Virus record (IMG/VR): IMGVR_UViG_3300025789_000026
Coordinates: 43,002 to 107,001 of that record
Direction: 5' to 3' (one strand)
Length of the DNA: 64,000 bases
Source of the DNA: a virus
The position numbers and the translations under genes are program-made. This document shows, in pieces, positions 1 through 64,000 of this stretch; positions within the stretch are counted from its first letter, which is position 1; each line of letters begins with the position of its first letter. Under the pieces are notes generated by a model. The model ran no database searches, was not told the origin of the DNA, and was given only the letters and a program-made list of their open reading frames with translations.

Positions 1-1
1 T

Positions 2-241
2 ACAGCAGCTGCTTTAAATATGAATTCAACCGTTTGTTGGATTGCTAATAAGCCAGAAGTATTCGGTTATGAATTACACGATAATATCATAGCAAATCAT
101 TTTACCGTTAAACCAGAACTTAAGGGTTCATATTTACAAAAATTTAATATTAGTGGCGATTTATTAGAATTTCCTTTTAATAGTGAAAAGGAAATCTTTA
201 ATATCGAACAAATAATTAATTCAATTAAAAAGCAAAAGTAA
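2..241 (+). CDS. C-terminal end of a probable glycosyltransferase (5' end outside window)
   Basis: The frame is open to the left edge, so only the last 79 residues are visible; the internal ATG at 20 is unlikely to be the true start. The visible segment starts TAAALNMNSTVCWI and continues KPEVFGYELHDNI. An alanine-rich segment followed by a hydrophobic strand and a short loop resembles the C-terminal donor-binding half of GT-B (family 9, heptosyltransferase-like) enzymes; this is pattern recognition, not an alignment. Its stop codon is directly followed by the start of a second glycosyltransferase, so the two are probably co-translated in a surface-glycan cassette with the sulfation genes downstream. 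It could be another nucleotide-sugar enzyme. Confidence 0.5.
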   Translation, partial: TAAALNMNSTVCWIANKPEVFGYELHDNIIANHFTVKPELKGSYLQKFNISGDLLEFPFNSEKEIFNIEQIINSIKKQK

Positions 242-1150
242 TTGCAAAACCCTTTTAAAAATATAAAATCATATACCAAACCCAAAAGTAACAATATTGC
301 GGTATGTTCTGTTTTTTTTAATGCTGGTAATTTTACTAAAACAATAATGAATAATCTATATGTGGATAATCTTCTTAAAAAAAGTGAAATACCTCATTAT
401 ATGATTGAATTAATTTATCCAAATCAAAAACCAACATTTATTGAAAGTGAATTTGTATTTCACGTTAAATCTAATTCATACATGTTTCATAAAGAAAATT
501 TATTTAACATTTTAGTAAATAATTTACCTAAGCACATAAACAAGATTGTTTGTTTGGATGGTGATGTTATTTTTGAGAATAAAGATTGGATAAATGATGT
601 TGATAGCGAATTAGATAAATATGATGTTGTAGTACCGTATCATGATGGTTGTAATTTAGACCCTTATTTTGATAAGGTCTTATTTCATGCTAAAACGCTT
701 TTAGATATTAGATATGATACTGATGATGGTCCATTTTGTTCTGGTTATGCAATAGCATTCAGACGTAGTTTTTTTGAAACTATAGGTATGTATGAATATG
801 CTATTTTCGGTGGTGGGGATAAGATGAACTTAGTTAATTATATAAGACGACCAATAATGATTAATTCATTTAATTCAACAAAAAAAGATGATTATATTCA
901 AAAACTAAAGTCCTTAAATTTAACATATTCTTATTTAGGTGGTATAGTCTATCATTTATATCATGGTAACGCTTTAGATAGAAAGTATTTAGATAGACAT
1001 GTACTTTTACAAGGTTTACAATTAGACACTGAAATTACAAAAAATGCTGATGGTGTTTTAGAATTTGTAAACCCACAGAAATATAATAAAATAATGTATG
1101 ATTATTTCATTGGAAGAAATGAAGATTATATAGACCCAAATTTACTTTAA
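242..1150 (+). CDS. Putative GT-A type glycosyltransferase
   Basis: A 302-residue protein. The N-terminal strand NIAVCSVFFNAGN and the LDGDVIFEN motif near residue 105, a DxD-like metal and nucleotide-sugar site, are typical of GT-A glycosyltransferases. A later PFCSGYAIAFRRSFFE segment followed by a Gly-Gly-Gly-Asp turn resembles the acceptor-side region of galactosyltransferase-like enzymes. The start is a TTG directly after the stop of the previous gene. The first in-frame ATG lies about 36 codons in and would remove the first beta strand, so TTG with translational coupling is preferred. The sulfotransferase begins one base after this stop. Donor sugar and acceptor cannot be read from the sequence. 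Confidence 0.72.
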   Translation: MQNPFKNIKSYTKPKSNNIAVCSVFFNAGNFTKTIMNNLYVDNLLKKSEIPHYMIELIYPNQKPTFIESEFVFHVKSNSYMFHKENLFNILVNNLPKHINKIVCLDGDVIFENKDWINDVDSELDKYDVVVPYHDGCNLDPYFDKVLFHAKTLLDIRYDTDDGPFCSGYAIAFRRSFFETIGMYEYAIFGGGDKMNLVNYIRRPIMINSFNSTKKDDYIQKLKSLNLTYSYLGGIVYHLYHGNALDRKYLDRHVLLQGLQLDTEITKNADGVLEFVNPQKYNKIMYDYFIGRNEDYIDPNLL

Positions 1151-1151
1151 T

Positions 1152-1970
1152 ATGATAGAACAAATATTTTATCAGAGTTCAATGCCTCGTGCGGGTTCAA
1201 CTCTATTACAAAACATTTTAGCACAAAATCCAGATATATACGCGACACCAACATCTGGTGTTCTTGAATTAATTTTTGCTGCTAGAGGTAATTACACCTC
1301 ATCACCTGAGTTTAAAGCACAAGACCCTGAATTGATGAAATCAGGATTCCTTAACTTTTGTAAAGAAGGTATGTATGGATTTTATAATGGGATTACGGAT
1401 AAAAAGTATGTTATCGATAAGAGTAGAGGGTGGGGAATTCATTATGATTTTTTAAACCTTATACATGGTAACCCAAAGATTATATGTATGGTTAGGGACC
1501 CTAGGGATATATTTACATCAATGGAAAAAAACTTTAGAAAAGCTAGTGATAAAGCAAGTCCGTTGGTTGATTGGAGTAAAATGCAAGGAACAACGACACC
1601 TAAGCGTATTGATATGTGGGTTCAAAATCCACCAGTTGGTATGGCATTTGAACGTTTAGGTGAAATGATTAGAATGGGTATTGATAGTAAAATTCATTTT
1701 GTAAGATTTGAAGACTTGTGTCTTTATCCAGAACAAACTCTAGGTAAGATATATGCTTATTTAGATATTCCATATTTTAAACATGATTTTGATAATATCG
1801 AACAAATAACAAAAGAAGATGATGAAGTTTATGGTGTGTATGGTGACCATACTATCAGAACAACACTTGAACCAGTTACATCTAAAGCTAAGGAAATTCT
1901 AGGTAAGGATGTTTGTGATTGGATAATGAATAATTATAAATGGTATAACGATAAATTTAGATACAAATGA
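1152..1970 (+). CDS. PAPS-dependent sulfotransferase
   Basis: A 272-residue soluble protein with the two signatures of the sulfotransferase fold. The 5'-phosphosulfate loop is PRAGSTLL at residues 12-19. The 3'-phosphate-binding strand and helix is VRDPRDIFTS at about residues 114-123, followed by basic residues. Enzymes of this family move a sulfuryl group from PAPS to a hydroxyl or amine of a glycan, small molecule or tyrosine. The gene lies directly after a glycosyltransferase, and its stop overlaps the start of an APS-kinase-like gene (ATGA), so donor synthesis and transfer appear coupled. A sulfated sugar on the virion or host surface is the likeliest product, but the acceptor is unknown. 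Confidence 0.85.
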   Translation: MIEQIFYQSSMPRAGSTLLQNILAQNPDIYATPTSGVLELIFAARGNYTSSPEFKAQDPELMKSGFLNFCKEGMYGFYNGITDKKYVIDKSRGWGIHYDFLNLIHGNPKIICMVRDPRDIFTSMEKNFRKASDKASPLVDWSKMQGTTTPKRIDMWVQNPPVGMAFERLGEMIRMGIDSKIHFVRFEDLCLYPEQTLGKIYAYLDIPYFKHDFDNIEQITKEDDEVYGVYGDHTIRTTLEPVTSKAKEILGKDVCDWIMNNYKWYNDKFRYK

Positions 1971-2395
1971 TAATTTGGTTAACTGGCCAGCCAAGTTCTG
2001 GTAAAACAACAATAGGAAAGGAGTTATTAAAAAGAAAAGAATTTAGTAACGCATTTTTAATTGATGGTGATAAATTAAGGGAATTATTCAATAATCAAGA
2101 CTATTCTGAAAAAGGTAGAAGAGAAAATATTGAATTAGCTCAGAATTTAGCTTACTACATTAATGATAATTTTAAAACGGTTATCGTTGCAATGGTATCC
2201 CCATACAGGGACCAAAGAGAACGTTTTAAGGAAAAAATGGGTGAAGATATTAAAGAATATTATATACATACAAGTGAAATTAGAGGTAGGGAAAACTTCC
2301 ATGTAAGTGATTATGAACCACCATTATTTAATTTTATAGATATCGATACAACAGCAAAAACACCTGAAGAGTCATCAAAATTAATATCAATTTAA
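1967..2395 (+). CDS. cysC: Adenylyl-sulfate kinase-like protein (APS kinase, short form)
   Basis: A 142-residue P-loop kinase. The Walker A motif is GQPSSGKTT at residues 7-15. An IDGDKLR segment follows, then DYSEKGRRENIE, matching the DRxENI region of CysC. SPYRDQRERF matches the CysC SPxRxxR motif, and a C-terminal YEPP...IDIDTT segment completes the family pattern. APS kinase phosphorylates adenosine 5'-phosphosulfate to PAPS, the donor of the sulfotransferase whose stop codon it overlaps. It is shorter than usual (about 200 residues): the segment between the SPYR motif and YEPP, which in CysC carries the Gly-Leu-Tyr-Lys-Lys lid and an Ile-x-x-Phe-Thr-Gly segment, is reduced to about 15 residues. 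Substrate handling may therefore differ, and it could phosphorylate something else. Confidence 0.75.
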   Translation: MIIWLTGQPSSGKTTIGKELLKRKEFSNAFLIDGDKLRELFNNQDYSEKGRRENIELAQNLAYYINDNFKTVIVAMVSPYRDQRERFKEKMGEDIKEYYIHTSEIRGRENFHVSDYEPPLFNFIDIDTTAKTPEESSKLISI

Positions 2396-2444
2396 AGATA
2401 TTTTAAACATTTCTAAGAATAACTTATTTTTCTGTTTTTTTTGA

Positions 2445-2452
2445 ATATTTAT
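2445..2452 (+). promoter_or_regulatory. Putative late promoter box ATATTTAT before the sheath gene
   Basis: The ATATTTAT box lies 32 bases upstream of the sheath ATG and is preceded by a T-rich tract. The same box recurs before most virion genes in this window. Confidence 0.4.
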
Positions 2453-2484
2453 TAATAACAATAATTAAATTAAAAAAAAACAAT

Positions 2485-5400
2485 ATGGCAAATCAAGTAT
2501 TCGTTAGTCCAGGTGTTTACACTTCAGAATTAGACCTAACATATGTAACCCGTCAAGTAGGTGTTACAACATTAGGGTTGGTCGGTGAAACAACAAAAGG
2601 ACCAGCTTTTCAACCAATTTTCATTAGTGATTATGGTGGCTTCCAAACATTTTTTGGGGGGTTAGATAATACATTAGTAAATGGACCAGATGGTAATGGT
2701 GCTCCATTGTATGAGTTACCATACATTGCAAAATCTTACTTATCTCAATCAAATCAGTTATTCGTAACAAGGATATTGGGTCTTTCTGGATACCATGCTG
2801 GTTTAGCTTGGGGTATCACGCTTAGTGCGGCATTAGACCCGACAACAACTGGTACATCATATGTTTCAACTTATACAGCAAATTATACAGTTACTACTGG
2901 TGATACTCTTTATAGTATCCAAACAACTGATAGTAATTTAAATGCTTATTATCAACAAAACCCATCAGCATTTAGCTTTTTGGCTGGTGCAACTACTGGG
3001 CAAAGCTATACAATATACATACCACAAGTTAAAAATGGTCTTATATTTAGTGGTGGTTATATTACATTTAATATTATTTCTGCCAGTGTTACACCATTTA
3101 TTACTGCTGGTACAGTAACAAATATTTACCCAAATTCTGGTTCATCAACTTTATTAACTTATAAACTTACAACAGGTGGTACTCTTACTTCAATTGTATC
3201 TACTGATTCATTTGTTAATCAAGTTTATACCGCAACACCTAGTTATTTTAATTTATTTATTACAGCAGCAACTGGTACAGCACAAAATATACTAATACCA
3301 CAAACATCAGATGGTACAACATTCTATGGTGGTAATATTAATTCAAAAGTTCTTTCAACTGGTTATACAGATGCATCAATACCTGTTTCAGCAAGTTCAC
3401 CAACTAATTTTACATATACTGCGTCATCAAATAGTAATGTTCTTTATGGTATAACATCTACTGATTCATTTGTTAATCAAATTTATGCTGCTAGTGCAAG
3501 TAGTTTTAATTTCTTAACTGGTGCTACAATTGGTACACAACAAATTTTAACTGAACCAACATTATTATATGGTGGTAATAACTATAGTGGTGGTTATATA
3601 ACAATTAATGTTGCTACAACTGGTTACTCTAGTAGCATATTAACTGGTAATTCTATATCACAATTTTTTGGTACATATTCAGCAAGTACTGGAAATACAC
3701 TTTATTCAACAACAGCAACTGCTGGTGGTGGTGCTAACGCATATAATCAATATTATCAACAAAATCCATCAGCATTTACCTTTATAGCTAGTGGTGTTAG
3801 TCAAACAATACAAACCCCAAATGTTTATAACGGTATTCTTTATAGTTACAATACATTAGCTATTACACCATATGCAACTGGTTATACAAATGGTGGTAAT
3901 ATAACAGCTGTTGGTAATGCAAATATATACCCAGATACTAGTGGTAATGCTCTATTCTCATATACAGCTTCAACCACAGCAAATACACTTAGTAGTTTTG
4001 TATCAACGGATGCAATAACAAATCAAATTTATGCTGCTAGTGCAAGTAACTTTAACTTCTTAACTGGTGCTACATTAAATTCAACTGGTTCTTTAGCTAC
4101 AGCTTATGCTCCAAACGGAATTAATTTTAATTATAGTGGTATTAATTATAATATTAATGTATTAAATTATACAACACCAGTAACAAGTGCTATAACTTCT
4201 GGATATACCGCTGTATATTCAGCTAGTACTAATGGTATACTTTATTCTACATATAGTCTTAATAATTCAATATATAACTTAGTTTACGCTGCTAATCCAG
4301 TTCCTTTTTACTTCTTAGCAACAGCTAATACTGGTGCAACAAGTAATATTGCTATAACACGCACACAAATTGGTGCTTACTTTAGTGGTGGTAATGTAAG
4401 TGTAAATGTACTTTCAACTGGTTTTACAAGTCCATCTAGTGTAAATACAGCTGGAACAGTTGGTGTTGGAAGTAATTACATAACAAATTTAAATGGTGTT
4501 GTATCTTCTTACGCATTGACTAATGTATATGGTAACCCAAATTATGTTACTTATTTTAGTGGTTCAGTATCACCTTCAGCGTTTACTTTCTTAAATACTG
4601 CTAGTACTGGTACTATAACTGGTCCAACATCAAATAACGGTGCTTACTTTACTGGTGGTAGTATTGCAGTAAGTGTACTTTCAACAGGTTATACAAACCC
4701 ATCTAGTTTAACAGCATCTACTTCAGTATTTAATGGTACATTCTCTGCAACAACTGGTGGTACACTTAATACAACAAGTGCAACTGGTGGTGCTGGTTCA
4801 GGTTTATATAACTCAGCTTATGCGGCTACACCAAGTGCATTTAACTTCTTAGCAACTGGTGGTACTTATTCAGTTGTAAATGCGCCATCATCGTCTAACG
4901 GTGCTAATTTTACTAGTGCAAATACTGTAACAATAGTTGCTTTTGCAACTGGTTATACAAACCCATCTAGTGCAACAACAGCAACTACACAGTTTACTGG
5001 TGTATACTCAGCAAGTACTGGTAATACTCTTTATTCAACAAGTGCAGTTGGTGCTGGTTCAGGTTTATATAACTCAACTTATGCAACTACACCAAGTGCG
5101 TTTAACTTCTTAACTGGTGGTACAGGTGGAATTGTAACAATAGGTCAATCATCAAATGGTATTAACTATAGTAGTGGTACACTTAATTTAAGTGTTCTTT
5201 CAACTGGTTATACAAACCCATCAAGTGGTACAACTGTTAGTACATCAGCTTATACAGCAACGTTCTCGGCTAATTCAAGTAATTTACTTTACACAACTAG
5301 TGGTTCAACACCATTGTATAATAGTACATATAGTGTAAATCCTAATATATTTAACGTAATATCTTCAACAGCTACAGGTACAACAGTTAACTTAGCAACA

Positions 5401-8400
5401 ACTTACACACCAAATGGTATTAATTATAGTGGTGCAAATATTAGCGCATATATAGTTTCGACTGGTTATACAAGTCCATCTAGTGCAACTACAATTAGTT
5501 CATTTACTGGTACTTACGCAGTTAATTTAGGAAACCACACAATTATTAGTACACCAACATTTAGTACACCAATTGCTAATCAAATATATTCAACATACTC
5601 AGCTAGTAGCTTTGGTTTTATATATTCAGCAAATAACAATTCTAGTTATGTTGTAAATGTACCTCAAACACAAGTTGGTGCGGTTGCTACTAGTGGAAAT
5701 ATGTTAACAACAATTAATAGTATAACACCATCTGGTTCATTTACAAACCCATTATTTAATTATACTGGTAATACGTTTACGTATACGGCTAACTCAAGTA
5801 ATGGTAATATTGTTGCTATAAATATTCCAGCGTCTAATTCTGGTACAACATTTTTCTACAATTATGGTCCTTACTATTTTAATGGTTTTGGTCTTTTATC
5901 TCCAGGTCAATCATTAACACTTAATTATAATATTGATTGGTTACAATATAGCCCTAACTATACTAGTTACATGGACATTTATATGCTTTCACAAAACTAT
6001 GTGGTAACGCAAACTGGTACAACTGGTCAATATATTACAGGTACAACAAGTGGTTTCACTAATGGTTATGCGATTGCTTATAATAACATTACTGTTGGTG
6101 TTGGTGGGAATACGACTATAAATACTACATTATATAATATTACTGGTACAACAACTGGTTTAACTGTAAGTACTACAGGTTATTATCAATCTGTAACTGG
6201 TTCTACTAGTGGTTTAACAACAGTTAACTCTGGTATTTACCAATCAATTACTGGTTCAACAAGTGGTACAAGTAGAACTAATTCTGGTTCATATCAAAGT
6301 ATTCAATATAATATGACTGGTACTAGTAGTGTTAACACTGGTATTTACCAATCAATTACTGGTTCAACAAGTGGTACAACTATAATTAGTGGTGGTGTTT
6401 ATACTTTACTAATTGGTTCAACAAGTGGTACAAGTCAATCATACACTGGTAATTACCAATCAATTACTGGTTCTACAAGTGGTATTACAACACAATATAG
6501 TGGTTATTATCAAAACTTAACTGGTACAACAAATAATGTCACATTAACATATAATGGTTTCTATAGTAGTATTACTGGTTCTACAAGTGGTAGTAGCTAT
6601 ACTTACTATGGTGATAATGCTGGTGATTTAACTGGTTTAACAACTGGTATAAGTTACGCTTATACTGGTAGTGGTTATTCGGATGTTGAAGGAAAGATAA
6701 TAGCACTTTTACGTTCTAGGGCTACGGTTGACGTATCAACTCAATTACCAACATTCCAAATTGCTAATGTAACTGATATTAACTTTAGTTCAACTGCAAC
6801 TGGTGCAACAAAAAATCCTTTAGGTATATTTAATTTGACTGGTACATCTGTAACGCAAGGTATATTTAATTATGAACTTTCATTTGATGTTACTAAAAAA
6901 GATTACGTTCCTAGAGCATTAGGTAGAATGGCTTTTGATAAAAAGACATCAGTATTCGTTGAGGAATTTTACGGTAATGTATTTACTAATGACTTTAATG
7001 AAGGTAAAATTTATGGTATTAACCAAAGTTTAATTAATTACTCTTCACCAGGTGAATTTGGTCCATTTGATAACTATTTACAACAATATCAATCTGCTGT
7101 TACCCCATATGTGGTATCGGAAGTTAAGGGTAACCAAGTTATTAGATTATTTAGATTCTGGACAATATCAGATGGTAATATGGCTAATATGGAAATTAAA
7201 GTTTCAATTGCTAATATTAGACCTGATACTCAAGAATTTGATGTACAAATTAGAGATTATAACGATACAGATGCTAGACCTAAAATCCTAGAAGCTTATA
7301 GTCGTTGTAATTTAGACCCAACTTCAAATAATTACATTGGTCAATTAATTGGTACATATGATGGTGCTTATGCGTCAAAATCTTCTTACGTACTTGTTGA
7401 ATTAGATGTGAACTCAGATACAACTGATGCTTTCCCAGCTGGTTTTGTTGGGTACCCAGTAAGAGATTACCAAACTAGTGGTAATGATAGTGTATTAACA
7501 CCAGATATTATGTATTATAAGGCTTACGGTACATATGATAACCCACGTAAATTCTATTTAGGTTTAAATGATACTGTTGGTATCGATACAGACTTCTTTG
7601 ATTACAAAGGTTTACCAATAAAAGGTTTAGAATATAGCGAATGGACTGGACTTACACCAGGTTATCACATGGATATTAATGCTAGTGCGGTAACAATTGC
7701 TGATATTGCTGAATACATAAATGGTGGTTCTGGAGCGACTTATAACCCAATATTTAAATTTGATACTGGTGACGCACCATTCCAAAGTGAAGCTGGTGTT
7801 CAAGGTACGCCATACGCAAACTTATATGCTCGTAAATTTACACTTGTACCTTATGGTGGTTTCGATGGTTGGGACATTTATAGAACAAGAAGAACGAACT
7901 TGGACACTTACGATATTAAGGGTAAGGGTGGTCAAACTGGTTTAAGTTATGGAGCATTTTCTAAGTATCCTCTTCAAGATGGTTCAGAAGGTCTTACATC
8001 AGATTACTACGCATATTTAGAAGGTATTTGGACATTTATAAATCCTGAAGCTGTTAATATAAATGTGTTTGCAACACCAGGTATTGATACTTTCGATAAC
8101 CAATCATTGGTTAACCAAACTATTGAAATGGTTGAGAATAACAGAGCTGACTCATTGTACATAGTTACAACACCAGATTCTGATTCTACTGGTACTCCAT
8201 TGACGGTTTCAAATGTGGTTGATGAGCTTAATGGTAATTTTGATAGTAACTATACAGCAACGTATTGGCCTTGGGTTCAAATATTTGATTCTGAAAACAC
8301 AACATACATATATGTTCCACCAACAAGAGATGTTGTAAGAAATATCGCTTTAACTGATAACATTTCATTCCCATGGTTTGCTGTGGCTGGTGTTAACAGA

Positions 8401-8865
8401 GGTTCGGTAGATTGTATTAAAGCTAGAGTTAAATTAACGCAAACAGATAGGGATACACTTTATGAAAATAGAATTAATCCTATCGCAACATTTGCTTCAA
8501 ATGGTGTTAATATCTGGGGTAATAAAACACTTCAAGTTGCTGATACTTATCTTAATAGAATCAACATTAGAAGACTTTTATTACAAGCAAGAAAACTTAT
8601 TTCTGCTGTTTCAATCAGATTGTTGTTCGAACAAAATGATGCTGTGGTTAGAAATCAATTCTTATCACTTGTTAACCCAATATTGGATAACATTAGAAGC
8701 GAAAGAGGTCTTTCTGATTTTAGAGTTGTGTTAAATAATAGCCCAGAAGATTTTGATAATAATCAATTAACTGGTCAAATATTCCTTAAACCAACAACAG
8801 CGTTAGAATTCATTCAAATTCAATTTGTTATACTTCCATCAGGTGCATCATTTGATAACATTTAA
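2485..8865 (+). CDS. gp18: Giant tail sheath protein (gp18 family) with a long repeat insertion
   Basis: A 2126-residue protein. The N-terminus (VSPGVYTSELDLT, then TLGLVGETTKGPAF) and the C-terminal domain from about residue 1400 (KKDYVPRALGRM, LISAVSIRLLFEQN, ending VILPSGASFDNI) are those of the T4-type contractile sheath. T4 gp18 has 659 residues. Between about residues 126 and 1400 sits an insertion rich in Ser, Thr, Gly, Asn and Tyr. It comprises some eleven units of 80-90 residues (marked by NTLYST, PSAFNFL and STGYTNPSS), a unique linker, and then about ten 20-residue units of the type GIYQSITGSTSGTT. The insertion probably forms beta-rich domains projecting from each sheath subunit. 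Transcription ends at the hairpin downstream. A diverged second copy of the 3' end lies after the next gene. Confidence 0.93.
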   Translation: MANQVFVSPGVYTSELDLTYVTRQVGVTTLGLVGETTKGPAFQPIFISDYGGFQTFFGGLDNTLVNGPDGNGAPLYELPYIAKSYLSQSNQLFVTRILGLSGYHAGLAWGITLSAALDPTTTGTSYVSTYTANYTVTTGDTLYSIQTTDSNLNAYYQQNPSAFSFLAGATTGQSYTIYIPQVKNGLIFSGGYITFNIISASVTPFITAGTVTNIYPNSGSSTLLTYKLTTGGTLTSIVSTDSFVNQVYTATPSYFNLFITAATGTAQNILIPQTSDGTTFYGGNINSKVLSTGYTDASIPVSASSPTNFTYTASSNSNVLYGITSTDSFVNQIYAASASSFNFLTGATIGTQQILTEPTLLYGGNNYSGGYITINVATTGYSSSILTGNSISQFFGTYSASTGNTLYSTTATAGGGANAYNQYYQQNPSAFTFIASGVSQTIQTPNVYNGILYSYNTLAITPYATGYTNGGNITAVGNANIYPDTSGNALFSYTASTTANTLSSFVSTDAITNQIYAASASNFNFLTGATLNSTGSLATAYAPNGINFNYSGINYNINVLNYTTPVTSAITSGYTAVYSASTNGILYSTYSLNNSIYNLVYAANPVPFYFLATANTGATSNIAITRTQIGAYFSGGNVSVNVLSTGFTSPSSVNTAGTVGVGSNYITNLNGVVSSYALTNVYGNPNYVTYFSGSVSPSAFTFLNTASTGTITGPTSNNGAYFTGGSIAVSVLSTGYTNPSSLTASTSVFNGTFSATTGGTLNTTSATGGAGSGLYNSAYAATPSAFNFLATGGTYSVVNAPSSSNGANFTSANTVTIVAFATGYTNPSSATTATTQFTGVYSASTGNTLYSTSAVGAGSGLYNSTYATTPSAFNFLTGGTGGIVTIGQSSNGINYSSGTLNLSVLSTGYTNPSSGTTVSTSAYTATFSANSSNLLYTTSGSTPLYNSTYSVNPNIFNVISSTATGTTVNLATTYTPNGINYSGANISAYIVSTGYTSPSSATTISSFTGTYAVNLGNHTIISTPTFSTPIANQIYSTYSASSFGFIYSANNNSSYVVNVPQTQVGAVATSGNMLTTINSITPSGSFTNPLFNYTGNTFTYTANSSNGNIVAINIPASNSGTTFFYNYGPYYFNGFGLLSPGQSLTLNYNIDWLQYSPNYTSYMDIYMLSQNYVVTQTGTTGQYITGTTSGFTNGYAIAYNNITVGVGGNTTINTTLYNITGTTTGLTVSTTGYYQSVTGSTSGLTTVNSGIYQSITGSTSGTSRTNSGSYQSIQYNMTGTSSVNTGIYQSITGSTSGTTIISGGVYTLLIGSTSGTSQSYTGNYQSITGSTSGITTQYSGYYQNLTGTTNNVTLTYNGFYSSITGSTSGSSYTYYGDNAGDLTGLTTGISYAYTGSGYSDVEGKIIALLRSRATVDVSTQLPTFQIANVTDINFSSTATGATKNPLGIFNLTGTSVTQGIFNYELSFDVTKKDYVPRALGRMAFDKKTSVFVEEFYGNVFTNDFNEGKIYGINQSLINYSSPGEFGPFDNYLQQYQSAVTPYVVSEVKGNQVIRLFRFWTISDGNMANMEIKVSIANIRPDTQEFDVQIRDYNDTDARPKILEAYSRCNLDPTSNNYIGQLIGTYDGAYASKSSYVLVELDVNSDTTDAFPAGFVGYPVRDYQTSGNDSVLTPDIMYYKAYGTYDNPRKFYLGLNDTVGIDTDFFDYKGLPIKGLEYSEWTGLTPGYHMDINASAVTIADIAEYINGGSGATYNPIFKFDTGDAPFQSEAGVQGTPYANLYARKFTLVPYGGFDGWDIYRTRRTNLDTYDIKGKGGQTGLSYGAFSKYPLQDGSEGLTSDYYAYLEGIWTFINPEAVNINVFATPGIDTFDNQSLVNQTIEMVENNRADSLYIVTTPDSDSTGTPLTVSNVVDELNGNFDSNYTATYWPWVQIFDSENTTYIYVPPTRDVVRNIALTDNISFPWFAVAGVNRGSVDCIKARVKLTQTDRDTLYENRINPIATFASNGVNIWGNKTLQVADTYLNRINIRRLLLQARKLISAVSIRLLFEQNDAVVRNQFLSLVNPILDNIRSERGLSDFRVVLNNSPEDFDNNQLTGQIFLKPTTALEFIQIQFVILPSGASFDNI
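2860..5770 (+). repeat. About eleven degenerate 80-90-residue repeats within the sheath gene
   Basis: Each unit shows the same order of marks: a YSASTGNTLYST-like strand, an IYA(A/T)xPSAFNFL segment, a GxNYSGG strand and a VLSTGYTNPSS end. Units 8 and 9 (near 4740-5230) are the most alike and share almost the same DNA; outer units are more diverged. This suggests growth by internal duplication. Unit boundaries are approximate. Confidence 0.8.
6010..6680 (+). repeat. About ten 20-residue Ser/Thr/Gly repeats within the sheath gene
   Basis: Short tandem units centred on YQSITGSTSGTT, separated by TxNSG-like spacers. Several copies are nearly identical at DNA level around 6230-6500. The array ends where the conserved sheath domain resumes (DVEGKIIALLRSRATV). 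Confidence 0.8.
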
Positions 8866-8878
8866 TTAGCACAATAAA
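8816..8878 (+). repeat. Direct repeat, copy 1: functional 3' end of the sheath gene
   Basis: These 63 bases align without gaps to 10503-10565 beyond the following endonuclease gene. The last 39 bases differ at only three positions. Copy 1 encodes the sheath terminus IQFVILPSGASFDNI and its stop. Confidence 0.85.
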
Positions 8879-8890
8879 TTAATTTTAAAA

Positions 8891-8917
8891 AAAGGAGACA
8901 AATATTTGTCTCCTTTT
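8891..8917 (+). terminator. Rho-independent terminator of the sheath gene
   Basis: A perfect hairpin (AAAGGAGACAAA, two-base loop, complementary arm) followed by a T-rich tract, 25 bases after the sheath stop codon. Confidence 0.85.
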
Positions 8918-8936
8918 TGTTTTTTTAGTATATTTG
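8906..8936 (+). promoter_or_regulatory. Putative Bacteroidota-type promoter of the first homing endonuclease
   Basis: TTG at 8906-8908, a 20-base spacer and TATATTTG at 8929-8936 match the TTG / TAnnTTTG consensus of the Bacteroidota primary sigma factor. It overlaps the terminator hairpin, so the endonuclease gene seems to be transcribed separately from the sheath gene. Confidence 0.5.
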
Positions 8937-8985
8937 TAATATTTATTTGTAGATAAACATTTGTTAGTATAAAAAATATATAACC

Positions 8986-10542
8986 ATGAAAATAAAGTTA
9001 AATTGTATAAACTGTAATAATGATTTTGAAACGGAGTTTAAATATAGAAGTAAGAAGTTTTGTGGTAGGAAGTGTTTTTTTGAATATTCTAAAGAGCATA
9101 AAACTATTGGTAGAAAAATAGATGAAGAAATAAGGGAAAAAAGAATTTGTTTAATTTGTAATAAAGAATTTGAGTGTAAGAAAAAACAAGAAAATAAAAT
9201 GTGTTCTAATGAGTGTAGAAAAGAATGGAACTCTATAGAAGAAAATAAGTCTAATAGAATAAAATTAAGTAAAGATACATTATTAATAAATCATGGTGTT
9301 GATTCAATGTTTAAGAAAATTGAATATAAAGCTAACCGTAATCAAATTTTCTTAGATAAAATAGGTGTTATAAATCCGATGAAAGATAAGTTAATTGTAA
9401 ATAAACTACAAAAAACTCTGAATGAAAAACAAATTAAAAACTTACTACCAAAACTTAATGAACATAATATAATATTACTTGATGAATACAGTGTAAATAA
9501 AAGTGGTTCAACATCAATGTCTTATAATTTTAAATGTAAAAAGTGTGAAAATATATTTTCAAGTACCGTGCTTGGTTCTGGTAAGATACCAATTTGTAGA
9601 AAATGTACACCGTTAGAAAAAAATTCAAAAATTGAAGAAGTAATAAAGGATTTTTTAAATTTAAAAAATATTAAACACTTAGATAACAGTAGAAAAATAC
9701 TTAACGGTAAAGAGATTGATATATTCTTGAGCGATTTTAATTTAGGTATAGAGGTAGACGGCAATTATTTTCATAGTGAAATAAGTGGTGAAAAAGATAG
9801 TAAATATCATTTAAGTAAAACAAAATTAGCACATGAAAAAAATATAAAATTAATACACATATTTGAAGACGAAATACTATATAAAAAAGACATAGTATTA
9901 TCTAGATTGAGTAATCAGTTAAATTTAAATAATATAAGATACTTTGCAAGAAATTGTGAAATTAGAATTGTAAGTAAAAAAGAATCTACTTTATTTTTAG
10001 ATAATAATCATATTCAAGGAAATTCTATTGATTTAATAAGATTAGGGTTATATTATAATAATATATTAATTTCATTAATGACATTTGGTAAAGAGCGAAA
10101 AGCTTTAGGTAATATAGAAACTGAGGATACTTATGAATTGGTTAGATTTTGTAATTTAATAAATTCTAATGTTGTTGGTGGGTTTTCTAAACTTTTAAAA
10201 CATTTTATTGTAACATATAAACCTAAAAAAATTGTAACTTACGCTGATATTAGATGGTCTGGATTAAATGAATTAGATACTGTTTATATAAAAAATGGTT
10301 TTAAGTATATTAAAAATACATCACCAAATTATTGGTACTTAAAAGTTGGACAATATAATCATAGATATCATAGATATAATTTTAGAAAAGATATTCTAGT
10401 TAAAGAAGGTTTTGATAAAAACATGTCTGAATTTGAGATTATGAAATTAAAGGAATTTGATAGAATATGGGACTGTGGAAATATGAAATTTGAATGGACT
10501 AGAAATTCAATTTGTAATCATGAACTCAGGTGCATCATTTGA
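8986..10542 (+). CDS. Free-standing homing endonuclease with Zn clusters and a Vsr-like PD-(D/E)xK nuclease domain
   Basis: A 518-residue protein. The N-terminus has paired-cysteine zinc clusters (C7, C10, C26, C30; then LICNKEFEC...CSNEC; later KCKKCE...ICRKC). The nuclease core lies near residues 243-263: EIDIFL followed by GIEVDGNYFH, then a Lys-rich helix and IHIFEDE, as in Vsr-type endonucleases of phage mobile genes. The C-terminal part (FLDNNHIQG, VRFCNL, YADIRWSG, and RIWDCGNMKFEW near the end) matches a module often attached to such phage endonucleases. It sits between the sheath gene and a displaced second copy of the sheath 3' end. Its own last dozen codons are read from that copy in another frame, so the ancestral C-terminus was altered on insertion. 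Confidence 0.8.
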   Translation: MKIKLNCINCNNDFETEFKYRSKKFCGRKCFFEYSKEHKTIGRKIDEEIREKRICLICNKEFECKKKQENKMCSNECRKEWNSIEENKSNRIKLSKDTLLINHGVDSMFKKIEYKANRNQIFLDKIGVINPMKDKLIVNKLQKTLNEKQIKNLLPKLNEHNIILLDEYSVNKSGSTSMSYNFKCKKCENIFSSTVLGSGKIPICRKCTPLEKNSKIEEVIKDFLNLKNIKHLDNSRKILNGKEIDIFLSDFNLGIEVDGNYFHSEISGEKDSKYHLSKTKLAHEKNIKLIHIFEDEILYKKDIVLSRLSNQLNLNNIRYFARNCEIRIVSKKESTLFLDNNHIQGNSIDLIRLGLYYNNILISLMTFGKERKALGNIETEDTYELVRFCNLINSNVVGGFSKLLKHFIVTYKPKKIVTYADIRWSGLNELDTVYIKNGFKYIKNTSPNYWYLKVGQYNHRYHRYNFRKDILVKEGFDKNMSEFEIMKLKEFDRIWDCGNMKFEWTRNSICNHELRCII

Positions 10543-10565
10543 CAATGTTTAATTAGCACAATAAA
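10503..10565 (+). pseudogene. Diverged second copy of the sheath 3' end
   Basis: Read from 10505, the frame encodes IQFVIMNSGASFDNV and a stop at 10550-10552, aligning residue by residue with the sheath end IQFVILPSGASFDNI. The identical bases AATTAGCACAATAAA follow both stops. It is in a different frame from the endonuclease, which terminates inside it. It is best explained as the original, or another lineage's, sheath terminus left behind when the endonuclease cassette was inserted. Confidence 0.8.
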
Positions 10566-10571
10566 ATAAGT

Positions 10572-10605
10572 AAAAAGCCTCTAGCAATAGGGGCTTTTTA
10601 TTTTA
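10572..10605 (+). terminator. Rho-independent terminator after the first endonuclease
   Basis: An AAAAAGCC(T)C stem, short loop and GGGGCTTTTTA arm followed by T-rich sequence. Confidence 0.75.
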
Positions 10606-10611
10606 TATGAA

Positions 10612-10619
10612 ATATTTAT
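10612..10619 (+). promoter_or_regulatory. Putative late promoter box before the 145-aa gene
   Basis: ATATTTAT ends only four bases before the ATG at 10624. If this box is the -10 element, the mRNA would be essentially leaderless. Confidence 0.35.
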
Positions 10620-10623
10620 TGAT

Positions 10624-11061
10624 ATGAAAAGACTCATAATAAAAGAAAGTCAATTAAAGATTATTGAAAACCACATATTAGAAACAATTGACCCTGAAGA
10701 AGCTAATAACCATGAAAAATCACTACTAATGGTAATTAATAAAAAAAGAAATATTGGATTTTACGGTGGTGCAAGTGAGAAGGATATTAATGATTTAAAA
10801 AAAAGTGGTTTAAAATACATACCAATTAACATGAATAACGCTTATGTATTTTATAACGATGGTTATGAGATTGAAGCTCAAGAGTTAGCTAATATTGCTA
10901 GAAAATTTAGTGGTTTCTTACCATCAACAGGTAAAACTAATTTTAATGGTTTATTCGCAAAACCAGAAGAAGTTTATAGGATAGGAATATTACTTGGTTA
11001 TGATGAAAAATCAGTAAGAGAATTCGTTTTAGAAAAATTCAAAGACTTTAAATTTTACTAA
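10624..11061 (+). CDS. Uncharacterised protein, 145 aa
   Basis: Not recognised. It is a soluble, mixed alpha/beta protein starting MKRLIIKESQLKII, an N-terminal pattern like that of the next gene (MATKILLTTEQHEKL). This hints that the two are related or assembled together. The middle contains KRNIGFYGGASEKDIND and the C-terminus is helical and basic. No signal peptide or membrane segment is visible. The gene lies between the sheath and tube genes, has an ATATTTAT box just upstream and is followed closely by the 1041-aa gene, so a virion or tail-assembly role is inferred from position only. Confidence 0.6.
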   Translation: MKRLIIKESQLKIIENHILETIDPEEANNHEKSLLMVINKKRNIGFYGGASEKDINDLKKSGLKYIPINMNNAYVFYNDGYEIEAQELANIARKFSGFLPSTGKTNFNGLFAKPEEVYRIGILLGYDEKSVREFVLEKFKDFKFY

Positions 11062-11069
11062 AAAATCAG

Positions 11070-11077
11070 ATATTTAT
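11070..11077 (+). promoter_or_regulatory. Putative late promoter box before the 1041-aa gene
   Basis: ATATTTAT followed by AAATAAAG lies 11 bases before the ATG at 11089. Confidence 0.35.
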
Positions 11078-11088
11078 AAATAAAGTAT

Positions 11089-14000
11089 ATGGCAACAAAA
11101 ATATTGTTAACAACTGAACAACATGAAAAATTAATGAATCATCTTGTATCAGAAATGGTTACAAACACCAATGAATTAATTAATGAAAATGGTACCATAA
11201 ATGAAAGTGTATGGGAAAAAGTTAAATATGGTCTTTCAAAATTAGGTAGATATAAAGCTAATGGTAAAATTTTTGGAAAGGGAAAAATAGACAAAGAAGC
11301 TGGTGCTAAAATTCAAGCAATTATTGATAAAGAAGGTAATGAACTTATCAAGAATTTAAATGCTAGTATTAAAGAAACTAATCCAGAATTCCCTAATAAC
11401 GAAAAAGGTGACCAATTCTTAAATACTATAATGGAAATTGCAGCTGTTTATGATTCTGTAATCGATGGTGCTAAGAAAGGTACAATACCAGCAGACGCTG
11501 CTAATGGTATTATTAATGACCTTAGAGATTATGTTAAGAAATTTTTAGATATTGATTTAAAGGCAGCTTATTCAGTTGTTGATGAGATTCAAGGTAATAC
11601 TCTTGAATTAACAGAAGAAGAAGCTATGAGCTTAGATGAAGCTTGGGGCCTAGATGAAGAAGATGGTCCAAGTGGTATAAGAAAAAAACCAAATCCAGAA
11701 GATATATATGCTAAAGGTGAACCTGAAGACATATCAAAACCAATTGATTTAAATCCAAATGATACCAGACCAGTTAAAGCAAATTCACAAGTTGCCACAA
11801 CCAATCAAAATACTGGCGTTGCCAACACTAATCAAAATACTGGCGTTGCTACAACTAATCAAAATACTGGCGTTGCCAACACTAATCAAAATACTGGCGT
11901 TGCTACAACTAATCAAAATACTGGTGTTGCCAACACTAATAATAGTAATATTATAGATAAAGGTACTGGTAAGGCTAGTACTAGAAATAAAGATATAACA
12001 GATATTGATTACGAGGATATACCAAATAATCAAGCATCAAATGGTGGTGCTGCTAGTTCTGCTGGTGGTATTGGGAATGGTGCAGCTGCTAGTTCTGCTG
12101 GTGGTATTGGGAATGGTGCAGCTGCTAGTTCTGCTGGTGGTGGTGCAGCTGGTGGTGGAAAACAAGGTTTAAACGCTAAGGATGTTAGAGCTGGCTTACA
12201 AGCTAAAAGAGGTGCTGGTGATGATTTTGCTAGTACTAGAATGAATACACTTAAATCAAATAAATTACCAATGACACTTGCTGGTATTGGTGCTAGTTTG
12301 GGTGCTTTTAGTTGGCTTGTTAATACAGATTGGTTTAAACACTTATTTGATGTCGTTAGTAAAAATCCATCTATTGAAATGGTTAACAAACAGGTTGCTA
12401 GTAATTCAGATATTATTGGTAATATAAAACCAGGTCAAGGTCTTACTCAACTTATGAATGCGATGAACCATGCTGGTATAACACCTAAAACAACACCAGA
12501 ACAATTTTTAGAACAAGTTAAAATACTAGGTGGTGGTGACGTAAATGCTGGTATTAATGCTTTAGCAGCTAAAGGTGGTATATTTGTTAATCCAGATGCC
12601 GCTAAATCAGTATTGACTGATATAGCAAAAAATCCACATGGTCATGGTGATACTCTAGGTCAAATATTTAAAGGAAAATGGGCTGGTACTGGTAAATCAG
12701 TGGGTGATATGCTTACTTGTAAGGACATGGGCCAAGTAAAAGGACTTATATCTACTACAATTACTAAAGCAGTACCAACACTAGTTATGAAAACAGCTAT
12801 TAAGACTGGTGCTGGATATGCTGCTGCGAAGGGATTAGGAGCCATTCTAGGCCCTATTGGTTTAGCTGCTGTGGGTACGGGTGCATTAGTTAAAATAATG
12901 CGTATGAAAGGCCAAAAACAGTCAAGGGCTAAAACTCTTAACGACTTGTATCAATCATTAAGAAACATAGATGGTGGTGTTGGTTTAGTTGAACCAGAAA
13001 CAGAAACAGTAAGTGTTGATGCTGTATCAAATCCACAAGAATTAAGTAATATAGCTAGTAGTGATAATGGTGGTGATAAAGGTGGTGATAAAGGTGCTAA
13101 CGTAGCTAATGCTGATACGCAAAAGGGTGGTGACAATAAGATGTCACAAGTTAATGATGACCTTTATAATTCTATTAAAAATTTATTTAAATTTGTTGTT
13201 AATAATAGAAAAAATTTAGGTGTTCGTTCTGCTAATAATGTTGGTACAGCTAATGCTGATAAACTTGTGAAGGGTCAAAAGGTTAGTTGGACCAAAAAGG
13301 ATGGTTCTAATACTACTGGAACAATTGTTGGACCAAGTCAAAACCCAAATGAAACAATTGTTAAAACTCAAAATGGTAATCAAATTTCTATTAAGACAAT
13401 AAAACTAACACCAAGTACAAGTCTTAATGAAGGTAAGTACATAAAAGATAAGAGACTTATTCAATTTTTACAGAAAAGCCTATCATACGATAAATTAAAA
13501 TCGTTTGAAGACTTTATGAATAGAGTTGAAATAATCAGGAATAAAATTAAAAAGATTGACCCAATGGGTGATAAGGCTATTCAAAATTTTATGTCTGAAT
13601 ATAGTTCAAACCCAATTATGTCAACTGATTTTCAAAAATTATTCTCAATAGACCCTAATAATCCACAAGCTGTAAATGCGCTTAAGGCTTTTATTGATGA
13701 TATTTTTATTACGGTTTATTCTGGTAAATTCAAATATGGTAACATGATTGATAAGATGGCTGGAATCGGTGGAAGTATAAATTCATTGGAAGAAGAAGCT
13801 GGGTATAATTTTAAAGAACCAAATAAATCATTTAAAAAAGATGCTCAAAATAGAGGTTCATTTAAAAATAATTTGGTTAAGTTCTTATCAACAACAATTA
13901 ATTTGTTCCAATATATGAATAAATTAAAGGATAGTGGTAAATTAAATTCTGGTAAAAAAACAAGTAATTCTGGTTCACAAAAACCACAAGCACAACCACA

Positions 14001-14214
14001 ACAAAATAAAGAACCACAAGCACAACAAAATAAAGAACCACAAGCACAACAAAATAAAGAACCACAACAAGTACAACAAGCTAAACCAGCTGGTCAAGCA
14101 AATCCGAATAGAAATCCAGAAAAATCAGAAATATCAAATGATATAGAATGGATGGAAGAAAATAAGAGTGTGAAAGAAAATATAGAAAGAATTAAAAAAA
14201 TAATGTTTAGTTAA
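11089..14214 (+). CDS. Large repeat-containing probable structural protein
   Basis: A 1041-residue protein, not assignable to a known family. In order: a helical N-terminal third, an acidic stretch, five NQNTGVA(T/N)T repeats (about residues 239-283), Ala/Ser/Gly repeats of AASSAGGIGNG type (about 321-355), and a region with a hydrophobic AAKGLGAILGPIGLAAVGTGALV segment near residues 570-600. This is followed by a KGQKVSWTKKDGSNTTGTIVG segment resembling a small beta-barrel, Gln/Pro-rich PQAQQNKE repeats (about 970-995), and a charged helical end (VKENIERIKKIMFS). Low-complexity linkers separate compact domains, as in large virion or internal proteins. The hydrophobic glycine-rich segment might contact membrane. 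It is terminated by a strong hairpin and lies between sheath and tube. Confidence 0.6.
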   Translation: MATKILLTTEQHEKLMNHLVSEMVTNTNELINENGTINESVWEKVKYGLSKLGRYKANGKIFGKGKIDKEAGAKIQAIIDKEGNELIKNLNASIKETNPEFPNNEKGDQFLNTIMEIAAVYDSVIDGAKKGTIPADAANGIINDLRDYVKKFLDIDLKAAYSVVDEIQGNTLELTEEEAMSLDEAWGLDEEDGPSGIRKKPNPEDIYAKGEPEDISKPIDLNPNDTRPVKANSQVATTNQNTGVANTNQNTGVATTNQNTGVANTNQNTGVATTNQNTGVANTNNSNIIDKGTGKASTRNKDITDIDYEDIPNNQASNGGAASSAGGIGNGAAASSAGGIGNGAAASSAGGGAAGGGKQGLNAKDVRAGLQAKRGAGDDFASTRMNTLKSNKLPMTLAGIGASLGAFSWLVNTDWFKHLFDVVSKNPSIEMVNKQVASNSDIIGNIKPGQGLTQLMNAMNHAGITPKTTPEQFLEQVKILGGGDVNAGINALAAKGGIFVNPDAAKSVLTDIAKNPHGHGDTLGQIFKGKWAGTGKSVGDMLTCKDMGQVKGLISTTITKAVPTLVMKTAIKTGAGYAAAKGLGAILGPIGLAAVGTGALVKIMRMKGQKQSRAKTLNDLYQSLRNIDGGVGLVEPETETVSVDAVSNPQELSNIASSDNGGDKGGDKGANVANADTQKGGDNKMSQVNDDLYNSIKNLFKFVVNNRKNLGVRSANNVGTANADKLVKGQKVSWTKKDGSNTTGTIVGPSQNPNETIVKTQNGNQISIKTIKLTPSTSLNEGKYIKDKRLIQFLQKSLSYDKLKSFEDFMNRVEIIRNKIKKIDPMGDKAIQNFMSEYSSNPIMSTDFQKLFSIDPNNPQAVNALKAFIDDIFITVYSGKFKYGNMIDKMAGIGGSINSLEEEAGYNFKEPNKSFKKDAQNRGSFKNNLVKFLSTTINLFQYMNKLKDSGKLNSGKKTSNSGSQKPQAQPQQNKEPQAQQNKEPQAQQNKEPQQVQQAKPAGQANPNRNPEKSEISNDIEWMEENKSVKENIERIKKIMFS
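11803..11937 (+). repeat. Five tandem 27-bp coding repeats
   Basis: Units start at 11803, 11830, 11857, 11884 and 11911, each encoding NQNTGVA(T/N)T. Alternate units are more alike (ACAACT versus AACACT ends), suggesting duplication of a 54-bp pair. This is a coding tandem repeat, not a CRISPR. Confidence 0.9.
12049..12147 (+). repeat. Tandem 36-bp coding repeat, about 2.7 copies
   Basis: Units begin at 12049, 12085 and 12121 and encode AASSAGGIGNGA; the third is truncated to AASSAGGGA. Confidence 0.85.
13982..14066 (+). repeat. Tandem 24-bp coding repeat (PQAQQNKE)
   Basis: Three and a half near-identical units encode PQAQQNKE within the Gln/Pro-rich linker of the 1041-aa protein; the first unit has a Pro in place of Gln. 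Confidence 0.85.
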
Positions 14215-14216
14215 AT

Positions 14217-14247
14217 AAAAAACCCAAGTTAATCTTGGGTTTTTTTA
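14217..14247 (+). terminator. Rho-independent terminator
   Basis: AAAAAACCCAAG, a five-base loop and CTTGGG followed by seven T, directly after the 1041-aa gene. Confidence 0.85.
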
Positions 14248-14305
14248 TGTGTATTATTTTTATTTATAAATTTTTATGATTTATCCATTTTTTTTTATTT
14301 TAATG

Positions 14306-14313
14306 ATATTTAT
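14306..14313 (+). promoter_or_regulatory. Putative late promoter box before the tail tube gene
   Basis: TTTAATG followed by ATATTTAT, 60 bases before the ATG at 14374. It gives a longer leader than at other genes. Confidence 0.4.
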
Positions 14314-14373
14314 AATAAACAATAAACATTAGTATGCAAATATGCTAATAAATATTTTAAAAAAGAAAAAAAT

Positions 14374-14862
14374 ATGTCAGATTTATTAATGAAAATGCCC
14401 TTACCATACGAACCTAAAAGGAAAAATCGTTGGTTAATAACTTTCCCAGCTGATTTGGGTATTCAACAATGGTGGTTAGAAAGTGCTTCTAGGCCTTCAA
14501 TTACACAAAATGAAACAGAAATTCAATTTTTAAACACTTCAACATGGGTTATTGGTAGATTTACTTGGGAAGCAATTGACGTTACATTTAGAGACCCTAT
14601 TGGTCCTTCTGCATCACAAGCACTTATGGAATGGGTTCGTCTTCATTCTGAATCAATTACTGGTCGTCAAGGTTATGCCGCTGGTTATAAGCGTCAAGTT
14701 AATCTTGAGATGCTTGACCCGACTGGTGTTGTTGTTGAAAACTGGCTTTTAGATGGTACTATGCTTACAAACGTTAGCTTCGGTGACTTAGGTATGGATG
14801 ATGATGGTATCGCTCAAATTACAGCAACTTTACGTTTTGATAGAGCTATACTTTTATTCTAG
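14374..14862 (+). CDS. gp19: Tail tube protein (gp19 family)
   Basis: A 162-residue protein of the usual length for T4-type tube subunits. Hallmarks are the N-terminal MPLPYEPKRKNRWLITFP, the STWVIGRFTWEAIDVTFRDP strand pair, the helical ALMEWVRLH segment, and the end of the beta barrel VVENWLLDGTMLTNVSFGDL followed by ITATLRFDRAILLF. Subunits form stacked hexameric rings through which DNA passes, surrounded by the sheath. The gene has its own upstream box and is directly followed by a fragment encoding a second copy of the FDxAILLF terminus and by a homing endonuclease gene, so its 3' end appears to have been replaced. Confidence 0.93.
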   Translation: MSDLLMKMPLPYEPKRKNRWLITFPADLGIQQWWLESASRPSITQNETEIQFLNTSTWVIGRFTWEAIDVTFRDPIGPSASQALMEWVRLHSESITGRQGYAAGYKRQVNLEMLDPTGVVVENWLLDGTMLTNVSFGDLGMDDDGIAQITATLRFDRAILLF

Positions 14863-14908
14863 TATCTTATTCGACAAAGCTATATTATTATTTCCGTCAA
14901 ATACTTGA
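14861..14908 (+). pseudogene. Remnant of a second tail tube 3' end
   Basis: From 14867 the frame encodes LFDKAILLFPSNT and a stop at 14906-14908, matching the tube end LRFDRAILLF. Gat/gac, aga/aaa and ctt/tta differences indicate a diverged allele rather than a fresh duplication. It starts directly after the functional stop codon. Confidence 0.7.
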
Positions 14909-14935
14909 CTTGTATTAATTCTTTTAGTATATTTG
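14905..14935 (+). promoter_or_regulatory. Putative Bacteroidota-type promoter of the second homing endonuclease
   Basis: TTG at 14905-14907, a 20-base spacer and TATATTTG at 14928-14935. The layout matches the promoter before the first endonuclease. Confidence 0.5.
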
Positions 14936-14963
14936 TATAAATAACAAGTATATTAAAAGAATT
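14917..14963. repeat. Imperfect 20-bp inverted repeat upstream of the second endonuclease
   Basis: The arm at 14917-14936 (AATTCTTTTAGTATATTTGT) pairs with 14944-14963 at 18 of 20 positions across a 7-base loop. It contains the -7 box and the region where transcription would start, so it may be an operator or an mRNA hairpin. Confidence 0.6.
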
Positions 14964-14970
14964 TTTATTT

Positions 14971-15861
14971 ATGGTAATTTGTAAAGAATGTAATAGAGAG
15001 TTTGAAACGTTAGATGCTTTAAGAAGACATCGTGTTCAAAAACATAAAGTATCCGCTGAACAAACATATATTGATTATGTATTAGATGGAATTGAACCTA
15101 AATGTAAATGTGGTTGTAATGAAAAACCTAAATTTTTAGGTGTTGAAGTTGGTTTTAGGGATTATAAATTAGGTCATGCTTCTAGGGTAAATAACAATTG
15201 GGGACATAATCCTAATGCTATAAAAAAATCACATGAAACTCAAAAAAAAATGCACGAGAATGGTGAGCTAACAATTTGGAATAAAGGGTTAACAATTGAA
15301 GACGATAGAGTTAGGGATAATATTACTAAAGTTATGTCAAACCCAGAACGTGGTAACAATATCTCAAAAAAATTAACTGGTGTTGCTAAGAGTCAGGAAC
15401 ATATTAAAAAAATAAAGGAACATTCAAAATTAAGATGGGAAAATCCAGAAGAACGTGAAAAACAATCTAATAGAAGAATGGAGTATATAATTAAAAATGG
15501 TTTTACACCAACTTCAAAATTAGAAGAAACATTTGAAAAAATATTAATTGATAATTTTAATTTTAAACTTGATAAGGATTATTACTATCAATTTTATGTT
15601 AGAAAAATTAAAGCAATTTTTGATTTTAAAATTTCAGGTAAAAAAATATTAATTGAGGTTGATGGTGATTATTGGCATTGTAACCCAAATTCAAGATATG
15701 CTGAACCAACTTCAGATGCACAAATAGGTAATTTAATTCAAGACAAAATTAAATCTGAATGGTGTATTGAGAATGGTTTTAAATTACTTAGATTTTGGGA
15801 ATCAGATATTAAAAATGATTTAGAATCGGTTATTAAAAAATTAAAAGAAGAATTACTTTAA
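14971..15861 (+). CDS. Homing endonuclease with a C2H2 finger and a Vsr/DUF559-like nuclease domain
   Basis: A 296-residue protein. A classical C2H2 finger opens the protein (C4, C7, H20, H25), followed by a cysteine cluster KCKCGCNEKPKF. A NUMOD3-like helical DNA-binding segment follows (KKLTGVAKSQEHIKKIKEH, then a Trp-Glu-Asn-Pro-Glu-rich stretch). The C-terminal nuclease core (FDFKI near 217, then IEVDGDYWHCN near 228-238, and LLRFWESDI) is of the PD-(D/E)xK type with the WH motif of Vsr-like nucleases. The gene lies just after the tube gene and its duplicated 3' end and has its own promoter and terminator. These features suggest a mobile gene targeting the tube gene end. Confidence 0.82.
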   Translation: MVICKECNREFETLDALRRHRVQKHKVSAEQTYIDYVLDGIEPKCKCGCNEKPKFLGVEVGFRDYKLGHASRVNNNWGHNPNAIKKSHETQKKMHENGELTIWNKGLTIEDDRVRDNITKVMSNPERGNNISKKLTGVAKSQEHIKKIKEHSKLRWENPEEREKQSNRRMEYIIKNGFTPTSKLEETFEKILIDNFNFKLDKDYYYQFYVRKIKAIFDFKISGKKILIEVDGDYWHCNPNSRYAEPTSDAQIGNLIQDKIKSEWCIENGFKLLRFWESDIKNDLESVIKKLKEELL

Positions 15862-15883
15862 ATTTACAAAATTTATTACAAAG

Positions 15884-15916
15884 AACCCTATGGATAATTC
15901 TATGGGGTTTTTTATT
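15884..15916 (+). terminator. Rho-independent terminator after the second endonuclease
   Basis: An AACCCTAT stem with a GGGGTT counterpart across a short loop, followed by a T-run. Confidence 0.7.
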
Positions 15917-15946
15917 TGTGGTATTTACAAAAAAATTATATTATCT

Positions 15947-15954
15947 ATATTTAT
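15947..15954 (+). promoter_or_regulatory. Putative late promoter box before the gp26-like gene
   Basis: ATATTTAT lies 20 bases before the ATG at 15975. Confidence 0.4.
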
Positions 15955-15974
15955 TAGAATAAAGTTTTAAAAAT

Positions 15975-17138
15975 ATGAGTGATATAAAGCCTAATGTATT
16001 TCCAAAGGTACAACTAAAAACAACAAATCAAGAAACAACAAATCAAGAAACATTAATTCCAAAACCAGAAGATATTAAACAAATATCAAGTCAACCTGAG
16101 TATGAAGAAAAATTACCAGAACTTATTGATGAATTTTATAATGGTGGTAAAACAAACACGCCGTTAGATGATGCTATTGAGCAAATGAGACTTAGAACTT
16201 TAGAACAATTAAGGCTTAGGAGTGAAGCTAAACAAAAAGAACAAGAAAAATCTAAGGATGAAGTACAAACTGAAAAACCTAAAGAACAAATAAAAGAACA
16301 ACCTAAAGTTATTGTACCAACAAAACAAACAATAACATCACCAATTAAAACAAATTTTAATATGAATTCACAAGATTCTTACATTGAACAATTAAGTCAA
16401 CCTCAATATAATATGAGTTTTGATGTTATTCCTTTACCATCTGAGGGTAAACTTTATAAAAATAAAAAAGCTAATGTTAGAGTAGCTTATATGACAACGG
16501 CAGATGAGAATATTCTTACATCACCTAATTTATTAAAAAGTGGTGAATTTTTAGAGATTCTTATAAATAGAAAACTTCTTGAGCATGATTTAAGATATCG
16601 TGATTTACATGTTGGGGATAGAAATGCGATTATGCTTTGGATTAGGGCGACTGGTTATGGTGAAATGTATCCAGTAACACTTTTTGATGAAAATAATGAC
16701 CCATTTGAAACGGAGGTTAACCTTAATACATTAAAAGTAAATAAATTAGGAGCTGAACCAGATGCTGAAGGGTTATTTAATTTTAAATTACCAGTATCTA
16801 AGTTTAATATTAAATTTAGACTATTAAACGTTGGTGACATTGATGATATACAAAAGATTGTTGATGATGAAGAAAAAAATGGTATACCAATAAATAATAC
16901 ATCAACATATGCTTTAGAAAGACAATTGGTTGAAGTAGATGGTGAAAGAAATAAAACCCTTATAAAAGAATTTGTTCAAAATATGAGGGTTGGTGATGCT
17001 AAGGCTTTAAGGGACTATATAAGTAATATTGAAAGTGGTGTTGATTTAAATATTGAAGTTGGAACCCCTGGAGGTGGTTCCATTAAAACATTTCTTCCAC
17101 TTAACTTCAAGTTTTTTTGGCCTAACATTTCAATATAA
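15975..17138 (+). CDS. gp26-like baseplate hub assembly protein / probable tail assembly chaperone
   Basis: A 387-residue protein. Residues 1-130 are low-complexity, Gln/Glu/Lys-rich and probably disordered. From about residue 150 the pattern is that of the T4 gp26-type family: FDVIPLPSEGKLYKN, then TTADENILTSPNLLKSGEF, HVGDRNAIMLWIRATGYGE, and a C-terminal LPLNFKFFWP. The position is telling: after the tube gene and just before the tape measure, with a second reading frame that overlaps its end. That is where contractile- and flexible-tail phages place frameshifted tail assembly chaperones. Whether this protein acts at the hub or on the tape measure cannot be decided from sequence. Confidence 0.7.
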   Translation: MSDIKPNVFPKVQLKTTNQETTNQETLIPKPEDIKQISSQPEYEEKLPELIDEFYNGGKTNTPLDDAIEQMRLRTLEQLRLRSEAKQKEQEKSKDEVQTEKPKEQIKEQPKVIVPTKQTITSPIKTNFNMNSQDSYIEQLSQPQYNMSFDVIPLPSEGKLYKNKKANVRVAYMTTADENILTSPNLLKSGEFLEILINRKLLEHDLRYRDLHVGDRNAIMLWIRATGYGEMYPVTLFDENNDPFETEVNLNTLKVNKLGAEPDAEGLFNFKLPVSKFNIKFRLLNVGDIDDIQKIVDDEEKNGIPINNTSTYALERQLVEVDGERNKTLIKEFVQNMRVGDAKALRDYISNIESGVDLNIEVGTPGGGSIKTFLPLNFKFFWPNISI

Positions 17139-17382
17139 AGCTGAATTATGGGAAGAAATATTTCTTTGTACACAACATATGAATGTAACTTATGCTGATG
17201 TTATTATGATGCCAACTTGCGAAAGAAGATTTTATTTAGGTTTATTAGTTAAAAAGAAAAATAAAGAAAGAGAAATGGTTGATGGGCAAAAAAATTCAAC
17301 TGGAAAGGGTAAAAGACAATCATCAATAAGTGGGAGTGCATTAAAAAGTAAAATAAAAACTGGTGAAATACCATTAAATTAA
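17053..17382 (+). CDS. Small second-frame product overlapping the gp26-like gene, possibly made by frameshift (gp51-like)
   Basis: The convincingly protein-like part, YKAELWEEIFLCTQHMNVTYADVIMMPTCERRF, starts exactly at the stop of the upstream gene; the upstream part of this frame lies inside that gene. The only in-frame start before it is a TTG at 17053 or 17059; the first ATG (17179) would cut the conserved helix. The T7 run at 17112-17118 sits near the end of the upstream frame, so a +1 or -2 ribosomal shift could instead make a fusion. The MMPTCERRFYLGLL helix resembles the hub-assembly catalyst or tail chaperone family. The C-terminus is basic and low in complexity. The true start is undecided. 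Confidence 0.6.
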   Translation: MKLEPLEVVPLKHFFHLTSSFFGLTFQYKAELWEEIFLCTQHMNVTYADVIMMPTCERRFYLGLLVKKKNKEREMVDGQKNSTGKGKRQSSISGSALKSKIKTGEIPLN

Positions 17383-17409
17383 AAAGAACCCCATATGGGG
17401 TTTTTTTAT
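17381..17409 (+). terminator. Rho-independent terminator before the tape measure gene
   Basis: A near-perfect AACCCCAT/ATGGGGTT hairpin with flanking A and T runs, overlapping the stop codon. Confidence 0.85.
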
Positions 17410-17415
17410 TTTAAG

Positions 17416-17423
17416 ATATTTAT
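17416..17423 (+). promoter_or_regulatory. Putative late promoter box before the tape measure gene
   Basis: The extended form TTTAAGATATTTATATAAAA, 14 bases before the ATG at 17438. Confidence 0.45.
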
Positions 17424-17437
17424 ATAAAAATAAAGTA

Positions 17438-20092
17438 ATGGCAGTTAACGAAAAAAATAATAGTGGTGGTAATGATGGTGGTAAAATTGTACCAAATAGT
17501 AAAGATTTACAAAATTCGGAACAATTAAGTAAAATAATTGACGAATGGGGTTCTAGTGCAGCTAAGTATGTTAGGATACTTAGAGAAACTCATGATGTTC
17601 AAGATTCAATTAAAAAAGATAGTTCAGAATACTTAGAGTATCTTAAAAAGTGGAAAAAAACACAAACTGAAATTAATTTTTTAGAAGAAAGATTATTAAA
17701 ATTAAATAAAGAAAATAAAGAGGAAAACAATGAAAGGATTTCTCAGTTAATTAAACAAATAAATTATTTAAAGGAGCAAAATAATGAAATTAAAGAAGGT
17801 CTTGATTCTATTAATAAATGGAATTTAGGTCTTCAAATGTCAGGTAAAATACTTGCAAAAATACCAGATTTAATGATGTCTGGTTTTGGTATGATTAAAA
17901 ATAGTGGTGTTTTTGAAATAGATAAAGCTATTAAAAAATCAGCATTAAGTTTAGGTGTTTTTAATGATAAAGCCAATGATTTTAGAGGTAATTTTTTCGA
18001 TGCTGTTGACCAAACTTCACAAATTGGTGGTAACATTGAACAAATGTCCAAAATGCAAAATGAATTCAGTGATGAATTAGGTAGGTCTGTTGAACTTGGT
18101 TCAAAGGGGTTAGTGGCTATGACTCAAATGGCTCAAGGTACTGGTTTAGGTGAAGAAGCCGTAATAAAATTGGCGGCTAGTTTTGATAAATTAGGTATGT
18201 CAGTTGAAGATGCTCGTGATTTTACCCAAGATACTTATCAAGAAGCTAGAAAATTAGGTCTTAAACCTAAAAAAATACTTAACGACATAACCAATAATAT
18301 GGATATGTTAAATAAGTATGATTTTAAAAATGGTGCCAAAGGTTTAGCTAAAATGGCTGAAACAGCTAATAAATTGGGAATTGAGATGAAAACAATTGAA
18401 CCAATGGCTGATAAGGCTTTTGATATTGAAGGTGCTGTTGAAATGTCAGCCCAATTACAAGTATTGGGTGGTAGTTTATCAAGTTTGGCAGACCCATTCA
18501 AATTAATGTATAAAGCACGTAATGATGTTGAAGGATTAACTCAAGATTTTGCTGATGCCGCAAAATCTTCAATGCATTTTGGTAAGAATGGTATAGAAAT
18601 GAACACATATGAGATGTCAAGACTTAGAGAGGCTGCTAAGGCTACTGGTGTTGAATATGATAAGATTGTTACTATGGGTAGAAACCAATTAAAATTAGAC
18701 GAAATTAAAAAAAGAATTAGTCTTTCTGGTGAACCCGATAAAGATTTAGAAGAATTTTTAGCTAATAAAGCACAAATTAGTAAAAATGGTGTAATAACCT
18801 TAAATATTAATGGTGATACTAAAGATATTAAAAATTTAAATAAGCAACAACTTATTAATGAAATGAATAGACAAAAAACTCTTTCGGAGTTGGCTGAAAA
18901 TTCAAAAAGTTTTGATGAGAGTATTGATGGGATTATTAATAAATTTAAAGTTGATTTTGCTAAAGGATTTTTAACAGATGAAAACATGAAACGTATTTCA
19001 AATGGGTTTAAAAAATTAACCGATACGTTAAGTGATAAAGGTTTTCAAGAAGCGATAATTGGTTTTGGTAAGGCAGTTGGAAAAGTATTTTCATTTGTTG
19101 TAGAGAATTGGAAATTAATTGCTGGTGTTTTTCTTGGTGGTAATATGGTAAAGGCTCTTTCAGATGTTGGACAATGGATTGAAAATGGAGTTTTACTTTC
19201 TGAAGGGTTTTTATTTGGAATGAAAAAAAATAATTTAATTAGCCTTACTGGTGGTGGTGGTGGTGGTGGTGGTGGCCCTACTGTAGGTGGTGGTTTAGGT
19301 GTTAGTGCCGCTAATGCAGCTACAACAGCTGAACAAGAAGGTATGATATTTGCTGAGGGTCAAGCTGCTAGAAATGTTACAAATATTAGTAACGATATAG
19401 GAGAAACTGGAACAAATACAATTAATAAAGTTGGTGGGGTTACAACACAAAGTGTTCAAAATGTTGAAAAAGCATCTACTAGTGTAATATCTAAAATTGG
19501 TAACGTTGCAAAAGGTACTTTAGGTGCTATTGGTGGTACTGTAACTGGTGGTCTTTTAGGTAGTGGTGCTTATGAGATGACTAGTGGAAAACAAGCTAAT
19601 AAAGGTGGTACATTTGGTGCGATAGCTGGTGGTGCTTTAGGTACTATTGGTGCTCTTTTATTAGCACAACCAGAATTAATCCCACTTTTTTCAACACTTG
19701 GTTCTTCAGCTGGTTCATATATTGGTAATAAAATTGGTGAGGTTAATGATGGGGTTGTATTTAATCCTAACGATAAATTTATGAAGGTTAATGATGGTAC
19801 GATGATTGCTGGTACTAATGTTAATGGTAATAAAGATTTAGCTAGAGTATTGGGTTCACAACAAGTTAACGCACCATCAACACCTATTAATTCATTACCA
19901 GGTAATTTAAATGTACAATTAGGTGATTTAAAAATAAATGGCTCAATTGAATTAAAATTAGGTAATAATATAACTCAAGAATTGGGTACTCAATTGATAA
20001 ATGACCCATCATTTATCAGAAATATATCAAGATTAGTTAACCAGGCTACTCAAACATCTGTTTCTGGTAAACCTGGTTTAGTTAAAAGCTAA
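17438..20092 (+). CDS. Tail tape measure protein
   Basis: An 884-residue protein. The N-terminal 130 residues form a predicted coiled coil (alternating Lys/Glu-rich heptads around KKWKKTQTEINFLEERLLKL). The central 350 residues are helical with GL and MAQxxGLGEEAVxKLA repeats typical of tape measures (SVEDARDFTQDTYQEARKLG). A run of about nine glycines lies near residue 604. Then comes a glycine/alanine-rich hydrophobic stretch (GTVTGGLLGSGAYEM; GAIAGGALGTIGALLL) suitable for membrane insertion during DNA ejection, and a C-terminal segment ending VNQATQTSVSG. The product sets tail length and occupies the tube lumen. Gene position after the chaperone-like pair and before the baseplate genes fits. 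It has its own promoter box. Confidence 0.85.
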   Translation: MAVNEKNNSGGNDGGKIVPNSKDLQNSEQLSKIIDEWGSSAAKYVRILRETHDVQDSIKKDSSEYLEYLKKWKKTQTEINFLEERLLKLNKENKEENNERISQLIKQINYLKEQNNEIKEGLDSINKWNLGLQMSGKILAKIPDLMMSGFGMIKNSGVFEIDKAIKKSALSLGVFNDKANDFRGNFFDAVDQTSQIGGNIEQMSKMQNEFSDELGRSVELGSKGLVAMTQMAQGTGLGEEAVIKLAASFDKLGMSVEDARDFTQDTYQEARKLGLKPKKILNDITNNMDMLNKYDFKNGAKGLAKMAETANKLGIEMKTIEPMADKAFDIEGAVEMSAQLQVLGGSLSSLADPFKLMYKARNDVEGLTQDFADAAKSSMHFGKNGIEMNTYEMSRLREAAKATGVEYDKIVTMGRNQLKLDEIKKRISLSGEPDKDLEEFLANKAQISKNGVITLNINGDTKDIKNLNKQQLINEMNRQKTLSELAENSKSFDESIDGIINKFKVDFAKGFLTDENMKRISNGFKKLTDTLSDKGFQEAIIGFGKAVGKVFSFVVENWKLIAGVFLGGNMVKALSDVGQWIENGVLLSEGFLFGMKKNNLISLTGGGGGGGGGPTVGGGLGVSAANAATTAEQEGMIFAEGQAARNVTNISNDIGETGTNTINKVGGVTTQSVQNVEKASTSVISKIGNVAKGTLGAIGGTVTGGLLGSGAYEMTSGKQANKGGTFGAIAGGALGTIGALLLAQPELIPLFSTLGSSAGSYIGNKIGEVNDGVVFNPNDKFMKVNDGTMIAGTNVNGNKDLARVLGSQQVNAPSTPINSLPGNLNVQLGDLKINGSIELKLGNNITQELGTQLINDPSFIRNISRLVNQATQTSVSGKPGLVKS

Positions 20093-20122
20093 TAAATATT
20101 TAAAAAAATAATTAAAAATAAG

Positions 20123-20153
20123 TTGATTTTATAATTTTTTTTACGTATATTTG
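20123..20153 (+). promoter_or_regulatory. Putative Bacteroidota-type promoter in the 20093-20336 spacer
   Basis: TTG at 20123-20125, a 20-base spacer and TATATTTG at 20146-20153. It is followed by no open frame but by a hairpin terminator about 80 bases on. Confidence 0.5.
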
Positions 20154-20159
20154 CATATA

Positions 20160-20276
20160 ATATATTAAATAACAACTATTAAATAACTATATAATTATAG
20201 ATTATAATTATTATTATAATTACAATAAAAAATATAAAATAAAATATAGGCCCTAAATGGGTCTATTTTATTTTAT
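20160..20276 (+). ncRNA. Candidate small RNA or attenuated leader
   Basis: The interval lies between a promoter-like element and a terminator, has no plausible reading frame (longest ATG frame about 12 codons), and contains AT-rich inverted segments around 20180-20222. It could be a phage small RNA or a leader whose terminator controls the 1559-aa gene. Nothing matches an RNA family I can recognise. Confidence 0.3.
20236..20274 (+). terminator. Hairpin terminator in the spacer before the 1559-aa gene
   Basis: The arms AAAATAAAATA and TATTTTATTTT enclose an inner CCC/GGG pair around TAAAT, with a small internal loop. It may terminate the upstream tape measure transcript as well as the short transcript. 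Confidence 0.6.
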
Positions 20277-20312
20277 ACAACCTTTATTTTGTTAAATTTT
20301 TTTATATAATAC

Positions 20313-20320
20313 TATTTATA
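20313..20320 (+). promoter_or_regulatory. Putative late promoter box before the 1559-aa baseplate gene
   Basis: CTATTTATATAAAA, a variant of the box with C replacing the first A, 16 bases before the ATG at 20337. Confidence 0.35.
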
Positions 20321-20336
20321 TAAAAAGATTTATACT

Positions 20337-23300
20337 ATGCCATTGTATTATAATACATCAATACCAACAGATAGTACTCGTAATACTATAAATAGTGTTA
20401 CTGTTGGTACAGTAACTGGTAATGATATTCGTGACTTCTTATTAAGTAAAAATATCATAAACCCTATTAAATATCCACAGAAAGCTATATTTCAAGGAAC
20501 TGGACCACTTGGTGGTGAACCAGTATTAGATACATTTGCTAATAATGGTGATTCGGTAATTAATCAATTACCAATCGAATCTGAGACTTTTCGTTATGAA
20601 AATAATGTTATTAATAATAGATTTGTTAATTCTGATGGGTTACCACCAACATTTGTTAAAATTGAATACCAACTAATAGAATCTAATCCAGATTATCCAA
20701 CATCACCAAATCCAGATAATGGTACAACTGATTATTATAAAGAAGATAGAAATAAATATGGTATTTTACCTAAATCTAATTTATTATCGTATAGAGAAAA
20801 ATCTACATTAAAGAATTTATATGTTGATAATACTAAACAAGTTGATGTATCAGATTATATTGTACTTCAACCAATTAATACTAATTCTCAAATAAGTGGT
20901 GGTTATTTAGATAAATATGGTGGGATAAACTTAGGTCAAGGTGTAGCAGTTCAAGCCGCTAATATTTTAGGTAGTGCAATTAATGGTCAAGGTATTGGTA
21001 TTTCAAATCTTAATGGTGGATTATCAAATAGTTTTGATATTAGAAGTTCTTTAGCTGGTAGAGCTTTAACAGCAGCTGGCATACTTAAAGATACTAAATT
21101 AGGTGTTATTGGTGGTCAACAATTAGCTTTAGCCTTAGCTAATAACGCAGCGTTTAATACACAAAAGCAAATATTAGGTTTATTTGATGTTAGTACAGAT
21201 ATTACTAATATTATTCAAGGTAAAGGTTTAAATGGTTTTAGAAAAAATTATACAATTACTGTTCCTTCTAATACTAAACCATTAACATATGTTGAAAAAG
21301 TATTAGGTTTTTATACACCGAATTCTTTTTTAAGTAGTGATGGTTCACCATTCTCAAATGAAAATGGTTATGTAACCGACATGCAATGGACTAACAGTAT
21401 GCTTATTAATACTGGTGATGGACAAATTGATTCACTTACAGCTAATATTAAAGCTAATCTTGGTTTAGGTAAAAATGTTTCTAATGGATATAATCAAGAC
21501 GATACACCATTTAGAAGTGGTTATTCACCAGGTTATACTGACCATAAACGTAAATTTATAGTAAACCCTAATGGTTACGCATTTATGACAACTAAGGGTG
21601 ATTTATACCCATTTGTTAATGCTTTAACAACAACAACTGGTGGTACTACTACCACAAATAAAGTAATTCCAGATTTAAATTGGAATAGAGAGGCGATTGT
21701 TGTTGATTATGGTTTTGTTAGTCCAGAAGATGGTAATATCCATTATAATGTTGACGATGGTGCACCATTCAAAACTAATTTTACTTGGATTACTAATAAT
21801 GGTGATGCTTTAAATTCAAATAAAGGTGGAATCACGTTTCAAGGTGATTTAGCCACACCTTCAAATAATAAAAAATCACTATTATGGAAAACCCAATTAT
21901 TATTTAACGATAAAGGTATGAAAAATATCGTATCTGTTAAGGGTGATATGGGTATTAAAAAGAGTACACAAATACAAACAGTATCTTCAGTTGGTGGTAT
22001 ATCTAAGGGTTCAGCTGTCTTAACTAATTGGATGTTTAATCCAAAAGATGGGTCAATAATGAAAAATGCTACTGGGCAAACTGCCGATAATACTTTTTGT
22101 AGGGCTTGGACACCATATAATAGATATGATTCATTAAGTAAATTAATAAGAAGTGCTGGTATCAATCAAGCTGAAACACCTGGTAATGGAAATACAATAC
22201 AAAATAGGTGGAGGTTAAATTATCAAGGTTCTGTATTAGATGATAATGGTTTTGTTAAAATTGTTCCATATAAGACTGATAAAGATATTGATAGAAGTGG
22301 AACTTATGGTGGTGGAATACCAACCTCACCTAAGAAATATATGTTTTCAATAGAAAATTTAGCTTGGGCTGGTCAAGCGGCATCTAACTTATTACCAATT
22401 GAACAAGGACCTGGTGACCTTTTAACGGGTAAGTTTGGTAGAATAATGTGGTTTCCACCTTATGATTTAACTTTTAGTGAAACAAGTAACGTTAGTCTTG
22501 AAACAACAAATTTTATTGGTAGAGGTGAGCCAATATATACATATAATAACACTGAAAGAACAGGTAATTTATCGTTTAAAATATTTGCTGACCATTCTAG
22601 TATTATGAATACTTTTGCTGGTAAAAATGGGCCAAGTGAAGATTTTGTTCGTTCATTTTTATCTGGTTGTATTGATTTAGAAGCAAGTTGGGGAAATAAA
22701 TTTACATATGATGAAATGCATCAAGTAAAAATTAAAACGGTGACTGAAGTACCAAAACAACAAGTCGTAAAACCACCAATATATATCTTTAGTTTTTATT
22801 TTCCAAATGATGTTTATGACATTAATTATACCCGTAATCTTAATGATGGTACCTTAGTTAAATTTTATGAACATAATAGCAAACACGAAAATAAAAATGG
22901 TGATTCTGTTGATGGTATTGGTGTTTATGCTGGACAAGAGGGTAATAATTGGGTTGATAATACCAATTATGATTTTAATCTTGGTGTTGAAGGTCCAACA
23001 GGTAAAAAATATGATTCAGTTTTTAGTCCAAATTTTATTTCTGATTTAAATACTTGGTTAAATACAGAAATAAAGGATGGTGGTTGTAAGGGTTGTACAG
23101 CTAGAATTAGTGGTAAGGCAAGTAGTCAGACTGTTGCTAATAATATTAATTCACAACTAGCACAAGAAAGAGCTAAAAGTTTAAACGAGTTTATTACTTC
23201 TAATTTTCCAAATGTAAAATGTAAAATAACAAAAACAAATGTTGGTACTGGTAACAATCCTTATGGTACTTATTCAAAAGATGGTTCTACTGATTCTCAG

Positions 23301-25016
23301 GCTGCTAAATTTGACAGAATAGCTTCAGTTACCTTTACTATTGACCCAGAAAAAATACCAATTGAACAACCAAAAATCACACCTATTAATGGTAGTATAC
23401 CAAGTAGTTTTAGTAATGGGTTTTTAAAAAGATTTTATACTGAATTAGATTTTTTTGAAAAATTACAAAAAGGTGACCCAGCTAATGGGATTCCAGCAGA
23501 TACATTTATTTTTGATAAATTTAGGGAAAAAATAAGATATTTTCACCCATCATTTCATTCTATTACACCTGAAGGATTTAATTCTAGATTAACATTTTTA
23601 TTACAGTGTACAAGACAAGGTGCAACACAAAATTCAACTGGTGACCCACAAAATTTAGCATTTGGTCAACCACCAGTTTGTATTTTAAGAATTGGTGATT
23701 TTTATAACACAAAAATAATGATTGATAATGTTACCTTTAATTTTGATGATAACCTGTGGGATTTAAATCCTGAGGGTATAGGTGTTCAACCGATGATTAC
23801 AACTGTTAATATATCATTTAAATATATTGGTGGTTCAACGCTTTATGGACCTATTAATAAGCTTCAAAATGCTTTATCTTTTAATTATTTTGCAAATGCT
23901 CAAGTTTATGACCCAAGAGCTGATTTTATCACTAAATCACCAGATATTGTTGTAAAAGGTGAGACTCCTTCTGACCCAGATACTAAAAATCAACAAACAG
24001 CTTTTGATGCTCAAAAGTATCAATTAAATACTGGTTTAAATCCTTTAACACAATCAATGGGTAAAATTACAGATGCTGAAATTGAAAAATTATTTGGTCC
24101 ATCACAAAGTGATATACAACCAATAAATGCTCAAATTGCTGCAAATCCTAATACTAGCTTAACTGATATACAAAGACTAGAACTTTATAATTTATCGGCA
24201 GATACAACATCATGGTATTTCAATATTGGTAGGAAAGATTTAACCGATGATGGTTCGTTAAAACAAGATTACCCTTTATCTGTTAATATTATTGATGGTA
24301 CAAACACATATAATATTGATTTAACAACTTACTTAGCTGATGATACACCATTAAAAAGTAATGAAACAAGTCAAGATTTTTCATTTCCATTTACATACTT
24401 AATACCTAATTTTACTGGTATAACACCTAATATAAATTATACTTTTAATGTAAAAGTTGGTGATGCTGGTACTTTAACAGGAAATTATAGTGGTGATACA
24501 CTAATCAATTCTTCAAGTGCATCATCATCTGATAAAGCACCAAAAATTGTTGGGTTTAAAAGTTATGAAATTCATTCAACTCTTTATGATTATGTTTATA
24601 CATTTAATGTTAGTATAAATACAGAAAATATTTATATCATATGTGGCAATACTATTACTCAAATAATAAGTGATTCAGAATTACAAAGTTTTGTAAATAA
24701 AGGTATAAAAATAACACTCGAAAATTCTGTTAATCCAAGTGATTTTTCAGAATCGTTAATTATTAATTATCCAGTATACACCCCAATTAATGGAGATATA
24801 AATAATGGTTCTATTTGTACAAAAAATTGTGATAACCCATTAGGTCAAGCTGTTGGTAGTATTGGCGTTTATCTTGGTTCACCAATAGGGTCTAACCCTA
24901 CAGTTAAATTAGTTGATGGAACTTATGTGTTGAAATTATGGTATAATGGAACAATAATACAAAAATCAATGGTTCAAATACCTTTTGATGGTTCTAGTCA
25001 AACTAAATATTTTTAA
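20337..25016 (+). CDS. Large baseplate/tube-junction protein with embedded OmpA-like domain
   Basis: A 1559-residue protein. The segment GKFGRIMWFPPYDLTFSE, then SLETTNFIGRGEPIYTYNNTERTGNLSFKIFADHS, and later PPVCILRIGDFYNTKIMIDNVTF and GVQPMITTVNISFKYIGG, resemble the beta-rich tube-initiator proteins of contractile phages (gp48/gp54 side of the baseplate). Between them, about residues 890-1005, lies an OmpA-like peptidoglycan-binding domain with NSQLAQERAKSLNEF and cysteine-containing KDGGCKGCTARISG. A signal peptide is absent, as expected for a virion protein. The C-terminal 250 residues look like two beta-sandwich domains. It precedes gp53 and the hub by a few bases, so a central baseplate role is likely. 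The exact T4 equivalent is uncertain. Confidence 0.65.
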   Translation: MPLYYNTSIPTDSTRNTINSVTVGTVTGNDIRDFLLSKNIINPIKYPQKAIFQGTGPLGGEPVLDTFANNGDSVINQLPIESETFRYENNVINNRFVNSDGLPPTFVKIEYQLIESNPDYPTSPNPDNGTTDYYKEDRNKYGILPKSNLLSYREKSTLKNLYVDNTKQVDVSDYIVLQPINTNSQISGGYLDKYGGINLGQGVAVQAANILGSAINGQGIGISNLNGGLSNSFDIRSSLAGRALTAAGILKDTKLGVIGGQQLALALANNAAFNTQKQILGLFDVSTDITNIIQGKGLNGFRKNYTITVPSNTKPLTYVEKVLGFYTPNSFLSSDGSPFSNENGYVTDMQWTNSMLINTGDGQIDSLTANIKANLGLGKNVSNGYNQDDTPFRSGYSPGYTDHKRKFIVNPNGYAFMTTKGDLYPFVNALTTTTGGTTTTNKVIPDLNWNREAIVVDYGFVSPEDGNIHYNVDDGAPFKTNFTWITNNGDALNSNKGGITFQGDLATPSNNKKSLLWKTQLLFNDKGMKNIVSVKGDMGIKKSTQIQTVSSVGGISKGSAVLTNWMFNPKDGSIMKNATGQTADNTFCRAWTPYNRYDSLSKLIRSAGINQAETPGNGNTIQNRWRLNYQGSVLDDNGFVKIVPYKTDKDIDRSGTYGGGIPTSPKKYMFSIENLAWAGQAASNLLPIEQGPGDLLTGKFGRIMWFPPYDLTFSETSNVSLETTNFIGRGEPIYTYNNTERTGNLSFKIFADHSSIMNTFAGKNGPSEDFVRSFLSGCIDLEASWGNKFTYDEMHQVKIKTVTEVPKQQVVKPPIYIFSFYFPNDVYDINYTRNLNDGTLVKFYEHNSKHENKNGDSVDGIGVYAGQEGNNWVDNTNYDFNLGVEGPTGKKYDSVFSPNFISDLNTWLNTEIKDGGCKGCTARISGKASSQTVANNINSQLAQERAKSLNEFITSNFPNVKCKITKTNVGTGNNPYGTYSKDGSTDSQAAKFDRIASVTFTIDPEKIPIEQPKITPINGSIPSSFSNGFLKRFYTELDFFEKLQKGDPANGIPADTFIFDKFREKIRYFHPSFHSITPEGFNSRLTFLLQCTRQGATQNSTGDPQNLAFGQPPVCILRIGDFYNTKIMIDNVTFNFDDNLWDLNPEGIGVQPMITTVNISFKYIGGSTLYGPINKLQNALSFNYFANAQVYDPRADFITKSPDIVVKGETPSDPDTKNQQTAFDAQKYQLNTGLNPLTQSMGKITDAEIEKLFGPSQSDIQPINAQIAANPNTSLTDIQRLELYNLSADTTSWYFNIGRKDLTDDGSLKQDYPLSVNIIDGTNTYNIDLTTYLADDTPLKSNETSQDFSFPFTYLIPNFTGITPNINYTFNVKVGDAGTLTGNYSGDTLINSSSASSSDKAPKIVGFKSYEIHSTLYDYVYTFNVSINTENIYIICGNTITQIISDSELQSFVNKGIKITLENSVNPSDFSESLIINYPVYTPINGDINNGSICTKNCDNPLGQAVGSIGVYLGSPIGSNPTVKLVDGTYVLKLWYNGTIIQKSMVQIPFDGSSQTKYF

Positions 25017-25019
25017 TAT

Positions 25020-25340
25020 ATGGCATATTTTGATAGATATAATAATTTTAGGGTTAATGGTGCAATGAAACCAATACCAGGTTTAATTTTACCACCACTT
25101 TCATCAGATAAACAAATTATTTATGAATTAGGTAAATCAAGACTTGACATTATAAGTAATCAATACTATAATAGTCCTTATTATGGTTGGCTTATTTTAT
25201 TGGCCAATCAAGAATTTGGTGGTTTAGAATTTAATATTAAAGACCAATCAATTTTAACAATCCCATTTCCATTTGAAAGTGCGATAGAAAGATATATAAC
25301 ATCGATTAATACATACAAGTCTTTATATGGCGAACAATAG
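25020..25340 (+). CDS. gp53: Baseplate wedge protein, gp53 family
   Basis: A 106-residue protein with the family pattern YNNFRVNGA, then IIYELGKSRLDIISNQYYNSPYYGWLILLAN, a short loop and a final helix of IPFPFESAIERYI type. In T4, gp53 joins neighbouring wedges around the hub; T4 gp53 is nearly twice as long, so this is a core-only version. It starts four bases after the preceding stop and overlaps the hub gene start by 14 bases, implying translational coupling and similar copy number. Confidence 0.82.
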   Translation: MAYFDRYNNFRVNGAMKPIPGLILPPLSSDKQIIYELGKSRLDIISNQYYNSPYYGWLILLANQEFGGLEFNIKDQSILTIPFPFESAIERYITSINTYKSLYGEQ

Positions 25341-28300
25341 TCAAAAAATAATTAAACCAATTGGTACTAGATTAAATTTAGTTGACCCAAATAATTTTGA
25401 GTATCAATATGCTGGTAATTCATTTGATGATAATAGTCAATTTAACATGTCTGTGCCAAACGAAGATTTGTGTATTATAGTTGAACTTAAAACAAATCAA
25501 ACTAGCAGAACAGTTTTAAATAGTAATAATTCTAATTTTACAGTTAATAATACTAATGCTGGTAATTCAAAAATCTTAGTTAATTTTATCGGTGGTAAAA
25601 ATGATTCAACAGTTACTAATGACCCAAAAAGTAGTTATTTAACGACAAGTTATACTGATGTATCAGATATATCAACCAATAATAATGCTGTTGATGAAGC
25701 ATTGGGTATAACTAGTATTGACATTGAATTTAATTCACAATATGCACCCATGATTAATATCAACTTTATTGATATTAGAGGTGCGGCTATATTTCAAAAT
25801 GGCGCAAAATCAAAATATGGTGTTTTTTTTAAATTACCATATCCAATTTTTCAATTAAAAATTAAGGGGTATTATGGTAAACCAGTTGTATATTGCTTAC
25901 ATATGATTAAATGTACAACTAAATTTAATTCTCAAACTGGTAATTTTGAAATAGCGGCACAATTTGTTGGTTATACATACGCAATGCTATCTGATATGAT
26001 TTTAGGTTATATGAGAGCAGCTGAAGAAACTACTAGGGGTAAAGAATTATTATCATCAAATTATAGTGGTATACCATCAATTAATAAATTATTATCAGAT
26101 ATTGGAAATATTGATAGGGGTGGTAGTGGTACTGATATACCACCAGAATTAGATAAAAAGATTAAGGCTTTACCAACTATTCAATCAGATGTTAGTTCAA
26201 TAAAAACTTTAATAACTTCAACAATTAATTCTTTTAATACGTCAAATACAAGTTTATTAAATAGTGGTAATGCTAATGACCCTAGCAATAGCAATACTTA
26301 TAATATTTCAATATTAAATGGTGCTGTTGATGATAAAACATTACAAACTTTTAGTACTGATTTTAATAAATTATTATTAACTTTTGATACTGACGTTAGA
26401 ACAAATAAATTTTTGGATAATTTACAATATTCTGATACAACAAGTGATAAAAAACCAAATGTATTAAATATTAAATTAAATGATTTAATAAACCCAACAA
26501 ATAAAGTTGATTTATATAATACAATAAGTTCAGCATATAACGTTGATTCTAAATCAACCGATATTTTAGATGAAATAATAAAAAATTTAATTAACGTTTC
26601 CAATAGCATTTCAGATAAAAATTCAACCGTATTTTTTTATGATTTTAACTCTTTATTATCAATATATGTTAATAATAAAAATAGTGCTATTGATTCATTA
26701 AATAAAGATTTAAATCTTCAATTAGTTTCAGCCGCTGAAACAAATTTAAAAAGTTTAAACGTTGATACCTCAATAAGAGGTATGCTAAGTGTTTTTACAA
26801 CTGGTATTGAAATATTCTTACAACAATTAATCGAAACATCACAAAGATATCAAGAAAATAATAGAGTTAAAGAATTATTGGGTTTAGGTATAGAAAATTT
26901 AGATATATTAAATAATAAAAATAATAAAAATAATAATTCATCAAATAACCCAACTGTAATATATCCTTGGCCAGAATATGTTTTAAATGGTGAAGAAACA
27001 TATATTGGTGGACCAAATGGTGTTAAAAATCCAGATAATGTACCAGAAATTCAATTAGTTAATGCATTATATCAAGGTTTTAAAGAAAATGAATTAGTTA
27101 ATAATTCAAGTGTTGGTGGACCAAATACAGCCAATTGGTTTGCCAGTAACCCAGTTGATTCATCAATAAATTTTATTGGTTTTAATGAAACCAATGAAAC
27201 AAATCCATATAATAGATTAGGGAATAATGCAACAAATTTAGATATAATAAATTATATAGTTATTAGAGCTGTTACCTTTTTAGGGTTTTCAAATAGACTT
27301 ATATCAGAAGCTGAAATAACTAACAGTAATGGTGATGGCTTTGCAGATAAAGAAGCGGCAAATTTCATATCCGCTTATCAAAATAATAATAATTTAATAT
27401 CGGCAGTTAACTTACAATTAAATTCAATCATCTCAACAAATAGTATTTTAGATTTAAAAATAAATGATGTACAAATATTTGATTCAAATAATAATTTTAG
27501 GGGTAGTTTTGTACCAATAAAGTCAAAACCAAAAACTACCTCAAATGTTAATACTTCAAATACTAGTCAAACAGTTACTGCGAATTTTTTTGAAGATTAT
27601 CATTTAATAAGTAGTGATATTACCAATGAAGATATTAAAAAAAATGATTTTTATTTAAATAATCTATTTGGACCAGCATTATCAGCTGATAAACTTGATA
27701 AATCACCATTTGATGGTGGTATTGGTTATGACCCTAACACAATACCCAGATATTTAGATTTTATAGATAAAAACCAATATGATACACAAACACCTAATGT
27801 AATAAAAGCAGCAAAACCAATTAATTTTAAAAAATTATCTGATTTAAAGTTAACACCAACACCAACACCTGATAATTTAATTGATGTTGGTTTTTTAGCT
27901 AATGCTGGTAAATATGGTGTTCAAGAATTTACAACAATTGATTATTCTAATTCAATATATACTTTAAAAAATAATGCAACGACTTTATATTTTTATAGTT
28001 TATTTTTTGATAATGCAATTAACCCAAATACTAACATTGGTTACTTAACGTATCCAAGAAATTATGATGGTGTTGGTTATACAACTGATTATGATATTAA
28101 AAATAATAATTTTAAAGAAATAACTTCTAGTTCACCTTATGTTACAATAGACGAATTAAATAGTATTTTCATTGCTGGACCAAATAAATCACAAAATACA
28201 ACCCCTAATTATAATACTAGGCAAAATTTTGGTGCAAATATACAATTAATATCTGATTTAAATAATGCTGAATACCCATATGCTACATTCAGTACCGCAT

Positions 28301-31300
28301 CAAACATACTGAATAATAATGAACCTGAAACTCAAGAAACATTGATTAGTTTATTTGGTTCTCGTTTGTATAATAAACAAAGCATAACTGGACAAACATT
28401 TTTATTTTTACATTCACTACCATGGAGAGGTTTAATTTATTCAAGTAAACCAGGCGCATTTAAATTTGGTATTTTTAATGATGATAAAATACGAAGTATT
28501 TTTAAATATAGGACTGGTTTTATTCAAGTACCTAAATTATTCCCAGCATTTATCGGTGGTTTATTACTTAGATATCAAGAAGGTTTACTTGGTAAAGATA
28601 TAATAGATTGGGGACCAAGTAATGATAACTATATACCAGTTTTTAATAGTGATTCAAATGGTCACATTCCAAAAACCGATGAATATCTAAGAGTTGATAT
28701 TAAAGATATTTTATCTTCAATGGCTTTTGGTGCTAAAGAATTTTCTAATTATGCTAAATTAGAAGACACTTTACTAAATTTACCACAATCCGTTAAGGAT
28801 TCGTTTATTCAAGAATTTTTAAATTTTTCTCTAACATATGATAATGATGTGAATCAATATTGTCAAATAAAACCTAAATCTACTTGGGAAAATTCATTTA
28901 AAAATATTGTAAATGGAACTAAAAATGTTGATACAATTTTAAATAATTTTGACTTACCAAAAAATGGTAAAATAACTGATTATAAAGTTATCACATATGC
29001 AAATACTGTTAATGATGCTAATAATAATGTTGATTATTGGGTTGGCTATTCATTATTTTTAGAATATGCTGATGGCAGCTCACAATCAAAAATATTAAAA
29101 AATTTAATTTTTGATTATACGTATATATCAAATGATTCATATTTAATATGGAGCGATGATATTTTTAATGATAATTATAATAATGGTGTTACTATTAATT
29201 ATACAATTAATATACCTAGTTCTGTAATCATTAATTATTTAAAAGCATTTAAAGGTATTACTAATACTAATGTTACCAATACACAAAGTTCTTCAGTTTC
29301 ACAAACACAAGAATTAGCAATTAAATTTGAAACTTATAGAACATTAAAAAAAATATATGAGAAGTGGATTAACGTTTTAGAAAACAAATATACTAATGGT
29401 TCTAACGATGTAATATTTCAGTGCTGTACTCAAGGTACTTCAGTTGGTGATAGATTAAAAAAAGATACTGATATAGCTAAAAATCTCGGTGGTTATAATA
29501 CACCAAGATTAATAGATAGTTTCAGATTTTTAGATAAAAATTTTAATGATATTAGTAAATTATTTAATATTAATCCATTAAGTTTTTATAAAATGATTAT
29601 AAATAGCCCTAATATAAATTTTTATGATATGGCTGGTCGAATACTTACAGATAATCATTTTAATTTTATTGCATTACCATCATTTGTTGACTATAATAAT
29701 CCAGATGAGGTTGTTAATATGTTTACACCCTATACATATTACGAGGCTTCAACTAGGACAGTACAAGGACCATCATTTGTTTGCGTTTATGTTGGTCAAA
29801 CATCAACTAAATTAGATTTTGATAATGACCAAGATTATGGTCATCCAAATGATGGGTTTGATTTAAATGGTAAGAATTTACCACAAGATTTCTCAAATTT
29901 AGCTAAAGATTGGGAAGATGTACATGCTGCTTTTGTTGTTAGATATGGTCAACAAAATCAAAATATATTTAAGGATGTAAAATTAGACCAAGCTGAGTTT
30001 AGTGAAACGGCCGAATCATTATTAGTTGTTGATAATATAGCAAATAGTCTTGGTAAAACAAATCTTACATATGCTGGTCAAAATCTTTATGACGTTTATT
30101 CAGTTAGAAGTTATAAAGCTGAAGTTGAAATGCTTGGTAATGCCATGATTCAACCAATGATGTATTTTCAATTAGAAAATATACCATTATTTCATGGTGC
30201 TTATTTAATTACAAAAGTTACACATTCGATTAAACCAAACCATATGTCAACAACATTTAATGGTACTAGGATAAAATCTGGAAAAACACCACTTCTTACA
30301 CAATCAGAAATTGTTGCCGATTTATTAACTAGTTATGGTTATAGTGTTCAACCACAAAGCATAGACTTAACAAAAAATTATGTTGATAAGTATCACGCAA
30401 TACTGTATAGAAATTTACCAAGTAATAATACTATTGTTCGTACAACTGGTACACCTATTTCAACAAATTTAGAAACAAATGTACCAAAAACAGCTTTAGC
30501 TGAGTATAAAACATTTGGTAATGGTACATACACAACACCTAAAATGAATAATAGAATTAATGATTATTTTAATAAAATAGGTTCACCAGATTATACACAA
30601 TGGAGTGCGGCTTTTATATCGTATGTAATGTATTCTGCTGATAATACTTTTCCAATAAATGAATCACATTGTGGTTATGTAACACAGGCAATGAATGGTG
30701 AGAGTGGTTATGAGGTTTTTCCACTTAATTCTGGTTTAAAAATAAAAGCAGAGGTTGGTGACATTTTAACTTTTTCTAGACCTGGTGGTTTTTATAAATC
30801 ACATTCCAATGTGATATATGAAGTTAACGGTAATGTCGCTAAATTAATGGGTGGTAACGTTAGGGGTGTAAATGGTAATACTGTAAATATTAGTACAATT
30901 ACATTGGATGATGGGTTTATCACAGATAATGTTAAATTTCCAGTTGGAAATGATTACAAATTATTAACTAAAAATACTGGTGGTGTATATTACGACCATA
31001 AAACTAACTTATCTGATTACCCAATAGATTCAGTAAATCAAATTACATCAATTAATACAAAACAAACTAGTAAACAATTAAGTGCTAATCAATTAACTGT
31101 TAAAAATTTCTTTAAAGATTATTTTACGTCTTATGAAAATGGTAAATATTCTAGTAAAGCAAAAGAAATTACAGCTGGTATTATGGGAAATATTCAAGCA
31201 GAATCTGATTTTAATCCGACTCAAATAACCGCAGATTCAAATCATCAATATGCTTTTGGTTTAATTCAATGGAACGGTATTCAAGATATATTCAAACAAA

Positions 31301-31611
31301 TTGGTAATGTTCCAACTAGTCGAGATAAAGCTACAGCAGCATCACAAATGGGTAGTATTGTTGGTAATGATACTAGTTCTCAATTAAATTCTATTGTAAA
31401 TAATAATGGTAAAAATCCAGACTTTAAAAATTATGTTAAACAACTTAGTATAATAAATTCAGCAAATGATTCAGCATTTTTCTGGGCTAATAAAGTAGAA
31501 ATATGTGATAATTGTAAAAGAAGAGATTCACCAGTTATAATAAAAAGACAAGGATTTGCTAATGATTTTTTCAATAGATTTAATAATCAAAGTGACCCAC
31601 TAGCTTGGTAA
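25327..31611 (+). CDS. Giant baseplate hub protein with C-terminal peptidase-like and lysozyme-like domains
   Basis: A 2094-residue protein. The N-terminal region (IDIEFNSQYAPMININFIDIRG; PYPIFQLKIKGYYGKPVVY) and the later AEVEMLGNAMIQPMMYFQLENIP, then AYLITKVTHSIKPNHMSTTF have the character of hub proteins such as T4 gp27 or gpD. Long Asn/Ser-rich segments separate them. About residues 1735-1880 match a DUF2272/CHAP-like fold (QWSAAFISYVMYSA, ESHCGY, VGDILTFSRPGG). About residues 1905-2090 match the phage tail lysozyme family (GIMGNIQAESDFNP with Glu near 1959, then FGLIQW). The protein probably forms the tip that opens the cell wall, replacing gp5. It overlaps the gp53 gene. Confidence 0.8.
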   Translation: MANNSQKIIKPIGTRLNLVDPNNFEYQYAGNSFDDNSQFNMSVPNEDLCIIVELKTNQTSRTVLNSNNSNFTVNNTNAGNSKILVNFIGGKNDSTVTNDPKSSYLTTSYTDVSDISTNNNAVDEALGITSIDIEFNSQYAPMININFIDIRGAAIFQNGAKSKYGVFFKLPYPIFQLKIKGYYGKPVVYCLHMIKCTTKFNSQTGNFEIAAQFVGYTYAMLSDMILGYMRAAEETTRGKELLSSNYSGIPSINKLLSDIGNIDRGGSGTDIPPELDKKIKALPTIQSDVSSIKTLITSTINSFNTSNTSLLNSGNANDPSNSNTYNISILNGAVDDKTLQTFSTDFNKLLLTFDTDVRTNKFLDNLQYSDTTSDKKPNVLNIKLNDLINPTNKVDLYNTISSAYNVDSKSTDILDEIIKNLINVSNSISDKNSTVFFYDFNSLLSIYVNNKNSAIDSLNKDLNLQLVSAAETNLKSLNVDTSIRGMLSVFTTGIEIFLQQLIETSQRYQENNRVKELLGLGIENLDILNNKNNKNNNSSNNPTVIYPWPEYVLNGEETYIGGPNGVKNPDNVPEIQLVNALYQGFKENELVNNSSVGGPNTANWFASNPVDSSINFIGFNETNETNPYNRLGNNATNLDIINYIVIRAVTFLGFSNRLISEAEITNSNGDGFADKEAANFISAYQNNNNLISAVNLQLNSIISTNSILDLKINDVQIFDSNNNFRGSFVPIKSKPKTTSNVNTSNTSQTVTANFFEDYHLISSDITNEDIKKNDFYLNNLFGPALSADKLDKSPFDGGIGYDPNTIPRYLDFIDKNQYDTQTPNVIKAAKPINFKKLSDLKLTPTPTPDNLIDVGFLANAGKYGVQEFTTIDYSNSIYTLKNNATTLYFYSLFFDNAINPNTNIGYLTYPRNYDGVGYTTDYDIKNNNFKEITSSSPYVTIDELNSIFIAGPNKSQNTTPNYNTRQNFGANIQLISDLNNAEYPYATFSTASNILNNNEPETQETLISLFGSRLYNKQSITGQTFLFLHSLPWRGLIYSSKPGAFKFGIFNDDKIRSIFKYRTGFIQVPKLFPAFIGGLLLRYQEGLLGKDIIDWGPSNDNYIPVFNSDSNGHIPKTDEYLRVDIKDILSSMAFGAKEFSNYAKLEDTLLNLPQSVKDSFIQEFLNFSLTYDNDVNQYCQIKPKSTWENSFKNIVNGTKNVDTILNNFDLPKNGKITDYKVITYANTVNDANNNVDYWVGYSLFLEYADGSSQSKILKNLIFDYTYISNDSYLIWSDDIFNDNYNNGVTINYTINIPSSVIINYLKAFKGITNTNVTNTQSSSVSQTQELAIKFETYRTLKKIYEKWINVLENKYTNGSNDVIFQCCTQGTSVGDRLKKDTDIAKNLGGYNTPRLIDSFRFLDKNFNDISKLFNINPLSFYKMIINSPNINFYDMAGRILTDNHFNFIALPSFVDYNNPDEVVNMFTPYTYYEASTRTVQGPSFVCVYVGQTSTKLDFDNDQDYGHPNDGFDLNGKNLPQDFSNLAKDWEDVHAAFVVRYGQQNQNIFKDVKLDQAEFSETAESLLVVDNIANSLGKTNLTYAGQNLYDVYSVRSYKAEVEMLGNAMIQPMMYFQLENIPLFHGAYLITKVTHSIKPNHMSTTFNGTRIKSGKTPLLTQSEIVADLLTSYGYSVQPQSIDLTKNYVDKYHAILYRNLPSNNTIVRTTGTPISTNLETNVPKTALAEYKTFGNGTYTTPKMNNRINDYFNKIGSPDYTQWSAAFISYVMYSADNTFPINESHCGYVTQAMNGESGYEVFPLNSGLKIKAEVGDILTFSRPGGFYKSHSNVIYEVNGNVAKLMGGNVRGVNGNTVNISTITLDDGFITDNVKFPVGNDYKLLTKNTGGVYYDHKTNLSDYPIDSVNQITSINTKQTSKQLSANQLTVKNFFKDYFTSYENGKYSSKAKEITAGIMGNIQAESDFNPTQITADSNHQYAFGLIQWNGIQDIFKQIGNVPTSRDKATAASQMGSIVGNDTSSQLNSIVNNNGKNPDFKNYVKQLSIINSANDSAFFWANKVEICDNCKRRDSPVIIKRQGFANDFFNRFNNQSDPLAW

Positions 31612-31634
31612 TTAAAAATTATTTCGTATATTTG
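31605..31634 (+). promoter_or_regulatory. Putative Bacteroidota-type promoter before the 197-aa gene
   Basis: TTG at 31605-31607 inside the end of the hub gene, a 19-base spacer and TATATTTG at 31627-31634. The ATG at 31640 follows after five bases, so the transcript would be nearly leaderless. Confidence 0.5.
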
Positions 31635-31639
31635 CCGAC

Positions 31640-32233
31640 ATGAAGATTGGTAATATTGTTTCAACAACAAATATAAGTGTTTCTGAAGATTTTAATGTGG
31701 TTCAATCCTTGGATAAAATTATTCAAGGATTACCTACATTAATTATTGGGTGGGATTACGTAAGACAAAACTACCCAGACTATGATATAATAGATAAAAA
31801 ACTATCTGATAATCTTTTTTGGACATTTAAAAAAACAGAAAGAAGAAATGTTCACGAAGAAGATATTTATTACTTCATACAAAATTGCTATAATAATCTT
31901 ATTAAGGATATCGTCTATCATTTTATAGACCCATTCGCATTAACACCCAAATCAATAAAGAAATTACTTAAAAAAATAAGCTCAAGTAAATCAATAAGCT
32001 ATCACCATGAAAATATGGTTTATATTTACATTGAAAATTTTATACTAGGTGTTGATATTTCCTTACTAGAATTTATGGGTTTTAGCCGTGAAAAAATATT
32101 ATCAAAAATAAAAACAAAAACAAGTATCTTTTTGAATAAAGATATGATATTTATAGAATATAAACATAGGGTTGAAGTATTTGAAAATCAAATCAAGTAC
32201 ATACCTTTTTTATATTCGATAGAACATGGATAA
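31640..32233 (+). CDS. Uncharacterised protein, 197 aa
   Basis: Not recognised. It is a soluble, helix-rich, lysine-rich protein with SLDKIIQGLPTLIIGWDYVRQNYPDYDI near the start, a Trp/Phe-rich LFWTFKKTERRNVHEEDIYYFI segment, and a basic helix LTPKSIKKLLKKI in the middle. Unlike the structural genes it uses a host-type promoter and opens the DNA-metabolism block, so an early regulatory or replication-linked role is inferred from context only. The following gene overlaps its 3' end by eight bases, suggesting a translationally coupled pair. Confidence 0.65.
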   Translation: MKIGNIVSTTNISVSEDFNVVQSLDKIIQGLPTLIIGWDYVRQNYPDYDIIDKKLSDNLFWTFKKTERRNVHEEDIYYFIQNCYNNLIKDIVYHFIDPFALTPKSIKKLLKKISSSKSISYHHENMVYIYIENFILGVDISLLEFMGFSREKILSKIKTKTSIFLNKDMIFIEYKHRVEVFENQIKYIPFLYSIEHG

Positions 32234-32627
32234 AACATTATTATTAGCATCATTTATTTTCCCAGAAAGAGTTGATTGGTTCCTAAATTACCTAGAAAAT
32301 AAATTTGAAATTCCAAGGAATAAAGTTTTTAGATACGATAACGTTGATGATGAATCTAAAGTCATCTTAACATTCAGATTGAATTTACCAGATGGTAAAC
32401 GATTAGATTTAAAAGAATTATTTCCTAACGCTATAATTATCCATAAAAAGGGTGATGCGTTATATACAATAAATGCTCTTAATAGTCTAATAGATTCCGA
32501 ATACCCTGAGTCTAAGGGTAACATTGATTATAAATCAATTAAAATCAATTGGTCAAAATATCAAAACAAATTTATTCTCGTGGATAATAAAGAATTGGTT
32601 TTTTTAAACATAAAACGAATTTTTTAA
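32226..32627 (+). CDS. Uncharacterised protein, 133 aa
   Basis: Not recognised. A small alpha/beta protein starting MDKTLLLASFIFPERVDWF. It has a central acidic turn (NVDDESKVILTFRLNLPDGKRLDL) and ends in a strand-rich KFILVDNKELVFLNIKRIF. No cysteine motif, membrane segment or signal is visible. Overlap with the 197-aa gene suggests the two are made in equal amounts and may interact. Confidence 0.6.
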   Translation: MDKTLLLASFIFPERVDWFLNYLENKFEIPRNKVFRYDNVDDESKVILTFRLNLPDGKRLDLKELFPNAIIIHKKGDALYTINALNSLIDSEYPESKGNIDYKSIKINWSKYQNKFILVDNKELVFLNIKRIF

Positions 32628-32637
32628 TTAATTTAAG

Positions 32638-32645
32638 ATATTTAT
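32638..32645 (+). promoter_or_regulatory. Putative late promoter box before the 63-aa gene
   Basis: The extended form TTTAAGATATTTATATAG, 28 bases before the ATG at 32674; nearly the same sequence precedes the tape measure gene. Confidence 0.45.
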
Positions 32646-32673
32646 ATAGTATAATATAAATAAATTTTTCACC

Positions 32674-32865
32674 ATGAATACACAAACAAATGAAAAAAAT
32701 GTTAAAAAAGCCATAGATGCTTTTTTAAATCAACCAACAACAAATGAACAAAATCAAGAAATGGATTGCAGTTCAGGTACTTGCATTATTAAAAATGATA
32801 AGAGTATTGTTGAAAGAATCAATAAAAAGATAATCGTTGAAGACGGTAGACAACTATTAATTTAA
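32674..32865 (+). CDS. Small uncharacterised protein with a CSSGTC motif, 63 aa
   Basis: Not recognised. A hydrophilic 63-residue protein whose only striking feature is CSSGTC (residues 32-37), two cysteines four residues apart that could bind metal or form a disulfide. It starts after an extended ATATTTAT box and ends two bases before the next gene, so the two are expressed together. The ATG context ACCATG and the consistent spacing support it as a real gene. Confidence 0.6.
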   Translation: MNTQTNEKNVKKAIDAFLNQPTTNEQNQEMDCSSGTCIIKNDKSIVERINKKIIVEDGRQLLI

Positions 32866-32867
32866 TT

Positions 32868-33665
32868 ATGGCAAAAAAAACAGACCCAAAAATGTTACAA
32901 GAAGCTTTAAAGAGATTTAGACTTCTTTCTGAATACAGTTTTTATACTGAAGAACCTAAAAATGATGATAACCTTATCTTAGGTAATGTTGATGAAGCTG
33001 ACGAAGAATCAAATGATGCTGATATAGATTTTGGTGGTGATGCAAATACTGTTCCACCAGCAGATGCTAAACCAGCCGATGATTCAAAGACAGCTAATCC
33101 AGAACCAGCACCACAAGATGCTGCCGCTGGACCTAACGCTACAGCTGATGATGAAAGTGGTGTTGACGATATGGAAACAGCTGATACAAACGATATGGAA
33201 ACAGCTGATACTGAAGCACCAGAAGAAGATGAGGTTGATGTTGACGTAACACAATTGGTTGATAACACTAAAGATGCCAAAAAAGCTGCTGATGTAGCTG
33301 GTCATAAAGCTAGTAAGCTTATGAATAAGTTTAGCGAATTAGAAAGAAAAATCGATTCAATGGCTAGTATTAGTCATAAAATTGATTCACTTGAAAAAGA
33401 AATCGCTAAAAGAAACCCAACACCTAATGAAAAATTAGAACTTAGGTCTTTAGATTCAGCACCATTTAATATAAAACTAAAAGATTATTGGAAAGATGTT
33501 GATGGTTATGATACTGGTGTTACCGATAAAAAACACAAAGAATATATTCTAACTAAAAGCGATATTGATGACGAATTTTTAGATAGTAATGTAAAGAATT
33601 CATTTAATGTTCCAGATGAAGAAGAAGATGAAAGAAACGATTACGAAGAAGAAGATATCTACTAA
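32868..33665 (+). CDS. Acidic probable structural or scaffold-like protein, 265 aa
   Basis: A 265-residue protein. A short N-terminal helix (KMLQEALKRFRLLSEYSFY) is followed by about 100 residues of Asp/Glu/Ala/Pro-rich linker containing a duplicated DMETADT motif. Next comes a coiled-coil-like segment (ASKLMNKFSELERKIDSMASISHKIDSLEKEI) and a small C-terminal domain with an acidic tail (DEEEDERNDYEEEDIY). The strong acidity and helical core are reminiscent of scaffold or internal virion proteins, but no family is recognised. It is expressed from a late-type box together with the CSSGTC protein and ends at a hairpin. Confidence 0.6.
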   Translation: MAKKTDPKMLQEALKRFRLLSEYSFYTEEPKNDDNLILGNVDEADEESNDADIDFGGDANTVPPADAKPADDSKTANPEPAPQDAAAGPNATADDESGVDDMETADTNDMETADTEAPEEDEVDVDVTQLVDNTKDAKKAADVAGHKASKLMNKFSELERKIDSMASISHKIDSLEKEIAKRNPTPNEKLELRSLDSAPFNIKLKDYWKDVDGYDTGVTDKKHKEYILTKSDIDDEFLDSNVKNSFNVPDEEEDERNDYEEEDIY

Positions 33666-33680
33666 TCAAAATAAAATATA

Positions 33681-33712
33681 AAAAAGAGGTGCTTAATAGC
33701 ACCTTTTTTATT
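33681..33712 (+). terminator. Rho-independent terminator
   Basis: GGTGCT, a four-base loop and AGCACC with flanking A-run and T-run. Confidence 0.85.
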
Positions 33713-33737
33713 TAATATATTTTTTTTTTAATAAAGG

Positions 33738-33768
33738 TTGTGTTCTTAAATTTTATGGTGTATATTTG
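33738..33768 (+). promoter_or_regulatory. Putative Bacteroidota-type promoter of the ssb gene
   Basis: TTG at 33738-33740, a 20-base spacer and TATATTTG at 33761-33768, 109 bases before the ssb ATG. The leader contains a second promoter-like element. Confidence 0.5.
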
Positions 33769-33801
33769 CATATATTTACTCGGAAAAACAAAAAAAATAG
33801 C

Positions 33802-33829
33802 TTGACTTTTTTAAAATTTTCCTTATATT
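33802..33829 (+). promoter_or_regulatory. Second promoter-like element before ssb
   Basis: TTGACT, a 16-base spacer and TATATT, a classical -35/-10 pattern, 48 bases before the ATG at 33877. Weaker support than the upstream element because the host consensus differs. Confidence 0.3.
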
Positions 33830-33876
33830 AAAGATACAAAATAGTAAATAATACTTAAATATAAATTTAGAAAACA

Positions 33877-34776
33877 ATGAGTACAAACAGTGCACTTATG
33901 GCTATGTTAGGTCAGTATGAAAACAACGCTAACGGCTATGCAGAAAAAAAGGAAAACTCCTTTAACGAAAACAATTACTTCGGAACTTATCTTAAAGACA
34001 AAGAAAAGACTGGTACGAAGACAGTAAGAATCCTACCAACAAAAGATGGTTCAACACCATTCGTTGAGGTTTGGGCACACAGAATCCAAGTTGATGGTAA
34101 TTGGCCAACATTCGTGTGTTTGAAGCATGCTAAGGGTGAAGATTGTCCGTTTTGTGAAGCACGCCAAGCTTTATTGGCTAGTGGTAATGAAACAGACAAA
34201 GACCTAGCTAAGAAGTATTCAGCTAGGAAAATGTATGTAGTTAAAGTTATCGATAGAGATAACGAAGACCACGGTGTTAAATTTTGGAGATTTTATCATG
34301 ATTTCCGTAAGACTGGTGTTTTTGATAAAATCTATGGTATCCTACAAACAATTAAGAAAGACATCACAGATGTTAACACTGGTCGTGATTTAGCTATCTC
34401 AATTGCTAGAGACCAAAATGGTAATCCAGTTGTTCAAACAATTACGCAATTAGACCCTACACCACTATCAGAAGATTCTAGTCTTTCACAAGAATGGGCT
34501 AATGATAGCAGAACTTGGCAAGATGTTTATAGCCTAAAACCGTATGAATATCTTGAAATCATTGTAAAAGGTGGTGTTCCAGTTTATTCTAAGGAAGAAA
34601 AAAGATTTGTTGACAAGAATTTAGTTACAGCTAAAGAAGCTAACGCACCTTTAGATACTGAATTAAGTTTGGGTGTTGCTAATGTTAAGAGCAATGTTAC
34701 AGCAGCTAAATCTACACCAGTGACTAGTTTAGTTACTTCTGATGATTCCGATGATTCCGATGATTTACCATTTTAG
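33877..34776 (+). CDS. gp32: Single-stranded DNA-binding protein (gp32 type)
   Basis: A 299-residue protein with the gp32 layout. A basic, Asn-rich N-terminus is followed by an OB-fold core with a zinc site formed by C81, H84, C90 and C93 (CLKHAKGEDCPFC). KFWRFYHDFRKTGVFDKI comes next. A low-complexity linker leads to an acidic tail (SDDSDDSDDLPF) that would recruit replication and recombination partners. T4 gp32 has 301 residues. It protects ssDNA and works with the UvsX recombinase and helicase encoded just downstream. Two promoter-like elements precede it and a perfect palindromic terminator follows it, consistent with stronger expression than its neighbours. Confidence 0.93.
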   Translation: MSTNSALMAMLGQYENNANGYAEKKENSFNENNYFGTYLKDKEKTGTKTVRILPTKDGSTPFVEVWAHRIQVDGNWPTFVCLKHAKGEDCPFCEARQALLASGNETDKDLAKKYSARKMYVVKVIDRDNEDHGVKFWRFYHDFRKTGVFDKIYGILQTIKKDITDVNTGRDLAISIARDQNGNPVVQTITQLDPTPLSEDSSLSQEWANDSRTWQDVYSLKPYEYLEIIVKGGVPVYSKEEKRFVDKNLVTAKEANAPLDTELSLGVANVKSNVTAAKSTPVTSLVTSDDSDDSDDLPF

Positions 34777-34792
34777 AATGGTAAACTAAATA

Positions 34793-34827
34793 TAAATGGG
34801 TAGTAATTACTACCCATTTATTTTTTA
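34793..34827 (+). terminator. Perfect palindromic terminator between ssb and uvsX
   Basis: A 28-base perfect palindrome (34793-34820; arm TAAATGGGTAGTAA) followed by T-rich sequence. It lies upstream of the chosen uvsX start and would be partly translated if the longer frame were used. Confidence 0.85.
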
Positions 34828-34852
34828 TCTTAAAAATACTAATAAAAAAAAT

Positions 34853-35953
34853 ATGGCAAAAAAACCAGAGAAGAAAATTATTCCTAAAAAGGAATTTAAC
34901 TTAGATGACTTTATCACTACACAAGGGTTAGATGCTACTGTCACTGAAAAAGAATTAAAATGGATACCATTATCTGAAGCATTTCATGATGCGGTAAAGG
35001 TACCAGGTATTCCTATGGGTTATTTTGTTAGTTTTAGGGGTTACTCAAACACTGGTAAATCAACAGCTATTTATGAAGCTATAGCTGGTTGTCAAAAACT
35101 TGGTGTTTTGGCGGTAATCTTTGAAACTGAAGGTAACTGGAATTGGGAACACGCAAAAAACATTGGTGTTGAACTTAGAGAAGTTCCAGATGAAGAAACT
35201 GGTGAGCTTAAGTATAAGCCAAAGGACTTTATTTTATTACAAGGTCCAGACTTATTAAGACTCTACCAAAACTATGACCACCAACATAGTAAAATGGGTA
35301 CCAAGGCCTTAAGGTACGAACCAGTTGTTGAAGATATATCAGCATTTATGAATGATATTTTGGATAAACAACAAGAAGGTGTGATTCAACAAGATGTTGC
35401 TTTCTTTTGGGATTCAGTTGGTTCTATTAACTGCTTCAAGGGTGCGACATCTAAAACAACAAATAATCAATGGACGGCTGGTGCTTTAGCTACTTGCTTC
35501 AAGTCATTGATTAATTACCGAATTCCTTCATCAAGAAGAACCGATTGTGAATATACAGCAACATTTGCCGTAGTTCAACAAATTTGGTTGGATAATGAGA
35601 ACAAGGTTATTAAGCACAAGGGTGGTGAAGCCTTTTTCTATTCACCAAGAATGATATTCCATTTCGGTGGTATATTAACACACAGTACTGAAAAGCTTAA
35701 AGCAACTTACAGAGGTGAAGAATATCAATTTGGTGTTACAACAAAAGTAAGATGTGAAAAGAATCAAGTTAACGGTATTGAACAAAAGGGTTCTATTGCC
35801 TCTACACCACATGGTTATTGGAATCCCGATAAGATTGACGAGTACAAAGAAAAGTACAAGGATTTTATCAAAGAAAAACTTAACACAGAGTTTGATGATT
35901 TTATCATTGAAACTGAAGCAATGTCACTCAGCAGTGAGGACATGAGAATGTAA
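34853..35953 (+). CDS. uvsX: UvsX/RecA-like recombinase
   Basis: A 366-residue protein. Walker A is GYSNTGKST near residue 63, followed by the strand and loop LAVIFETEGNWNWEHA; Walker B is DVAFFWDSVGS. The ATTFAVVQQIWLD strand and GGEAFFYSPRMIFHFGG segment complete the RecA core, and an acidic C-terminus ends in SLSSEDMRM. It forms filaments on SSB-coated DNA and drives recombination-dependent replication. The ATG at 34853 was chosen because the in-frame upstream ATG at 34796 lies inside the terminator palindrome and adds residues unlike the family. The preceding A-rich tract AAAAAAAATATG is the usual start context here. Confidence 0.9.
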   Translation: MAKKPEKKIIPKKEFNLDDFITTQGLDATVTEKELKWIPLSEAFHDAVKVPGIPMGYFVSFRGYSNTGKSTAIYEAIAGCQKLGVLAVIFETEGNWNWEHAKNIGVELREVPDEETGELKYKPKDFILLQGPDLLRLYQNYDHQHSKMGTKALRYEPVVEDISAFMNDILDKQQEGVIQQDVAFFWDSVGSINCFKGATSKTTNNQWTAGALATCFKSLINYRIPSSRRTDCEYTATFAVVQQIWLDNENKVIKHKGGEAFFYSPRMIFHFGGILTHSTEKLKATYRGEEYQFGVTTKVRCEKNQVNGIEQKGSIASTPHGYWNPDKIDEYKEKYKDFIKEKLNTEFDDFIIETEAMSLSSEDMRM

Positions 35954-35985
35954 ACATTTTTTTTTAACTAGTAAATTCAAGTGAA

Positions 35986-37059
35986 TTGAATAAAAGACCA
36001 CCAAAAAGCGGTGAAAGAATAAAGATTAAAAATACACTCTTGGTTGACGGAAATGCCTTATTTAAATTAGGTTATTTGGGTGCCAAGAGTGAGTTTAATC
36101 ATCGGGGTGAACACATCGGTGGGATTTATCAATTCCTAACGATTCTACGCAAACTATTAACTGAGGACTTATATCATAGAGTCTACGTATTCTGGGATGG
36201 CAAATTAAGCGGCCAATTAAGATTTAAAATTTACGAAGCTTATAAGGGTAATCGAAATAAGGATTATATCAACGGGACTCATCCTATTGATGAATCTGAG
36301 TTGAAACAAAAGATGATGATTTGGAATTATCTCGATAACCTTTGTATTCGACAATTACAAGATGAAGTTGTGGAAAGTGATGATTTCATTGCTTATTATA
36401 CCAATAATAAGGATGAGAATGAAAAGATAACTATCTGCACTACTGACCGAGATATGGCCCAACTTATCAAGGATAATGTAAGAATTTATTTTTGTGATTT
36501 ACGAACTTATATCGATACAACAAATTATTCAAATTATTTCTCACATTACCACGAGAATGCAGCACTAATCAAAACAATCATAGGTGATAACAGTGACTGT
36601 ATTAAGGGTGTTAAGGGTGTTAAAGAACCTACATTATTGTCATTTTTCCCAGAGTTAAAAGAACGTAAGGTTACACTTGATGAAATAATTAAAAAAGCAG
36701 GTGAATTACAAAATGAAAGACTTTCAGCTAAAAAACCACCACTAAAGAGCCTTACAAATATCATCAATGGTGTTACAGATGGTATTCAAGGTGATAAACT
36801 ATACGAAATAAATTCTAAATTGGTTAACCTTAAAGAACCTATGTTAACCGAAAATGCTGTTGAAGAATTAAACTTCATTATTGAAGCTGAATTTGATACA
36901 ACTGATAGAAGCGTTAAAAATGTTTATTCTAAGATGAAAATTGATGGAATAGACAGAACAATTGGTGCGAATAGATATCCAGATTACTTAGTACCTTTTA
37001 AACAACTAATGGAAAGAGAATTAAAACAAACAAAATTAAACGATGAGTACAACAATTAA
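35986..37059 (+). CDS. 5'-3' exonuclease / FEN-like nuclease (T4 RNase H type)
   Basis: A 357-residue protein. Acidic metal-binding motifs of the FEN/PIN-like nucleases are visible in order: LLVDGNALF, VYVFWDGKLSG with RFKIYEAYKGNR, DEVVESDDFIAYY, ICTTDRDMAQLI, and IIGDNSDCIKGVKGV, the last being the helix-hairpin-helix-like DNA-binding part. Such enzymes remove RNA primers and 5' flaps during lagging-strand synthesis. The start is a TTG at 35986; upstream in-frame codons reach a stop without ATG or GTG, and the next in-frame ATG lies far inside the nuclease core. The next gene overlaps its end by 17 bases. Confidence 0.82.
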   Translation: MNKRPPKSGERIKIKNTLLVDGNALFKLGYLGAKSEFNHRGEHIGGIYQFLTILRKLLTEDLYHRVYVFWDGKLSGQLRFKIYEAYKGNRNKDYINGTHPIDESELKQKMMIWNYLDNLCIRQLQDEVVESDDFIAYYTNNKDENEKITICTTDRDMAQLIKDNVRIYFCDLRTYIDTTNYSNYFSHYHENAALIKTIIGDNSDCIKGVKGVKEPTLLSFFPELKERKVTLDEIIKKAGELQNERLSAKKPPLKSLTNIINGVTDGIQGDKLYEINSKLVNLKEPMLTENAVEELNFIIEAEFDTTDRSVKNVYSKMKIDGIDRTIGANRYPDYLVPFKQLMERELKQTKLNDEYNN

Positions 37060-37528
37060 AAAAATCGAAGAACAACGTTTTGAATTCTTGTTATATATTA
37101 ACAAGAATATCATTTGTCAAAGATACTTTAGTATCAAAGACTTTAACCTAGATTCAATTTATTCAATTGAATTGAAAGAATTAATGGATAGACTAGTAGG
37201 TATGAACAATGGTAATTTTGGTTCATTAGGTCTTATTACAAGAAATTTAAAGAATAAGGCTGTAGATTATCTTTGGAGAAATTATAACCCACATCAATTT
37301 AAAAATGATGAACCAAAGAACAATTATGAAAAGGAAGATATCTTTGAATTTGAAATCAGAGTTGATAAAAATATAATTGCTAAGAGTTATTTCTCTGGTA
37401 ATCATTTTCCTCAACAAGTTAGATATCAAGTTGATATTAAGGATATTATACCTAAGATTATAACAGATATCAAAGACACATTAAGTCAAAAAATATATAA
37501 TCACTATTACGGTGATTTGGCACTTTAA
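37043..37528 (+). CDS. Uncharacterised protein with internal tandem duplication, 161 aa
   Basis: Not recognised. Two similar halves are visible: residues about 11-52 (RFEFLLYINKNIICQRYFS, then IELKELMDRLV) and about 99-145 (IFEFEIRVDKNIIAKSYFS, then VDIKDIIPKIITDI). They share the order strand, KNII, YFS and amphipathic helix, joined by a basic linker. It overlaps the FEN-like nuclease gene and precedes the helicase gene, so a replication-associated role is likely. It could be a small dimer-like adaptor. Confidence 0.65.
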   Translation: MSTTIKKIEEQRFEFLLYINKNIICQRYFSIKDFNLDSIYSIELKELMDRLVGMNNGNFGSLGLITRNLKNKAVDYLWRNYNPHQFKNDEPKNNYEKEDIFEFEIRVDKNIIAKSYFSGNHFPQQVRYQVDIKDIIPKIITDIKDTLSQKIYNHYYGDLAL

Positions 37529-37530
37529 GG

Positions 37531-37538
37531 ATATTTAT
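37531..37538 (+). promoter_or_regulatory. Putative ATATTTAT promoter box before the helicase gene
   Basis: CTTTAAGG followed by ATATTTAT, 31 bases before the ATG at 37570. It is unusual in that it precedes a replication gene. Confidence 0.35.
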
Positions 37539-37569
37539 TATAATTAACACTTTTCAACAAAAATTAAAA

Positions 37570-39000
37570 ATGACAAAAATAAAAAGAAATGATTTCAGTT
37601 ATTTGGGTGCAGACTTTCAAGTTAGGTTAGTAGCACAAATTATAATTGATAATAAATTTGGTGAGTCCATTATTGATATTTTAGACCCGAATTATTTTAG
37701 TGCTGAGAATAGTTTAAAAATTATTGTTTCAACAATTATTGACGCTTATAATGATTATAATATCATTCCAGATATGGGTAGTCTTGAATTTAGATTACTT
37801 GATAAAGTTAAGCTTGATATTGATAGACAATATACGATTAAGCAATTAAAGTTAATAAAAGAGGCTAACTTAAATGATGGTCTCGAAGTACAAGAAAAAG
37901 CCATGTTGTTTTGTAAACAACAAGAGCTACAAAAATCAATAAAGGAAATTCAATCAATTATTGATAAGGGTGATTTTGATAGGTACGAAGAATGTGAAGA
38001 AATACTTAAAAAAGCATTAGACCATGGTAATCCTAAGGATAATGGTATTGATGTTTTTGAAAACATAGAATCTGTATTAGTTGACGACTTTAGAAACCCA
38101 ATACCTACTGGTATTAAGGGTCTTGATGAGGTTATGGATGGTGGGCTTGCACCAAGTGAATTGGGTATTATACTAGCACCATATGGTGTTGGTAAAACAA
38201 CAATGATTACCAAAATAGCTAATACAGCTAAGAATTTAGGTAAGAATGTTTTACAAGTCTTTTTTGAAGATATGCCAAAGGTTATTCAAAGAAAACATTT
38301 AGCATGTTGGTCTGGATATGCTCTAAATGACTTATCTTTGCATAGGGAAGAATTAATTGAGTTGGCAAACGTTAAAAACAATGAACAAGGATATTTAAAA
38401 TTAAAGAAATTTCCTAGTGATGGTACCACAATACCAATCATTAAACAATATGTTAAAAAGTTGATAGCGCAAGGACTAAAACCTGATGTTATACTATTGG
38501 ATTACATCGATTGTGTTCAACCTACAAGACAATTTGACGATTCATATGCTGGTGAAGGACAAGTAATGAGGCAATTTGAAACCCTATTATCTGAGTTTAA
38601 TATAGCTGGATGGACAGCCGTACAAGGTAATAGAAGTTCAATAGGTGCCGCGGTAGTACAATCCGACCAGATGGGTGGTTCAATTAAGAAAGGTCAAATA
38701 GGTCACTTCGTTGTATCAATAGCTAAAACCCTTGAACAAAAAGAAAATGGAACAGCTAATATGGCCATTCTAAAATCTAGATTTGGGAAGGACGGTATCG
38801 TATTCGAAAATATTACATTTGATAACGGCAGAATTCAAATCGATATGTCGGCCGCAATGGTTGGTAAGAGTCAAGGTGAATACAAGAAAGAACAAGAAGT
38901 TTCAAATGTTCAACGTGTTGCTAAAGCATTAGAAGAACAGCAAAAATATAAGAGATTGATTAGTGGTTTTGCGCAAGAAAATAGCGCAATTAACACATAG
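37570..39000 (+). CDS. gp41: Replicative DNA helicase, DnaB/gp41 family
   Basis: A 476-residue protein. A helical N-terminal domain (about 1-170) is followed by the RecA-type core. GLDEVMDGGLAPSELGIILAPYGVGKTT holds Walker A near residue 203; the VLQVFFEDMPKVIQRKHLA strand follows. Walker B is DVILLDYIDCV near residue 307, and AVQGNRSS with a later FVVSIAKTLEQKENG strand complete the fold. The hexamer unwinds DNA at the phage fork, with primase recruited from elsewhere. It is the third replication gene after SSB and FEN and is followed by the ribonucleotide reductase genes, giving a compact DNA-synthesis block. Confidence 0.9.
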   Translation: MTKIKRNDFSYLGADFQVRLVAQIIIDNKFGESIIDILDPNYFSAENSLKIIVSTIIDAYNDYNIIPDMGSLEFRLLDKVKLDIDRQYTIKQLKLIKEANLNDGLEVQEKAMLFCKQQELQKSIKEIQSIIDKGDFDRYEECEEILKKALDHGNPKDNGIDVFENIESVLVDDFRNPIPTGIKGLDEVMDGGLAPSELGIILAPYGVGKTTMITKIANTAKNLGKNVLQVFFEDMPKVIQRKHLACWSGYALNDLSLHREELIELANVKNNEQGYLKLKKFPSDGTTIPIIKQYVKKLIAQGLKPDVILLDYIDCVQPTRQFDDSYAGEGQVMRQFETLLSEFNIAGWTAVQGNRSSIGAAVVQSDQMGGSIKKGQIGHFVVSIAKTLEQKENGTANMAILKSRFGKDGIVFENITFDNGRIQIDMSAAMVGKSQGEYKKEQEVSNVQRVAKALEEQQKYKRLISGFAQENSAINT

Positions 39001-39035
39001 GAAAAATAATAATAAATAATAAAAAACAATAAAAA

Positions 39036-40010
39036 ATGGGGGTCTTTGATAAAAGAACAAATTTTAAACCTTTTGAGTATCCAGAATTATATGATTTTGT
39101 TGATGCAATCAATCATAGTTACTGGATACATACAGAATTTTCGTATGATGGTGACATTCAAGATTATCATGTTAATCTTAATAAAACACATCAGAATGCT
39201 GTTAAACGTGCGATGCTTGCAATTTCTCAAATTGAAATTAATGTAAAAAGGTTTTGGTCAAACTTATACAATCAGTTTCCTAAGCCAGAGTTTGATGCTT
39301 TAGGTAGTACATTTGGTGAAAGTGAAGTTAGACATAGCAGAAGTTATGCTCATGTCCTAGAATTACTAGGTTTAAACGAAGAGTTTAATGAACTAGTTAA
39401 TAATCCAGTAATACAAGGTAGAATCGATTACTTAAATAAATATTTAAAGAATGCTGGTAGTAATAATAAGGAATTATATACACTCACATTAGCGTTATTT
39501 AGCTTATTTATTGAGAATTGTAGTCTATTCAGTCAATTTTTAATTATTAAGTCGTTTAATAAGTATCAAAACTACTTTAAGGGTATCGATAATGTTATTC
39601 AAGCAACAATGAAAGAAGAAACTCTTCATGGAATGGCTGGTGCTTATATTATTAACTTAGTTAAAAATGAAAATCCAGAATGGTTTAATGAAGAATTTTA
39701 TAAAACAATTGAAAGAGCTTGTAAAAAAGCCTATCTTGCTGAAGAAAAAATCATTGATTGGATATTTGAAGGTGGTGAACTAGATTTCTTAGATAAAGCA
39801 ACTGTATTAGAATTCACAAAAAATAGATTTAATAAATCTATGGATATGATTGGTTGTGAAAAAATATTTGAAGTGGATAAAGAACTATTGAAAAAAACAA
39901 ATTGGTTTGATGTTGAGGTATCTTCAGAAACTCACACCGATTTTTTCAATAAAACTCCAACTAATTACAGTAAAAAAACACAATCAATAACAGCTGACGA
40001 TTTATTTTAA
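39036..40010 (+). CDS. nrdB: Ribonucleotide reductase class I, small subunit
   Basis: A 324-residue ferritin-like protein. Probable metal ligands are the Glu of WIHTEFSYDGD, the Glu and His of FGESEVRHSRSYAHVLELL near residue 92, and EETLHG near residue 195. FIENCSLFSQF lies on the central helix. It generates the radical used by NrdA to make deoxyribonucleotides. The C-terminal tail SITADDLF would dock into the large subunit. The gene precedes nrdA by 19 bases. A long A/T-rich leader lacks a recognisable promoter, so it is probably transcribed with the helicase gene. Confidence 0.9.
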   Translation: MGVFDKRTNFKPFEYPELYDFVDAINHSYWIHTEFSYDGDIQDYHVNLNKTHQNAVKRAMLAISQIEINVKRFWSNLYNQFPKPEFDALGSTFGESEVRHSRSYAHVLELLGLNEEFNELVNNPVIQGRIDYLNKYLKNAGSNNKELYTLTLALFSLFIENCSLFSQFLIIKSFNKYQNYFKGIDNVIQATMKEETLHGMAGAYIINLVKNENPEWFNEEFYKTIERACKKAYLAEEKIIDWIFEGGELDFLDKATVLEFTKNRFNKSMDMIGCEKIFEVDKELLKKTNWFDVEVSSETHTDFFNKTPTNYSKKTQSITADDLF

Positions 40011-40029
40011 ATATATAAAAAAACACAAT

Positions 40030-42801
40030 ATGGGTATAAGATGGTTAAATAAAAATAGTGAGTCCTTTTTAAAAAAGGATTATCTATTATTGGGTCAAAC
40101 GGTTGAGGAAAGAATTAAAATTATTGCGGATAACGCTGAAAGAATACTTACTGAGACTAAGAAGAATAATGATTACGATTTTACTGGTTTTTCAAATAAA
40201 TTAGTTGATTACGTGTCTAAGGGTTGGATTAGTTTCTCAACACCAATATGGACAAATTTTGGTACAGAAAGAGGGTTACCAATTAGTTGTTTCAATAGTC
40301 ATTTTTCTGATAGTGTATCTTCAATATTATACACAAATGCTGAAATTGGTATGATGACCAAATTAGGTGGTGGTACCAGTGGCTACTTTGGTAGTATTAG
40401 AGGTAGAGGTTCATTAATAAAGGATAATGGGTTCAGTAACGGTACTTATCCGTTTCTAGCATACACACAGTCCACAACCTCTGTAATAAGTCAAGGAAGC
40501 ACTAGGAGAGGCTATTTTGCTGGGTATATAGATATCTATCACCAAGACATAGAAGAGTGGCTAAATATAAGAAAAGAAGGTGATGCAATACAACATGTTA
40601 CTTGGGGTGTTTGTGTTCCTTCTAATTGGATAGAAGAAATGAAAAATGGTGATGCTAAGAAAAGAGAATTATGGGCTAGAGTGGTAACAAAGAGATTTGA
40701 AACTGGTTTACCATATATATTCTTTACAGATAATGCAAATTATGGAGAAAGTGTTCCAGAGATTTATAAAGGAAGAATTAAATCTAGTAATTTGTGTGTT
40801 ATTGGTTCCGATATGGCTGTTACATCCAATGGTTTAGTTAAAGTAAGTGAACTTTATGATTTGGGTGAAAATCTTGTTTTATTTGACAACGAAAAAACAG
40901 TAAACGCATCACCAATGAGACTTGTTGAGAAAGATGTTGATGTCTATAAAGTAACATTAGAAAATGGTATGTCTCACACAATTACTGATTATCATAAGTT
41001 AAAAATATATGATAATGAATCATATACTATGAAAGAGTGTAAAGACTTAGTTATTGGTGATAAAGTATGTGTTCAAACTAATAAGGGTTTATTTGGTAAA
41101 ATTGAAATGGAAGATGAGGCTTACTTATTAGGTTTATATCAATCTGATGGTACACAATATGAAGATACAATAATGATTGATTTATGGGAAAATGACTTTG
41201 ATTTAATTGACGATATAGAAAATAAATTTAACAATATTCACTATAAATATAATTGTGATACAATTACTGTTAAAAATCAATTTGGTACGTTTGGTACTAA
41301 AAAATCTCCACCAGCTAAATTTAGTGACTGCCAAGTTGCTCAATCATTGGTTAAAAAGAAAAGGTTATCATCTAAAACTTTAGATAAAGCTTTAAATTTT
41401 AAAAAAGGTTTTGTACCTGAATGGATTTTTAAGGGTAGTGAAAAAACACAATGGGCTTATATTAAGGGTTTATTGGAAGCTGATGGTACTGTTTTCTTAG
41501 GCGATAAAAATAATATTCAGTTATCGTATAGTGATATAAATAAAGAGTTTCTTGAACAATTACAGTTAGTGTTTAATAATTTAGGTTTAAATTCAAAAAT
41601 AAAAATTCTTAGATACGCTGGTGAAACTAATTTACCTGATGGTAAGGGTGGGCACAAGATGTATCTAACAAAAGATTGTTGGAGGCTATATGTATCAAAC
41701 ATGCCAGATTGTTTAGAAGTAGAAAGAAATACAGGGTTCCTGTCTAGAAAAGGTGTTATATTGGAAAATAGGGATTATAGAGATAATACAAAAAAATCTT
41801 TTAAAATAGAATCAATTGAACATGTTGGTAAAGAAGATGTTTATTGTACAACTGTTAACAGCAATGAACATTTATGGGTTTGTAATGGTTTTATAACATC
41901 AAACTGTACAGAAATCATGGAACCATCTGACGAGAACGAATCATTTGTTTGTGATTTATCATCAATAAATGATTTATATTATGATGAGTGGAAAGATACA
42001 GATTGTGTAGAAGTGGTAACATTTTTATTGGATGCTGTAACAACTGAATTTATTGAGAAAGCTTCTAAGTATGAATTTATGGAAAGGTCTATTAGATTTG
42101 CCACAAGACACAGAGCTTTAGGTATAGGTAGACTTGGTTATCATTCTTTGTTAAAAAGCAAAATGATAGCGTTTGAATCACTAGCAGCTAGAAATATAAA
42201 CATTCAAATTCAAAAACACATTCAGCAAGAGTCAATAAAAGCTAGTGAAAAATTAGCACATATATTTGGTGAATGTGAAGAAACTAAAGGCTTAGGAAGA
42301 AGAAATGCGGTACTACAAGCTATCGCCCCAACAACTTCTAGCGCATTTATTATGCAAGTATCTCAAAGCATTGAACCAGATATGTCTAACTTGATGGTAA
42401 AGGATTTAGCTAAGGGTAAATTCACTATTAAAGATAAGTATTTAACTGCTTTATTAGAGAGTAAAGGACAGAATACAGATGATGTATGGGATGATATCTT
42501 AAAGCATGGTGGTAGTGTATTACACTTGGATATACTAACAGATGATGAAAAATCTGTATTTAAAACTTCAAGAGAAATTTCACAAGAAGAAATAATAGTT
42601 CAAGCTGGCCATAGACAAAAATACATTGACCAAGGTCAATCTTTAAATTTGTTTATTACAGCAGATACTAAAGCTAAGGATGTTAATAAGTTATTATTAA
42701 TGGCTAACGATTTAGGCCTTAAATCACTTTATTACCAACACAATGTTTCAGCAGCATCTGAATTTGCTAAAAAATTCCAGAATTGTATGAGTTGCGAGTA
42801 A
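40030..42801 (+). CDS. nrdA: Ribonucleotide reductase class I, large subunit, interrupted by an intein
   Basis: A 923-residue precursor. Residues 1-255 and 626-923 are NrdA: LPISCFNSHFSD, GGGTSGYFGSIRGRG, STRRGYFAGYIDIYH, and the radical loop SNLC|TEIMEP. The partner cysteine lies in ESFVCDLSS, then APTTSSAFIMQVSQSIEP, and the C-terminal redox pair CMSCE. Removal of the 370-residue intein restores a 553-residue enzyme. This is shorter than cellular NrdA because no ATP-cone domain is seen at the N-terminus, so dATP feedback inhibition is probably absent. The junction cysteine corresponds to the catalytic thiyl cysteine (C439 in E. coli), so only the spliced protein can be active. Confidence 0.93.
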   Translation: MGIRWLNKNSESFLKKDYLLLGQTVEERIKIIADNAERILTETKKNNDYDFTGFSNKLVDYVSKGWISFSTPIWTNFGTERGLPISCFNSHFSDSVSSILYTNAEIGMMTKLGGGTSGYFGSIRGRGSLIKDNGFSNGTYPFLAYTQSTTSVISQGSTRRGYFAGYIDIYHQDIEEWLNIRKEGDAIQHVTWGVCVPSNWIEEMKNGDAKKRELWARVVTKRFETGLPYIFFTDNANYGESVPEIYKGRIKSSNLCVIGSDMAVTSNGLVKVSELYDLGENLVLFDNEKTVNASPMRLVEKDVDVYKVTLENGMSHTITDYHKLKIYDNESYTMKECKDLVIGDKVCVQTNKGLFGKIEMEDEAYLLGLYQSDGTQYEDTIMIDLWENDFDLIDDIENKFNNIHYKYNCDTITVKNQFGTFGTKKSPPAKFSDCQVAQSLVKKKRLSSKTLDKALNFKKGFVPEWIFKGSEKTQWAYIKGLLEADGTVFLGDKNNIQLSYSDINKEFLEQLQLVFNNLGLNSKIKILRYAGETNLPDGKGGHKMYLTKDCWRLYVSNMPDCLEVERNTGFLSRKGVILENRDYRDNTKKSFKIESIEHVGKEDVYCTTVNSNEHLWVCNGFITSNCTEIMEPSDENESFVCDLSSINDLYYDEWKDTDCVEVVTFLLDAVTTEFIEKASKYEFMERSIRFATRHRALGIGRLGYHSLLKSKMIAFESLAARNINIQIQKHIQQESIKASEKLAHIFGECEETKGLGRRNAVLQAIAPTTSSAFIMQVSQSIEPDMSNLMVKDLAKGKFTIKDKYLTALLESKGQNTDDVWDDILKHGGSVLHLDILTDDEKSVFKTSREISQEEIIVQAGHRQKYIDQGQSLNLFITADTKAKDVNKLLLMANDLGLKSLYYQHNVSAASEFAKKFQNCMSCE
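40795..41904 (+). mobile_element. Intein with LAGLIDADG homing endonuclease in nrdA
   Basis: It encodes 370 residues between SSNL and CTEI. Cys1 begins CVIGSDMAVTSNG (block A). Block B is GMSHTITDYHKL. Two LAGLIDADG motifs, YLLGLYQSDG near precursor residue 365 and YIKGLLEADG near 477, mark the endonuclease. Block F is VYCTTVNSNEHLWVCNG. The last residues are FITSN followed by extein Cys; the penultimate position holds Ser rather than the usual His. Codon use and AT content resemble the flanks, so it is not a very recent arrival. Confidence 0.93.
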
Positions 42802-42831
42802 TAAGTTAATTACCCAATAAAAACCAAAAAT

Positions 42832-42862
42832 AAAAAGCACCTTAATTGGTGCTTTTTTTATT
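42832..42862 (+). terminator. Rho-independent terminator after nrdA
   Basis: An AAAAAGCACC / GGTGCTTTTT hairpin with a four- to six-base loop and a T-run, closing the DNA-metabolism block. Confidence 0.85.
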
Positions 42863-42890
42863 TGTTTACTTATAAAAAATGATTATTATA

Positions 42891-42898
42891 ATATTTAT
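42891..42898 (+). promoter_or_regulatory. Putative late promoter box before gp25
   Basis: ATATTTATGTAAAAATAAG, 16 bases before the ATG at 42915. Confidence 0.4.
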
Positions 42899-42914
42899 GT
42901 AAAAATAAGTTATT

Positions 42915-43301
42915 ATGCCAGTTAAAAAATACATAAATATTGATTTTCCATTTAAAGATAGTCCAGATGGTTTTTTATTAAATTTAAATTCTGATACACA
43001 ACGTGCCATAAAAGCTGATTTAATGCACTTATTATTGACTAGAAAGGGTCAAAGACTTTATAATCCAAATTTTGGTACGGATTTATTAAAGTTTATTTTT
43101 GAACCAAATGATGGTATTTCACTTAATGAAATTAGAGAAGAAATAGCTGCAAGTATAAAAAAATACTTACCAAATTTACAAATAAATAGTTTAACCGTAA
43201 ACCCAGACCCAAACACTGAATATCTAGCTGTAGTAAATTTAAGTTATACGATTACAGAAGGTGTCTTTGCGATAGATGATTCAATTACTATAAATATATA
43301 A
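42915..43301 (+). CDS. gp25: Baseplate wedge protein gp25 family
   Basis: A 128-residue protein of normal length. The family marks are DTQRAIKADLMHLLLTRKGQRLYNPNFGTDLLKFIFEP, a following helix with EIREEIAASIKKYLP, and a final pair of strands. gp25 is part of the wedge core and nucleates sheath assembly in T4. It starts a new transcription block after the nrdA terminator and precedes gp6, the normal wedge order. A 104-base spacer with a second ATATTTAT box separates the two genes. Confidence 0.92.
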   Translation: MPVKKYINIDFPFKDSPDGFLLNLNSDTQRAIKADLMHLLLTRKGQRLYNPNFGTDLLKFIFEPNDGISLNEIREEIAASIKKYLPNLQINSLTVNPDPNTEYLAVVNLSYTITEGVFAIDDSITINI

Positions 43302-43383
43302 AGATTAATATAGTTTTTATAAAAGAATAAATATTTGAAAATATGTTAGAAATAATGTAATTTACAATTTTTTCTTTATGTTT

Positions 43384-43391
43384 ATATTTAT
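43384..43391 (+). promoter_or_regulatory. Putative late promoter box before gp6
   Basis: ATATTTATAATAAAAT, 14 bases before the ATG at 43406. Confidence 0.4.
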
Positions 43392-43405
43392 AATAAAATA
43401 TATTC

Positions 43406-45235
43406 ATGGCACAAGCAAATATTTCACAAAGAGTTAATTATACTAGTAGGAATTTCTCAGATATAAGAACTGATTTAGTTAATATGGTTAAACAATACTA
43501 CCCAAGTATTTTTAATGATTTTAACGATGCTTCAATCGGTATGATGCTTTTAGAACTTAATGCTGCCGTAGGAGACATGTTATCTTTTAATACGGATAGA
43601 ATGTTTCAAGAAGCACAAATTGACTATGCACAACAAAAAAGTTCAGTACTTTCTATGGCTAGGACATTTGGTTTAAAAATTCCAAATACACGTCCATCAG
43701 CAACAATTGTAGATTTTACCGTAACGTTACCAGTATTCGGAACAACTTTTGACGTTTCATACGCACCAATTATTCAAGCTGGTGCACAAGTTAATGGTGC
43801 TGGTAAAACATTTGAGACTCAGTATGATATTGATTTCTCATCACCATTTAATCTTAGTGGTGTACCTAATAGAACAATTATCCCAAATTATGATTCTAAT
43901 AATAATCTAATAAATTATTCCGTAACAAAAAGAGAAATTGTTATTAATGGTTACACAAAAATATATAGACAAGTTATTACACCAAGCAATGTCGTTCCAT
44001 TTTTTGAAGTTTTTTTACCAGATAATAATGTTTTATCTGTAACCTCAGTTATTACTCTTAATGGTACTAATTACACTTCAGACCCGACACCACAACAATT
44101 TCTAAATGAAAATAATACTTGGTATGAGGTTGATGCGTTAGCTGAAGATACTCTTTTTGTTCCAGACTATAATAAAATTAGTGATAACCCATCAATTATA
44201 CCTGGTAAATACATTACAACAAATAAAAAATTTATTACTGAATATACAGATTTAGGATTTATGAAAATGATATTTGGTGGTGGTAATCAAGACACAAGCT
44301 CATTATATAGTTTTGGTATTAGTGCTGACATCATCAACCAAATTGGTGACTTTATAAATAATTTATCTTTAGGTACAACACTTAGTCCAAATACCACATT
44401 ATTTGTTAAATATAGAGTTGGTGGTGGTGCTGATACAAATATTGGTCAAGGTATAATAAATAACGTTGGTTTAATTAATATGACAGTCAATGGTGCTAAT
44501 CAAACGACCAATAATGCTGTTAAATCATCATTAAAAGTAAACAATCCTATTCCAGCTTTAGGTGGTCGTGATACCCCATCTGTTGAAGAAATAAGGAACT
44601 TAGTTAGATATAATTTTTCTGCCCAAAATAGAGCTGTAACCATTAAAGACTATCAATCAAGAATAGCACTTATGAATGGTCAATTTGGTGCACCATTTAG
44701 AACTGGTGTTGTTGAATTACAAAATAAGATTCAAATTTATATCTTAGGTCTTAATGCTAACGGTAACCTTGATAATTCATCAACTAGTACACTTTTAAAG
44801 AATATAGCGACATATCTTTCTGACTATAGAATGATGAATGATTATATTGAAGTAACCAATGCTAGGATTATTAACCTGAAATTTCAAGTTAATATTTATA
44901 TTGATAAAACATATCCACAATCACAAATAATTGCAAATGTAGTTAATGATATTAAAACTTATATGGATATTAATAATTTTCAAATGGGTGAAAATATTTA
45001 TTTATCTAATTTAATACAAACTATAAATAGTGTTGCTGGTGTTTTAAATGTTATTAATTTAAATGTTTATAATTTAGTTGGTGGGGATTATTCATCAAAT
45101 CAAATTTCACAACCACTTTTAGATGCAACAACTGGTCAAATTGATATAAGTCAACAATACACTCTTTTTGGTGAACCTGACTGTATGTATGAAATTAAAT
45201 ATCCTAATAAGGATATAACTGTAAGTGTTTCATAA
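43406..45235 (+). CDS. gp6: Baseplate wedge protein gp6 family (baseplate J-like)
   Basis: A 609-residue protein, similar in length to T4 gp6 (660). The N-terminal NYTSRNFSDIRTDLVNMVKQYYPSIFNDF and DASIGMMLLELNAAVGDMLSFNTDRMFQEA segments are typical of gp6. The central GGRDTPSVEEIRNLVRYNFSAQNRAVTIKDYQSR segment is the baseplate-J signature, followed by two small C-terminal domains. gp6 dimers form the inner iris of the baseplate and change shape during contraction. The gene leads a long run of closely spaced or overlapping tail genes. Confidence 0.9.
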   Translation: MAQANISQRVNYTSRNFSDIRTDLVNMVKQYYPSIFNDFNDASIGMMLLELNAAVGDMLSFNTDRMFQEAQIDYAQQKSSVLSMARTFGLKIPNTRPSATIVDFTVTLPVFGTTFDVSYAPIIQAGAQVNGAGKTFETQYDIDFSSPFNLSGVPNRTIIPNYDSNNNLINYSVTKREIVINGYTKIYRQVITPSNVVPFFEVFLPDNNVLSVTSVITLNGTNYTSDPTPQQFLNENNTWYEVDALAEDTLFVPDYNKISDNPSIIPGKYITTNKKFITEYTDLGFMKMIFGGGNQDTSSLYSFGISADIINQIGDFINNLSLGTTLSPNTTLFVKYRVGGGADTNIGQGIINNVGLINMTVNGANQTTNNAVKSSLKVNNPIPALGGRDTPSVEEIRNLVRYNFSAQNRAVTIKDYQSRIALMNGQFGAPFRTGVVELQNKIQIYILGLNANGNLDNSSTSTLLKNIATYLSDYRMMNDYIEVTNARIINLKFQVNIYIDKTYPQSQIIANVVNDIKTYMDINNFQMGENIYLSNLIQTINSVAGVLNVINLNVYNLVGGDYSSNQISQPLLDATTGQIDISQQYTLFGEPDCMYEIKYPNKDITVSVS

Positions 45236-45283
45236 ATTATTATTTTCTTTTAATATAAAGTTAATATATTGTTATAAAAAAAT

Positions 45284-45595
45284 ATGGGTTGTAATTGTAA
45301 AAATACTGGTACTATAGAATTACCAGAAAATGAAAAATTATCATTAACGTCAATAATTCTTGATTATACAATTAGATTTATTTTATATTTAATTTTATTA
45401 CCATTTATTATACCAATAACAATTATTGTTTTATTTTATACAATAGTTATAAATAAGGGTAATTTAAACGGTTCTGGTATGATGAAAATTGTTGGTAAGT
45501 TATTAAAAAATGCTTATAAAGAAGAGGAAGAAGATGAATTTCTTGATGAAGAATTTAATGATGAAGATTACGAATTAGATGAAATAATAAATTAA
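45284..45595 (+). CDS. Small membrane protein with acidic C-terminus, 103 aa
   Basis: A 103-residue protein. The N-terminus is MGCNCKNTG. It is followed by about 38 uninterrupted hydrophobic residues (from SIILDYTIRFILYLILL to IVLFYTIVI), enough for one long or two short membrane helices, a short basic loop and a strongly acidic tail (EEEEDEFLDEEFNDEDYELDE). It is not a recognisable holin or spanin. It lies inside the tail operon, two bases before a 1223-residue tail protein that itself has a long hydrophobic segment, so a role in membrane contact or tail assembly is possible. Confidence 0.65.
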   Translation: MGCNCKNTGTIELPENEKLSLTSIILDYTIRFILYLILLPFIIPITIIVLFYTIVINKGNLNGSGMMKIVGKLLKNAYKEEEEDEFLDEEFNDEDYELDEIIN

Positions 45596-45596
45596 A

Positions 45597-48500
45597 ATGT
45601 CAGATACAATAAGAATTAAAACAACACCAAATGGTTCAGATAAGTATTTAAATGTTAAAATTGAGCAAGATTTTGATTTTATTCAAGTACTTTCTTTAAA
45701 AATAACACAAGATAATGTTTATCAAAATTTTTGTGCCGATTATGGTGTTGTTGTTGGTAGAGTTGTAATTAATTCTGGATTTGGTGTTCCAAATGTTAAG
45801 GTTTCTATTTTTATACCCTTAGATGACACAGATAGTACAGACCCAATAATTAGTGGGTTATACCCATATACAACGGTTAATGATAAAAATAGTGATGGTA
45901 TTAGGTATAATTTATTGCCTAGTATTTCAGATAGTCAAGACCCTTGTTATACAACAGTAGGTACCTTCCCAACTAAAAGAGAAATCTTAGATAACGATGA
46001 TATGCTTTATGTTTATAAAAAGTATTATCAATTTACAAGCATAACAAATTATGCTGGTGATTTTATGATTTTTGGTGTTCCATTAGGTAACCATACCGTA
46101 CATGTCGATATGGATATATCAAACATTGGAATTGCATCACAAAGACCTTATGACCTTATTAGTCAAGGAGCACCACCATCAATGTTTTATAGTCCAACTA
46201 AATTTAAAGCAAACACAAATTTAAATTCATTACCACAAATAAAAACAGCTAATGCTTCAGTTAATGTTCAACCATTTTGGGGTGACCAAAATAATTGTCA
46301 AATTGGTATAAATCGTTTAGATTTTGACATGAATTATAACATAACCCCAGCAGCTATCTTTATGGGTGGTATCTTTGGTGACCATGAAAAAAACAGTGTT
46401 GATAAACGTTGTATACCTAGAAAAAAAATGGGTATAATGTGCCAACAAGAGACTGGGCCTGGGATGATTGAAATGATTAGAAAAACACAAGAAAATCAAA
46501 TTGAATCATTCGATGTTAATGGTGGACAAGTTATTGATAATAATGGTGCTTGGGCGTATCAAATACCGATGAATTTAGATTATGTTGTTACAGCTGAAGA
46601 TGGTAGTCTTATTCCATCATCTGACCCAAATATTGGTATCCCAACAAGAAGTAGAGTTAGGTTTAGAATAAGTATGAATGAAAGTGGTGATTTAGGTCGT
46701 TTAAGGACTAGAGCTAATTACTTAGTACCTAATAATCCAGCTAGTTATAATGAGTTAGATTTAAATTTTGACCAAACAACTAAGGATTCTAGCTTTACTG
46801 ATTTATATTGGAATAAAATATACACAGTAAAGAATTTTATACCTAAATACTATAGAAATAATGAAAATAGATTTTTAGGTATAAAAGATACTGATAAATG
46901 TGAATCAAATAATCTTTTCCCATATAATAACTATTCAACATATAAAATTGGTTTTAATTTTATATTGTTTAGTATAATATGTTTAATTTCTAAATATGTA
47001 ACATTTTTAGTTGCAACAGTTAACTCTAGCCTTGGTATTTTTTTAGTTATTCAAAATATTTTTAATACTATTTTATGCCCTCATTTTTTAGGTATTACGC
47101 CTTGGTGTTTAACTAATATAGATATAGTTCCTGTTATAAAATTAAAATGTGATATTGATGATAATTCTAGTGGATACGCCCCAACATTATTTGACTATGT
47201 AAATGGTAAAGCCAACGATTGGTCAAATTGTATTGCTGTTGGTATGGCAACTAATTTTGATGTTTATCAAATGGATTTTTATAATGATTGGATTAATGGT
47301 GCATTGTATAGTTACTTATTAAAATATAAACATAAAAATAACGGTAGAAATAAGTATTGTGATGCTAATTGCGTTAACGATAGTAATCCATGTGTTGATG
47401 GTACTATTTCATATTCAATACCAAATGGAACTTCAGAACCAATTAATAGTTCAGAAATAATAAATCAAGGATTAATTATTGCTGATACTAATAATACTTT
47501 ATATTATAGTCCTATTACAACAACTGGTAGAAAACTATTTGCTACTGATATGACAAATTTAGGTGCAATATTTAATTGTGATTGGCAATCATTTCCAAAA
47601 ATAATTAATTATTTATCACCAACTAGTTATAAAATTCCACCAATTATTGTTGATAGTAATTTTGATTATGTAAACATTGTAAAAACTTATACGAGTGGTA
47701 TGTTTAGCACAGATTCTGGTACTGGTTTATTTTTTAAAGTTGATTGTGGTGGTGTTTCCCCAATAGATGATTTTTCCCAAATTAATATGAAGAGGATTTC
47801 AGAATTTGGTGTTGATATACCAGAATCAACAGCAACAACAATTACACAACTTTCCATAAATCAAATATATGACTTAACAGAACCACCACAAGCTAGTATA
47901 CATAAGTATATTAGGGATTCATACACTCTTTTAAATATTAACGGTTCTGGTATAAGCACATTCCCAACAAATTTAATATCTAGTTTATCAGCACCAAGTG
48001 ATGGTACTTCATTTGGCGTTGACGCAAATCCATATATAAACGGTGGTTTATATTCCAAATATGCAAATTATAATAATTTGCTTGGTGGTTCATATTATAT
48101 GTATTTCGGTCTTGTTAAGGGTAAAACAGCTTATGATAAGCTTAAAAGTAATTTCTTAACAGCTTGTCCACCAAATATAAATGATAATTTTGATATTAGA
48201 GTTGATATTTATCCGTCATCCACACCTACAGCATCTGACGGTGGGTTCAATTTTAGTTTTGTTGGTGGTACCCCACCATTCAGTACAATTATAGTTGGTC
48301 CTAATGTTCCAAACAATACATATATAAGTACAACACAAAGTCAAACACAAAGTGTTTCTGGTTTAATAGATGGTCAATATGAAATAGTTGCAACAGATAG
48401 TCTTGGAACCGTAGTAACTAGAAAAGTTATTATTTCTGGCCCACAAAGACTTACGATGTATTATAGTGTGTTTAATAACCCATCAACTAGTACTTCAAAT

Positions 48501-49268
48501 GATGGTATTGTATTAATCGATTATTTAAGTGGTGGTACCGAACCATATACTATTTCTTTAACAAATACAAAAACTAATCAATCATTTACACCAACAACAA
48601 ATTTACAAGGTGGTAAATTTACAAATTTAAATGTTGGTACATATGTATTAAAAGTTGTTGATAAGAGTTCACCAAAACAAAGTGAAACGGTTAATTTTGA
48701 ATTAACCGCACCACCACCATTAACTGTTATATTATCTAAAACAGATAGTAGTGCAACTAGTTGTGTACCTAGTGGTTCAATTGTACCAAACATTAACGGT
48801 GGTAAGGCACCTTATATACTTAGTGCTACAAGTACCGATGGTTATTTGAGTGGCGGTAGTTCCGATGTAATATATTCATTTAATGATTTATATGCTGGGG
48901 ATTATACGGTTACAGTTAAAGACTCCGTTGGTACGATAGTTACAGAAAATATAACAATTAATGGTTCTAAACAAATGAAATTTATCGGTGATGTACAAAC
49001 AAAAACAATTGGTGGTAATAAAACTAATGCACAAATAACAGTAATAAAATATATTGCCGAAAATAATTTAGTAACTGGTGGGGTACCTAATTATATTTTA
49101 TCAGCTAAAGGTGAAACGAGAACACCAACTTATACGTGGAATATATCACCATATGCCTTAAATAACCTTAACGGTATTTTTGGTTGGGAAAATATACCAA
49201 CTGATGGTTCGTTTACGTTAACAGCAACTGATACAAATGGTTGTACCGTAACAAAAACATTTTATTAA
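45597..49268 (+). CDS. Giant tail protein with SprB-like repeats and a hydrophobic hairpin
   Basis: A 1223-residue protein. An N-terminal region (SDKYLNVKIEQDFDFIQVLSLKI; VVGRVVINSGFGVPNVKVSIFIP) resembles carboxypeptidase-regulatory-like beta domains and is followed by a large unknown region. Residues about 452-495 are very hydrophobic (FNFILFSIICLISKYVTFLVA, then GIFLVIQNIFNTIL) and are followed by Cys-containing PHFLGITPWCLTN and KLKCDID. From about residue 870 there are four SprB-like units with GGTPPFS or GGTEPYT, LxxGxYxLxVxD and a final DTNGCTVTKTF. SprB repeats occur in adhesins of gliding flavobacteria. The protein is probably a baseplate- or fibre-associated component. Confidence 0.65.
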   Translation: MSDTIRIKTTPNGSDKYLNVKIEQDFDFIQVLSLKITQDNVYQNFCADYGVVVGRVVINSGFGVPNVKVSIFIPLDDTDSTDPIISGLYPYTTVNDKNSDGIRYNLLPSISDSQDPCYTTVGTFPTKREILDNDDMLYVYKKYYQFTSITNYAGDFMIFGVPLGNHTVHVDMDISNIGIASQRPYDLISQGAPPSMFYSPTKFKANTNLNSLPQIKTANASVNVQPFWGDQNNCQIGINRLDFDMNYNITPAAIFMGGIFGDHEKNSVDKRCIPRKKMGIMCQQETGPGMIEMIRKTQENQIESFDVNGGQVIDNNGAWAYQIPMNLDYVVTAEDGSLIPSSDPNIGIPTRSRVRFRISMNESGDLGRLRTRANYLVPNNPASYNELDLNFDQTTKDSSFTDLYWNKIYTVKNFIPKYYRNNENRFLGIKDTDKCESNNLFPYNNYSTYKIGFNFILFSIICLISKYVTFLVATVNSSLGIFLVIQNIFNTILCPHFLGITPWCLTNIDIVPVIKLKCDIDDNSSGYAPTLFDYVNGKANDWSNCIAVGMATNFDVYQMDFYNDWINGALYSYLLKYKHKNNGRNKYCDANCVNDSNPCVDGTISYSIPNGTSEPINSSEIINQGLIIADTNNTLYYSPITTTGRKLFATDMTNLGAIFNCDWQSFPKIINYLSPTSYKIPPIIVDSNFDYVNIVKTYTSGMFSTDSGTGLFFKVDCGGVSPIDDFSQINMKRISEFGVDIPESTATTITQLSINQIYDLTEPPQASIHKYIRDSYTLLNINGSGISTFPTNLISSLSAPSDGTSFGVDANPYINGGLYSKYANYNNLLGGSYYMYFGLVKGKTAYDKLKSNFLTACPPNINDNFDIRVDIYPSSTPTASDGGFNFSFVGGTPPFSTIIVGPNVPNNTYISTTQSQTQSVSGLIDGQYEIVATDSLGTVVTRKVIISGPQRLTMYYSVFNNPSTSTSNDGIVLIDYLSGGTEPYTISLTNTKTNQSFTPTTNLQGGKFTNLNVGTYVLKVVDKSSPKQSETVNFELTAPPPLTVILSKTDSSATSCVPSGSIVPNINGGKAPYILSATSTDGYLSGGSSDVIYSFNDLYAGDYTVTVKDSVGTIVTENITINGSKQMKFIGDVQTKTIGGNKTNAQITVIKYIAENNLVTGGVPNYILSAKGETRTPTYTWNISPYALNNLNGIFGWENIPTDGSFTLTATDTNGCTVTKTFY

Positions 49269-49270
49269 TT

Positions 49271-50944
49271 ATGGATAATAGGATTTCTCAATTATTAGGT
49301 TCTAGTGAATCTAAAACATCTGTTAATACAGATGTATATACCAATATTGAAATTAATGGTAGTGGAAAACTTATACCTGATAATGATATAAATAGTGTTT
49401 TAGACCTTACAACTCAGTTTAATACTGAAAGACAAGCATGTACCTATTATAGACTTTTAGGTAAAATAAACCCAATAATATCAAATGTTTTATTTAATAT
49501 TACTGGCCCAGATTCATGGGAAATATTTAATTCACCAGTATTTATTGATATTAATTTAGCTGTAAGTGATACAAATTTGACATATCCAGAATCATTAAGT
49601 AATAATTTAAAAGAAATTGAGGGTTGGTATGGTTATTATAATACTGGTTTTACAAGTGCTTCTTTATGTCAATTTATTGATATGGAACCTAAACGTGAAA
49701 GATTTTCATTCTTACCAGACATGACAAATCATGGTATTAATAATTGGTATTTAACAATAACCTATCCATATTCAGCTGACACAACACATTATTTAATTAA
49801 TGGTGGTTTATTGATTGTTACGGCAACAAATGTAATTGTAGGTGGTAAGCCAATGACAGCACTTTATGTACCAGTTTCACATAACTTATCAGTTGGTGAT
49901 TCTGTTCAATTATCTGGTACAACCAATGATGGAATTTATGATATTAAAAGAGTTGGTTTAGATGACGGTTCATATAAAAATAATTTTTTCTGTATTGATA
50001 TAATTGATATTTCTGTTGGTCAAAATAGCAGAATGTCAAAAATTTATAATGATGTTCCATCAACTTATTATTTTAGGAAATTTAAAAAAGTTAATACGAA
50101 AGCTGGTAAACAAGTTGAATTCGGTGATTACGACATTTATAAATTAGGATTTTCTGAAACCATATTTACTGATGAAATTACACAATTTATTTTTAATGAA
50201 GAAATTGATGTAAATGGCCTTAATGATAATTTAGGTAGACCATTAAGTCAATTATACTTAACAACTATTAAAACGGATTCAAACGGTATTTTTTCTAATA
50301 TTTCATCAGGACTTGAGGTACCATTTATTGACGTTTTTAATAGTGTTATACCATATCTATCAGCTGTTACTGTTGTACAAAAAATACATAATGTAAGTGA
50401 TTGGAAAGTATCATCATCAGCGTCATTAGAATCAAATGTATTAATATCAAATTCAGATTTTTATGGTGATGTTGTTGAATATAATACAACGACCATTCAA
50501 GAAGTAATTTTAAGCGATGTTCAATATAGATTTAATACAATAAATAGAGAAACAACAAATGGGATTATTGCTGGTGGTCCAAGACCAGAAGGTTATTATT
50601 ATAAGGCGCATAACATAATTAATATAAGACAATTTAGTAGTTATGTTGAACAAGGTAATTCTGGTTCAACAACTGGTATTCCAATTTATGCTGAAAGTTT
50701 AAGTGATGGTAGATACATTTGGCGAGACTTTTTAGACATCGGTTATATTGATATTAATCAACCAGTATTAAATTATCCGTTTTTAAATGGTAATCATTAT
50801 ATATATCAAAATTATGAATTTATTATAAGAAGACAAGATGCTTTTGATGAATGGGGTTTATTTTATTCTACATTTCCAGCAGACCCAATAGGTAAAGCAA
50901 CACCACCACATTTTAAAATAAAATCAGCAGAAACAATATGTTAA
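49271..50944 (+). CDS. Probable tail/baseplate structural protein, 557 aa
   Basis: Family not recognised. The start is the ATG at 49271, three bases after the preceding stop; a longer frame from a TTG at 49241 would overlap the upstream gene and was rejected. The N-terminus MDNRISQLLGSSE is helical. The rest is beta-rich with aromatic strands (KEIEGWYGYYNTGF; PSTYYFRKFKKVN) and a C-terminal RRQDAFDEWGLFYSTFP segment. No signal or membrane segment is visible. It overlaps the next gene by seven bases within a run of tail genes, so a virion role is inferred from context and composition. Confidence 0.65.
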   Translation: MDNRISQLLGSSESKTSVNTDVYTNIEINGSGKLIPDNDINSVLDLTTQFNTERQACTYYRLLGKINPIISNVLFNITGPDSWEIFNSPVFIDINLAVSDTNLTYPESLSNNLKEIEGWYGYYNTGFTSASLCQFIDMEPKRERFSFLPDMTNHGINNWYLTITYPYSADTTHYLINGGLLIVTATNVIVGGKPMTALYVPVSHNLSVGDSVQLSGTTNDGIYDIKRVGLDDGSYKNNFFCIDIIDISVGQNSRMSKIYNDVPSTYYFRKFKKVNTKAGKQVEFGDYDIYKLGFSETIFTDEITQFIFNEEIDVNGLNDNLGRPLSQLYLTTIKTDSNGIFSNISSGLEVPFIDVFNSVIPYLSAVTVVQKIHNVSDWKVSSSASLESNVLISNSDFYGDVVEYNTTTIQEVILSDVQYRFNTINRETTNGIIAGGPRPEGYYYKAHNIINIRQFSSYVEQGNSGSTTGIPIYAESLSDGRYIWRDFLDIGYIDINQPVLNYPFLNGNHYIYQNYEFIIRRQDAFDEWGLFYSTFPADPIGKATPPHFKIKSAETIC

Positions 50945-51807
50945 AATATCAAATAAATCCAAGTATATTTGCTAGTGGTACGACAGCAAGTACGATTAAT
51001 ATACCAATTACATTAAAATTTGAACCTATTGATAATAGTGAAGCTATTCAAAATAATTTTGTTAATGAACAAGTTCAAGAATCAATTAATCCAATTTTAG
51101 ATTATGAAAAGATTAAATTTAAACCATTTTCAAATGTTCAAAATAATACTGGACCTGTTAATCAAATAACATATACGGTAAATTTTTTAACTGGTAATAC
51201 AATATTATCACCAACATATTATTCAAATATTGACTTCACTGATGATGATATTAAATACGAAAGAAATTACTTTTTACAAAGTTATTTGTATTTAGGTTTT
51301 TATGATAGTGATAATACGTTAACACAAAATTTAGTTACTGAAATTGAAATGTATTGTGGTTTAAATAAAGGAAATAATGGTGATTTTTTAGATTCAACAG
51401 CTGCTCAGTCAATTAATTATTCAGTTGGTCATCCAAAATTAGCTTCAGCAATTCCAGTAAGATTAATAGTTTCTAACCCTTTAAAAATAAATAATGGATT
51501 TTATGAAGGTTATAATATTTATGATTATAAGAGTGATTATTATTTAACACCATCAAAATACTTGTATATGAAAGCTAGTTTTTTTAACGCTAAAAATGGT
51601 AAAACAATTAACTTAATGACTGAAAAAAAGCCATATACAATTGATGAGTTGGTTAATAAATTATACACTAGATATAAGCTTTATAAAAACGAATTTGGTT
51701 ATTATTATGAAATTGATAATACTTACTCAAGTAATGTATTTATTAACAATAATATACCTAATTTACCAAATATTACTGTAAATCTTTATCAAATACAATC
51801 GTTGTAA
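50938..51807 (+). CDS. Probable tail/baseplate structural protein, 289 aa
   Basis: Family not recognised. It starts inside the end of the previous gene and shares one base with the next, a tight translational chain. The N-terminus is strand-rich (NPSIFASGTTASTINIPITLKFEP). A middle segment YERNYFLQSYLYLGFYDSDN is followed by LVTEIEMYCGLNKG, and the C-terminus has KKPYTIDELVNKLYTRYKLY and ends in a beta strand. The alternation of short strands and loops fits a virion component connecting baseplate and fibres, but this is positional inference. Confidence 0.62.
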   Translation: MLKYQINPSIFASGTTASTINIPITLKFEPIDNSEAIQNNFVNEQVQESINPILDYEKIKFKPFSNVQNNTGPVNQITYTVNFLTGNTILSPTYYSNIDFTDDDIKYERNYFLQSYLYLGFYDSDNTLTQNLVTEIEMYCGLNKGNNGDFLDSTAAQSINYSVGHPKLASAIPVRLIVSNPLKINNGFYEGYNIYDYKSDYYLTPSKYLYMKASFFNAKNGKTINLMTEKKPYTIDELVNKLYTRYKLYKNEFGYYYEIDNTYSSNVFINNNIPNLPNITVNLYQIQSL

Positions 51808-52550
51808 TGGAATTAATAAAAAGACAAATATCGTTAGAAGAATCGACAGATAGAAATTATAATAGTCCAACCTATGGAACTATTACAGCAACTTCTTTCT
51901 ATATTAATGTAATGTTAACTCAAGACATTGAAAATTTAGGTATTTTTACAGATATTGATTATATTTCTAGTAGTTCATATACACAAAACATAAACGACTA
52001 TAATGTAAAAAAAGTTGGTGTTAAAGTTTATGATTTTTATACAACAAATAATAAATTAGTTACTGGTCGTACAGAATCACATTTAACAGATGTTAGAACA
52101 TATAGTTCAAAATCCCCATATCAGGTTGGTTTTAATGTAAATTCTGAGACATATATTGATTTTAAGGGTAATACAATTAACGGTGTTGATAGGGTAACGT
52201 CCATTTCGGACCCAATAACATATGTATTTGGTACCGATAAAGATGACCCAAATATTGGTAATACTAATCAAAAAAGTGGTCTTTTATATCAAGACTATAG
52301 TGCCACAAATTTAACACATATATCATATATTGGACAAGGATGGAATGAAACAAATATATCATTATCAGCATTAACAAAAATAAATGATTACACATTTGGA
52401 ATAACTTCTGTACCAGTAGTTAATAGTGATGTTTTTATTGACAGAGGAATAACAAACGTATTTGAACCACACTTAAAATTATCTGAAGTAACTAATTTAG
52501 GCGAATTGGAAAGGTATGGTAACGGATATTTTAATTTAACAACAACATAA
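51807..52550 (+). CDS. Probable tail/baseplate structural protein, 247 aa
   Basis: Family not recognised. It begins at the ATG of TAATG, sharing one base with the previous stop. It contains RQISLEESTDRNYNSPTYGTITATSFYINVML, a Ser/Tyr-rich YISSSSYTQNINDYNVKKVGVKVYDFYT segment, and a conserved-looking LLYQDYSATNLTHISYIGQGWN patch. Beta-rich, without Cys or membrane segments. It belongs to the structural operon by position. Confidence 0.6.
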   Translation: MELIKRQISLEESTDRNYNSPTYGTITATSFYINVMLTQDIENLGIFTDIDYISSSSYTQNINDYNVKKVGVKVYDFYTTNNKLVTGRTESHLTDVRTYSSKSPYQVGFNVNSETYIDFKGNTINGVDRVTSISDPITYVFGTDKDDPNIGNTNQKSGLLYQDYSATNLTHISYIGQGWNETNISLSALTKINDYTFGITSVPVVNSDVFIDRGITNVFEPHLKLSEVTNLGELERYGNGYFNLTTT

Positions 52551-52570
52551 AAAAATAAAAAAAATAAAAT

Positions 52571-53479
52571 ATGGCAACAGGAACTTATGGCATAGTTAGA
52601 CCATCGGATGTATCAACAGATGATATCGAAGTCTTTTATACTTATACCCCTTCAAGGGACAAACAAAGCAATGGATTAACTAAAATAGCTAATTCAAGTG
52701 ATGTTTTAATAAAGGTTAATAATCCAAATAATACAAATGGTGGGTTTGAAATGTTTGGTGGGTTATATACACTTAAATTACCAGTATCAATATTTAATAC
52801 TGCTGGTATTTATACGGTTATAATTAAACCAATTGAAATTAGAACAACAATCACGGATGTTGGTGTTTTGTCAGCATATCCAGATGTTAGAGGTTTAGTA
52901 TTTGATTCATCAATTATACCAACAAATTTAGCTAATAGATTTGCAAATAATGGTCTTATTGGTTATAGAATTGAATATTTAGATACAACAAAATCTGATA
53001 GTAAAGTTAATAATACCTTTACGATTATAACATCTAATAATCGTGCTGAAGTTGTAAATCAAAACTTAACTAATTCAAACCAAAAGGCTGTTAGATATCG
53101 TTTTAATGATAATTCAACATTAGTTTTTTGTACTATTACCCCAAATTCAGCATCAAGTGTAAATCCGAATGTATTTCCATTTATTGGACAACCAAATCAA
53201 AATGTAATTATTACTAATACATTTTTTAACCCTATTATGGTTGAAATTGAATTAGTTAATTATGATATTGAAACACTTGCCTACGGTATATTTGGTAATC
53301 AAAGTAAATCCACAGAAGATGGAATTTATACAATATATAACTTTAATAATCAAATCTTTGCACAATATGACCTATATGAAATTAAAGATGCTTTCACTGG
53401 TGTACCTTTATTTGATATTAGAGAACAAAGAAATAATATAGATTTCACAAAGAATTTTAATTCGGTAACAAAAGTTTAA
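52571..53479 (+). CDS. Probable tail structural protein, 302 aa
   Basis: Family not recognised. It begins MATGTYGIVRPSDVSTDDIEVFYTYTPSR and has a beta-strand-rich LYTLKLPVSIFNTAGIYTVIIKP segment like an immunoglobulin-type strand pair. VFPFIGQPNQNVIITNTFFNPIMVEIELVNYD follows, then a DGIYTIYNFNNQIFAQYDLYEIKDAFTG segment. It lies 21 bases after the previous gene and two bases before the next, so it is co-translated with them. Function is inferred from context only. Confidence 0.6.
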   Translation: MATGTYGIVRPSDVSTDDIEVFYTYTPSRDKQSNGLTKIANSSDVLIKVNNPNNTNGGFEMFGGLYTLKLPVSIFNTAGIYTVIIKPIEIRTTITDVGVLSAYPDVRGLVFDSSIIPTNLANRFANNGLIGYRIEYLDTTKSDSKVNNTFTIITSNNRAEVVNQNLTNSNQKAVRYRFNDNSTLVFCTITPNSASSVNPNVFPFIGQPNQNVIITNTFFNPIMVEIELVNYDIETLAYGIFGNQSKSTEDGIYTIYNFNNQIFAQYDLYEIKDAFTGVPLFDIREQRNNIDFTKNFNSVTKV

Positions 53480-53481
53480 TT

Positions 53482-55536
53482 ATGGCTAGTAATAGAATAA
53501 AAGTTTTAGGTTATGCTCAAAAAGTAGTATATGAGGACCAAGTCCAATATACACCATACACCCCAGATTTAGTTGGTTTTCAATTAGCTAGTAATGGTGG
53601 TACCCCTCTATTTACGATGGGTAACTTTTATGTTACAACAAACCTTGAGCCAAAAGTTAATAAAGTATTTGTAACCAATAATCAATCTAATTATAAGTCA
53701 TTAAATGATATTAATTCTACTGGACAAGATATTCAAGTATTATTAGATAATAATAATATTGTTGTTTTAAATCTTGATAAAACAAATTTATCTAATTATG
53801 CATTATTTAATTCACTTTCTGAATATGTTAGGGTTGCATTAGAAAATATTATCACAAATTGGCCAGCTGCTTTATATGTTAAACCATTATATGCGTTACC
53901 ACCAAATTATTCAACTCAAAGTGGTGTTACATTTCAAAATTATTCATTCAATAATCTTACAAGTGTTTCCACTTTTGCCATTAATACAAATGTAATAGTT
54001 AATAATTTTCAAATAAACTATTTAGCTAGTGGTTCATTAGAAAAAACTTTTAACTCAACTAATTCATTAAGAAATATTGCGTTAAATTATTCACAATATT
54101 CAATTTTACTTAATGGGGTAGAGTACCCTATTTTAGGTTTTACTGGTTCCACACAAATATCTAATGATTATATATATCTTTCAGTTAGTGGTGATGTATT
54201 TTCTGGTGCTGTTAGTGGATATAATACGTATCACATTAAACCAAATACTACACAAGAAAATTTATTTTATAATTCATTACCAAATTTTGAATATTATTTA
54301 TTAAATAGATTATCAAATCCTTTATTTACAGCAACTTTTAGTTTTTCAGTTAAAACCGATTCTGGTGGTATAGCTTATACAACAAATAGTGTTACTTGGC
54401 CAACTAGTGATGGGTACAATATTGATTTTGATTCAGATGCTTATACAGATTATGCAACCAATTTATTAAATATTTCAACAAGTTATGATGATACAACTGG
54501 TAATTTAATGGTTAGATTCCTTGTAACAGAATCAATAACTGAATTTGATACATCAAGTGTTTATTTAGGTGATTTAGACCAAGATTCTACCGACCAAAAA
54601 ATGAATAAGACACTAACCATCTATGGTGTTGAATACGATGAAATAAATAATTACATACAAGGTATTAGATTTGTTAATACTGTATCATATGATAAAAATA
54701 ATAATACACCAGATATCTATTTAAAAAGTATTGCGAATATTTTAGGTTGGGACTTAGTTTCATCTATTTTAGAGAATGACTTATTAAGAAGTTATGTAAC
54801 CCCTAACAAATCAACATATGCTGGGCATGGTGTTGGTTTAACGTTACAAGAAGCTGATACTGAACTATGGAGAAGAATTATATTAAATTCACCTTGGATA
54901 TGGAAATCAAAGGGTACTAGAAAAGCTATTGAATTTTTATTTAAGTTTATAGGTACACCTTCTGGTCTAATCACATTTAATGAATACGTTTATGCCGCTG
55001 AAGAATCAATTGATGTTGATTTATTTAAAAGTGTTTTAGCTTTAAATAAATTAAGTACTGATATATCAAATTATCCTATAGATTTAAACGGAAACCCTAA
55101 ACCATTAATTAACACATCATCAATTTACTTTCAAAGTAATGGGTTATGGTATAGGGAAACTGGGGGTGCCAATTCAATGTTAGATATAACAACAGGTAAC
55201 AATCCACATATTGGACCATATGACGGTGGTTCAACATATTTAAATCAATTTAAAACACTTATACCTAATTTTAGTGCTGTAACCGTAAGTTCACAAACTG
55301 TTACAACAGTCACTCTTAATATGTTTACAAATTATAATTCTGGTACGTTTGACTTTTATAGTGGTGATACTTATATTAAGGTAATTGATTCAAAAAATAT
55401 TGATATAACAGCATCTGGTACTACTATATCAATAATTGATGACCCATATAATCGTTTAGAATTTAACTGTAACGAGTGTCCAATACCTAATGATACAAAA
55501 TCATTAAGTATTCTAATAAAAGGTAATAAAAGGTAA
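53482..55536 (+). CDS. Probable baseplate-to-fibre tail protein, 684 aa
   Basis: A 684-residue protein. The most telling segment lies near residues 455-495: LTLQEADTELWRRIILNSPWIWKSKGTRKAIEFLFKFIGTPSGL. Such helical segments (Trp-x-Ser-Lys-Gly-Thr-Arg-x-Ala-Ile-x-x-hydrophobic) occur in baseplate proteins that attach fibres to the wedge, like P2 gpI-type proteins. The rest is beta-rich (VSVSGDVFSGAVSGYNTY). It ends eight bases before the next large gene. A linking role is proposed. Confidence 0.6.
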   Translation: MASNRIKVLGYAQKVVYEDQVQYTPYTPDLVGFQLASNGGTPLFTMGNFYVTTNLEPKVNKVFVTNNQSNYKSLNDINSTGQDIQVLLDNNNIVVLNLDKTNLSNYALFNSLSEYVRVALENIITNWPAALYVKPLYALPPNYSTQSGVTFQNYSFNNLTSVSTFAINTNVIVNNFQINYLASGSLEKTFNSTNSLRNIALNYSQYSILLNGVEYPILGFTGSTQISNDYIYLSVSGDVFSGAVSGYNTYHIKPNTTQENLFYNSLPNFEYYLLNRLSNPLFTATFSFSVKTDSGGIAYTTNSVTWPTSDGYNIDFDSDAYTDYATNLLNISTSYDDTTGNLMVRFLVTESITEFDTSSVYLGDLDQDSTDQKMNKTLTIYGVEYDEINNYIQGIRFVNTVSYDKNNNTPDIYLKSIANILGWDLVSSILENDLLRSYVTPNKSTYAGHGVGLTLQEADTELWRRIILNSPWIWKSKGTRKAIEFLFKFIGTPSGLITFNEYVYAAEESIDVDLFKSVLALNKLSTDISNYPIDLNGNPKPLINTSSIYFQSNGLWYRETGGANSMLDITTGNNPHIGPYDGGSTYLNQFKTLIPNFSAVTVSSQTVTTVTLNMFTNYNSGTFDFYSGDTYIKVIDSKNIDITASGTTISIIDDPYNRLEFNCNECPIPNDTKSLSILIKGNKR

Positions 55537-55544
55537 TAATTAAA

Positions 55545-58500
55545 ATGATAAATTTATATAATAACACAAACTTAAATTATAACCCACCATTTAATATCAT
55601 TTTAAATCCAAATGGTAATAGTGGTGAAATGTTTATTGTTACACCAGATGAAACATGTACATTAAATATTTCATTTGATTATCTTTTCAAATTTGATTGT
55701 GCTGATTTACTTAGTTATACCAGAACTGGCAATAATTTATTAAGTTTGTTTGAATCAATAGGTGCATCAGTATCACTTAATTTATTAACAACAAATGATA
55801 AAAAAGTTACATCAACATCAGTATATAATGAAACATTTTTTAAACCAATTGGTGTTGGAAATATGTTTAATTACCTTAATAATTTAAATGGTGCATCTTC
55901 TGGATTTTTCTTATGTGGTGAAATTGGTAATGACCCAACGTGCCATCCGTTAACTATTGATAATGCTAGTTCAACAACTTGTTCATTAGTTTTACCATCC
56001 ATATATACAAGTTTACAAAATGAATATGGTTCTAAAATAACAAAAAGTTTTAACCCCTTAATTATTTCTGGTTTATCATCTACTTGGTCTAAATATAGTA
56101 AAGATATAACAGATTCAGCCATAATTAATAAAATTATTAATAAAAATATTAATATAAGTGTTGAAGTTAGTGGTACCGTTATTAATACATATGTTTTATT
56201 GGATAATATAGTAATTAAAAGAAATTGTACACATATTAGTGAAAATGATATTTTTGTATCTAAATCTCCAGGTTTTAATCTTAAAAAAGTTGTTGATAAT
56301 AAAAAATCTTGGGTTTTAAATAAAAATGCTGAGGAAAGAGCGTTCAATGTTCCAAATATTACCAATTTATTAACAAAAAGAGAAACTGATTATACAATAA
56401 ATAATGGTTCACTTGTTCTTAATTCAAAAGAAATTGATTTAAATCTTGATATTTCTAAAGCTGTTGAAACAGATGTTTGGACATATATTGTTAATAATCC
56501 ATGTATTTTAACTGGGTATAATGTTGACACAAAAATTGTCACTAAACAAGTCAGCACACCAATTTATTCATCTGGAACTATTATATGTAGTGCACAATCG
56601 GTTAGTGTTTGTATTAGTGATGGTTGTGGTGATAAACCAATTAATATTAATGCGTTAACAACACAACCATTAAGCTTGGTGAAAACGGTTGAAAATTTTG
56701 AAGCATATGTTGAATCAGAATTGGTTGACGGTAAAAATAGAAAAATAATTTCATCATATCCAACACTTAGATTACTCTATGATAGGTATATAAATAGTTT
56801 AGATTATTGCGGTACAAAATCAAATAATTTTGATTATTTTAAAATGATTAATTTCACTAATCTTATTGGTAATTATTGGGTTGACTTAATTGAACAAGTA
56901 ATGCCAGCAACAACCATTTGGAATTCAACAAAGGTTTATGGTAATACAATATTTGATTCACAAAAATTTCAATATAAACCAAATACATTATTTTTTGGTA
57001 CCGCTAGTACTTATAATCAAGTATTAAGTCCATGTACAGGTGTAACTTGTGGTGTTGATGTTAAAACAAGTGTAATCTTAAGTGGGTCAAGTAATATTTC
57101 AGAATTCTTAAGTCCAAAAACAAATAATGATTTTAGTAATGCTTATTTAATACAATATAATAGTGGTTCAGAATTTATTGGTTCTGTAACTAAAACAGTT
57201 AATTTCACATGTAATATTGAATTATCAACAAACACTACAAATGCTTTACCTAATAATACAGGTGGTATTTGTAATACAATCCTAAGTAGTCCAAATGGTG
57301 CTGTTAACTATTCATTAAGTGCTAAATCATCAAATTCAATCATACAAAGTGGTCAGGGTGTAATGGTTCTTCCAATATTTAATAATTTATCAGCTGATAC
57401 TTACACATTAACTGTTACGGATATTTATGGTTGTCACCAAAACTCAACATTTGTTATTTCATATAACCCTTGTGTATTAACATTTACATCGGTTAACACT
57501 AATTCATTTAAGGGTATGAATAATGGTTTCGTTACTATTTCAAATATTAACGATACTGGATTAGTAACTGGTTATACATTAACAAGTGGTGCGACAACAA
57601 TAAGTGCTGGTACATTTAATAACCAAAACAATAACCAACAATTATCTTTAACAATTGCTAATTTATCAGCTGGAACTTATTCACTAACACTAACTGATAA
57701 TTATGGTTGTAACGTAACTAGTGGTGTAACAATTAATGAAAATCCTTGTATTTTAAGTACTACAGCATTATCTGTACCATTTACACAATTTGATGATGGT
57801 ACTGGAACTGGTTCCATAACTCTTAATGTTACTAATGCTTACGGTATACCTAGTTCAATACCAGCTGGTAACCCTCAACCAACATCAATCCAATCACCTA
57901 ATTTAGGTGTATCATATACTGTAAGTGGTATAACAACAAATAAAACTGGGACAATTAATGATGTTAATAATCATACCGAAGGTAATTTAAGTGCTGGTGC
58001 TTATAATGTTAAATTTATCGATAATTCAGCTATAGGTTGTTATTCTAGTACGACACTATCCATACCAAAAATAACATATAGTGGTTATGCTGGTTATTGT
58101 GAAATTGCAACCGCTGACTTTAAACTTAGGGAGTTTATAACTGGGTTTAGTTCACCAGTTTTATCATATTGGTTTCCAACAACTAAAAATGGTGGTAAAA
58201 ATAGAATTTATGTTTTATTTAACGTCAATTCTAATTCAACTAATACTATTACTTCTAATATTTATTATCTTGACAATTCAAATGATTTTATTAAATCAAC
58301 AACACCATACACACCATATTTTACTAGTTCAGATTTTAAACCAATTGGTACATATAATGGGAATACGGTTAATAATTTTTATAAAAACGCTATATTTGAT
58401 GAAAATAATAACAATATATATTTTTGTGGCGAAAATAGCATAAATCCAAATAGTGGTGCTAATAGCATAAATCCAAATAATGGTGGTTTGGATGTTTATG

Positions 58501-60023
58501 ATATTGATACAGATACATGGGTTGGTACAATACCTTATGGTTCAAATGATACTAATGATAGACAAGTTTTATATTCATACTCAACAAATGTAAATAATAA
58601 AACAATTAAATTCATTGTTGTAAATAATTCAAAAATAGACCGTGGTGGTGGTGCTTATGGTGGTGGCTTTACCGTTTACCAAGCTAATACAATAAAACCT
58701 TATTTACAGAATCCAACAAAAAATAGTTTAGTATCATTTGATATTGTCTTAGATGCAGGTAATAATATTACCTATAAGGATTATTTTTATAATGGTTCAC
58801 TTTATCTTGGTTTGTTCATAAAAGTTGGTGACTATTACTGGAGTTGTCCTGGTGGTAGTGTTAATAACGCTGGTATACTTATTTTCGCTTTAGAGGCTAG
58901 TGATAGTGCTAATAATATTAAACCAGTTAACCCAGCTGACCCAGCACTTCTCCCAAATCAATCAAAATTTATAAATGGGAAGTATTGGGGTTCTATTTTT
59001 TATGATGAATCATACCATAAAGTTTATTTTTCTGATTTTGGCTCTCAAACAATATCAGTTTATGATGTTACAAATGGAAATAATATTGGTGGTGGTGGTA
59101 AACTTTTGAAAGAGATAGACATTAGTAAATATAATTCTGGTTATAATTCCGATTTCTCTAATCTTAATTATGTTCCAATTACTTATGTAACTTTAGACCC
59201 AATTGATAATAATACTTTATATTGTACAGTTCAAATGAATGACCCATCAGATGAAGAAACTCCAAGGTGGAGTAATACATATGTAATTGATAGAGATAAA
59301 TCAGTTTTTAAAAGACTTATCAAAGGTTTTTATGCTTTAAATACTTCAGTTGTAGATGATGGTTATGATACTAAGAGTCTTATGTCTGTTAATAATGGTG
59401 AGGGTACATTAAGTATTTATAATAATAGATATAGTGGTTATACAACTGGTAATTATATTTATACATCAATGATGAGGTATAAAAATGGTACACCAGATAC
59501 TAGTCTTTCTGATAAGGGTATTCTTAATAAAATTAATCAAATAGATGCGTATGGTACAACAGCAACAACTGTAAATACAAATATTTTTGAGGTTACTAAT
59601 CAATATAAAAATAAAATTAGTGCACCAAAAGTCATAAGTGGTGCTTGTCTTACTACGTCTTTTGCTAGTGCAAGTACTAATACGATAGCTAATACTACTA
59701 CTCAACAAAGTGTAAATTTCCAAATGCAATTTGACCCAACTGTTTACAATAATAGTAAAATATCGAATTTTGTTGTATCACTATATGATGCTTCTAACGG
59801 ACCAATCGGTTCCCCATCAACTGGTGTAACATACAGTTATTCAACAGTAAATTATAATGGTGGATATATTGATGATATTCTAACTTCAAGTACACAATAT
59901 TTTACATCGAATACAGTTGCTTATAAAATACATTTGGATTATTATAGTGGAAGTACTATTACACCTAGTAATAAAATAACTGGTTATACATATAATGGTC
60001 CGACAAATACCAAAAATCCATAA
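55545..60023 (+). CDS. Giant fibre-like tail protein with SprB-like repeats and probable beta-propeller
   Basis: A 1492-residue protein. The N-terminal 550 residues are beta-rich with cysteines (CSAQSVSVCISDGCGDKP; DYCGTKSNNFDYFKM). About residues 556-846 comprise SprB-like repeats (PIFNNLSADTYTLTVTDIYGCH; IANLSAGTYSLTLTDNYGC; NLSAGAYNVKFIDNSAIGCYS). From about 850 to 1360 successive sheets of the type NIYFCGENS, LDVYDIDTDTWVG, KVYFSDFGSQTISVYDV and NTLYCTVQMND resemble blades of a beta-propeller, a fold often used for glycan or protein binding. A short duplication (NSINPN) lies near residue 968. It is probably a receptor-binding or adhesin-like tail protein. Confidence 0.68.
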   Translation: MINLYNNTNLNYNPPFNIILNPNGNSGEMFIVTPDETCTLNISFDYLFKFDCADLLSYTRTGNNLLSLFESIGASVSLNLLTTNDKKVTSTSVYNETFFKPIGVGNMFNYLNNLNGASSGFFLCGEIGNDPTCHPLTIDNASSTTCSLVLPSIYTSLQNEYGSKITKSFNPLIISGLSSTWSKYSKDITDSAIINKIINKNINISVEVSGTVINTYVLLDNIVIKRNCTHISENDIFVSKSPGFNLKKVVDNKKSWVLNKNAEERAFNVPNITNLLTKRETDYTINNGSLVLNSKEIDLNLDISKAVETDVWTYIVNNPCILTGYNVDTKIVTKQVSTPIYSSGTIICSAQSVSVCISDGCGDKPININALTTQPLSLVKTVENFEAYVESELVDGKNRKIISSYPTLRLLYDRYINSLDYCGTKSNNFDYFKMINFTNLIGNYWVDLIEQVMPATTIWNSTKVYGNTIFDSQKFQYKPNTLFFGTASTYNQVLSPCTGVTCGVDVKTSVILSGSSNISEFLSPKTNNDFSNAYLIQYNSGSEFIGSVTKTVNFTCNIELSTNTTNALPNNTGGICNTILSSPNGAVNYSLSAKSSNSIIQSGQGVMVLPIFNNLSADTYTLTVTDIYGCHQNSTFVISYNPCVLTFTSVNTNSFKGMNNGFVTISNINDTGLVTGYTLTSGATTISAGTFNNQNNNQQLSLTIANLSAGTYSLTLTDNYGCNVTSGVTINENPCILSTTALSVPFTQFDDGTGTGSITLNVTNAYGIPSSIPAGNPQPTSIQSPNLGVSYTVSGITTNKTGTINDVNNHTEGNLSAGAYNVKFIDNSAIGCYSSTTLSIPKITYSGYAGYCEIATADFKLREFITGFSSPVLSYWFPTTKNGGKNRIYVLFNVNSNSTNTITSNIYYLDNSNDFIKSTTPYTPYFTSSDFKPIGTYNGNTVNNFYKNAIFDENNNNIYFCGENSINPNSGANSINPNNGGLDVYDIDTDTWVGTIPYGSNDTNDRQVLYSYSTNVNNKTIKFIVVNNSKIDRGGGAYGGGFTVYQANTIKPYLQNPTKNSLVSFDIVLDAGNNITYKDYFYNGSLYLGLFIKVGDYYWSCPGGSVNNAGILIFALEASDSANNIKPVNPADPALLPNQSKFINGKYWGSIFYDESYHKVYFSDFGSQTISVYDVTNGNNIGGGGKLLKEIDISKYNSGYNSDFSNLNYVPITYVTLDPIDNNTLYCTVQMNDPSDEETPRWSNTYVIDRDKSVFKRLIKGFYALNTSVVDDGYDTKSLMSVNNGEGTLSIYNNRYSGYTTGNYIYTSMMRYKNGTPDTSLSDKGILNKINQIDAYGTTATTVNTNIFEVTNQYKNKISAPKVISGACLTTSFASASTNTIANTTTQQSVNFQMQFDPTVYNNSKISNFVVSLYDASNGPIGSPSTGVTYSYSTVNYNGGYIDDILTSSTQYFTSNTVAYKIHLDYYSGSTITPSNKITGYTYNGPTNTKNP
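58438..58485 (+). repeat. Short tandem duplication in the propeller region
   Basis: AATAGCATAAATCCAAATA occurs twice in succession with a shift of 30 bases, encoding NSINPNSGA and NSINPNNGG. Confidence 0.8.
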
Positions 60024-60044
60024 TAAAATAATTAAACTTAATAC

Positions 60045-60052
60045 ATATTTAT
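60045..60052 (+). promoter_or_regulatory. Putative late promoter box before the 80-aa gene
   Basis: ATATTTATAATAT, five bases before the ATG at 60058, again a near-leaderless arrangement. Confidence 0.35.
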
Positions 60053-60057
60053 AATAT

Positions 60058-60300
60058 ATGCCATTAGTAATAAAAAAAATAGAAGGTAAGTTTTTGGATA
60101 ATTATGTAAGTAATATACCAATATATAGTATGTTATCCGCCACAATACAAAATAGCGATTATATAAATGTTAATGGTGAAATATTTTTTTTACAAAACTA
60201 TTCAAAAGTTAATACGTTAACACAAGGAAAAACCTTATTAAGTTATGGTTTAAAAAATAATTATAATTTACCAACCTCAGTTTTACAATTGTCATACTAA
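60058..60300 (+). CDS. Small uncharacterised tail-operon protein, 80 aa
   Basis: Not recognised. An 80-residue protein beginning MPLVIKKIEGKFLDNYVSNIPIYSML, beta-rich with a hydrophobic N-terminal helix and no Cys. Its stop shares the base of the next ATG (TAATG), so it is translationally coupled to the 891-residue fibre gene. Size and position fit a fibre chaperone or connector, but there is no sequence evidence. Confidence 0.55.
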   Translation: MPLVIKKIEGKFLDNYVSNIPIYSMLSATIQNSDYINVNGEIFFLQNYSKVNTLTQGKTLLSYGLKNNYNLPTSVLQLSY

Positions 60301-62975
60301 TGAGATATCAAGAAAGAATATATGAACAAACAAATACCTTTGCTAGAAATAAAAGCGTTAATATCGTTAATACTAGTTCAGATATTTCTGTATTTTATGC
60401 ACCACAATTTGATATAAGTGGTGCAACTAAGGTACAATGCGGTGATGTTCAATTTACACTTAGTGGATTCCCATATAATTCATATTTAACAGCTGCAACA
60501 AATTCATGTATTGGTGTAAATCTACCAATTAGTTGTTTCACGGGTTCTACTTGGAATACAAATATATACACAGATAACTCACTAGCTTATAGTGGAACTT
60601 TTTATACAAGTAACACAATCACTGGTGTACCAACCGATAATCAATTCGTTCAATCCGTTCAGGATGGTTTTAATAGTTTAGGTTATCAATACACACTTAG
60701 TGGATACACATTTGACTTAGCTAAAATTTATGGTGTTCAAAACGTTAAAATAGACATAGATGTTTTCGCTAATTATAACTATGTGGCACCATTTACATGT
60801 CCATCAAATTATGTTACAAACCCTAGCAATGATGGTTGTCAACAAGTAAATGTCTATACAAATGGACCATCATATAATGGTTCTGGTTCGACAATACAAT
60901 CTGGTTCCACAGATGCAACATATTGTAGAGATGGTGCTTATTTTTATGATGATATTGCAAATTTAGGACCATACCCATTATCATATAACCCTAGTGGTAA
61001 TTTAATTAATAGTACTGGTGGTACAATTACGGCTTTAAATATTAGTAATGGTGTACAAAGTAACAGTTTTTGGTATAATTCTGGTAATCCAACAGATGGT
61101 AGACTTAATAAAATAGGTTTATCAGCAACAACTAATTCATTTGTTGGTTTCAGTAAGTGTTTAAATATTCTTAGTGGTGGTACATACTATATTGGCCTTG
61201 CTGCCGATAATGATGCTCAATTTAGACTTAATGGTCAATTAATTGTTAATCTTACAGGTACAACACTACAAAATTTTAAAAGGTGGAGTGTTTTTAAAGT
61301 TAATTTACTTTCTGGACAAAACATAATTGAGATGCTTGGTGAGAATCTAGATGCTGGTTCGGCATCTTCTTTTGGTGCTGAAGTTTATTACCCAACAAAT
61401 TATGCAACTTTAACTGGTGCTACGACCACTGGTTCAACACAAGCAAATGCAATCTTTTCAACTAGTAGTTATGTTGGTAAAACTTGGGATATAGGCACTA
61501 ATTTAGGTTATTCATGTCCAAGTGGTTTTGCTTTAAATACATGTGCAACCGCTTATACGTGTACTCAAATTTTAAGGGCACCTTACTCACAGATATGTAC
61601 TGGTAATTGTGCTGGTGATGAATTTCAAATATTAAGCCAAGATTTACCATCAATAAATAATGCGAGTAATGGTGTTTATATTTTAGACCCAACAACTGGT
61701 ACAACAATACCATTCACATTTAATTTTACTGGAAATACAAATACATTCATAACTAATAATGCAACATTTAATTATGAAATTTATCCATTCAACCCAACTT
61801 TAAATTTATTTACTGTACCACCAATTTATTCAAGCTCTAACATATCCTATTCAGCATTCTCTGGAACAAATGTTTTAACACAAAGTATAAACTTTAGTGC
61901 CTCAAGTGATGGTGATTACTTAGTTAAGGGTTATACAATTGGTGATGCTGGTACAAAATACTTAAATGCTTTAGGTAAAAAAATAAACACAATGGATTAT
62001 GTTAGTAGCAAAACATCTAATTTTTATAATCCACAAGTTGATTTTTATTTTGTTGCAATTTATAATGCTGATACACCTAATTTTACACAATCACAAGCAC
62101 AATTAATTGATAATGCGACCACTGGTAGTTTAGCATTATCACAACAAGTAATAATTGTTGGTCAAAATAATAATAACTATACAAATACTGGTAGTACCTT
62201 TACATTAACAAATACTTATAATGGTCAACCAATTATTACATTAAATGGTTTAGTTTTAGCTAGTAGTTATGATTACATACTTAGTGGTCAAGTTTTAACT
62301 TTTCTTGGTACTATATTAAATGGTGATGTTATTACAGTAACATATAACACAACTAACTCTATTGTTTTAACTTCAGATTCATTATACTTAAACACAACAA
62401 TACCTAGTGGTAGAACTGGAAATCAAGGCAATAATAAATACTATTATAACACAACAACTGGTAAGTATGAAATTTATACACAAAACGTTCCAGTTGTTGG
62501 TTCAACAATAATGGTTATACTAAATGGTGTCACATTAGTAAATAATATAGATTATTATCAATCCACAACAAACCCAAATAGAATAATCCTTAATGGTATT
62601 ATTATGAAAGGTGATTTAATTGTAATAATATATAATCCAAAGGCCAGTATTGTTAACGGAATTTACCAAAATAATAATATATTAAATTGGTCAATTGCAC
62701 ACGGCCCAATGGGTAATTATGGTCAATTTGATATACAATATAGTAGCAATATTACCTTTACAACATATACAACTAGTAGTACAATACCTTATAATACTAA
62801 TGTAACAGCTTATAGTGGTGTTTTATCACTAACTGGTAATGCTGGTACTAATTTATATTATAGGGTTAAAAACACAAAGAGTTACCCATCTAAATGTGGT
62901 GACCCAATAGTTAGTGTTGCTTATAGTGAAACAGTACCAATAACAATTTTAAGTAATGGATTAAATAGTTACTAA
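60300..62975 (+). CDS. Tail fibre/adhesin-like protein with PA14-like and beta-repeat domains
   Basis: A 891-residue protein. Cysteine-rich beta segments occupy the first 280 residues (FTCPSNYVTNPSNDGCQQVNVY). About residues 284-367 look like a PA14/lectin-type domain: LNILSGGTYYIGLAADNDAQFRLNGQLIVN, a Trp-containing loop, then LLSGQNIIEMLGEN. A second cysteine cluster follows (GYSCPSGFALNTCATAYTC). Near the C-terminus two tandem fibre-type beta repeats share ITLNGLVL...DY...LNGDVITVTYN and VILNGVTL...DYY...MKGDLIVIIYN (about 634-781). A strand-rich tip ends in NGLNSY. The protein probably binds surface glycans. It belongs to the last visible operon and precedes another tail gene. Confidence 0.65.
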   Translation: MRYQERIYEQTNTFARNKSVNIVNTSSDISVFYAPQFDISGATKVQCGDVQFTLSGFPYNSYLTAATNSCIGVNLPISCFTGSTWNTNIYTDNSLAYSGTFYTSNTITGVPTDNQFVQSVQDGFNSLGYQYTLSGYTFDLAKIYGVQNVKIDIDVFANYNYVAPFTCPSNYVTNPSNDGCQQVNVYTNGPSYNGSGSTIQSGSTDATYCRDGAYFYDDIANLGPYPLSYNPSGNLINSTGGTITALNISNGVQSNSFWYNSGNPTDGRLNKIGLSATTNSFVGFSKCLNILSGGTYYIGLAADNDAQFRLNGQLIVNLTGTTLQNFKRWSVFKVNLLSGQNIIEMLGENLDAGSASSFGAEVYYPTNYATLTGATTTGSTQANAIFSTSSYVGKTWDIGTNLGYSCPSGFALNTCATAYTCTQILRAPYSQICTGNCAGDEFQILSQDLPSINNASNGVYILDPTTGTTIPFTFNFTGNTNTFITNNATFNYEIYPFNPTLNLFTVPPIYSSSNISYSAFSGTNVLTQSINFSASSDGDYLVKGYTIGDAGTKYLNALGKKINTMDYVSSKTSNFYNPQVDFYFVAIYNADTPNFTQSQAQLIDNATTGSLALSQQVIIVGQNNNNYTNTGSTFTLTNTYNGQPIITLNGLVLASSYDYILSGQVLTFLGTILNGDVITVTYNTTNSIVLTSDSLYLNTTIPSGRTGNQGNNKYYYNTTTGKYEIYTQNVPVVGSTIMVILNGVTLVNNIDYYQSTTNPNRIILNGIIMKGDLIVIIYNPKASIVNGIYQNNNILNWSIAHGPMGNYGQFDIQYSSNITFTTYTTSSTIPYNTNVTAYSGVLSLTGNAGTNLYYRVKNTKSYPSKCGDPIVSVAYSETVPITILSNGLNSY

Positions 62976-63000
62976 TATTTACAAATAAACAAAAACAAAT

Positions 63001-63008
63001 ATATTTAT
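63001..63008 (+). promoter_or_regulatory. Putative late promoter box before the last gene
   Basis: ATATTTATAATAAAAAAG, 17 bases before the ATG at 63026. Confidence 0.4.
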
Positions 63009-63025
63009 AATAAAAAAGAATAGTT

Positions 63026-64000
63026 ATGTCATATATAATACCAAGTACTTCACCATTTGTTTCAATTAAATTAACCGATGTTGGACGTTCACAACTAGCA
63101 CAAGGTCAATTAACTTTTTCATCTTGGGCGATTGGTGATTCAGAATTAGATTATAGTAGAGAAGCATTAGTTAACGCAAACCCAAGTGACCCAATTCTAT
63201 CATTACCTTCTAAAGTTTTTAGGACTTTTGATTTACAACCAAATATTAAATCTTTTATCACAACAGAAGGTGGTTCAAATTTAAATCCTATAACATCGGC
63301 AAACTTAAATGTTGTCGTTGCAACTGTTAATAATCAAGCCACAGAAAGAGGATTCTTTGTAAATAATACGACATACTACTCAACACAAACTGGTTCACCA
63401 TATACCCTTGATGTTACAACTATACCAAATTCTGGAATAACTGGTGGTACTTCTGTTATTGTGAATTATGGTTTAAATATTTCAACTGGTAATTTTGTTA
63501 GACTTAAATTATCAACTAATATCGGTACAGCACAATATGATTCATTAACAAGAAATACGCACCCAGCTGCAAATCTATGGTATAAGATTCAATCAACTGG
63601 TATTACAAATACTGGTAATGTTATTTTAAATTTAGATAGAACTTTACCTAATTTTTCAATATATAGTGGTAATTCATTTGCTTATTTTTACCCTAATGGT
63701 GAAGTTGCTGATACTTTTGGTAGTTCAAATTCAACAGCTTATTGGGATAGTGGTACACTTTCTTTTGATTCAGCAACAAACATTACATGTTCAGATGTTA
63801 AAGTTTGGAATATGAATAATGTTTGGACTGAAAATTTAGCTGGTGTAACTGGTCTTTCGACAACTCAATTATATGAAGACTACACTAAATTTGGTTCATA
63901 TACTTATACTGGAACTAAAAACCCATATTTAGAGTATTTAACAGTTACTAGTAATTCAACAACTAATTCGATTAACTGTAATGGTATAGGTAATAGTTAT
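63026..64000 (+). CDS. Probable tail fibre/collar-type protein, N-terminal part (cut by window end)
   Basis: An open frame of 325 codons runs from the ATG at 63026 to the window end. The N-terminus MSYIIPSTSPFVSIKLTDVGRSQLAQGQLTFSSWAIGDSELDYSRE has the attachment-domain look of tail-collar and fibre proteins, with GRxxxAxGxLxFxxxAxGDxE. Beta-rich sequence follows (VIVNYGLNISTGNFVRLKLS). The gene has its own ATATTTAT box. The C-terminal part, where receptor specificity would lie, is not in the window. Confidence 0.65.
   Translation, partial: MSYIIPSTSPFVSIKLTDVGRSQLAQGQLTFSSWAIGDSELDYSREALVNANPSDPILSLPSKVFRTFDLQPNIKSFITTEGGSNLNPITSANLNVVVATVNNQATERGFFVNNTTYYSTQTGSPYTLDVTTIPNSGITGGTSVIVNYGLNISTGNFVRLKLSTNIGTAQYDSLTRNTHPAANLWYKIQSTGITNTGNVILNLDRTLPNFSIYSGNSFAYFYPNGEVADTFGSSNSTAYWDSGTLSFDSATNITCSDVKVWNMNNVWTENLAGVTGLSTTQLYEDYTKFGSYTYTGTKNPYLEYLTVTSNSTTNSINCNGIGNSY

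Follow-up and report, generated by a model that had tools for sequence, protein, structure and literature searches.

An immunoglobulin-like accessory array of the SprB type on a tail-cluster protein of uncultivated phages

The last third of a 1223-residue phage protein is made up of four tandem units, which span positions 48234-49262 of the stretch analysed here (the window; 64,000 nucleotides, from base 43002 to base 107001 of a virus record that is 107,001 bases long). That these units form an Ig-like accessory array of the SprB type on a tail-cluster protein, a feature of known kind, is well supported. As to what the 369-residue C-terminal tail does, we lean towards a reading in which four SprB-superfamily Ig-like domains, carried by a conserved baseplate-cluster protein of contractile-tailed (T4-like) phages, act as accessory adhesion arms and were not recently copied from the host.

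Table 1. Positions in the window of the SprB-type array, the protein that carries it and the neighbouring genes
Feature	Position	Strand	Size or evidence
gp25-like baseplate wedge	42915..43301	+	PF04965 6.6e-13, phrog_261 1.7e-21
gp6 / Baseplate_J-like wedge	43406..45235	+	phrog_219 3.8e-16
Small MGCNCK protein with hydrophobic helix, just upstream of core	45284..45595	+	
Whole protein	45597-49268	+	1223 aa
Core of the 1223-aa protein, through landmark YFGLVKGKTAYDKLKSNFL (aa 836-854)	45597..48158	+	
C-terminal tail, 369 aa, SprB-type tandem array	48159..49265	+	profile searches, AF2 model
Unit 1	48234..48434	+	HMM iE 7.4e-15; beta sandwich in model
Unit 2	48495..48695	+	HMM iE 1.2e-12; beta sandwich in model
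Unit 3	48771..48959	+	HMM iE 5.3e-13; cellular HMM iE 3e-6; beta sandwich in model
Unit 4, divergent, DTNGC near its end	49071..49262	+	HMM iE 2e-6; low model confidence
Two further SprB-like units in a separate downstream gene, ORF 55545-60023	57285-57458 and 57519-57734	+	iE 2.5e-6, 2.7e-5

The sequence-only reading had placed units with SprB-like motifs at 48200-49268, and this placement has held. The motifs GGTPPFS (48264-48284), GGTEPYT (48531-48551) and DTNGC (49230-49244), as well as GTYVLKVVD inside unit 2, are all in frame with the ORF. An HMM iterated on the tails of 49 relatives, from which the window was excluded, finds the window protein at E 1.9e-35 and resolves the four units, whose coordinates in Table 1 are taken from it. 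A weaker pair of similar units is present in the separate ORF 55545-60023, beyond the region covered by that reading; an HMM of cellular units finds this ORF at 7.2e-5.

The AlphaFold2 model obtained from a 50-row alignment of tails has a mean pLDDT of 80.5 and contains three beta sandwiches, mostly with pLDDT >90, together with about 70 residues below 60 around unit 4. In this model the tail is a series of tandem Ig-type beta sandwiches, three of them predicted with confidence. Foldseek comparison of the tail with the PDB returned tandem Ig-type and fibronectin rods and adhesins (NCAM, SiiE, GhpA of Aureispira, T5 tail-tip chains), with TM-scores that are low (about 0.2-0.4), as can be expected for several hinged domains compared together. 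The best match in BFVD was A0A6J5LD72, a 'SprB repeat' protein of an uncultured Caudovirales phage.

For the kinship of the units with SprB repeats, the sequence-only reading had named a match to the Pfam profile PF13573 as the check. Even with E allowed up to 1, this profile gave no row on the window protein, the Pfam gathering cut-off (28 bits) not being reached, and there were no matches in the whole virus record; the control genomes of that search were likewise without matches, and 20 of 24 other records contained them. The window units are divergent; the profile itself is 37 positions long. Other Pfam rows on the window tail, all below cut-off, were CarboxypepD_reg (0.0013) and, for the tail alone, SdrD_B (1.1e-4). 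Relatives with the same core exceeded the PF13573 cut-off in the same C-terminal region (L005, 28.2 bits; L006, 36.7; L010, 35.3), L003, L007 and L012 stayed below it, and the tailless L023 yielded no SprB row. Further relatives scored 47.1 (L030), 53.3 (L061), 64.8 (L064), 87.0 (L043) and 57.1 bits (L070). In a set of 50 tails, which consists of the window's own (no PF13573 match), seven tails of another type and the rest, 37 matched the profile at E up to 1e-3, the best at 7.5e-28.

The window protein is also found from the cellular side. An HMM built only from units of 21 Bacteroidota loci, which were chosen by similarity to a phage unit (that of L064) and so are not a neutral sample, matches it at E 7.7e-8; the window tail scores 50.6 bits with this HMM, and the highest score among 500 shuffles is 13.1. 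All four unit places are touched, two clearly (1.9e-4 and 3e-6) and two weakly (0.01 and 0.024). Furthermore, ORFs matched by the window tail (best 7.1e-14) occur in 53 of 395 genomes of Bacteroidota, the phylum of Cecembia rubra (G017), which is the source of L106; the matching cellular ORFs are from 279 to more than 6000 aa long, most of them above 600 aa. By the letter of the sequence-only reading, the lack of a PF13573 match in the window protein refutes the kinship, but this was too strict a test, as relatives with the same core match the profile and cellular units find the window protein, and the proposed kinship is confirmed by the profile matches of the relatives' tails, the cellular-unit HMM and the genome matches taken together. 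As judged by these comparisons, the window tail belongs to the SprB-repeat superfamily in the wider sense. No row for the T9SS C-terminal sorting domain was present for the window protein in the Pfam search; two of the 50 tails had a weak one (best 0.00071).

The product had also been described as a phage tail protein. The neighbouring gp25-like and gp6/J wedge genes fit this description, but for the core no family was matched at the thresholds applied. At these thresholds no PHROG, PDB-sequence or PDB-fold match placed the core in the virion, and no solved baseplate protein stood out in the fold search, so that its assignment to the baseplate would follow from its gene neighbours. The gp6-like product shares 27.6% identity with the wedge protein of Flavobacterium phage immuto and is as close (27.4%) to that of a Microcystis phage. 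The window also encodes a contractile sheath, tube, baseplate hub and tape measure, as well as a single-strand binding protein, a UvsX-like recombinase and an exonuclease, and we read this gene set as that of a T4-like myovirus. Equivalence of the core to gp109, the large protein that follows gp6 in immuto, was not supported, as the core profile and hhalign were both empty. Window ORF 53482-55536, in contrast, has a short match (1.6e-6) to the protein at the place of gp109 in Microcystis phage Mel-JY01 and a weak one (0.012) to immuto. Neither the core nor the units were found in the baseplate region of immuto, and the baseplate regions of immuto, Mel-JY01 and LR756508 contained no units below E 0.1.

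The AF2 model of the core (pLDDT 83, pTM 0.84) includes an N-terminal transthyretin/CarboxypepD_reg-like beta sandwich at about aa 45-249, for which VIA-align Z reached 6.9, a level possibly due to chance; weak CarboxypepD_reg matches occur at this position in relatives. The VIA-align matches of the core as a whole are mainly beta sandwiches, in a comparison that hardly extended past residue 656. A long hydrophobic helix is located at about aa 453-496 of the window core, and a strongly hydrophobic 19-residue stretch (>1.6 Kyte-Doolittle) is present in all but one of the 68 rows of the core (duplicates counted), beginning at residues 455-543 in 16 of them. Such a stretch is odd for a baseplate part and suits a membrane protein equally well. 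It could anchor in the membrane a non-virion protein of the infected cell whose Ig array acts at the cell envelope, and the small upstream gene with its hydrophobic helix points the same way; 50 of 62 relatives have, ahead of the core, an ORF whose Cys-rich start is similar. However, the gene is situated between gp25/gp6 and ORF 53482-55536, whose short match is to a baseplate-region protein of cultured phages, and no N-terminal signal sequence is seen by eye; we consider a membrane-anchored protein very unlikely.

No match to the core of the window protein or to that of the distant relative L094 was found in 50,697 phage records; L064 matched one of these records, with the best place in its tail and five further places. 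No relative of the core was confirmed in GTDB genome contigs (130 pattern matches, 0 confirmed) or found in the 395 Bacteroidota genomes, in a search run without a positive control, and a provirus as the route to the host was rejected on these grounds. IMG/VR, on the other hand, yielded at least 600 pattern matches and at least 593 confirmed stretches related to the core. The 80 loci kept are the best matches to the window, and the sample therefore leans towards it. The core ends in the landmark consensus YFGxxPGKTAxDKxxxxYF. Fourteen complete ORFs stop 3-9 aa past this landmark (13 without L047, a duplicate of L045), seven complete ORFs carry another type of tail (the duplicate L073 being dropped), and, leaving aside the window's own, 42 of 49 tails contain 1-5 units. 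Directly behind the stop of the tailless L047, the frame resembles, by eye, the window gene after the tail.

A tree of the core was built from the first 450 aa of 63 rows (43 with units, 13 tailless and seven with other tails), leaving out landmark-less truncated ORFs, the broken L056 and the duplicates L001, L036, L047, L065 and L073. All 43 unit-bearing rows fall into one clade, together with two tailless rows (L045 and L068; support 98/90). The tail state requires a minimum of 3 changes on this tree, against a mean of 17.3 after shuffling, and none of 500 shuffles was as low. The tree is midpoint-rooted, so gain and loss of the tail are not separable on it. The array belongs to a large group of uncultivated phages, some lineages of which lack it.

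Comparison of the individual units indicates how the array has been passed on. The analysis comprised 155 units, after L009 and units shorter than 46 aa were dropped, and included 312 cellular units taken from loci chosen by similarity to one phage unit. The nearest match was the unit at the same position in another phage for 131 of the 155, a cellular unit for 16 and a unit at another position for eight; for each of the four window units it was a same-position unit of another phage. No unit was closest to one of its own protein (a single one was when cellular units were omitted), and recent tandem duplication was rejected accordingly. The pairing by position shows that the array was inherited within groups of these phages. 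When partners with at least 65% core identity were excluded and cellular units omitted, 107 of the 155 units still paired with the same position, 44 with another position and four within their own protein. Restriction to partners below 55% core identity, of which few remain, gave 36 matches to the same position, 65 to another position and 53 within the same protein, with one unit left without a match; a deep ancestral origin of the position signal is not supported, since the signal is lost among these partners.

These observations bear on the proposal that the repeats were taken from the host, which finds no support if a recent event is meant. The array extends across a phage clade, its units pair with those of other phages, and the best 20 cellular matches to the window tail are 27-38% identical, whereas the nearest tail of another phage is 48% identical. 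Recent capture was thus rejected and the sequence-only reading is probably wrong on this point; an old transfer of units, in either direction, is possible. All 21 cellular loci confirmed for the L064 phage unit belong to Bacteroidota according to their record titles. PF13573 occurs in each of the eight Bacteroidota genomes examined (28 to at least 150 matches each) and in 12 of 16 phage records (1-10 matches each; none in the window's record, L001, L009 and L047). A cellular SprB array matched 39 of the 50,697 phage records. Among the matches listed were one 642-kb metagenomic phage and one hypothetical protein of a 61-kb Citrobacter phage; the others listed were from enterobacterial phages, about 28-33% identical and mostly annotated as fibritin neck whiskers, the fibritin of RB43-like phages being 32.7% identical (E about 7e-8). 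The units are therefore not private to Bacteroidota phages, which weakens the idea of mimicry. The tail profile, in turn, matches 5lxk and 8zvi, which we take to be phage decoration proteins, and the neck whisker 9occ, at 1.4e-6 to 4.1e-5. At the level of sequence, these whisker and decoration-protein matches speak for a general domain of the phage exterior rather than for mimicry.

SprB-type domains of host origin might bind the same surfaces as the host proteins or mimic an adhesin, for example by interacting with the gliding machinery. This would agree with the sequence kinship to Bacteroidota arrays and with the 16 units closest to a cellular unit, in a cellular set selected for similarity to one phage unit; in passages of two publications the gliding machinery is discussed as a likely phage receptor and SprB/RemA as possible ones (PMC7345892, PMC13288928). 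However, the phage affinities of all four window units, the low identity of the best 20 cellular matches and the similar units held by enterobacterial phages make this reading quite unlikely.

The tail changes faster than the core. The window and L003 are 79.6% identical in the core, while their units are 61.5, 41.9, 39.3 and 50.8% identical. In ten near, hand-picked pairs, some of which share a member and one of which has a truncated tail, the highest dN/dS was that of the tail in every case (0.19-0.52, compared with 0.11-0.38 for the middle core and 0.03-0.16 for core residues 1-440). No value exceeds 1; this amounts to faster change of the tail and not to proven positive selection, and relaxed constraint may be its cause. 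A diversity-generating retroelement was rejected, no reverse transcriptase (PF00078) being present in the four records searched.

The rate of change is relevant to the suggestion that the units are structural spacers or cement, which would give the baseplate stiffness or spacing, or fix adjacent tail parts in place, and have no part in host binding. Fixed unit positions and a lack of multiplication within the protein would suit such a role, as would the matches of the tail profile to decoration and neck-whisker proteins and the similar units in whiskers of enterobacterial phages. The faster evolution of the tail in all ten pairs argues against it, and so do L045/L047 and L068, which are tailless inside the unit-bearing clade. 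We regard a purely structural role as possible but rather doubtful.

In the preferred reading, that of accessory adhesion arms, the core would sit in the baseplate, the Ig domains would project outward as a rod, and the arms would make contact with the envelope of the host, or with glycans on it, before the tail attaches or while it does so. Inherited within the phages, the array is absent in some lineages. The phage group probably infects Bacteroidota. A more specific version, in which the arms engage SprB-type adhesins of the host or their ligands through like-to-like Ig contacts and the virion docks on the moving gliding machinery, appears extremely improbable; if true, the virion would be carried along the cell and the shared domain family would be a track-docking device, not a generic spacer.

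Cultured isolates cover the phages of Bacteroidota poorly. Versions of one protein with and without the tail provide a natural comparison for the role of the Ig-like arm. Moreover, as units of the SprB type are found both on cell-surface arrays and on phage proteins, a phage protein labelled 'SprB repeat' is not necessarily linked to gliding or recently taken from a host.

Among the open-licence PMC papers listed in searches judged by title and beginning of the abstract, none was on SprB repeats in phage proteins; the single paper with both PF13573 and phage in it, PMC8078820, has the profile in just a table row. SprB-labelled phage proteins are nevertheless already in public databases, as the name of the top BFVD match indicates: this protein and two others of uncultured Caudovirales phages (A0A6J5LDA4 and A0A6J5MUM3; UniProt/BFVD) are structure matches of the tail annotated 'SprB repeat'. 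Tandem domains of another family, BACON, are likewise found on phage tail proteins. These Bacteroidetes-associated domains of crAss-like phages have been suggested to have a role in host binding, and the array of the crAssphage lineage arose through sequential duplications (PMC6949934). Unlike that array, the units described here bear no sign of sequential duplication. With the SprB repeats of PF13573 they share the layout G.I...GG..PYTY...G...L..GTYTITVTD..G; they differ from the arrays of Bacteroidota in that the phage tails have 1-5 units with positional identity. Similarity extends to the Hoc-like phrog_2973 (0.0018 for the window, 2.4e-7 for L064). The Ig domains of Hoc-like, decoration and whisker proteins are nonetheless differently placed, those described here forming the C-terminus of a baseplate-cluster protein.

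The core, the conserved part of the 1223-aa protein of the baseplate gene cluster, contains a long hydrophobic helix, and a comparable stretch was found in 67 of 68 core rows. Such a helix is unusual for a protein of a baseplate cluster. Comparison of two viral loci carrying relatives of the core, L003 and L009, gave a dS of 0.39 from core residue 441 to the landmark motif that ends the core, against 0.07 and 0.11 in the flanking parts, a difference that points to recombination of this segment. In another relative, L056, the gene is disrupted: the core ends early and units are carried by subsequent frames.

At the place of the small gene immediately upstream, an ORF with a comparable Cys-rich start is present in 50 of the 62 relatives, rows being counted by hand (a scripted hydrophobicity count gave 51, including a different ORF of L094). 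Among these relatives, no such ORF was found upstream of the core in the tailless outgroup or in L068, a tailless row within the unit-bearing clade.

Features of the window and of the L056 contig.
Feature	Position	Remark
Tail sheath ORF, very large	2485-8865	2126 aa
HNH/homing endonuclease genes	8986-10542; 14971-15861	interspersed among tail genes
Ribonucleotide reductase large-subunit-like ORF	40030-42801	923 aa
Small MGCNCK protein with hydrophobic helix	45284-45595	immediately 5' of core
Long hydrophobic helix within core	46959-47090	aa 455-498
Two SprB-like units, second gene of same phage	57285-57458; 57519-57734	within ORF 55545-60023; profile HMM search
Disrupted gene	L056:1010-5668	

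Elsewhere in the window, matches to sheath domains in the sheath ORF are confined to about residue 1839 onward. The reductase-like ORF carries a putative intein-like insertion, judged by eye.

SprB-like units also occur outside the core gene, in a second gene of this phage; additional unit-carrying ORFs, distant from the core, were seen in the L009 and L012 records. A cellular Bacteroidota SprB array matches the fibritin neck whiskers of enterobacterial T4-like (RB43-like) phages, at about 28-33% identity.
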